A stretch of DNA of 35,364 nucleotides. It comes from Ramlibacter sp. Its GTDB lineage: Bacteria; Pseudomonadota; Gammaproteobacteria; Burkholderiales; Burkholderiaceae_C. Positions 1-35,364 of this stretch are shown one piece after another. How positions within the stretch are numbered: position 1 is the stretch's first letter; every line of letters starts with the position of its first letter. The translations under genes and the position numbers were made by a program. The stretch spans positions 1-35,364 of the forward strand of contig NZ_JACCWG010000312.1 in NCBI RefSeq assembly GCF_013697775.1, in the 5' to 3' direction. A model generated the notes under the pieces. The model saw only the letters and a list, made by a program, of their open reading frames with translations, had not been told where the DNA came from and made no database searches.

Positions 1-3000
1 TTGTCCGGCCGAACTGCAAGCCTGTGCCGGTGTACGGCGCGGGCGTCGTGTCGGCGCCGCCATAAACGGAGTCACTGAGCTGCACGGCCTCTGTCGCTCG
101 CTGCTGACCGCCACCTCCCCAATTCGCCTCCGCCAAGCTACTCCCCAACGCATTGCCAAAGGCGTCGGTGGCGATCTGCTGAATCGCGATCTTTCCGCCG
201 CGCGCAACCGCTGTCGCGGCACCCGCAGCCAGGCCCGTGACCAGGCGCGCACCGAACTGTTCGCCGAAGCTGCGAGTGGCGAAGCCTGGATCGTTCATGC
301 CCATCGCACCACCGACCGCTTGCCCCACTCCCGCGCCCACCGCGCTGGCTGCGACGCTTCTCCAGTCGAAGCTCTTTTGCAATCCCGTGACCACGCCGAT
401 TCCTTGCGAGAGGGCGTTACCCGCCGCAGCGCGCGCGACCACGTTGCCAAAGCTGCCCAGCTCACCGCCGGTGAAGTTCACCCCGCCCAGGCCGGCGGAG
501 ACGCCGCCGCCAATAGCACTGAGAGCAACCTGCTTCCAGCTGAAGCTGTCCTGCGCGCCAATGGCCATGCCCACCGCCTGTCCCGCGATGGAGCTGACGG
601 CGCCGCTCACCGCTCCGGCTGCTGCAGCCACTCCGGCGCCCGCGGCACCGCCCAGCACTGCACTTCCTGCCGCGAACGTCGCCCCCGTCAGGCTCGCCCC
701 GCCTCCGATGGCGATGCCCCCGCTGGCAGCTGCCGTCGCCGCGGCTCCTTGGCCGAACAGGCCAGCTGCGGCCATCGCACCTGCCGTGTAGATGGCGATC
801 ACGATCACGACGATCATCACCAGCAGCTGCCCGAACCAGCTCTTCTTCTTAGGCGCCGGCCCCGGCAGATACGGCGTCGAATCCCCCTGCACCCTGCTCG
901 GGTCATAGGGCCTGAAGGTGTTGGCCGCATTGCCGCTTGCCTCCAGGCTCGGCACCTTCAGCACCTGCCCGGCCCTGAGGTCCGCATTGCCGCTGACCCC
1001 GTTGGCATCCGCGATGCGGTACCACAGCCGCTCGTCTCCGTAGTACGCCTTGGCGACGCTTTGCAGCGTGTCGCCCGCGCTCACCGGGTGGCTCCTGTCT
1101 TGCCCCACCGGCGTGTTGCCCGCGGTGCTCTGGAAGGCGAAGTTGAAGTCCGCCACCGTGGTGAAGCTGGGTGCGCTGGCCGTCTTGGGCTTGGTCTCGT
1201 CCACCACCTCGCCGTAGCGCCCCAGCACCTCGCCGTTGACGATCAGCTCGCGCTGCACGTGGTTGCCCTGGTTCACGTACACCGCGCGGCCGCCCTCGTC
1301 GTTGACGAATTTGCGGTAGCTGTTGGCCTGGCTTTCGTCGCTGGCTTCGCTCAAGCCCCCGCTGCCGTCGTAGTGCTTCCAGCTCTTGGTGCTCAGGTCC
1401 CCGCGCGTGGCCGTGACCGTCTTCTCCTGGTACCCCTCCAGCGACAGGTACGCGTAGGCGAACGTGTTGACGAAGTTCCCCACGATGTTGCGCATCGTGT
1501 AGCCCGACAGGTTGCCGGCAGCGTCGTAGTTCGCCTTGCTTCCTCCTGCGTTGCGGTAGTCCAGCTCGTATTGCTTGGCGCCCTTGTTGTCGAACACCTG
1601 CTGGTGCGCCAGGCGCCCGTCGGCGTCGTAGGCGTTCTTCTTGAACTCCGTGCCGTTGCCCGCCATCGCCTGGTCGCCCGTGGGCGTGGTGCCGTACAGC
1701 GCCTTGAAGTAGTCATCGCTGAGCGTGTTGGGCGCGGTGCCCGACTGCGTGAGCCGCCCGCCGCGGTCGTAGCTGCGCGTGTCCACCGGCGTGCCGTCGC
1801 GAACGATCTGCGTCAGGCGCCCCAGCGCGTCGTAGCTGTAGCTTTCGCTCGTCTGGCCCAGCTGCCGGTGGTAGAGCGCCGGTGTGGTGTAGGTGTAGGT
1901 CTGGGTGTCGTTGTACCCCTCCCTCGTGACCGTGTAGCTGGTGGAGGGCGTGACGCTGACCACCTGCCCCTGCCAGCTGTCGCTGGTCTTGTTGCCCAGC
2001 CAGTCGTAGGTGATGCGGTGGCCGTCTTCTCCCAGCGTGCCGTTCGCGTTCGCATTCGCCAGCACCTGGCGGTTCATCGCGTCGTAGCCGAAGTAGTCCT
2101 CGCTGTCGTGCGCGCCTTCCACCTGGCTGCCCACCGGGGTGGCCGCCTGCGCGGTGATCACGTGCGTGCTGATGTGCGTGCGGTTGCCCACCAGGTCGTA
2201 GTCCATCAGCACCCGCGCGCGGCCGTCTTCCACCAGTTTCAGCCGGCCCAGCGCGTCGTAGGCCAGGTAGTTGTCCCGGTAGGTGAGGTACTGCGGCACG
2301 TTGTTGGCGTAGCCGCCTTGCTGCGTCGTCTCGCGCACCCGGTGGCCCGCCAGGTCGTAGGCGAAGATCTGCAGCGTGTTGGTGCTCGCGTCGTTGATTT
2401 TGATCAGGTTGCCCGAGCGGTCGTATTCATACCGCAGGTTCTGCCTCATCTGGAAGGCGTCCGTCGCCCGCGTGTTCTCCTGCGCGGTGAGCTGGCGCGC
2501 GTTGTCGTAGGTGTAGGTGTAGGCAGCCCCGCCAATGTCGGTGTGGCCCGTCAGTTGCCCGAAGTAGTCGTAGCTCCAGCTGGCCGTCGCACCCAGGCCG
2601 TCGCGCCGCTTCGTCATGCGCCCTTGCGCGTCGTACGCCATTTGCGTGGTGACCCCTGCCTCCACGCTCTGGATGACGTTGCCGCGCAGGTCGTAGCGGT
2701 AGCGCGTGGTCTGGCTGGCCGCGTCCGTGCCCACGTGCACGGTCTTGCGCCCCGCTTCGTCCCAGCTGTTGGCCTCCGTCAGGCGCACCTGCTGCTCGTT
2801 GGACAGGGTGTAGCTGCCGTCCATGGAGTAGCGGCTTGTGTCCACCGCGGCGTAGGTGGTCAAGCTCAACCGGTTGAGCTTGTCGTAGGCGTAGTCGGTG
2901 GTGTACGAGACGGCAGTGTTCGCCTTGGCCGTCGCCTGCACCTTGTTGCCGAAGATGTCGTAGCGGTAGCTGACGTCCCCGCCGTCGGCGTGCCGCTCGG

Positions 3001-6000
3001 CCAGCAGGTTGCCCGCCGCGTCCCATTCCTGGCGGTTCATGTTGCCGTTGGCGTCGATCACCGCCACCTGGCGGCCCAGCACGTCGTACAGGATCTTCGT
3101 TTGCGCCGCGTTCGCGTTGCCGTTGCCGTCCGGCTGCAGTTGCTGGACCAGCTGGTTGTTCGCGTTGTACGCGTAGCGCGTCACCCACCCGGCATACCGC
3201 GCGTCGCTCACGCTCAGCACGTTGCCCCAGCGGTCCCAGCTGCGGTTGACTGTCGCCTGCAAGGTCGGCGCGGCCGTGTCGCTCGACGTGGGCTCCGTGA
3301 CGCTCGCGCCCTGCTGGGAGGCGGGCGTTGCCGCCACCACGAACAGCGTGCCCGCCGCATAGCCGGTGACCGCGTCGCCCTCCAAGCGCGTGAGTTCCAG
3401 CTCGTACTGGCCGGGCGCGAAGCTTGGCGGGAATTTCACCACCAGCTGCGCCGTTCCGGTGGCGTTCGCATACTCCGGGTTCATCTGCGTCCATTGCGCC
3501 GTTCCAGCAAGCCGCCAGCGCAAGACGTCGACCACGCCGCTTTTGAAGTTCCACGCGAACTGTGTGCCGCCGTCGGCCGTCGGCGTGCTCGCCGCCCCGG
3601 GGATGAGGGGGGTTTCCGCGAGGGCCACGTAGTTCTGGAACGCCGCCCCCGCGCTCTGGCTGGCGATGTATTTGCCCGCCACGGATGTGTCCGCCTCCAG
3701 CGCGATCACCGGTGCGATGTGCTGCACCGGGTACATGGTGACCGTGGCTTGCCGCTGCGCCAGGCGCTTGGGATTGGTGGCGACGTCTTCCTCGTAGTAC
3801 ACGTCGACTTCGAAGGCGCCGCCCCAGACCGCGCTCGATGCCAGCACGGTCACGCTCTGCCAGCCGCCCGCGCTGGTGATGGTTTCCAGCGGCGGCTTCC
3901 ACGCCGTGGTGCCGGCCAGGCGGTACCTCAGCACCGCCCGCTGGCCCTGTGGCGCATTCGGCCACTTCAGCGTCCAGCCGCCGTCCGGGTTGGGCGTGAA
4001 CCGCGCGTCCACCCACGGCAGGCTGCCTTCGTGGTACACCGGCGCGACATAGCCGGTGGCGACCTCGTCGAGCTTCGGCTTGGTCGTGGCGTTCTGCGAA
4101 TAGACCAGGTTGCCCGTGTACTGCGCAATCTCATCGGTGCCCACCGAGTAGGTGATGCGCAGGCCGTACGTGCCGGCCGGCTTTAACCCCAAGTCGATGT
4201 ACCACGAGCTGCCGTCCGCACCCGGCAGAACCTCCGAGGTGTGGTTCTCCGGCTGCGTCGTGCCCGGCACAAGCCAGGTGGCCTTCAGGACCGCGCCGCT
4301 CACCGTCGATTTGGGCCACGACAGGCGGTAGACGCTGGCGCTCAGCGGCTTGAGGGTCGCGTCGATCTGCGGAAGATTGCTCGGCGCGGTGTACGCCGGC
4401 GTCACATCGTTGATCATCGGCTTCGTGGGCGGCACCGACGTGGTCTTCAGCTCGCCTGTGTATTGCGCCGTGCGCGTGCTACCCGACTGGTAATACAGGT
4501 CCAGTTTGTACGTGCCGGGCTGCAGGTCGGCCGCGACGAACGAGGCCATCTGGGCGGACCCGGATGTCGTGATGCGCGGCGTGAAGACCTGCCACGTTCC
4601 CGAGTTCTGCAGCTGGATGCGCAGGACCGTGCTGCTGCCGGTTGGCGGCTTGGGCCATTGCAGCGTCCAGCTGCCGTTGGAGGCGACGGTGCCGAGGGTT
4701 ACCGGCCACACGTACGGGTAGCCGTCGGCCACCGCGTTCTGCTCGGGCGTGTAGGACGGCGTGGTCTCGGTCAGCGTGTACGCGCCTTTGTTGGCCGTCA
4801 TGTTGCCGGTGGAGCGGCAGATGATCGTACCGGCGCTGTTCGTCAGCACCACCTGGATTTCGTAGGCGCCGTCGGATGGGGCGCCGGCGGAGATGCCCAC
4901 CACTTGGCGCTTGCCGTCCGCGCTGAGGCCGGACGTGGTGGGCGACCAGCCGCCCTGGGAGCCGAGCGGCCGGTAGGACATCGTCCCGGTCAGGCCGGTG
5001 GATGCCACGGGCAGGTCCCAGGAGATCGTGCAGCCGTTCGGCACCAGGGCGAACATGGCGCCGGGCACGGGCGCCCATTTTTGCGCGAACTCGTGCGTCG
5101 CCCCGCCGTTGGTCACTTGCAGCAGGCCGGAGCCCACCCCGGTGGCCGTGTTCTGGCTGGTGTTCACCACCGTGATCTGCACCTCCCAGTCGCCCGCGGG
5201 AAAGGTGGACAGCGTGATCGACTGCGTCGCGCCGCTGGTCGTGTACTCGCGCGCATTGGCGGTGCGCCAGGGTTCGCCGCTGCCGTTGGGCCGGAAGTTC
5301 AGCACCACCACCGAGCCGGAGCCCGGCGTGTTCCAGGAGAACTTCGAGCCCGCGCCCGCGACGGACTCCCATTTCACGCCCGGCACCGCGCCGGTGTAGA
5401 GGCTTGGAGTCGAGAACGCCGGCTCGTAGAACACCGGCGGCACCCCGTCGGTGACATCGGCCAGCGTGGGCGCCGCGTAGGAAGGCGGCTTGACCACCAC
5501 GCTCAACAGGCATTGCGCCACGCGCAACGCGGGCGTGCCCTTGAGCTGGTAGATGTCCACGTCCCAGGTGCCCGCGGCGAATTCCGTGGCGGACACCGTG
5601 AACTTCCACGTGGTGCCGGTGTCCACGGGCGTGGGGTAGGACCATGCTCCGCTGCTCCCGGCCTTGCGGAACGCCCCGACGGTGGTCACACCTGTGGTGG
5701 TGGGCTTGGCGAGTTCCAGCGTCCAGCTGCCGTCGTCGTAGGCCGTCCTGGTCACCGCAAGGATCGGGTAGTTATTCGGTGCCGTGTAGGCAGGCGTGGT
5801 CTTCGACAGGGTGGGCGCCACCGTGGTGCCGGCGTACGCCGTGAGCGTGCCCAGGCTCAGCCCCACCATCTTGTTGGTGGCGGTGTCGAACTGCACCAGC
5901 TTCAGGTCATACAGGCCCGCCCCCTGGTCCGCCGCGGGGATGTCCAGGCGCTGGCCGCCGGCGGTGGAGGTGATCCAGGAGGACTTGTTGATGAATGCGC

Positions 6001-9000
6001 CGCTGCCGGCCGGGGCGATCCAGGCTTCGGTGTAGCGGCCGGCCGGCAGCGTCCATGTCATCCACCAGCTGCCGCTGTCCTGCCCTTCGAAGTGGACGTC
6101 CGGCACGGGCGGCGGCGTGTCGCTCCCAGGTTCGGTGTAGGCCGGTGTGTTCGGCGTTGTCTCCAGGATCTGCGGCGCTTGCGCCGGCCCCTGCGCGATC
6201 GTCATCGTGCCGGTGGTGCGCCCGGTCGGGGCGCCGCCCGCATTGAAGGTGGCGAGTTCCAGCTGGTACTGCCCCGGCAGCAGGTCGGCCGGGCTGGTCA
6301 TTTGCCAGGACGGCGCGTCCGCCACCAGCGTCCATGGCGCGTCCTGCCAGATGCCGGTACCGGCCACGCTGTAGCGCAAGGTCCAGGTGGAGCCCGCGAC
6401 CTTGGGCCAGGTGATCAGCGTCGTGCCATCGGCAATGGGCTGCAGGACCGCCCCGCTCACCCGCGGCAGGCCCTGCGGCGCGGTGATGGTGAACACGCCG
6501 GTCTTGTGCGCATAGGCGCCCGCGCCGCTGTGTGCATAGTTCAGCTCGTACTCGTAGTTGCCCGCAGCCAGCGCCGAGGCGTTGATGCCGCTGCTGCCGC
6601 CGTCCAGCTGCACGACCGGCAGCGTCTGCCACGCGCCCGCGGTGCCCGCCACGCGGTAGCGCATCGCCTGCGTGACGTCCCCCGCCGGCGTTTGCCAATA
6701 GAACACGCCCACGCCCTTGGCACCCGTGAGGAGGGCCGCGTCGATCTGCGCCAGCGGCACGTTCACCAGGCCGATGGTGCCGGTGGAGGTCACCGCCGGC
6801 GCCGTTTCGCCCTGGCGCTGGGTCAGTACGCGGTACTCGTAGGTTCCGTCGGCCCTGCCTGCCGTGTTGAAGAGCAGCTGCCTGCCGAAGTCCAATCTTC
6901 CCGTGAGATCTTCCCAGCCATTGCTGCTGCCGGCGGGGCGCACTTGCAGCGTGACGCTGGTCCCCAGGTCCTGCGGCTTGTCCACATACACGACGTTGAC
7001 CGGAACACCCGTGGCGCCCTGGTCGTACACCACGCACCAGTTGCCGCTGATGTCCTTCTTGTAGACCTTCAACGAAGTGATCGCGTCGATGCCGGCGACG
7101 GTTTCATCGTCCTTCCACTCCAGGTTCACGCCGCTGGCGGCGTCTTCGGTGGTGAACATGCGCGTGAGCGTTCGGACACTCGCCGCTCGATAAAAATCCC
7201 GCGGCATCATCACCTCGCCTTGCGAGTATTCAATGGTGCGCGCGTCCGCTTTGGTGGTGTACCCCAGTTCCACCTTGACCTCGCCGGATCCCAGATTGGC
7301 CAACGATGTCCAGCTGAGCGCAACCTTGTTGGGCTTGTCCCACTGCGGCTCATTGTTTGGGCCGGTGGCGAGTTCACCCACCTGCGTCACGAGGGTCTGT
7401 GTCACAGTGGCCTGCAACACCCCCACGCCGGTGGCCGCTTCCAGCTTTTGCGGCAGCACCTGCTTGATCGCGTGCCCGAGCTTGTCGTAGACGGTGAGGG
7501 TCTGGCGCAGGCTTGGCGCCAAGGGGAAGGCGGTCTCGACGTTGCCGATGCTGCCGGTCCTACCCAGGTAGATGTTGCTCGCGCCATTGGTGCCGTTGCT
7601 CGCGCCGTCGCTGCGCAGCTCCAGCGTCATGTTGCCCAACTGGTCGTAGAGCATCACGCGGTCCACGCCGTCGCCCGCATTGGTGCGCCACAGGCGCCCG
7701 GCCGCGTCGTAGTCGAAGGACTCGGCCTCCAATAGCTTGCCGTCCACCGTCTTGAGCGTCAACTCGCCGAAGGCGTTGTAAGTTTGCGTGGTGGTCGTGG
7801 TGAGCGTGGAGCCGTCCAGCTGCGTCGGGCCCGGCTCCCTGGTGCTGACCAGGTGGCCGAGCTTGTCGTACTGCATCTGCTGCCACAGCGTGTACATGGC
7901 GGCGGTGCCGGAGCTGACGTCGGTGACCTTCTGCCAGGTCTTGGCCAGGTCGCCGCGCGCGTTGTACGAGTAGTAGTGGTTGACCTGCCCGGCGTCCGTG
8001 CTCTGCGTCAGGTGGCCGAAGCGGTCGTAGGCGAAGCCCTGGACGTGGTCGGCCAGAGAACCGCCCAGGAACGTGAAGCCGGTCAAGCTCGGGTTCGACG
8101 CGCCGAGCGCGCGCTCCACCGTGCCCACCACGTTGCCGAAGGCGTCGCGGTAGTAGTCGGTCAGCGGCGTGACCTGCGCCCCGCCCGCGTTCACCGTCGG
8201 CGTGACGACGGCCTTCACGCGGCCCAGCGCGTCGTAGTAGCTGTAGGTGGCTCCGCCCGCCGCGTCCGTCGTGCGCACCAGGTTGCCCAGATCGTCGTAG
8301 GCATACGAGGTGACCACATCGACCGGCCGCTCGTCCATGCCGCTGAGGCTCAAGCGCAGCGCGTAGCTGCCCGAGGGCAGCCCCTGCGGGATCACCACGT
8401 ACTGGATGGCGCCGTCGGTGACGACGGTGGCGCTTTGCCAGTCGCTGCTGTTCGGTGCCTGGAACTGCAGGCTGGCGATGTTGCCGGCGGCAGGCTTGGC
8501 CCATTGCAGCACCTTCACCGACGGCATCCCCTGTCCGGTCGAGTGGTCGCCCAGTTGCACGCCCGCGGGAAGCGCCCCGGGTTGCAGGACCATGTTCGGC
8601 CCCAGGACGTTCAGCGCTCCCTTCATCGAGGCGATGCTCACGCCCGACATCTCGTAGCTGAGCTCCACGTCGTAGCTGCCCGCGGCCACCGCGGCGGAGA
8701 TGGCCAGGTGCTGCGTGCCGTCGGTGTCGGTAACAACAAAGTCCGTCACGCTTTCCCAGGCCTGCGCCGCGATCGAGCTGGAAGGCCGCCAGCGCAGCAC
8801 GGCTTGCGCGTCCGCGGGCGGAGTGGACCAGCGCAGAACACCCGTGCCGTCGGCGCCGCCGAAGAAGACCACGTTTTCAATGCCGTTCACGCCTGGCGGA
8901 TTGGTCGCGAAGGTCATGACGGGTTTTTGCGGGGTGTTCGTGACTCCCAGCGTGCCTTGGCTGGGAGTGCCAGAGACGGCCTTGCCCGCCGCGGCCAGCA

Positions 9001-12000
9001 CGCTCGCGCGCGTTTCGCTCGTCTTGCGCCCGAGCGCGTCGTAGGCATAGGTGGTCTTGCGGTCGTCGCCCGGCACGGCGAGCGCCGCCGGCGCGTTGGC
9101 GCTCACCGGCTGGGTGCCCCAGTTGCCGCCGCCCACGCTGGTGGCGTACTCGGTGCGCGTTTTCAGCAGGCCCGCCTCGTCGTAGGTCTGGGTGGTGAGG
9201 TAGCCCATGGCGTCGACCGTGCCCACTTCCTGGCCGCGGCGGTCGTAGAAGTGGTCGGTGGTGGCCGCCTGCGTGCCGCTGCCGGCCACCGCCCGGATCA
9301 GTTCGCCGAAGGCGTTGTACGTGTTCGTCGTCACCCGGCCGGTCACCGACGGCGTGCCGCTGTTGGTGCCAACGTCGATGGTGTAGGTGAAGACGGCCGG
9401 CTCGATGACCTTGGCCACGCGGCCGCGCTGGTCGTATTGCGTGAGCAGGTGGCGCGCCGGATTGTTGGCCAGCGTGAGCAGCGTTGCCATGCCCTGGCGC
9501 TGCTCTTCGGGCAGGCCCTGCGGCCCGGACGCGGCCACGGTGACCGGATTCCCATAGCGCGCCAGGTCCAGCACCTCGCCGAACGCATTGCGCGTGTAGC
9601 CCACCACGTAGCCCATGGCGTCGATCTCGTAGCTCGCCCGGCCTGAGCGGTCGTAGATCTTGTAGCTCCAGTTGCCCGCCAGGTCCTGGCCCGCCACCGC
9701 GTTGCCCAGCGTGTCGTAGGTCGTGGTGGTGCTCAGCGGCGCCGGTGGCGTTTCGCTGCGCGCGGCCAGTCCCACCATCGTGAGCGGGTCGTTCGCCGCG
9801 TCGTAGACGCTGACCGCCGGATACAGCGTCTTCACCTGGCGTCCGAGCGCGTCGTACTGGTACGTGGTCACACGCTGGCCGGCCAGGCCGGCGGCTTCGG
9901 TGCGCGAGGTCAGGTTGCCCAACGCGTCATAGCCCAGCAGCGTGACGATCGATTGCGACACCACGGAGGGGTCGTTGGCGGTCAGCACGCCGGTCGTGGC
10001 GTCGGCGATCGGCGTGCTGATGTCCACCTGGGGCGACGTCTCGCGCAGCATGTGCCCCGCCGCGTCGTAGTCGTAGGTCCAGAAGTCACCCTTCTTGTTG
10101 GTGAACTTGGTCTTGTTGCCCACCGCGTCGTACTCGTAGCGTTCGGTGTGGTTCAGCGAGTCGGTGCTGGTGAGCAGGCGGTCCGCGGCGTCGTAGGTGT
10201 AGTTGTCGGTGCGGGTGGCGGGGTCCCCCACGAGCGCGTCGCGCACCGTCTGCCACGTGGGCTGCGCGCCCAGCGTGGGCGCCAGCGAGTACAGGATGGT
10301 CTTGCTCACGCGGCCCAGGCCGTCGTAGCGGTTCTCGCGCACGTAGCCGGCCGCGTCCACCGTGTAGGCGAGCTGCCCCGCCGGATCGAACACCTGCCGG
10401 GTGGTGCGGTCCTGCGTTGCGCTCGGGGCGACCAGCAGGCCTACCGCGGCGGCATTCGCCGCTGCAGGCAGCGCCGCCAGGCTGGCCTGCGCGATGGGCT
10501 GTGCATAGGCCGTGGTCCGCACCACGCGCCCCACCCCGTCGTACTCCGTCAGGGTCGCCGCGCCGGCCGCGTCCACCGCATAGGCCAGGCGCCCCGCGTT
10601 GTCGTAGGCGAAGCGGTCGATGCGGTCTTGTGCGTTGTCCGGCACGAGCGCACCGGCGATGTCGCTCGCCGTCGGCAGTGCCATGCCCAGAGTCGGCTTG
10701 CGGTCGTAGGCGCGGCGCAGCGTGAGCCGGCCGTTGCCGTCGTAGTCGTTTTTCACCACGCCGCCAAGCGTGTCCAGCACGTAGGTGTTGCGCCCCGCCT
10801 TGTCCCACGCATAGGTGGTGACGCGGTCGGACCCGCTTTCGGTGGCGCCCGCGGGATCCGCACCGGCGGTGATGGGCGTGGCGTACTGCCTCAACTGGCG
10901 CAGGTTGCCGTCGGCGTCGTAGGTGCGCTTGGTGACCGCACGGACGCCGTCCACGCTGTAAGCGAGCCGGCCGGCCTTGTCGTAGACCTGGCGCAGCAGC
11001 ATGTCCCGGCTGGCATCCGCCACCTGGGTGGTTGCCGTGAGCATCGCGCTTTGCGTGGCCGCCGTGCTGGTGACGATGGCCGTGGCATAGGCCGTGCGCT
11101 TGACCACGTTGCCGTTGCCGTCGTACTCCGTGGCCACCACCGCGCCTGCGCCGTCGATCTGGTAGATCGCGCGGTCGAGCTTGTCGTAGACGGTGCGCAG
11201 CCGCTGGTCGTGCCCAGCGTCGGACGCCGGGTTGGGCACCGTGCCGGGCGTCCAGTTGCTCACCTTGTTCACGTAGGCGATGCGCTCCACCACGTTGCCG
11301 TTGCCGTCGTAGGTGTATTTGACGACACCGCCCGCGCCGTCCACCGTTGCGGCCAGGCGGCCGTCCTTGTCCCAGACGCGGTATTCGGTGACGTCCTGCG
11401 CGCTGTTCGCGACATAGCCCTGCACCTGCGCGAGCGTCGGGGACGTGGCCATCGACGCGAGGCTGGACGCGGTGATGTTCGTCGCATAGCGCTTGACCTG
11501 GACCAGCCGGCCGTTCGCGTCGTAGCCGTTTTGCTGGACCGCGCCGTTGGCGTCCACCGTGTAGACCAGCCGGTTGTTCGCGTCGTACGCATAGCGGGTC
11601 ATCTGCCCGTTGGCGTCCTTGCTGTTGGCCACGTTTCCGGCGCCGTCGTACGCCCAGGTGCGCGTGAGGTTCAGCCCGCTGGGGTCGACCTGCTCCATCG
11701 TGCGCCGCCCCAGCGCGTCGTAGGTGTAGCTGGTGACGTTGCCCGCGGGCGTGGTGACCGTCAGCACGTTGGAGGCGCCGTCGTAGGTGTAGCTGGTGGC
11801 CAGGTTCAGGCCCGACGGGTCCACCACCTGCTTGGACAGCTGGCCCTTCAGGTCGTAGTCCAGGCGCGTCACCACGCCGTTCGGGCTGGTGGTGGTGATC
11901 TGCTGGCCCTTGGCATCCCAGCTGTATGTCGTGACCAGGTTCAGGCCACTGGGGTCGACCGTGCGCGTGAACACCCGGTTGGCCGCGTCGTAGGTGAAGG

Positions 12001-15000
12001 CGACCTTGTTGCCCGAAGCGTCCGTCGTGTCGGCGATGCGCCCGGCACGGTCGTAGCTGGTGCCCACGGTGCTCAGGTCGGCGCGCGTGGTCAGCTTCAG
12101 GTTGCCGTCGCGGTCGTAGGCGTAGCTCGTCGTGTTGCCGCGCGCGTCGGTGACGCTCTGCGTCTGCCCGAAGCGCGTCATCATGGTGGTGGTGGCGATG
12201 CCCTCCGGGCTGGTCACCGTGACGCTGCGCTGGGCAGCGTCGTAGGCGTAGCGCGTCACCCCGCCCAGCGGGTCGGTCTGCGTGACCACCCGGTCGAAGG
12301 CGTCGTAGGCGGTGATGGTCGCCGCCGACAGCGCATCGCGCGTGGTGACCTGCCGGCCCAGGCGGTCCCAGGTGAAGCCGCGCGTGTTGCCCAGCCGGTC
12401 CGTCTGGCTCAGCAGCCGGCCGAACGCGTCGTACTGGTTCTGCGTGGCCAGCAGCGTGCTGCTGCCGGCCTGCGCCAGCCGCGTGACCAGGCCGCGGCGG
12501 TCGTAGCTGCGCAGTTCGTTGTACGCCAGGCCCGCGCCGAGGGCGCGCGTGCGCGAGGTTTCCTCGCCGAAGGCGTTGTAGACGTAGTTGGTGGCAAAGC
12601 CCAGCGCGTCGGTGCTGCTTGCCGTGCGTCCGGCCAGCCCGTAGGTGGCGCTGCTGGTGCTGTCCTGCGCGACGTTCTTGACCAGGTTGATCGCCGAGGT
12701 GAGCGCCACGTTGACCAGCCCGCCCGCGTTGGCGCCCGTCAGGCCCGTCAGCCCGATGCGTGCGCCGTACCTGACGACCGCCGTGCGCTGGCCCAATGTG
12801 TTGTATTGGTTTTCGGTGACTTCGCCCAGCGCGTTGACCGTGTGCGTGAGCTGGTTGTCCGGGTTGTAGAAGAACAGCGTCTTGTTGCCGTATTGGTCGG
12901 TGGTGCTGGTGCGCCGTCCCGCCGTGTCGCAGCTGTGCGCAAGGCCCCACTGCGCCCAGATGGCGTCGATTTGCGCCGGCGTCTGGTTGCCCGTCAGCAG
13001 CGCGCTGCCTTCGGCCGTGAGTTCGCCCACCAGCCGGCCCTGGATGTCGTAGCGCGCCTGCAGCGTGCGCACTTCGGGCTGGCCCCAGCCCTTGACCGTT
13101 TTGACCAGGTTGCCGGCGTTGTCGTAGGTGGACTGTGTGACCGTGCCCTGCCAGTCGGTCTGCTGGGTCACGCGGTCGAGTCCGTCGTACTGCCAGCTGG
13201 TCGCCTGGTCCTGCGCGGTGGAGACCGGCCGCACGTTCGCCACCGTGCTGGCGGTGGTGTAGACCGCGCTCACCTTCGTGGCGTAGCGCGTGCTCTGCGC
13301 GAGCCTGCCGCTCTTGTCGTAGACCTTCTCGGTCAGGTAGCCCTCGGCATCGATCTCGCCAGCCACCTGCCCCTTGGCGTTGTACAAATACGTGGTGGTC
13401 TGGTCCGTCGCCGCGGACACGGGAATCATCTCGGCAAAGGTGGCGGCCTGCGCCTTGGTGTTCGTGTAGCGCACTTTCTGCGAGAGACGGCCCGCCGCGT
13501 CGTACCGGTATTCGCTCAGGTAGCCTTCGCCGTCCAACTCGCCGCGCAGGCGGCCGTCGGCGTCGTAGTAGCTGCGCGCCATGCGGTCTTCCGCCGCATT
13601 CGCGGGGGTGATGGCCGCAAGCGTAGGCGCGTCGCCCAGGGCCGTGGTGACAAGGCGCGTCGCGTAGGCCCTTACGCTCGTCACGCGGCCCGCACCGTCG
13701 TAGCTGGTGGCGACGACCGCGCCCGTGCCGTCCACCTGGCCGACGAGCCGGTTGGCGGCGTCGTACACGTGCCATGCGTGGCGGTCGGTGCTGCTCACGG
13801 CCGGGCGGACGGATGCGAGCGACGGATTCGTCGGCTGGCCCGATGCGTTCACCAATGCGGCGGTGCTCACGCGCGTGGCATAGGCAATGGTGTGCGTGAG
13901 CAGGTTGGCGGCGTTGTACCGGTATTCGGTGAGGCTGCCGTCCCCGTCGATGTCCGCCACCTTGCGCCCGGCCTCGTCGTAGAGCGACCAGTTGCGCACG
14001 CTGGTCGGGTCCTGGGCCATGGCCAGCCGGCCGAGCGCATCGTAGGAGTAGCGCGTGGTGCCCAGGTCGGACACCGAGGCGCTCGACTGCACGACGCTGA
14101 TCAGCTGGCCGGCGGCATCGTACGCGCGCGCGGTGATCAGCCCGTTGGCCTGCTTCACCCGGATCGCATTGTTGCTCGCGTCGTAGGTGTAGGTGGTCAG
14201 CTCGTTCTGGCCGTTGGTGGCCGTGAACACGCGCCCCAGCCCGTCGTAGGTGTAGCTGGTCGTCGCTCCAGTGCCCGAGATGGTCTGGCGCAGCTTGCCC
14301 TCGTAGTCGCGCACGTAGGTCGTCACGGACTGGTTGCCGTCGTTGACGCCGTTGCCGCTGGCGTCCAGCTTCGCCCATTGCGTGGCCGTCTGCAGCTGTC
14401 CGCGGTAGTCGTAGGCGTAGTCCGTGCGCATCGCCTGCGCTCCCCGGCCCGAAGCCCAGGTCTGCAGCGTTGCAGCAGTCGGCACCGCGGTTGCGCCCAA
14501 TGCCGACACGTCGTACTTGTCCTGCGCGTACTGAAGCGTCGCGGTGCGCTCGCCCAGGGCGTCGTATCGGTATTCGGTAACGCGCCCTTCCGCGCTCAGC
14601 ACGAAGCGCAGCAGCCGCTTGCTCGTGCCGTCGTACACGTAGCGGGTCGTCAGCGGCTGCGACGGTTGCGCCGCGCCGGCGCCGTCGGGGTCCGGCACGG
14701 TGTACACGGTTTCGGTCACCAGCTGGTTGTACGTGTCGAAGGTTCGCGTGATGGTGTTGCCCGCAGCGTCGCGCTGCAGCGTCTGGTTGCCGTTGGCGTC
14801 GTACTCCATTGCCGTCTGGCGGCCGAGTGCATCGGTGACGGCCGTCAGCCGTGATCCCGTGCTCGTACCCATATTGGTATAGGTGTAGGTGGTGAGCTGC
14901 GAGACGCCATTGACCGGCGGCGCGGTGACCGTCGCAAGCCGTCCGCCGATGTCATACGTGTAGACCGTCTGCCGGAGCAGTGCGTCGGTGACGGTGGTGC

Positions 15001-15949
15001 GGCGGTTCTGCTTGTCGTAGCTGAAGGTCGTGGTGCGGCCCACCCCGTCGGTGACGCTCGACACGCGCGTGACGCCGTCCGAACCGGTTTGGTAGCCGAA
15101 GCTGATGCTGGTGCCGTCGGCTTGTTGAATGCCGGCGAGGTTTCCCGCACCTTCGTACCAGTACTGCGTCTTGTAGACCTTGCCGTCCGCAATGCTGTTG
15201 TCCTCAGGGCTCAGGTCGACCGTGACGGCCTTGAGTTTTCCGTCGGCCTGATACTCGTAGCGCGCGACAGTGCTGTTCGCCCCCGCTGCGCTGGTGTAGA
15301 CGATGCTGGCGAGCCGGGTCGTGCCCTGGTAGTCGAAGGTGAAGCTGTCGCCGGTAGACGCCTGCACCTTCTGGATCTGCCCCTGGCTGTCGTACGTGTA
15401 ATTGACCGTGTTGCCACGCGCCTCCGTGGCCGACGCGAGCACGTATTTCCCAAGCGCATTTTTGGTGTACTTCTCCGTTGCCCAGGTGTCGCCGTCGGTC
15501 CAGGTGAAGGTTTGGGTGACCGTGCTGAACTTGATCGTGTCGTAGGCGCCTGATCCCTTGCCCGAAACGTAGGCGGACACGCTGGAATCCCAGGCGTAGG
15601 CGGCCTCGGCGCCATCCTGCTCCGTGCGGTAGATGGTGCTGCTTTGCGATACGTACGTTCCCGTAAAGCGGATGTTGCCGCCCCTGAAGACGCCGCTGGT
15701 CCAGTTGTCGCCGTTGTCGTCGTCCAGCAGGCCCTGGCTGTTGTACGTCCGCAAGGCGGTGACCTCGCTGCCGAAGGCCTGAAATACGTCATCGCGGTCC
15801 TGCAGCACCAAGTTGCCATTGGCGATGTTGACGAACGCCTGTTCGCCGTTCTGCCCCAAGCCGGAGCTCCCGATCTGCCCTTGCTGGCCCAAGGTGGCCG
15901 CAGAGGTCAAATTCAGGCCGAGGGTGTTTCCGCTGACGATGGCTACCAT
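1..15949 (-). CDS. Giant YD/RHS-repeat mosaic protein with LysM domain (C-terminus off left edge)
   Basis: One frame is open from the ATG at 15949 to base 1, at least 5,316 codons. I translated samples near 15949-14500, 13800, 12300, 10860, 9600, 9000-8300, 7500-6000, 5400, 4150, 2400, 1800 and 1080-1, and all lie in this frame without stops. The start is supported by GGAG eight bases upstream. The N-terminus (MVAIVSGNTLGLNLTS) has no Sec signal; a capping segment with NGEQAFVNIANGNLVL follows at residues 34-49. YD repeats (YDxxGRL type) fill residues about 150-2315, 2540-2815 and 4225-4850. Beta-sandwich-like units lie between them (2317-2540 and 2950-4215). LysM is at about 4953-5002, a hydrophobic segment at 5034-5061, then a Gly/Ala-rich tail. 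YD repeats are known to form large hollow beta-shells, so a cell-surface or secreted role is likely (inference). No C-terminal toxin is visible because the end is outside the window. Confidence 0.93.
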   Translation of the reverse strand, partial: MVAIVSGNTLGLNLTSAATLGQQGQIGSSGLGQNGEQAFVNIANGNLVLQDRDDVFQAFGSEVTALRTYNSQGLLDDDNGDNWTSGVFRGGNIRFTGTYVSQSSTIYRTEQDGAEAAYAWDSSVSAYVSGKGSGAYDTIKFSTVTQTFTWTDGDTWATEKYTKNALGKYVLASATEARGNTVNYTYDSQGQIQKVQASTGDSFTFDYQGTTRLASIVYTSAAGANSTVARYEYQADGKLKAVTVDLSPEDNSIADGKVYKTQYWYEGAGNLAGIQQADGTSISFGYQTGSDGVTRVSSVTDGVGRTTTFSYDKQNRRTTVTDALLRQTVYTYDIGGRLATVTAPPVNGVSQLTTYTYTNMGTSTGSRLTAVTDALGRQTAMEYDANGNQTLQRDAAGNTITRTFDTYNQLVTETVYTVPDPDGAGAAQPSQPLTTRYVYDGTSKRLLRFVLSAEGRVTEYRYDALGERTATLQYAQDKYDVSALGATAVPTAATLQTWASGRGAQAMRTDYAYDYRGQLQTATQWAKLDASGNGVNDGNQSVTTYVRDYEGKLRQTISGTGATTSYTYDGLGRVFTATNGQNELTTYTYDASNNAIRVKQANGLITARAYDAAGQLISVVQSSASVSDLGTTRYSYDALGRLAMAQDPTSVRNWSLYDEAGRKVADIDGDGSLTEYRYNAANLLTHTIAYATRVSTAALVNASGQPTNPSLASVRPAVSSTDRHAWHVYDAANRLVGQVDGTGAVVATSYDGAGRVTSVRAYATRLVTTALGDAPTLAAITPANAAEDRMARSYYDADGRLRGELDGEGYLSEYRYDAAGRLSQKVRYTNTKAQAATFAEMIPVSAATDQTTTYLYNAKGQVAGEIDAEGYLTEKVYDKSGRLAQSTRYATKVSAVYTTASTVANVRPVSTAQDQATSWQYDGLDRVTQQTDWQGTVTQSTYDNAGNLVKTVKGWGQPEVRTLQARYDIQGRLVGELTAEGSALLTGNQTPAQIDAIWAQWGLAHSCDTAGRRTSTTDQYGNKTLFFYNPDNQLTHTVNALGEVTENQYNTLGQRTAVVRYGARIGLTGLTGANAGGLVNVALTSAINLVKNVAQDSTSSATYGLAGRTASSTDALGFATNYVYNAFGEETSRTRALGAGLAYNELRSYDRRGLVTRLAQAGSSTLLATQNQYDAFGRLLSQTDRLGNTRGFTWDRLGRQVTTRDALSAATITAYDAFDRVVTQTDPLGGVTRYAYDAAQRSVTVTSPEGIATTTMMTRFGQTQSVTDARGNTTSYAYDRDGNLKLTTRADLSTVGTSYDRAGRIADTTDASGNKVAFTYDAANRVFTRTVDPSGLNLVTTYSWDAKGQQITTTSPNGVVTRLDYDLKGQLSKQVVDPSGLNLATSYTYDGASNVLTVTTPAGNVTSYTYDALGRRTMEQVDPSGLNLTRTWAYDGAGNVANSKDANGQMTRYAYDANNRLVYTVDANGAVQQNGYDANGRLVQVKRYATNITASSLASMATSPTLAQVQGYVANSAQDVTEYRVWDKDGRLAATVDGAGGVVKYTYDGNGNVVERIAYVNKVSNWTPGTVPNPASDAGHDQRLRTVYDKLDRAIYQIDGAGAVVATEYDGNGNVVKRTAYATAIVTSTAATQSAMLTATTQVADASRDMLLRQVYDKAGRLAYSVDGVRAVTKRTYDADGNLRQLRQYATPITAGADPAGATESGSDRVTTYAWDKAGRNTYVLDTLGGVVKNDYDGNGRLTLRRAYDRKPTLGMALPTASDIAGALVPDNAQDRIDRFAYDNAGRLAYAVDAAGAATLTEYDGVGRVVRTTAYAQPIAQASLAALPAAANAAAVGLLVAPSATQDRTTRQVFDPAGQLAYTVDAAGYVRENRYDGLGRVSKTILYSLAPTLGAQPTWQTVRDALVGDPATRTDNYTYDAADRLLTSTDSLNHTERYEYDAVGNKTKFTNKKGDFWTYDYDAAGHMLRETSPQVDISTPIADATTGVLTANDPSVVSQSIVTLLGYDALGNLTSRTEAAGLAGQRVTTYQYDALGRQVKTLYPAVSVYDAANDPLTMVGLAARSETPPAPLSTTTTYDTLGNAVAGQDLAGNWSYKIYDRSGRASYEIDAMGYVVGYTRNAFGEVLDLARYGNPVTVAASGPQGLPEEQRQGMATLLTLANNPARHLLTQYDQRGRVAKVIEPAVFTYTIDVGTNSGTPSVTGRVTTNTYNAFGELIRAVAGSGTQAATTDHFYDRRGQEVGTVDAMGYLTTQTYDEAGLLKTRTEYATSVGGGNWGTQPVSANAPAALAVPGDDRKTTYAYDALGRKTSETRASVLAAAGKAVSGTPSQGTLGVTNTPQKPVMTFATNPPGVNGIENVVFFGGADGTGVLRWSTPPADAQAVLRWRPSSSIAAQAWESVTDFVVTDTDGTQHLAISAAVAAGSYDVELSYEMSGVSIASMKGALNVLGPNMVLQPGALPAGVQLGDHSTGQGMPSVKVLQWAKPAAGNIASLQFQAPNSSDWQSATVVTDGAIQYVVIPQGLPSGSYALRLSLSGMDERPVDVVTSYAYDDLGNLVRTTDAAGGATYSYYDALGRVKAVVTPTVNAGGAQVTPLTDYYRDAFGNVVGTVERALGASNPSLTGFTFLGGSLADHVQGFAYDRFGHLTQSTDAGQVNHYYSYNARGDLAKTWQKVTDVSSGTAAMYTLWQQMQYDKLGHLVSTREPGPTQLDGSTLTTTTTQTYNAFGELTLKTVDGKLLEAESFDYDAAGRLWRTNAGDGVDRVMLYDQLGNMTLELRSDGASNGTNGASNIYLGRTGSIGNVETAFPLAPSLRQTLTVYDKLGHAIKQVLPQKLEAATGVGVLQATVTQTLVTQVGELATGPNNEPQWDKPNKVALSWTSLANLGSGEVKVELGYTTKADARTIEYSQGEVMMPRDFYRAASVRTLTRMFTTEDAASGVNLEWKDDETVAGIDAITSLKVYKKDISGNWCVVYDQGATGVPVNVVYVDKPQDLGTSVTLQVRPAGSSNGWEDLTGRLDFGRQLLFNTAGRADGTYEYRVLTQRQGETAPAVTSTGTIGLVNVPLAQIDAALLTGAKGVGVFYWQTPAGDVTQAMRYRVAGTAGAWQTLPVVQLDGGSSGINASALAAGNYEYELNYAHSGAGAYAHKTGVFTITAPQGLPRVSGAVLQPIADGTTLITWPKVAGSTWTLRYSVAGTGIWQDAPWTLVADAPSWQMTSPADLLPGQYQLELATFNAGGAPTGRTTGTMTIAQGPAQAPQILETTPNTPAYTEPGSDTPPPVPDVHFEGQDSGSWWMTWTLPAGRYTEAWIAPAGSGAFINKSSWITSTAGGQRLDIPAADQGAGLYDLKLVQFDTATNKMVGLSLGTLTAYAGTTVAPTLSKTTPAYTAPNNYPILAVTRTAYDDGSWTLELAKPTTTGVTTVGAFRKAGSSGAWSYPTPVDTGTTWKFTVSATEFAAGTWDVDIYQLKGTPALRVAQCLLSVVVKPPSYAAPTLADVTDGVPPVFYEPAFSTPSLYTGAVPGVKWESVAGAGSKFSWNTPGSGSVVVLNFRPNGSGEPWRTANAREYTTSGATQSITLSTFPAGDWEVQITVVNTSQNTATGVGSGLLQVTNGGATHEFAQKWAPVPGAMFALVPNGCTISWDLPVASTGLTGTMSYRPLGSQGGWSPTTSGLSADGKRQVVGISAGAPSDGAYEIQVVLTNSAGTIICRSTGNMTANKGAYTLTETTPSYTPEQNAVADGYPYVWPVTLGTVASNGSWTLQWPKPPTGSSTVLRIQLQNSGTWQVFTPRITTSGSAQMASFVAADLQPGTYKLDLYYQSGSTRTAQYTGELKTTSVPPTKPMINDVTPAYTAPSNLPQIDATLKPLSASVYRLSWPKSTVSGAVLKATWLVPGTTQPENHTSEVLPGADGSSWYIDLGLKPAGTYGLRITYSVGTDEIAQYTGNLVYSQNATTKPKLDEVATGYVAPVYHEGSLPWVDARFTPNPDGGWTLKWPNAPQGQRAVLRYRLAGTTAWKPPLETITSAGGWQSVTVLASSAVWGGAFEVDVYYEEDVATNPKRLAQRQATVTMYPVQHIAPVIALEADTSVAGKYIASQSAGAAFQNYVALAETPLIPGAASTPTADGGTQFAWNFKSGVVDVLRWRLAGTAQWTQMNPEYANATGTAQLVVKFPPSFAPGQYELELTRLEGDAVTGYAAGTLFVVAATPASQQGASVTEPTSSDTAAPTLQATVNRSWDRWGNVLSVSDARYAGWVTRYAYNANNQLVQQLQPDGNGNANAAQTKILYDVLGRQVAVIDANGNMNRQEWDAAGNLLAERHADGGDVSYRYDIFGNKVQATAKANTAVSYTTDYAYDKLNRLSLTTYAAVDTSRYSMDGSYTLSNEQQVRLTEANSWDEAGRKTVHVGTDAASQTTRYRYDLRGNVIQSVEAGVTTQMAYDAQGRMTKRRDGLGATASWSYDYFGQLTGHTDIGGAAYTYTYDNARQLTAQENTRATDAFQMRQNLRYEYDRSGNLIKINDASTNTLQIFAYDLAGHRVRETTQQGGYANNVPQYLTYRDNYLAYDALGRLKLVEDGRARVLMDYDLVGNRTHISTHVITAQAATPVGSQVEGAHDSEDYFGYDAMNRQVLANANANGTLGEDGHRITYDWLGNKTSDSWQGQVVSVTPSTSYTVTREGYNDTQTYTYTTPALYHRQLGQTSESYSYDALGRLTQIVRDGTPVDTRSYDRGGRLTQSGTAPNTLSDDYFKALYGTTPTGDQAMAGNGTEFKKNAYDADGRLAHQQVFDNKGAKQYELDYRNAGGSKANYDAAGNLSGYTMRNIVGNFVNTFAYAYLSLEGYQEKTVTATRGDLSTKSWKHYDGSGGLSEASDESQANSYRKFVNDEGGRAVYVNQGNHVQRELIVNGEVLGRYGEVVDETKPKTASAPSFTTVADFNFAFQSTAGNTPVGQDRSHPVSAGDTLQSVAKAYYGDERLWYRIADANGVSGNADLRAGQVLKVPSLEASGNAANTFRPYDPSRVQGDSTPYLPGPAPKKKSWFGQLLVMIVVIVIAIYTAGAMAAAGLFGQGAAATAAASGGIAIGGGASLTGATFAAGSAVLGGAAGAGVAAAAGAVSGAVSSIAGQAVGMAIGAQDSFSWKQVALSAIGGGVSAGLGGVNFTGGELGSFGNVVARAAAGNALSQGIGVVTGLQKSFDWRSVAASAVGAGVGQAVGGAMGMNDPGFATRSFGEQFGARLVTGLAAGAATAVARGGKIAIQQIATDAFGNALGSSLAEANWGGGGQQRATEAVQLSDSVYGGADTTPAPYTGTGLQFGRT
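755..850 (-). other. Hydrophobic, possibly membrane-spanning segment of the giant protein
   Basis: After KKKSWFGQ the frame encodes LLVMIVVIVIAIYTAGAMAA, long enough for one membrane helix, with lysines on its N-terminal side. About 200 Gly/Ala-rich residues follow up to the window edge (for example GGAAGAGVAAAAGAVSGAV), a composition often seen in pretoxin or membrane-interacting regions of polymorphic secreted proteins. Whether it truly spans a membrane cannot be told from sequence alone. Confidence 0.6.
945..1093 (-). other. LysM domain within the giant protein
   Basis: Residues about 4953-5002 contain VSAGDTLQSVAKAYYGD, then LWYRIADANG and LRAGQVLKVP, which match the LysM pattern for binding N-acetylglucosamine-containing glycans such as peptidoglycan. 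A proline-rich linker follows, with three lysines just before the hydrophobic segment. The domain suggests wall association of the C-terminal part of the protein. Confidence 0.88.
1390..3270 (-). repeat. C-terminal YD-repeat block of the giant protein
   Basis: The frame returns to compact YD repeats with short linkers (YNANNQL, YDVLGRQ, YDIFGNK, YDKLNRL, YDLRGN, YDAQGRM, YDYFGQ, YDNARQL, YDRSGNL). It ends near 1200 with a VNQGNHVQRELIVNGEVLG segment that leads into LysM. It resembles the classical RHS core more closely than the longer-linker repeats at 10-14 kb. Confidence 0.85.
3290..7100 (-). repeat. Array of about 11 beta-sandwich-like units
   Basis: Residues about 2950-4220 hold about 11 diverged units of about 115-125 residues. 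Each carries a version of LRYRxAGTxxW: for example MRYRVAGTAGAWQT, LRYSVAGTGIWQD, LNFRPNGSGEPWRT, MSYRPLGSQGGWSP, LRIQLQNSGTWQV, LRYRLAGTTAWKP and LRWRLAGTAQWTQ. An AGxYxxEL strand usually follows. Several units are joined by a TTPAYTxP-type linker (near 6145, 5785, 4755 and 4400; diverged near 5420 and 4050), which gives a period of about 350-365 bp. Neither known YD signatures nor toxin motifs occur here. The fold and any ligand are unknown to me; carbohydrate or surface binding is only a possibility. Confidence 0.75.
8335..8990 (-). repeat. Two beta-sandwich-like units inserted between YD blocks
   Basis: Residues about 2317-2540 leave the YD pattern and give two units. One has LRWSTP, LRWRPSSS, W and AAGSYDVELSY; the other has LQWAKP, LQFQAPNSSDW and PSGSYALRLSLSG. 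They share the core pattern of the large array at 3290-7100: tryptophan strand, L-x-[YFW]-R, GxxxW, then AGxYxxEL. An FN3- or Ig-like beta-sandwich is inferred from unit length and pattern only. Confidence 0.75.
9010..15500 (-). repeat. Main YD-repeat block of the giant protein
   Basis: Translated on the minus strand, this stretch is a nearly continuous run of YD motifs such as YDANGNQ, YDALGER, YDKAGRL and YDADGNL. Between about 10336 and 11576, and again from 13330 to 13968, the motifs are organised into composite units of about 62-70 residues (185-210 bp). Each has a YDxAGRLxYxVDxxG half, a second YD half, and a variable YA-containing linker of alanine-rich sequence. The order is typical of the RHS/teneurin beta-shell, but the linkers are longer than in the standard repeat of about 20 residues. 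Confidence 0.9.
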
Positions 15950-16006
15950 TGCTTTGACTCCGCTTGTTCTGGTTCGAGCTGCCGGATACAGCAGCTCACT
16001 TCCAGT

Positions 16007-16033
16007 ACATCGGCCGGAAAAGCGAATTGTTTA
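16007..16033 (-). promoter_or_regulatory. Sigma-28 (FliA)-like promoter for the giant YD gene
   Basis: Reading the minus strand, TAAACAAT (16033-16026) is followed by exactly 11 bases and then GCCGATGT (16014-16007). The enterobacterial FliA consensus is TAAAGTTT, 11 bases, GCCGATAA. The minus-10 octamer matches 6 of 8 and the TAAA core is intact. Transcription would start near 16000, leaving a leader of about 50 bases before the ATG at 15949. Confidence 0.6.
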
Positions 16034-16063
16034 GCGCGAGGGAAGGAATCGCGCGAACCGGCC

Positions 16064-16090
16064 TAAACCGTGCCGGAAAGCGGCCGATAT
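16064..16090 (+). promoter_or_regulatory. Sigma-28 (FliA)-like promoter for the TPR gene
   Basis: TAAACCGT (16064-16071) is followed by exactly 11 bases and then GCCGATAT (16083-16090), 7 of 8 to the FliA minus-10 element. A start near 16097 would leave about 20 bases of leader containing GAGGAG before the ATG at 16119. An overlapping sigma-70 reading, TATACT at 16088-16093, is possible but has no convincing minus-35 element. Confidence 0.65.
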
Positions 16091-16118
16091 ACTGAATTGA
16101 ACACAGAGGAGTTTTGCG

Positions 16119-16724
16119 ATGTCCCACGAAATGCCCGCTACGGGCTCCGGCGCGGAGGATCCGCGCACCTTGCTTGACATGGGCATTGCCGCGAGCATGG
16201 CCGACCGGCCCGCCCAGGCGCTGGCGCTGTTCGCGCAGGCTGCGGCTGCCGCGCCTACGTGGGCGCTGCCGCACTTCCTGCTTGGATCTGAATACGCGGC
16301 GCAAAGCGACATCGGGAATGCGGAGGCGGCACTGGCCAACGCCGTGCTGCTCGACCCCGAACTGCACATCGCGCGCTACCAGCTCGGCCTGCTGCAGTTC
16401 AGCTCCGGACGCGCCGCGGCAGCCCTGGTGACCTGGCAGCCGCTCTCCGCGCTAGAGGGTTTGCAGGGCCTGCCGGCGTTCGTGCGGGGCTTCGCCGCGA
16501 TGGCGCAAGACGACTTCGCCGGCGCGAAGCAGCACTTCCACGCGGGCCTGGCGCAAGCCGATATCAATGCCGCGGTGGCGGGCGACATCCGCAAAGTGCT
16601 GGCCGACGTGGAAGCCTTGCGCGTCCCCGGCGTCGCGTCCGCACCTGCGCCCGTACAACCAGCGGAAATCAGCTCCACTGCCCACGTGCTTGTGTCGGCC
16701 TACGACAAGTACAAGCTGCACTGA
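16119..16724 (+). CDS. TPR-repeat protein divergent from the giant YD gene
   Basis: This 201-residue cytoplasmic protein has no signal peptide. Residues 14-140 form three to four helix pairs of TPR type: LLDMGIAASMADRPAQALALF, then LGSEYAAQSDIGNAEAALANAVLLDP, LGLLQFSSGRAAAALVTW, and FAAMAQDDFAGAKQHFHAGL. A Pro/Ala linker and the tail SAYDKYKLH follow. GAGGAG lies seven bases before the ATG. TPR proteins act as protein-binding scaffolds or export chaperones. Its promoter faces away from and closely resembles that of the giant gene, so a role in expressing, folding or exporting that protein is a reasonable inference. I do not recognise a named family. Confidence 0.85.
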   Translation: MSHEMPATGSGAEDPRTLLDMGIAASMADRPAQALALFAQAAAAAPTWALPHFLLGSEYAAQSDIGNAEAALANAVLLDPELHIARYQLGLLQFSSGRAAAALVTWQPLSALEGLQGLPAFVRGFAAMAQDDFAGAKQHFHAGLAQADINAAVAGDIRKVLADVEALRVPGVASAPAPVQPAEISSTAHVLVSAYDKYKLH

Positions 16725-16751
16725 AAGCGCGCGCTTTCGCGCGCACAAAGC

Positions 16752-16781
16752 AAAACGCCCTCTCGAATGAGAGGGCGTTTT
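16752..16781. terminator. Bidirectional intrinsic terminator
   Basis: A perfect 13-bp stem (16752-16764 with 16769-16781) closes a GAAT loop. The core is CGCCCTCTC with an A-run on one side and a T-run on the other, so it can terminate the TPR gene on the plus strand and the ribosomal operon with tRNA-fMet on the minus strand. Confidence 0.9.
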
Positions 16782-16785
16782 AATT

Positions 16786-16862
<77 letters not shown>

Positions 16863-16881
16863 TCAGAAGGGAAATTATAAG

Positions 16882-17286
16882 TTATTCAGAGGCTTCTTGC
16901 TCGCCGCCCGCGGTGTTTTCCGCAGTCTCGGGGCGATCGACAAGCTCCACCAGTGCCATCGGCGCGTTGTCGCCGACGCGAAAGCCCATCTTCAGGATGC
17001 GCGTGTAGCCGCCCGGGCGCGTCTGGTAGCGCGGGCCCAGCACATTGAACAGCTTGGTCACGCTGTCGCGGCTGCGCAGGCGGTCGAATGCCAGGCGCCG
17101 GTTGGCAAGCGTGGGCTCCTTGGCCAGAGTGATCATGGGTTCGACCACGCGGCGCAGTTCCTTGGCCTTGGGCACAGTGGTCTTGATGACCTCGTGCTCG
17201 ATGAGCGAGTTCATCATGTTGCGCAGCATCGCGAGGCGGTGCTCACTGGTGCGGTTGAGTTTGCGAAGTCCGTGTCCGTGACGCAT
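16882..17286 (-). CDS. rplQ: 50S ribosomal protein L17
   Basis: This 134-residue protein opens with [17 protein letters not shown] and contains [18 protein letters not shown] and [20 protein letters not shown], all diagnostic of L17, which binds 23S rRNA near the exit-tunnel side of the large subunit. The acidic C-terminal tail ([15 protein letters not shown]) is a short extension after the conserved core. It is the last protein gene of the operon, 79 bp after rpoA, and is followed by tRNA-fMet. Confidence 0.97.
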
Positions 17287-17365
17287 GGTGTGTTCCTTTC
17301 TATTGCTTGCAGCCGTATCAGGTACTGCAAGGTCAAGGCTGCGAAGCAGCCCCGTTGTCGTCTAC

Positions 17366-18355
17366 CTACCGTTTGTCGAGGCCGGCGGGCGGCCAGCTCT
17401 CGAGCTTCATGCCAAGGGTCAGGCCGCGCGAGGCGAGCACTTCCTTGATTTCGTTGAGCGACTTGCGGCCCAGGTTCGGAGTCTTCAGCAGCTCGTTCTC
17501 GGTGCGCTGGATCAGGTCACCGATGTAATAGATGTTCTCCGCCTTCAGGCAGTTGGCCGAGCGCACGGTGAGCTCGAGCTCGTCGACCGGGCGCAGCAGG
17601 ATCGGGTCGAACTGCTGCGAGCTGCGCTGCACCGGCGCGTCGAACGCGGCCAGTTCGCTGCCTTCCAGCTGCGCGAACACGGCCAGCTGCTCCACCAGGA
17701 TCTTGGCCGAGGCACGCACCGCGTCTTCGGCCGTGATCGCGCCGTTGGTCTCGATCTCCATCACCAGCTTGTCGAGGTCGGTGCGCTGCTCCACACGGGC
17801 GCTTTCGACCGTGTAGCTCACGCGCCGCACCGGCGAGAACGACGCGTCCAGCACGATGCGGCCGATCGACTTGGTGGGCTCGTCGCCGTAGCGGCGCATC
17901 GTGCCCGGCACGTAGCCGCGGCCCTTTTCCACCTTGATCTGCATGTCGATCTTGCCGCCTTGCGACAGATTGGCGATCACATGGTCCGGGTTGACGATCT
18001 CGACGTCGTGCGGCGTCTGGATGTCGGCGGCCGTGACGATGCCGTCTCCGTCCTTGCGCAGCGACAGGGTGACCTCATCGCGGTTGTGCAGCTTGAACAC
18101 AACGCCCTTCAGATTCAGCAGGATGCCCACGACGTCTTCCTGCACGCCGTCGATCGACGAATACTCGTGCAGCACGCCGGCAATGGTCACTTCGGTGGCC
18201 GCATACCCAACCATCGACGACAGCAGCACCCGGCGCAGCGCGTTGCCCAGCGTATGGCCATAACCCCGCTCGAACGGCTCCAGGGTCACCTTGGCGCGGT
18301 TCGTGCCAAGCTGCTCGACGTTGATGGACTTGGGTTTCAGCAAATTGGTCTGCAT
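17366..18355 (-). CDS. rpoA: RNA polymerase alpha subunit
   Basis: At 329 residues it has the usual length. The N-terminal domain, which drives alpha dimerisation and beta/beta-prime assembly, shows [24 protein letters not shown] and the AVTRVSY-like [18 protein letters not shown]. The C-terminal domain, which contacts UP elements and activators, shows [27 protein letters not shown] and [21 protein letters not shown]. It lies between rpsD and rplQ as in the alpha operon. The 131-bp gap upstream of it contains a hairpin. Confidence 0.98.
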
Positions 18356-18453
18356 GCAGGACTTCCTCTCAATACCCCCGGCTCGTTACACCGGTAAGGC
18401 TGGTGGAGTGCCCGAAGGGATGCCTCCCCAGCGGGAACGAAAAATTCACAAGG

Positions 18454-18476
18454 ACGAGACTGCGCGGCAGCCTCGT
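18454..18476 (-). promoter_or_regulatory. Hairpin between rpsD and rpoA, possible attenuator or processing site
   Basis: In the minus-strand transcript, ten-base arms (18476-18467 and 18463-18454) pair with one G-U and a three-base loop. A run of five T (18444-18440) follows about ten bases later. The U-run is too distant for a clean terminator, so partial termination, attenuation or RNA processing before rpoA are the options. It lies in a 131-bp gap, the longest within the operon. Confidence 0.4.
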
Positions 18477-18486
18477 GATCCTCTGT

Positions 18487-19110
18487 TTAGCGCGAATACA
18501 GTTCGACGATCAGCGATTCGTTGATGTCGGCGCCGAATTCGTCGCGGTCCGGCACCTTCTTGAAGGTGCCTTCGGCCTTGTCGGCGTTGACTTCCACCCA
18601 GCCCGGCATGCCGACCTGCTGGGCCAGCTGCAGCGCTTCGACCACGCGGTTCTGCTTCTTGGACTTGTCGCGCACGGCTACAACGTCGCCGGCCTTGACC
18701 AGGTACGACGGGATGTTGACTGGCTTGCCGTTGACCGTCATCGCCTTGTGGCTGACCAGCTGGCGCGCTTCGGCGCGCGTGGAGCCGAAGCCCATGCGGT
18801 AGACCACATTGTCCAGGCGCGATTCCAGCAGCAGCAGCAGGTTGGTGCCGGTGTTGCCCTTGCGGCTCTCGGCTTGCTCGAAGTAGCGGCGGAATTGCTT
18901 TTCCAGGATGCCGTACATCCGCTTGACCTTCTGCTTCTCGCGCAGCTGGATGCCGTAGTCGGAAGTGCGCTGGCCCGAAGTGCGGCCGTGCTGGCCGGGC
19001 TTGGAGTCGAACTTCGACTTGTCGCTGATCGAGCGGCGGGCGCTCTTCAGGAACAGGTCAGTGCCTTCACGGCGGGAGAGTTTGGCCTTGGGGCCGAGAT
19101 AACGTGCCAC
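18487..19110 (-). CDS. rpsD: 30S ribosomal protein S4
   Basis: This 207-residue protein begins [20 protein letters not shown] and has the RNA-binding S4 domain at about residues 97-160 ([25 protein letters not shown], then [17 protein letters not shown]). S4 is a primary binder of 16S rRNA; in E. coli it also represses its own operon by binding the rpsM leader. The N-terminus lacks a four-cysteine zinc site, so it is the zinc-free form. It lies between rpsK and rpoA. Confidence 0.98.
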
Positions 19111-19132
19111 GTGTCTTTCCTTGAATCATCTG

Positions 19133-19222
19133 CCCCGGCCTGTTGCCGGGGGAGCCGGCAGCGCTTGCGCCGCCGGCGGTGGGCTTGAGAAACAGAGAAA
19201 ACGGACTGCCTTGGGCAGCCGT
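19133..19222 (-). promoter_or_regulatory. Stem-loops between rpsK and rpsD
   Basis: The 123-bp rpsK-rpsD gap contains a perfect 7-bp stem (19133-19139 with 19145-19151, loop of five) and a second imperfect stem at about 19201-19220 (ACGG-A-CTGCC with GGCAGCCGT). Neither is followed by a strong U-run. They may be an RNA-structure control point or mRNA processing sites; function is not shown by sequence. Confidence 0.35.
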
Positions 19223-19233
19223 GTCCTTCTGGT

Positions 19234-19638
19234 TTAGATACGGCGGCGCTTTTGCGGGCGGCAGCCGTTGTGCGGGACCGGCGTCACGTCGGAGATCGAC
19301 GTGATGCGGATGCCCAGCGCGCCCAGGGCGCGCACCGACGACTCGCGACCGGGGCCGGGGCCCTTGATCTCGACGTCGAGGTTCTTGATGCCCTGCTCCA
19401 TCGCCGCGCGGCCGGCCACTTCCGACGCCACCTGGGCGGCGAACGGCGTGGACTTGCGCGAGCCCTTGAAGCCCTGGCCGCCCGAAGACGCCCAGCTCAG
19501 CGCGTTGCCCTGGCGGTCGGTGATGGTGATGATCGTGTTGTTGAAGGACGCATGCACGTGGCAGATGCCATCGGACACGTTCTTGCGAACCTTCTTGCGC
19601 ACACGTTGCGCTGCATTGCTGGCGGGAGCCTTTGCCAT
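19234..19638 (-). CDS. rpsK: 30S ribosomal protein S11
   Basis: The 134-residue protein contains [19 protein letters not shown] and [15 protein letters not shown], and ends with [16 protein letters not shown], the S11 signature and C-terminus. S11 sits on the 30S platform near the E site and helps shape mRNA selection. Start and length match the family. It follows rpsM after 19 bp. Confidence 0.98.
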
Positions 19639-19657
19639 GTCTTAACTCTCTTCCCGT

Positions 19658-20023
19658 TTATTTCTTCAGGGCCTGAGCGGCCTTGCGCGGGCCCTTGCGG
19701 GTGCGTGCGTTGGTGCGGGTGCGCTGGCCGCGCATCGGCAGGCCGCGGCGATGGCGGAAGCCCCGGTAGCACCCGATGTCCATCAAACGCTTGATGTTCA
19801 TCGTGGTCTCGCGGCGCAGGTCGCCCTCGATCGTGAACTGGGCGATCTGGTCGCGGATCTTTTCGAGATCGGCGTCCGAGAGGTCCTTGACCTTCTTCGA
19901 GTAGGCAATGCCGCAGGCTTCGCAGATCTTGCGAGCGCGCGTGCGGCCGATGCCGAAGATCGCCGTCAGGCCGATCTCGGCGTGTTGGTGCGGCGGAATG
20001 TTGATGCCAGCGATACGTGCCAT
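19658..20023 (-). CDS. rpsM: 30S ribosomal protein S13
   Basis: The 121-residue protein begins [19 protein letters not shown]. It has the helix-hairpin region [11 protein letters not shown] and the C-terminal [20 protein letters not shown] tail that reaches toward P-site tRNA. S13 sits in the 30S head and contacts the 50S subunit. It lies 20 bp after rpmJ and is the first gene of the classical alpha operon, here apparently continuous with the spc genes. Confidence 0.98.
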
Positions 20024-20043
20024 GTTCGTCCTCTAAAACTTGC

Positions 20044-20157
20044 TCAGCCCTGGCGCTGCTTGTGACGCGGATCGGTACAGATGACGCGCACGACGCCCTT
20101 GCGGCGGATGATCTTGCAGTTGCGGCAGATCTTCTTGACGGAAGCCGAAACTCTCAT
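20044..20157 (-). CDS. rpmJ: 50S ribosomal protein L36 (zinc-binding form)
   Basis: The 37-residue protein starts [15 protein letters not shown] and ends RHKQRQG. Cys11, Cys14, Cys27 and His32 form the zinc site of the C+ L36 type, which packs into the 23S rRNA core. It sits between secY and rpsM. Upstream, the 63-bp gap to secY contains a GGAG-type ribosome site (AGGAGAAAG) but no infA. Confidence 0.96.
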
Positions 20158-20220
20158 TTGCTTTCTCCTAATTCCTTTGCGCTATGCGCGATCTGGCGCC
20201 TCGACGGCATCGTGATCCGG

Positions 20221-21540
20221 TCAGCCATTCAGCGAAGTCTTGAAATTCGCCTTCTTCAGCAGGGATTCGTACTGCTGGCTCATCAAATAGTTCTGCACCT
20301 GGGCCATGAAGTCCATGGTGACCACCACGATGATCAGCAGCGACGTTCCACCGAAGTAGAACGGCACGTTGTATTTCAGGATCAGGAACTCCGGCAGCAG
20401 GCAGACGAAGGTGATGTACACCGCGCCCGCCAGCGTGAGGCGAACCAGGATCTTGTCGATGTAGCGCGCCGTCTGTTCACCCGGACGGATGCCCGGCACG
20501 AAGGCGCCGCTCTTCTTCAGGTTGTCGGCGGTCTCGCGGCTGTTGAACACCAGTGCCGTGTAGAAGAAGCAGAAGAACACGATGGCGCTTGCGTACAGCA
20601 GCACGTAGATCGGCTGTCCCGGGGTCAGCGTGCCGGCGATGTCCTTGAGCCAGCGCATGCCGTCGCCCGTGGAGAACCAGCTCACCACCGTGGTGGGCAG
20701 CAGGATGATCGACGAGGCGAAGATCGGCGGAATCACGCCGGCCATATTCAGCTTCAGCGGCAGGTGCGACGACTGGCCACCATAGACCTTGTTGCCGACC
20801 TGCCGGCGCGCGTAGTTCACCAGGATCTTGCGCTGCCCGCGTTCCACGAACACCACGAACCAGGTCACCAGGCCCACCAGCGCCACGATCAGGATCGCCA
20901 CGAAGATGCTCATGGCCCCGGTGCGCACCAGCTCCAGCAGTCCACCGATCGCGTTGGGCAGCCCTGCGGCGATGCCGGCGAAGATCAGGATCGAGATGCC
21001 GTTGCCCAGGCCGCGTTCGGTGATCTGCTCGCCCAGCCACATCAGGAACATGGTGCCGGCCGTCAGGCTCACCGCCGCCGTCAGGCGGAAGGCGAACCCC
21101 GGTGTGATCACCAGGCCGGCCGAGCCTTCCAGTGCCAGCGCGATGCCCAGCGACTGGAAAATGGCCAGGCCCAGCGTGCCGTAGCGCGTGTACTGCGTGA
21201 TCTTGCGGCGGCCCGCTTCGCCCTCTTTCTTCAGCTGCTCGAACGTCGGCAGGACGTAGGTGAGCAGCTGCATGATGATCGAGGCCGAGATGTACGGCAT
21301 GATGCCCAGCGCGAACACTGTGAAGCGCGACAGCGCCCCGCCCGAGAACATGTTGAACAGGCTCAGGATGCCGCCCTGCTGGCCCTTGAAGAGCTGCGCC
21401 AGCTGGTCCGGATTGATGCCGGGCACCGGAATGTGCGCGCCCACGCGGTACACCACCAGCGCAAGCAGCAGGAAGACCAGCCGGCGACGCAGGTCGCCGA
21501 ACTTGCCGGTCTTCGCGATCTGGGCTGCGTTAGTGGCCAC
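20221..21540 (-). CDS. secY: Protein translocase subunit SecY
   Basis: At 439 residues with about ten membrane segments, this is the central channel of the Sec translocon, which exports and inserts proteins across the inner membrane with SecE, SecG and SecA. Visible marks are the N-terminal [34 protein letters not shown], the cytoplasmic loop with [29 protein letters not shown], the loop of TM8-9 with [14 protein letters not shown], and the C-terminal [18 protein letters not shown]. It lies between rplO and rpmJ in the usual spc order. Confidence 0.98.
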
Positions 21541-21563
21541 GGATACCGTTCCTCACGCCGCTT

Positions 21564-22007
21564 TCAGCCCAGGCTGCCGCCGGCCGCTTCGATCGCGGCC
21601 TTGGCACCTGCGGTCGCGCCGATGCCGTTCAGCTTCACGGCCTTGGTCAGCTCGCCCGACTTGATGATCTTCACGTTGCGCACGATCTGCCCCACCAGCT
21701 TGGCGCTCTTGAGCGCCAGCAGGTCGACTTCGGTCGCATTCGTCGCGATCACCAGTTTGTCCAGTTGGCCCAGCGTCACTTCGCCGTTGAACTTCAGGTT
21801 CTGCGACTTGAAGCCCCGCTTGGGCAGGCGGCGCTGCAGCGGCATCTGGCCGCCTTCGAAACCGACCTTGTGGTAGCCGCCGGCGCGGGACTTCTGTCCC
21901 TTGTGGCCACGGCCCGCAGTCTTGCCCAGGCCGGAACCGATGCCGCGGCCGACGCGGCGCCGTGCCTTGTTCGCGCCCTCGGCGGGCTTGATGGTATTGA
22001 GTTGCAT
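21564..22007 (-). CDS. rplO: 50S ribosomal protein L15
   Basis: The 147-residue protein starts [18 protein letters not shown] and has the extended Gly/Lys-rich arm [20 protein letters not shown], then [18 protein letters not shown] and a C-terminal globular part. L15 is a late 50S assembly protein. The rpmD stop is separated from its ATG by a single base, which suggests translational coupling. Confidence 0.97.
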
Positions 22008-22008
22008 G

Positions 22009-22200
22009 TCAGAGCACCTTCACCAGGTAGTCGACCTTGTTGATCATGCCGCGCACTGCGGGCGTGTCCTGCAGTTCACTGACCGAGTTCACCTTGCGCA
22101 GGCCCAGGCCGCGCACCGTCGCGCGATGCGACTCCTTGGTGCCGATCGGGCTGCGCACCAGCTGAACCTTGACGGTCTTGGTGGTTTGTTCGTTCGCCAT
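22009..22200 (-). CDS. rpmD: 50S ribosomal protein L30
   Basis: The 63-residue protein [20 protein letters not shown] continues with [15 protein letters not shown] and [14 protein letters not shown], the single ferredoxin-like L30 domain. L30 binds 23S rRNA near the 5S region. It lies between rpsE (11 bp away) and rplO (one base away). Confidence 0.96.
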
Positions 22201-22211
22201 TTGCGTATTCC

Positions 22212-22733
22212 TTAAGCGGCGAAGATGTCTTCGACCGACTTGCCGCGCTTGGCCGCCACTGCCGACGGCGTCGTGGAGTTGCGCAGCGCGTCGAAGGTGG
22301 CACGGACCATGTTGTAGGGATTGCTCGACCCGTGGCTCTTGGCCACGATGTCGGTGATGCCCATCACCTCGAACACGGCGCGCATCGGGCCGCCGGCGAT
22401 GATGCCGGTGCCCTTGGGGGCCGGCGCCATCATCACGCGGGCAGCACCGTGCTGGCCGAACACGTGGTGGTGCAGCGTGCCGTTCTTCAGCGACACCTTG
22501 GTCATGTTGCGGCGCGCTTCTTCCATCGCCTTCTGCACGGCGGCGGGTACTTCCTTGGACTTGCCCTTGCCCATGCCGACGCGGCCGTCACCGTCGCCAA
22601 CCACGGTGAGCGCGGCGAAACCGAGAATCCGGCCGCCCTTGACCACCTTGGTGACGCGGTTCACCGCGATCATCTTTTCCTTCAGGCCGTCTTCCGGACC
22701 GTCGCCCTGCCTGTTCGCTTGAATCTTTGCCAT
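22212..22733 (-). CDS. rpsE: 30S ribosomal protein S5
   Basis: The 173-residue protein has the N-terminal double-stranded RNA-binding fold ([37 protein letters not shown]) and the C-terminal part [19 protein letters not shown], then [17 protein letters not shown]5 helps keep translation accurate at the mRNA entry channel; the spectinomycin-contacting loop around KVVKGG is of wild-type form. It is 16 bp after rplR. Confidence 0.98.
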
Positions 22734-22749
22734 TTCGGGTTCCGTTCCG

Positions 22750-23115
22750 TTAGAACTGCAAGCCGGCTTCGCGCGCGGCTTCGGCCAGCGCCTTAACGCG
22801 GCCGTGGTAGGCGAAGCCAGCGCGGTCGAAAGCGACCTTCTCGACGCCGGCGGCCTTGGCCTTCTCGGCGATGCGCTTGCCGATCATCACGGCGGCAGCG
22901 GCATTGCCACCCTTGCCGGCGGCGCCCAGCTCCTTGCGCACGTCGGCTTCCGCCGTCGAGGCGCTGGCCAGGACCTTGGCGCCGTCGCCGGAGATCACAG
23001 CCGCGTAGATGTGCAGGTTGGTGCGGTTCACCATCAGGCGCGCCGTGCCTTGCGTGGCGATGCGAATGCGCGTCTGGCGCGAGCGGCGCAGGCGCTGCTC
23101 TTTTTTGGTCAACAT
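22750..23115 (-). CDS. rplR: 50S ribosomal protein L18
   Basis: The protein is 121 residues from [16 protein letters not shown], with [20 protein letters not shown] and [27 protein letters not shown]18 binds 5S rRNA and links it to the 50S subunit. I chose the second ATG (23115) because AGGAG lies seven bases upstream of it. The first in-frame ATG (23121) would place the same AGGAG only one base away. Confidence 0.96.
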
Positions 23116-23126
23116 CGTCATGCTCC

Positions 23127-23660
23127 TTACTTCTTCTTGGTCTCTTTGATCGTGATCTTTTCGTCCGAGTAGCGGATGCCCTTGCCCTTGTAGGGCTCCG
23201 GCGGACGAACGGCACGAATCTCGGCGGCCAATTGGCCCACGCGCTGGCGGTCGGCGCCCTTCACCAGGATTTCGGTGGGAAGAGGCGTCTCGAACTTGAT
23301 GCCCGCGGGCATTTCGATGTTCACGGGGTGCGAGTAGCCGACTGTCAGGTTCAGCTTGTTGCCCTGGACGGCGGCCTTGTAGCCCACGCCCACCAGGTTC
23401 AACTTCTTCTCGAAGCCCTTGGTCACGCCCTGCACCATGTTGTTCACCAGCTGGCGCATGGTGCCGCTCATGGCGTTGGCTTCGCGTGATTCGTTGGCGG
23501 GCAGGAAGGTCAGCTTGCCGTCTTCGTTGCTCACCTTGACCAGCGCGTTGGCGGGCTGCAGCAATGTGCCGCCGGCGCCCTTGACGCTGATCTGGTCATC
23601 CTTGATCTGCACATCCACGCCTTGCGGGATGGCGACAGGCATTTTTCCGACTCGGGACAT
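23127..23660 (-). CDS. rplF: 50S ribosomal protein L6
   Basis: The 177-residue protein starts [17 protein letters not shown], shows its two similar domains, and carries [19 protein letters not shown] and the C-terminal [16 protein letters not shown] signature. L6 sits near the factor-binding centre, where EF-Tu and EF-G dock. It lies between rpsH and rplR in the normal spc order. Confidence 0.98.
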
Positions 23661-23677
23661 TTCTCTTTACCTCCGCG

Positions 23678-24073
23678 TCAGGCCACGTAGCACAGGACTT
23701 CGCCACCGACACCGGTCGCGCGCGCCTTGCGATCGGTCATCACACCCTGGGGCGTGGTGACGATCGCCACGCCCAGGCCGTTCATGACCTGGGGAATGGC
23801 GTCATGGCCCTTGTACACGCGCAGGCCAGGACGGCTCACGCGCTCGATGCGCTCGATCACCGGGCGGCCGGCGTAGTATTTCAGGGCGATTTCGAGTTCG
23901 CTCTTGCCGCCTTCGGACTTCACCTGGAAGCCGTCGATGTAACCCTCGTCCTTCAGGACCTGGGCAATGGCCACCTTCACTTTGGAAGACGGAACCGACA
24001 CTGTGGCCTTGGCCACCATCTGCGCATTGCGAATGCGCGTCAGCAGGTCGGCGATGGGATCACTCATGCTCAT
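23678..24073 (-). CDS. rpsH: 30S ribosomal protein S8
   Basis: The 131-residue protein begins [18 protein letters not shown] and contains [19 protein letters not shown] and the C-terminal [22 protein letters not shown]8 binds helix 21 of 16S rRNA. In E. coli it is the repressor of the spc operon by binding near the rplE start; I did not see a clear copy of that RNA target here. An internal start at residue 3 (MSDPIADLL) is also possible. Confidence 0.97.
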
Positions 24074-24091
24074 ATCTGTGTCTCCTCGCGC

Positions 24092-24397
24092 TTACCAGCT
24101 GGCCTTGGTGATGCCAGGGATGTTGCCGCTGAACGCCATTTCGCGGATCTTGCTGCGTGCCAGACCGAACTGGCGGAACGTGCCACGCGGGCGGCCGGTG
24201 ATCTCGCAGCGGTTGCGCTGGCGCGTGGGGTTCGCGTTGCGCGGCAGCTTCTGCAGAGCGAAGCGCGCGACTTCGCGCTCTTCCGGGCTCTTCTTGGCAT
24301 CGGTAGCGATCGCCTTCAGTTCCGCGTGTTTCTTCGCGAACTTGGCGACTAGCTTGTCACGCTTGTTTTCGCGCTCGATCAAAGCAGTTTTAGCCAC
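24092..24397 (-). CDS. rpsN: 30S ribosomal protein S14 (zinc-free form)
   Basis: The 101-residue protein begins [17 protein letters not shown] and has [21 protein letters not shown] and [19 protein letters not shown]. Only one cysteine is present, so this is the long C-minus form without a zinc site. S14 is in the 30S head. It lies nine bases after rplE. Confidence 0.97.
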
Positions 24398-24406
24398 GAT
24401 GCACCT

Positions 24407-24946
24407 TCAGTTCTTGAACGGGAAACGGAAGCCCGCGAGCAGGGCCTTGGCCTCCTCGTCGGTCTTGGCCGTGGTGGTGATGCTGATGTTCAGGCCGCGC
24501 AGCGCATCGACCTTGTCGTACTCGATCTCGGGGAAGATGATCTGTTCCTTCACGCCGATGTTGTAGTTGCCGCGGCCGTCGAACGCGCGGCCGGAGACAC
24601 CGCGGAAGTCGCGCACGCGGGGCAGCGCCACGGTGACGAAGCGGTCCAGGAATTCGTACATGCGCTGGCCGCGCAGCGTGACCATGCAGCCGATGGCCTG
24701 GCCTTCGCGGATCTTGAAGCCGGCGATGGCCTTCTTGGCCTTGGTGACCACCGGCTTCTGGCCGGCAATCTTGGTCAGGTCGGCGACGGCGTTGTCCATC
24801 ACCTTCTTGTCCGCCACTGCCTCGCTCACGCCCATGTTCAGCGTGATCTTGGTGATGCGCGGAACCTGCATCGGCGACTTGTAGCCGAACTTCTCGATCA
24901 GCTGCGGGGCGACCTTGTCGCGGTAGATGTCTTGCAGACGGGTCAT
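24407..24946 (-). CDS. rplE: 50S ribosomal protein L5
   Basis: At 179 residues it has the standard length. It starts [20 protein letters not shown] and contains [42 protein letters not shown] and the C-terminal [18 protein letters not shown]5 carries 5S rRNA into the 50S subunit with L18 and contacts P-site tRNA. The rplX stop is two bases upstream, so the two are probably coupled. Confidence 0.98.
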
Positions 24947-24948
24947 GG

Positions 24949-25263
24949 TCAGGCCTTGATTTCTTCGCCGCTGGATTTGAAGATGCGCACGCGCTTGTCT
25001 TCCAGCTGCTTGATGCCGACCCGGTCGGCCTTGCCCGTTGCCGGGTTGAAGATCGCCACGTTGGACTGGTGGATCGGCATGGATTTCTCCACGATGCCGC
25101 CGGTCGCGCCCTTCATGGGGTTGGGCTTGGTGTGCTTCTTCACCATGTTGATGCCTTCCACCAGCAGGTGGTCGGCGTCCTTGCGAAGCGCAACCTTGCC
25201 GCGCTTGCCCTTGTCTTTGCCGGCCAGCACGATGACCTCGTCGCCCTTGCGAATCTTTTCCAT
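24949..25263 (-). CDS. rplX: 50S ribosomal protein L24
   Basis: The 104-residue protein has a KOW motif at the N-terminus ([20 protein letters not shown]), then [13 protein letters not shown] and a C-terminal KADRVGIK segment. L24 is an assembly initiator of the 50S subunit near the tunnel exit. It follows rplN after nine bases. Confidence 0.98.
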
Positions 25264-25272
25264 GGCCAGTCC

Positions 25273-25641
25273 TTACAGAACTTCGGGCGCCAGCGACACG
25301 ATCTTCATGAACTTCTCGGTGCGCAGCTCGCGCGTGACCGGTCCGAAGATGCGGGTGCCGATGGGCTCCAGCTTGTTGTTGAGGAGGACGGCCGCATTGC
25401 CGTCGAACTTAATGAGCGAGCCGTCGCCGCGACGGATGCCCTTGGCGGTACGCACCACCACTGCGCTGTAGATCTCGCCCTTCTTGACGCGACCCCGCGG
25501 AGCGGCTTCCTTGATGCTCACCTTGATGATGTCACCGACACTGGCGTAGCGCCGCTTGGAGCCGCCCAGCACCTTGATGCACAGGACGGACTTCGCGCCC
25601 GTGTTGTCGGCGACTTCGAGCCGAGATTCAGTCTGGATCAT
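25273..25641 (-). CDS. rplN: 50S ribosomal protein L14
   Basis: The 122-residue protein starts [17 protein letters not shown], the invariant N-terminus of L14. It continues with [37 protein letters not shown] and [14 protein letters not shown]. An upstream in-frame ATG (25698) would add 19 residues foreign to the family and was not used. L14 forms an intersubunit bridge. It is the first gene after the promoter at 25792-25819. No strong ribosome site is visible, which is unusual for such a highly expressed gene. Confidence 0.97.
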
Positions 25642-25791
25642 TTGTCTGTTAGTCCAACTTGTCCCGAAAGCACCCTGGGGAACAATTCCGCAGGACATTC
25701 GAGCCAGTCTTGGTCCCGCCGTCCGCCGCGAAGCCGTGAGCCCCGCAACTTCCGTTTGGGAAGAGCCCGCCCGTGAAAAGGCGAGCCCGCG

Positions 25792-25819
25792 ATCATAACG
25801 GATTCCCGTCAGTTGTCAA
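25792..25819 (-). promoter_or_regulatory. Strong sigma-70 promoter of the rplN (spc-alpha) operon
   Basis: On the minus strand TTGACA (25819-25814) is followed by 16 bases and TATGAT (25797-25792): six of six at minus-35 and five of six at minus-10. The start would fall near 25785, leaving a leader of about 144 bases before rplN. The minus-35 lies only eight bases past the glpD stop, so the promoter abuts the neighbouring gene. The leader has small stems (for example CTTCC-CAAAC-GGAAG) but no terminator I can support. Confidence 0.85.
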
Positions 25820-25826
25820 ACGCTGT

Positions 25827-27436
25827 TCAGGCGGGCAATTCCAGATAGCTGCGCGCAAGCTGGGCAAATGCCTCTACCTGCGGGTCCACGCCGTTCTCTT
25901 CCCGCAGCAGAGCCCCGACTTCCGCGGCTAGCGCCCCGGCCAGTCTGGCGTCCAGGAACAGCAGGCGCGAACGGCGCGCCAGCACGTCTTCCGCCGTCCG
26001 GGCGTACTCGTTGCGCGCGGCAAAGCGGACCATGGCTTCGGTGAGGCCGCCGCCCAGCTGCCGCCGGGCACCGGGCAAGCCATCCAACAGCGCGGCTTCG
26101 CTGCCATAGAGATGCGCGCCCGGCGCCGCGCTGATCGCGACATTGGCGCGCGCCCCGCCGGCAGGTCCCGCGCCGACCAGAAGCAAGTTGGCAGTCACTC
26201 CCGCCGCAGCTCTCGCCAGCAGGCCGGCCTCGAAGCATTTTTCCAGCACGTCCTCGGCGATCGCCCGGTAGGTCGTCCATTTGCCGCCGGTCACCGTAAC
26301 CAGACTGCCGCGGCTGACCAGCACCGTGTGCTCGCGGCTCAGCCCCTTGGTCTGCTCGCCCGCATCGCCAACGGGCTTCACCAGCGGCCGCAGGCCGACC
26401 CAGATGCTGCGGAGGTCGCCCACCCCTGGCGCCTTGGCCAGGTAGTGCGCCGACTCGCGCAGGATGAAGTCCAGTTCCTCCCGGAACGGCCTCGGCTCGC
26501 GCGGCAGGTCGCTGCGCGGCGTGTCGGTGGTGCCGAGGATCACCTTGCCCAGCCACGGCACGCCGAACAGCACCCGGCCGTCGGCCGTCTTGGGCACCAT
26601 CAGCGCGTGGTCGCTGTCCAGGAAGTGCCGATCCACCACCACGTGTACGCCCTGGCTGGGCGCCACCATGGGTTTGACGGGCCGGCCCGTGGCCTCGCCG
26701 TCCTGCGCGCGCAGCGCATCGACCCACACACCGGCGGCATTCACCACGCAGCGCGCGCGAAGCGTAAATTCACGCCCGGTTTCGGCGTCCTTGCATTGCA
26801 GGCCCGCCACCTTCCCACCTTCGTGGACCAGCCCGGTCACGCCGCAGTAGTTCACCAGCAGCGCGCCCTCACGCGCCGCGGTGCGGGCCAGCGCCAGGCG
26901 CGCGTCGTCGAACTGGCCATCCCAGTACTTCACGCCGCCCTTGAGCCCTTCGGCGCGCGCCGCCGGCAGGCAGCCCAGCACCTCGTTGCGGCTGAGGAAT
27001 TCCGTGGCGCCCAGGCCGGCGCGGCCGGCAAGCGCGTCGTACATCTTGAGCCCGACGCCGTAGAACGGCGTTTCCCAGAACTTGTACGACGGCATCACGA
27101 AGGCCAGCGGCTGCGCCAGGTGCGGCGCGTTGCGCAGCAGGGTGGCGCGCTCGTGCAGCGCTTCGCGTACCAGGCCAATGTCGCCCTGCGCCAGGTAGCG
27201 CACGCCGCCGTGTACCAGCTTGGTTGCGCGCGACGACGTGCCCTTGGCGAAATCGTGCGACTCCAGCAGCACCACGCTGAAGCCGCGCGCCGCCGCGTCC
27301 AGCGCCACGCCCAGCCCGGTGGCGCCGCCACCGACCACGGCGATGTCCCATGTGCGTGCCTCGCCCAGCCGGGTCAGCAATTCGGCGCGGCGCGTCGGCA
27401 GCGGTTGCGCGTCGCGTGCTGTGGCTTCAGCGTGCA

Positions 27437-27437
<1 letters not shown>
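25827..27437 (-). CDS. glpD: Aerobic glycerol-3-phosphate dehydrogenase
   Basis: From MHAEATARDAQPLPTRRAEL the protein has 536 residues. It is an FAD-dependent, membrane-associated enzyme that oxidises glycerol-3-phosphate to dihydroxyacetone phosphate and passes electrons to ubiquinone. The Rossmann FAD motif is DIAVVGGGATGLGVALDAAARG near residue 30. KGTSSRATKLVHGGVRYL, VVNAAGVWVDALR, KVILGTTDTPR, GLRPLVKP and VTGGKWTTYRAIAED follow in the GlpD order. The ATG shares one base with the glpK stop (TGATG), so translation is probably coupled. A longer in-frame start at 27548 lies inside glpK and was not used. Confidence 0.96.
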
Positions 27438-28984
<1,547 letters not shown>

Positions 28985-29020
28985 GGGCCATCAGCGTACC
29001 TCAAGCAAGCAGGCAAGGAC

Positions 29021-29026
29021 TAGACT
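29021..29026 (+). promoter_or_regulatory. Possible minus-10 element for a nearly leaderless phytase-like gene
   Basis: TAGACT lies eight bases before the ATG at 29035, so transcription from it would begin almost at the start codon. No Shine-Dalgarno sequence is properly placed, which agrees with leaderless expression. No clear minus-35 element is seen. It lies in the 50-bp divergent gap between glpK and this gene. Confidence 0.3.
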
Positions 29027-29034
29027 CGCCGCCC

Positions 29035-30168
29035 ATGCATTCACTCTTGCTGACCCGCCGCACCCTGCTGCGCGCGGGCGTTGCCGGCGCGGCGGCTTGT
29101 GTTGCCGCGTGCGCCGTCCCCTCTCTCGGCACCGCGCCGCCACGGCTGCGGCGCATCGGCGAGGCCACGCTGGCGCACCGGCTGAAGTTCCAGGACACGG
29201 TGGTCGGCGGCCTGTCGGCGCTGGACCACGACCCGGCGCGCGGCAGCTGGGTCGCGCTCAGCGACGACCGCTCCGAGCTCGGCCCGGCGCGCTTCTACAC
29301 GCTGTCGATCGGCATCGGCCCAGACGCGCTTGCGGTGCAGCTGCGTGGCGTGCATCTGCTGCGCCAGGCCGACGGCAGCACCTATCCCGCCCGGCACCAG
29401 GGCGGCGACGTGCCCGACCCCGAAGGCATGCGCCTGCTGCCGTCGGGCAACCTGCTGTGGTCCAGCGAGGGCGACATCGCCCGCGGCCTGTCGCCGGCGC
29501 TGCGCGAGATCCAGGCGGACGGCAGCCACGTGCGCGACTTCGCGCTGCCGCCGATGCTGCGTGCCCGCCCCGCCGCGGACAAGAGCGGGCCGCGCAACAA
29601 CCTGGCACTCGAAGGACTCGCACTCACGCCCGACGGCAGGGGCGCCTGGGCCGCGATGGAAAACGCGCTGCAGCAGGACGGCCCGATCCCGACGGCGGAA
29701 GCGCCCGGAGGCCCGTGCCGCATCACGCTGTTCGACGTGGCCGGCGGCACGCCGCTGCGGCAGCTCGCCTATGTGCCCGACGCGATTCCGGCACGTGCGA
29801 TTCCGCCGGGCGCCTTCGCCGACAACGGCGTCAGCGAGATCCTCATGGCCGACGCCGACCGCATGCTGGTGCTGGAGCGCGCCTTCATGATGGGGCGCGG
29901 CTTCTCGCTGCGGCTCTACCAGGTCGACGTGCGCGAGGGCAGCGACACGCTGGCCGTGCCGCAGCTCGCGCCCGGCAACCACCGGCCCGCGCCCAAGACG
30001 CTGCTGGCCGACTTCGCGCAGCTCGGGCTCGCGCGCCTGGACAATCTGGAAGGCATGTGCTGGGGCCCGCCCGGCGCCGGCGGCGCGCGCACCCTGGTGT
30101 TCGTGAGCGACGACAATTTCAACCCGCTGCAGGTCACGCAATTCGTCGCCTGCGAATTCCTGGAGTGA
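29035..30168 (+). CDS. Exported esterase-like/phytase-like family protein
   Basis: This 377-residue protein has a twin-arginine-like N-terminus (LLTRRTLLRAGVAG), a hydrophobic stretch and VAAC, which could be a lipobox, so it is exported as a Tat substrate or lipoprotein. The body fits the phytase-like (PF13449) beta-propeller family: VGGLSALDHDPARGSWVALSDDRS near residues 57-80, HQGGDVPDPEGMRLLPSGNLLWSSEG, RNNLALEGLALTPDGRGAWAAMEN, and LEGMCWGPP with TLVFVSDDNFNPLQVTQFVACEF at the end. The acidic loops could bind metal. The substrate is not known, and phytase activity should not be assumed. proC follows after five bases. Confidence 0.85.
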   Translation: MHSLLLTRRTLLRAGVAGAAACVAACAVPSLGTAPPRLRRIGEATLAHRLKFQDTVVGGLSALDHDPARGSWVALSDDRSELGPARFYTLSIGIGPDALAVQLRGVHLLRQADGSTYPARHQGGDVPDPEGMRLLPSGNLLWSSEGDIARGLSPALREIQADGSHVRDFALPPMLRARPAADKSGPRNNLALEGLALTPDGRGAWAAMENALQQDGPIPTAEAPGGPCRITLFDVAGGTPLRQLAYVPDAIPARAIPPGAFADNGVSEILMADADRMLVLERAFMMGRGFSLRLYQVDVREGSDTLAVPQLAPGNHRPAPKTLLADFAQLGLARLDNLEGMCWGPPGAGGARTLVFVSDDNFNPLQVTQFVACEFLE

Positions 30169-30173
30169 CGGAC

Positions 30174-31004
30174 ATGGCATACGCAGACGACAAGCACGGC
30201 ATCGCCTTCATCGGCGGCGGCAACATGGCCAGCGCCATCATCGGCGGGCTGCTGCGCCAGGGCGTGGCGCCCGGCGACATCGCGGTGGTCGAGCCGTTCG
30301 CGCCGGCGCGCGAGCGCCTGCACAGCGACTTCGGCCTGGCGCCGGTGGAGGCGCCCGGCCCGGAACTCGCGCGCGCGGGGCTGGTGGTCTGGGCGGTCAA
30401 GCCGCAGACCTTCCGCGCCGCCGCCCTGCAGGCCAGGCCGCACGTGGCGCAGGCGCTGCACCTGAGCGTGGCCGCGGGCATCCGCAGCGACAGCATCGTG
30501 GCCTGGCTGGGCACCGAGCGCATCGTGCGCACCATGCCCAACACGCCGGCCCTGGTCGGCAAGGGCATGACGGGGCTGTATGCACGCGCCGGCGTCAGTG
30601 CCGAAGACCGCGCGCGCGCCGAGGCCGTGGTCGCCACCACCGGCGAATTCCTGTGGGTGGCGGGCGAAAGCGACCTCGACACCGTCACCGCCGTGTCCGG
30701 GTCCGGCCCGGCCTACGTGTTCTTCTTCCTGGAAGCCATGACCCAGGCCGGCGTGGAAATGGGCCTGCCGCGCGAGCAGGCCTACCAGCTGGCGGTGGGC
30801 ACTTTTGTTGGCGCGTCCGAGCTGGCGCGTGCCTCGCAGGAGCCGCCCGAGCTGCTGCGCGAGCGGGTCACTTCCAAGGGCGGCACCACCTACGCTGCCA
30901 TCACCTCGATGGAGCGGGACAACGTGAAGGCGCTGTTCGTCAAGGCCATGCATGCGTCCCACCGGCGCGCGCAGGAACTGGGCGACGAGTTCGGCAAGAG
31001 CTGA
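30174..31004 (+). CDS. proC: Pyrroline-5-carboxylate reductase
   Basis: From MAYADDKHGIAFIGGGNMAS the protein has 276 residues and catalyses the last step of proline synthesis, reducing pyrroline-5-carboxylate with NAD(P)H. The Rossmann motif is IAFIGGGNMASAIIGGLL. Further marks are VVWAVKPQTF, RIVRTMPNTPALVGKGMTGL and TAVSGSGPAYVFFFLEAM, and the C-terminal RERVTSKGGTTYAAITSME is the proline-family signature. GGAG eight bases upstream of the ATG lies within the end of the previous gene, which supports this start and co-transcription. Confidence 0.97.
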   Translation: MAYADDKHGIAFIGGGNMASAIIGGLLRQGVAPGDIAVVEPFAPARERLHSDFGLAPVEAPGPELARAGLVVWAVKPQTFRAAALQARPHVAQALHLSVAAGIRSDSIVAWLGTERIVRTMPNTPALVGKGMTGLYARAGVSAEDRARAEAVVATTGEFLWVAGESDLDTVTAVSGSGPAYVFFFLEAMTQAGVEMGLPREQAYQLAVGTFVGASELARASQEPPELLRERVTSKGGTTYAAITSMERDNVKALFVKAMHASHRRAQELGDEFGKS

Positions 31005-31022
31005 CGCTGCGCCGGCTGTCCG

Positions 31023-31880
31023 CTACCGCAGCGCATAGCCGGCCACGATGCCGGCGAACAGGGCAAAGCCGACCCAGTGGTTCAGGCGAAAGGCCTTGAA
31101 GCAGCCTTCGCGCGTGCGCTTGCGGATCAGGGTGAAATGCCACGCGGCCTGCGCGGCTGCAGCAGCCATCGCCAGGGCCAGTACCGCGGCCGGAATGCGC
31201 CCGGCCAGCACCGCGCCCCAGACCGCCAGATAGACGCCGTAGCAGGCCATCACCACCGCCACGTCGGCGCGGCCGAGCGTGATGGCCGAGGTTTTCATGC
31301 CGATTCTCAGGTCGTCGTCGCGGTCGACCATGGCGTATTCGGTGTCGTAGGCCAGCACCCAGAACAGGTTGCCCAGCAGCAGCACCCAGGCCAGCAGCGG
31401 CACCTCGGACCGCACGGCGGCGAACGCCATCGGAATGCCGAAGCTGAAGGCGACGCCCAGCACCGCCTGCGGCATCGACACATGGCGCTTGGCATAGGGA
31501 TAGGCCAGCGCGATCGCCAGCGCCGCGAACGACCAGGCGATGGCCGCGCGGCTGGTGGTCAGCACCAGCGCGAAGGCGACGAGCGCGAGCACCGCGCCGA
31601 GCACCAATGCCTCCTTCACCGACACGCAGCCGGCCGTCACCGGCCGCTGCGCGGTGCGCTTCACGTGCCGGTCGAACTCGCGGTCGGCCACGTCGTTGAC
31701 GCAGCAGCCGGCGCTGCGCATGAGGACGGTGCCGAGGGTGAACACCGCCAGCAGGTGCCAGCCCGGAAAGCCGTCCGCCGCAATCCACAGCGCGCCGAGC
31801 GTCGGCCACAGCAGCAGCAGCCAGCCGGCGGGCCGGTTCCAGCGGATCAGGTCGAGGTAGAGCGCCAGCTTGCCGTCCAT
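31023..31880 (-). CDS. ubiA: 4-hydroxybenzoate polyprenyltransferase
   Basis: This 285-residue membrane protein of the UbiA superfamily attaches the polyprenyl tail to 4-hydroxybenzoate in ubiquinone synthesis. The two Mg-diphosphate motifs are visible: [12 protein letters not shown] near residue 62 and [12 protein letters not shown] near 180. [13 protein letters not shown] near the N-terminus and about eight hydrophobic segments also fit. The start at 31880 is supported by AAGGA seven bases before it, overlapping the end of the peroxidase gene. Its 3' end is only 18 bp from the convergent proC. Confidence 0.96.
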
Positions 31881-31891
31881 CGGCACGTCCT

Positions 31892-32815
31892 TCAGCAGCC
31901 CAGCTGGCGCAGGTCGAGCCGGCCGTCCTGCATCGGCGGGCACCAGAAACAGGCGCCGTTGACCGGCCTGGAGATGCGAAACATGGCATCGACCACACCG
32001 TCGTCGTGGCCGGCCATGCGGCGCATCTGCGCCTCGAAGGCGTCCAGCGACCTGCCGAAGGCGACGAACAGCAAACCGGCCTCCATGCCCGTCATCCAGG
32101 GCATGGAGCGGCGCAGCATGAAGGCCGGGGGCTCGAAGCTTTCCTGCGCCGTGCGCTTGACGTGCGCCCACTCGGGCGAGTCGTCCAGCTCCTCGTTGGT
32201 CTTGCGGTCGCGGCCAAAGTGCTGGTTGGCCTCGTCGTCGCCCAGCGCCTCGAAGGCGTCCAGGTCGTGCACCCACTGCTGCACGGCCACGAAGCTGGAA
32301 CCATCCAGGCCGGGCCCCAGGCCCTGCGCGAACGCGGCTTGCTCGGCCGCTTCGCCGGTCGGGTTCTCGGTGCCGTCCTCGTAGCCGGTCAGGTCGCGGC
32401 CGTGGCCGCTGTCGCCCAGCGCGTGGCGGAACGCATCCACCACGTGGCGCACGGTGAACACCGGCGCCAGCGCCTTCTGCACCTTGCGCGTCAGGTGCAG
32501 CAGCTCGCCCAGGTCGTCGCCGCGCACCCAGCACCAGATGGTGCCGGGCGTGGATGGAACCTTCACGTACTGGCTGGAGAAGTCGGGAAGCTCGTGCAGG
32601 CCGGGCACCTCGGCGCCGAGCGCGGCGGCGAGTGTGGGGCCGATGCCGAGCACCACGTCGCTGCCGTTGACCAGCGGCGACAGGCGCCCCAGCGCATCCT
32701 TGATGGCCTGGGCATCGGCACCTCGATGGGCGCCCTGGTCAGCGATGGAGAAGAACACATAGCGTGCCACCGCGGGCACGCCGTCGATGATTCCGGGTTG
32801 GGCGGGCAGGGTCAT
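31892..32815 (-). CDS. Dyp-type (dye-decolorizing) peroxidase
   Basis: The 307-residue haem peroxidase has the distal GxxDG motif with its catalytic aspartate ([12 protein letters not shown] near residue 145), the proximal histidine region [25 protein letters not shown] with the conserved distal arginine, and [18 protein letters not shown]. It most resembles the B class (YfeX/DypB-like) without a signal peptide, hence cytoplasmic or encapsulin-borne; no encapsulin gene is in view. It lies 46 bp after oxyR and 11 bp before ubiA, so it may belong to a peroxide-responsive unit. Confidence 0.93.
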
Positions 32816-32847
32816 GGCGCCATCTTAGGGGCGGTCGAAAGCCCATG

Positions 32848-32874
32848 TCACGACAGCCGCATCACGACAGCCGC
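32848..32874 (-). repeat. Tandem duplication of the oxyR stop region
   Basis: A 13-base sequence (32862-32874) containing the last codons and stop of oxyR is repeated directly at 32848-32860 with a 14-base period. The second copy lies after the stop and is non-coding, so the protein is not altered. Confidence 0.8.
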
Positions 32875-33815
32875 TTCACTCCCGGCAGTTCGCAGGCGTA
32901 GATGGAATTGCGCAGCGCGGCGATGGCCTCGTAGCGGGTGAAGCTGCGCCGCCAGGCCAGCACCACGCGGCGGCTGGGCGGGTCGCCGTCGAACGGGATG
33001 TACTTGACGAAGCTCTCGTCGTCGTTGCGCCGCCGCGGCTTGGCCAGCAGCGCGCCCTTGGGCACCGACAGGCGCGGCACCAGGGTCACGCCCATGCCGG
33101 CGGCCACCATGTGCTTGATGGTTTCCAGCGACGAGCCTTCGAAGCTCTTGCGGATGCCTTCGGCATCGCTGGAAAAGCGCGCGAATTCGGGGCAGACCTC
33201 CAGCACGTGGTCGCGAAAGCAGTGGCCGGTGCCCAGCAGCAGCATGGTCTCCGTCTTGAGCTCCTCGGCGGTGATGGTCTTGTGGGCCGCGAACGCATGG
33301 GTGCTCGGCACGGCCGCGAGGAATGGCTCGTCGTACAGTGGCGCGATCGCCAGGCCGGTGTCGGGAAACGGCTCGGCCATGATGGCGCAGTCGATCTCTC
33401 CGGTGCGCAGCATCTCCAGCAGCCGCACGGTGAAGTTCTCCTGCAGCATCAGCGGCATTTGCGGCGTGCGCTCGATGGCCTGGCGCACCAGGTCGGGCAG
33501 CAGGTAGGGGCCGATGGTGTAGATCACGCCCAGCTTCAGCGGGCCGGCCAGCGGGTCCTTGCCGCGCTTGGCGATCTCCTTGATGGCCGCCGCCTGCTCC
33601 AGCACGCTTTGCGCCTGCCGCACGATCTCCTCGCCCAGCGGCGTCACCGACACCTCGTTGGCGCTGCGCTCGAACAGCTTGACCTCCAGCTCGTCTTCCA
33701 GCTTCTTGATCGCCACCGACAGGGTCGGCTGCGAGACGAAGCAGGCCTCGGCCGCATGGCCGAAATGCTTTTCGCGCGCGACGGCCACGATGTATTTGAG
33801 TTCTGTCAGCGTCAT
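32862..33815 (-). CDS. oxyR: Peroxide-sensing LysR-type regulator OxyR
   Basis: From MTLTELKYIVAVAREKHFG the protein has 317 residues. The helix-turn-helix FGHAAEACFVSQPTLSVAIKKLEDEL is followed by the effector domain. The redox pair is present: GTGHCFRDHVLEVCPEF has the peroxidatic cysteine and a second cysteine nine residues later, as Cys199 and Cys208 in E. coli. It is expected to sense hydrogen peroxide by disulphide formation and control defence genes. A longer in-frame start (33851) reads back into recG and was rejected. The chosen ATG is seven bases after the recG stop. Confidence 0.95.
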   Translation of the reverse strand: MTLTELKYIVAVAREKHFGHAAEACFVSQPTLSVAIKKLEDELEVKLFERSANEVSVTPLGEEIVRQAQSVLEQAAAIKEIAKRGKDPLAGPLKLGVIYTIGPYLLPDLVRQAIERTPQMPLMLQENFTVRLLEMLRTGEIDCAIMAEPFPDTGLAIAPLYDEPFLAAVPSTHAFAAHKTITAEELKTETMLLLGTGHCFRDHVLEVCPEFARFSSDAEGIRKSFEGSSLETIKHMVAAGMGVTLVPRLSVPKGALLAKPRRRNDDESFVKYIPFDGDPPSRRVVLAWRRSFTRYEAIAALRNSIYACELPGVKRLS

Positions 33816-33822
33816 TGCCGGA

Positions 33823-35364
33823 TCAAGCCTTGAGGTATTCGGATTTTCCACCCAGCCAGCGCGCCACGTGCCGCTCGGCGAGCTCAGGATAACGGTCGAG
33901 CATCTGCGGCGCCAGTGCGCGGGCCCATTCCAGCCATCGCGTGTCGGTCAGCAGGTCGGCGAAGCGCAGCATCGGCGCGCCCGACTGCCGCGCGCCCAGG
34001 AATTCGCCCGGCCCGCGGATATCCAGGTCGCGCCGGGCGATCTCGAAGCCGTCGGTGGTCTCCGCCATGGCTTTCAGGCGGGCGCGCGCCGTCTCGCCCA
34101 CCCGGCCGCTCTGCCCCGTGGCGTAGAGCAGGATGCAGGCCGATGCCGCGGCGCCGCGGCCGACGCGGCCGCGCAGCTGGTGCAGCTGCGACAGGCCGAA
34201 GCGCTCGGCATGCTCGATCACCATCAGCGAGGCATTCGGCACGTCGACGCCGACCTCGATCACGGTGGTGGACACCAGCACGCCCATCTGGCCGTCGGTG
34301 AAGAGCGCCATCACCGCCTTCTTCTCCTGCGGCGGCATGCGCGAATGCAGCAGGCCGACCATCACGCCCGGCAGCACCTCCGCCAGCGCCTGGTGGGTGG
34401 CGGTGGCGTTGGTCAGGTCCAGCGCCTCGCTCTCCTCGATCAAGGGGCAGACCCAGTACACCTGCCGGCCGGCCGCCACCTGCGACCGGATGCGCTCGAC
34501 CACCTGCTCGCGGCGGCTGTCGGCGATCAGCTTGGTGACCACCGGCGTGCGGCCGGGCGGCAATTCGTCGACGGTGGAGACGTCCAGGTCGGCGTAGTAG
34601 CTCATCGCAAGCGTGCGCGGGATCGGCGTGGCCGACATCATCAGCATGTGCGGTTCGTGCCCGTGCGCCGCCATCTTCGCGCGCAATGCCAGGCGCTGCT
34701 GCACGCCGAAGCGGTGCTGCTCGTCGATGACCGCCAGCGCCAGGTTCCTGAACTGCACCTGGTCCTGGATCACCGCGTGCGTGCCGACCACCAGCGCCGC
34801 CTCTCCGCTGCCCACCAGCGCCACCATCTGCGTGCGTTCCTTCTTGCGCTGGCTGCCGGTGAGCCACGCCACGCGCAGGCCGCGCGGCGCCAGCAGCGGC
34901 TCCAGCCAGCCGATCAGCTTGCGGAAATGCTGCTCGGCCAGGATCTCGGTCGGCGCCATCAGCGCGCACTGCCAGCCGGCGTCGATGGCGATGGTCGCCG
35001 CCAGCGCCGCCACCACCGTCTTGCCGGAGCCCACGTCGCCCTGCAGCAGCCGGTGCATGGGCACGGGGCGGCCCAGGTCATGGGCGATCTCTTCGCAGAC
35101 GCGGTGCTGGGCCCGCGTCAGCAGGAACGGCAACGCGGCCAGCAGCTGCTCGTGCAGGCCGGCCGGCTTGGCCATGAGCGCGGGGGCCAACAGCCGCGCA
35201 TGCTCGCGCCGGCTTTCCAGTTGCGACAGCTGCTGCGCGAGCAGCTCCTCGGCCTTCAGGCGCTGCCAGGCCGGATGCGCGCGGTCTTCCAGCGCGGCGA
35301 GTGCCGCGTCGGGCGGCGGCTGGTGAAGGAACTGCAGCGCGTCGCGCAGGCGCCAGATGGCGCC
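33823..35364 (-). CDS. recG: ATP-dependent DNA helicase RecG (N-terminus off right edge)
   Basis: About 513 residues are visible, against about 690 in the family. The frame continues without a start to the window edge (GAIWRLRDALQFLHQ), so the N-terminal wedge domain is outside. Motifs seen are RLLQGDVGSGKT (Walker A), APTEILAEQH, TGSQRKKER, VIDEQHRFGVQQR (DEAH-type box II), MMSATPIPRTLA, STTVIEVGVDVPNASLM and QLRGRVGRGAAAS, with the C-terminal DIRGPGEFLGARQSG. RecG remodels stalled replication forks and Holliday junctions. oxyR follows directly. Confidence 0.97.
   Translation of the reverse strand, partial: GAIWRLRDALQFLHQPPPDAALAALEDRAHPAWQRLKAEELLAQQLSQLESRREHARLLAPALMAKPAGLHEQLLAALPFLLTRAQHRVCEEIAHDLGRPVPMHRLLQGDVGSGKTVVAALAATIAIDAGWQCALMAPTEILAEQHFRKLIGWLEPLLAPRGLRVAWLTGSQRKKERTQMVALVGSGEAALVVGTHAVIQDQVQFRNLALAVIDEQHRFGVQQRLALRAKMAAHGHEPHMLMMSATPIPRTLAMSYYADLDVSTVDELPPGRTPVVTKLIADSRREQVVERIRSQVAAGRQVYWVCPLIEESEALDLTNATATHQALAEVLPGVMVGLLHSRMPPQEKKAVMALFTDGQMGVLVSTTVIEVGVDVPNASLMVIEHAERFGLSQLHQLRGRVGRGAAASACILLYATGQSGRVGETARARLKAMAETTDGFEIARRDLDIRGPGEFLGARQSGAPMLRFADLLTDTRWLEWARALAPQMLDRYPELAERHVARWLGGKSEYLKA

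Follow-up and report, generated by a model that had tools for sequence, protein, structure and literature searches.

Divergent predicted promoters of a FliA-family sigma factor between a giant YD/RHS gene and a TPR gene in Ramlibacter

Introduction

Two promoter-like sites face outward within a single 169-bp gap (15950-16118) of a Ramlibacter-group genome, one directed at a giant YD open reading frame (ORF) and the other at a 201-aa TPR ORF. Their geometry recalls the promoters of the flagellar sigma factor FliA, and the locus therefore raises the question of which sigma factor reads them and what a giant YD protein could share with late flagellar genes. We use SigY as a working name for a sigma factor of the FliA family that is encoded in a flagellum-type gene cluster; the window is the whole stretch of 35,364 nucleotides analysed here, and the genome to which it belongs is called the own genome. 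For R. tataouinensis an absence of flagellar genes has been reported (PMC3164672).

Materials and methods

The window comes from a Ramlibacter-group assembly of 4.88 Mb in 480 contigs that is 97.7% complete. The genus set of 59 genomes is mainly Ramlibacter and includes Caenimonas sp. SL110 (G050). The R. pallidus protein served as the query for SigY; strong matches scored at least 153 bits and the next best at most 78. TPR orthologues were collected by protein similarity and their upstream regions then read for a motif, so that the refined pattern, TAAAC-N16-SGATRTA, was formulated after inspection of the relatives' TPR upstream regions. Each TPR gene was counted once, and the counts were set against the TPR and giant hit lists. 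There were 25 giant hits in the genus, one of them without upstream sequence, leaving 24 examinable.

Cluster genes of relatives were named by similarity to those of R. pallidus, where Pfam was used to check FliP, FliO, FliN, the C-terminal part of FliM, FlgE, FliI and FliH; the remaining R. pallidus genes carry provisional names. The search for filament and motility genes covered flagellin and FliG. Giant tails were compared among 14 relatives and the window, ten of them being scanned against Pfam.

Results

The first-pass annotation of this DNA described paired FliA-like sites on both strands, facing outward with 11-base spacers, and these are indeed present. The plus-strand site consists of TAAACCGT (16064-16071) and GCCGATAT (16083-16090), the minus-strand site of TAAACAAT (16033-16026) and GCCGATGT (16014-16007), with 11 bases between the two elements of each; both sites thus have the TAAA -35 and, at 11 bases, the GCCGATAA -10 expected of a FliA regulon. 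The annotation's flanking genes, a YD/RHS giant and a TPR gene, were borne out by matches to RHS repeats and TPR. The features of the locus are:

2..15949, minus strand: giant YD/RHS ORF of at least 5316 aa, with an ATG start, open at the contig edge (ORF and RHS matches, orthologue search)
16006..16033, minus strand: predicted SigY-type promoter facing the giant YD gene, with the sequence TAAAC-N16-CGATGTA (conserved class)
16064..16091, plus strand: predicted SigY-type promoter of the TPR gene, TAAAC-N16-CGATATA (conserved class)
16119-16724, plus strand: 201-aa TPR protein (TPR matches; orthologues in 21 of 59 genus genomes)
16752..16781, plus strand: intrinsic-terminator-like hairpin of 13 pairs, predicted to end the TPR transcript

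Each site has a C before it and CTG after it; the giant-side site ends about 56 bases from the start codon and the TPR-side site 27 bases from its own. A consensus scan of 15500-16800 returned no sigma-70-type site. The pattern TAAA-N15-GCCGATR has exactly two matches in the 4.88-Mb assembly, both of them the gap sites; since the reversed control matches three times, a single site alone is unremarkable, and what counts is the outward pairing in one 169-bp gap. With the refined pattern, again only the two gap sites match in the own assembly, and the control gives none.

RHS repeats are numerous in the window giant, which also has a single LysM domain (about 950-1084). Its leader is MVAIVSGNTLGLNLTS, with no charged residue in the first 35 positions; the form MVAIVSGNxLGL is common to many giants. 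On reading, this leader appears to have no Sec-like signal, and it may resemble the VINTNSLSL start of flagellin. The TPR protein is a candidate chaperone or partner of the giant. Beyond the TPR gene and the hairpin lies tRNA-Met on the opposite strand, and in the window from 16786 to 25700 the tRNA is followed by a minus-strand block of ribosomal protein genes (named from reading).

The upstream regions of the TPR genes carry TAAAC-N16-SGATRTA, often as a divergent pair: the site is exact in 18 of the 22 strong TPR hits of the genus and present with at most one mismatch in 20, a count that is not independent of the pattern because the pattern was read off these same regions. The one-mismatch sites belong to G024 and G053, and the genes without a site to G011 and to the second copy in G027. 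Among the 24 examinable giants, 13 have an exact site and 6 a site with one mismatch (19 of 24 with at most one), 2 have two mismatches and 3 have none, namely those of G024 (17-base spacer), G045 and one of three in G050. After shuffling, a site with no more than one mismatch turns up in 0.02% of TPR and 0.08% of giant upstream regions. As the pattern was formulated after the TPR regions had been read, the fairest test comes from those genus giants, 11 in number, that do not lie divergently to a TPR gene; here 5 sites are exact, 2 have one mismatch, 2 have two and 2 genes are without a site. Outside the genus the giant of Herbaspirillum autotrophicum has the site, which is missing before the giants of G079 (four hits, some with short upstream sequence), G090 and Trinickia.

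Other genes on the fetched loci rarely have the site (6 of 984), and among spacings of 12-20 only 16 is seen before called starts; for both figures part of the loci had been fetched for the motif. Genome-wide, the pattern gives 47 hits in the 59 genus genomes against 5 for its reverse, by which chance was rejected as the source of the class. The 25 genomes with SigY hold 41 of the 47. At the TPR locus lie 28 hits; the other 19 comprise 5 before giants, 4 before the gene of a small protein with an MTTIDP leader (see the last section), 1 before a gene termed TPR384 and 9 with no recognised target. A regulon of SigY would have the pattern before TPR and giant genes, as is found, and we regard both the promoter class and the regulon as well supported.

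SigY lies near or adjoins the TPR gene in several relatives and scores 95-107 bits on the FliA profile TIGR02479, whose cut-off is 189.6. Strong matches occur in 25 of the 59 genus genomes (in R. terrae, G049, in two pieces) and in G079, G083 and G090. In a maximum-likelihood tree of 33 rows, 20 SigY and SigY-like proteins form one clade (96/93) beside 10 FliA (98/93): SigY is the sister clade of FliA. Its nearest solved relatives are WhiG and FliA. Among the named carriers are Ramlibacter, Caenimonas, H. autotrophicum, Rhizobacter, Roseateles, Trinickia fusca and a Curvibacter MAG; a further 35 loci on the carrier list are remote (25-32% identity, mostly Bacilli). Within the genus SigY co-occurs with the giant (18 genomes with both, 7 with SigY only, 2 with the giant only, 32 with neither; p 1e-7) and with the TPR gene (18, 7, 3 and 31 in the same order; p 6e-7), both p values ignoring shared ancestry and treating species that are not independent as if they were.

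The association is not strict. Seven SigY genomes have no giant hit, and G053, which is 99% complete, keeps the giant, the TPR gene and near-sites without SigY. On its contig C17 (L305) the near-sites, TAAAC-N16-CGATCTA, lie divergently between giant and TPR gene; this genome has two FliA over the cut-off. At another locus (L183 9335-17455, in G007) SigY has as its immediate neighbour a 2467-aa protein that shows no YD similarity, and is not surrounded by flagellar genes.

The first-pass annotation had taken the sites for promoters of the flagellar FliA and predicted that the giant and TPR proteins are made with late flagellar genes. Its site geometry and its link to flagellar-type genes hold; FliA as the sigma factor and co-expression with motility are not supported. 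No TIGR02479 match exceeds the cut-off in the 97.7% complete own assembly (best 101.4 against 189.6 bits), an absence that the annotation had itself named as contradicting it, and PF00669, the N-terminal flagellin family, has no match there; this family also picks up FlgL. Co-regulated flagellin or motility genes were likewise not seen, as there is no PF00669 match and the pattern occurs only twice in the genome. Plain control by FliA was rejected on the lack of both fliA and flagellin in the own genome. In the genus, FliA over the cut-off and flagellin are found in the same 12 of 59 genomes, G025 and G046 carrying both FliA and SigY, and 23 of the 25 SigY genomes have no flagellin.

Flagellated members of the genus offer a direct comparison of sites. 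Flagellin-linked sites in G030, G034 and G046 read TAAAG or TCAAG-N14-GCCGATA, whereas the class of the gap sites in the same notation is TAAAC-N14-nnSGATRTA; the remaining stretches among the 16 flagellin upstream regions searched gave no such FliA-type site. The conservation in relatives that the annotation had asked to be checked is real, yet what it indicates is a dedicated paralogue of FliA, namely SigY, within a flagellum-type cluster without flagellin, and so promoters that are not shared with late flagellar genes of the motility type.

The cluster is seen in R. pallidus, where the order is giant, TPR, small gene, TPR384, SigY, FliP, FliO, FliN, FliM, FlgE and FlgD, and onward the FliJ-position gene, FliI and FliH to FliF, FliE, Flg genes, FlhA, FlhB, FliR and FliQ. 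The gene in the FliG position is short, at 165-254 aa across ten examples, and none of five scanned matches FliG_C. In the FliM position only the C-terminal FliMN domain is matched, and the protein is equally close to SctQ and FliM, both below cut-off. With the scarcity of flagellin in SigY genomes and the missing FliG_C, these clusters do not have the content of a motile flagellum.

Outside the genus, a single locus of 13.6 kb in H. autotrophicum runs from FliE to the giant and includes the SigY cluster and the TPR gene; its two exact sites separate the TPR gene from the giant. In T. fusca, too, the apparatus genes lie together with SigY, the TPR gene, the small gene and the giant, though the site is missing there. 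R. ginsenosidimutans (G020), whose genome is 100% complete, retains SigY along with the giant and the promoters, although next to its sigY the cluster is reduced to an FlhA fragment with FlhB, FliR and FliQ. FlhA was sought in 17 SigY genomes: 4 gave no hit, and 2, this species included, gave fragments only. As giants occur without SigY, SigY without giants and SigY without FlhA, cargo and apparatus are not inseparable. In R. terrae (L233) several cluster genes, among them FliF, FliI and SigY, are in two pieces.

In the own genome, contig C213 has Pfam-confirmed genes for FliQ, FliR, FlhB, FlgF/G, FlgA, FlgH, FlgI, an FlgC-type protein, FliE and FliF, and contig C1, of 3.1 kb, has those for FlgD and FlgE; the FlgB-position gene has no Pfam match. 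FlhA is also present, and is 82.6, 73.4 and 71.2% identical to the full-length SigY-linked FlhA of G006, G027 and G025, against 42.4-43.9% to FlhA of the flagellated G034 and G017 and to the other copy in G025. A search of this assembly for SigY was negative (best E 1e-3). Contig C1 ends inside the FliM-position gene and C434 inside the TPR384 gene, beside the small gene; since sigY of relatives lies between precisely these two genes, its absence is best read as a gap, and from this gene order we infer that sigY is present in the genome and unassembled.

Searches with the giant N-terminus gave 30 hits in 22 of 99 genomes, of which 20 have SigY. The tails differ: 5 of the 10 scanned exceed Pfam cut-offs, in five families (GH-E, Tox-HNH-HHH, bacterial RNase A, AHH and Tox-URI2), one is below cut-off (GIY-YIG) and four have no match. 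The giants of relatives thus have the variable ends of polymorphic toxins; the tail of the window's giant is lost at the edge of the contig. At 9 of 14 loci a same-strand ORF starts within -4 to +7 bases of the giant stop, a figure that refers to mechanically called ORFs and has no control.

Discussion

The explanation that we consider probable is that SigY transcribes the late cargo of a flagellum-derived secretion apparatus. The 84-bp stretch would hold two divergent promoters of one dedicated regulon: SigY, distinct from FliA and encoded after fliP, would recognise TAAAC-N16-SGATRTA and transcribe the giant YD gene to one side and the TPR gene to the other, and in relatives would also serve the MTTIDP-leader gene. 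By analogy with FliA, giant and TPR protein would be late products, made once basal body and hook can export. Giants would replace flagellin as cargo, presumably exported unfolded, each carrying a variable toxin-like tip, and the TPR protein may act as their chaperone; binding of SigY to the sites, export through the apparatus and an antagonistic role of the giants are all inferred. A further step, to which we give rather less than an even chance, is that these clusters encode a secretion machine of a class apart: a flagellum that lacks a filament, probably does not rotate and has a FliA-family sigma factor to itself, and that first assembles its hook-basal body and afterwards exports giant RHS polymorphic toxins of 3,700-5,500 residues as late substrate in place of flagellin, for contact with other cells.

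The regulon could also be real while the apparatus exports something else or decays, the giants leaving by a type VI, type I or Sec-independent route. We think this possible, though it would somewhat surprise us. The giants of G053 (no SigY) and G020 (truncated cluster) agree with it, and known Rhs toxins are reported to use type VI secretion; set against this are the 20 SigY genomes among the 22 with giants, and the single loci that unite apparatus and giant in Herbaspirillum and Trinickia. It is unlikely that the conserved sequence serves a transcription factor as paired operators and is not an alternative-sigma promoter. The TAAAC motifs do stand back to back, often as GTTTAGCGGCTAAAC, but single sites precede individual genes (off the TPR locus, 5 giants and 4 small genes), the spacing is constant at 16 among the 12-20 tested, the distance to the start fits a promoter, the co-occurrence is with a sigma factor, and no further promoter-like site was found in the gap. 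That these are ordinary FliA promoters, with fliA and motility genes lost in assembly, is highly improbable: the geometry and core of the sites are those of FliA, and the 480 contigs leave parts of the flagellum-type cluster unassembled, but flagellin is missing too, FliA over the cut-off and flagellin coincide in the genus, the site is frequent in genomes without either, and TAAAC and the -10 are unlike the three flagellin sites found.

The proposed SigY regulon shares with FliA class 3 promoters the TAAA type of -35, a GAT-containing -10, the spacing, the late-gene logic and a sigma factor of the FliA/WhiG group. It differs in having TAAAC for TAAAG, an SGATRTA -10, a sigma clade well below the FliA cut-off, and giant YD, TPR and MTTIDP genes as targets in place of flagellin and motility genes. 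Like injectisomes, the cluster is without a filament and has a FliM-position protein no closer to FliM than to SctQ, with neither match reaching its cut-off; unlike them, it keeps flagellar P-ring, L-ring, rod, hook and hook-cap genes.

The non-flagellated Lysobacter enzymogenes OH11 has a working flagellar export system without flagellin that was shown able to export a foreign flagellin; export genes are likewise kept without flagellin here, and the parts of that paper available to us mention neither a native cargo nor a dedicated sigma factor nor a YD protein (PMC7277350), whereas here a full set of rod, ring and hook genes is accompanied by a sigma factor of its own and a candidate cargo. 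The giants resemble RHS/YD polymorphic toxins in having RHS repeats, nuclease or RNase domains that vary at the C-terminus, and a small ORF immediately downstream at 9 of 14 loci; the accessible parts of the account by Zhang et al. do not describe flagellar delivery of RHS toxins, but mention an RNase beside Firmicutes flagellar operons as possibly delivered or regulatory (PMC3482391). A Vibrio cytotoxin is reported to be secreted through the flagellum (PMC6123715). We found no published link of FliA-type promoters or flagellar export to giant RHS/YD proteins, a weak result as most subscription literature was outside reach.

If the proposed explanation is right, the flagellar late-gene switch has been re-used, with a dedicated sigma factor, for toxin-like cargo instead of flagellin, and RHS-type giants gain a possible export route of which we found no description. 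It would also give a testable reason why non-flagellated bacteria retain flagellar gene clusters.

Other targets of the promoter class

In relatives a small, well conserved protein with an MTTIDP leader is a third target of the class. Its gene loci are:

L190: 5571-5933
L191: 5714-6085
L194
L203
G000:C434 (L326): 5634-6029

The protein has no match in Pfam or NCBIfam; a profile search gave weak matches to designed TPR proteins, and in a structure model its C-terminal half is predicted to be all-helical. Its start may resemble that of FlgM, which makes an anti-sigma role conceivable, and the label FlgJ-like is a guess from reading. At L196 (G022:C12:1087610) a TPR384-type gene comes right after a pattern hit, which may mark a fourth target class.
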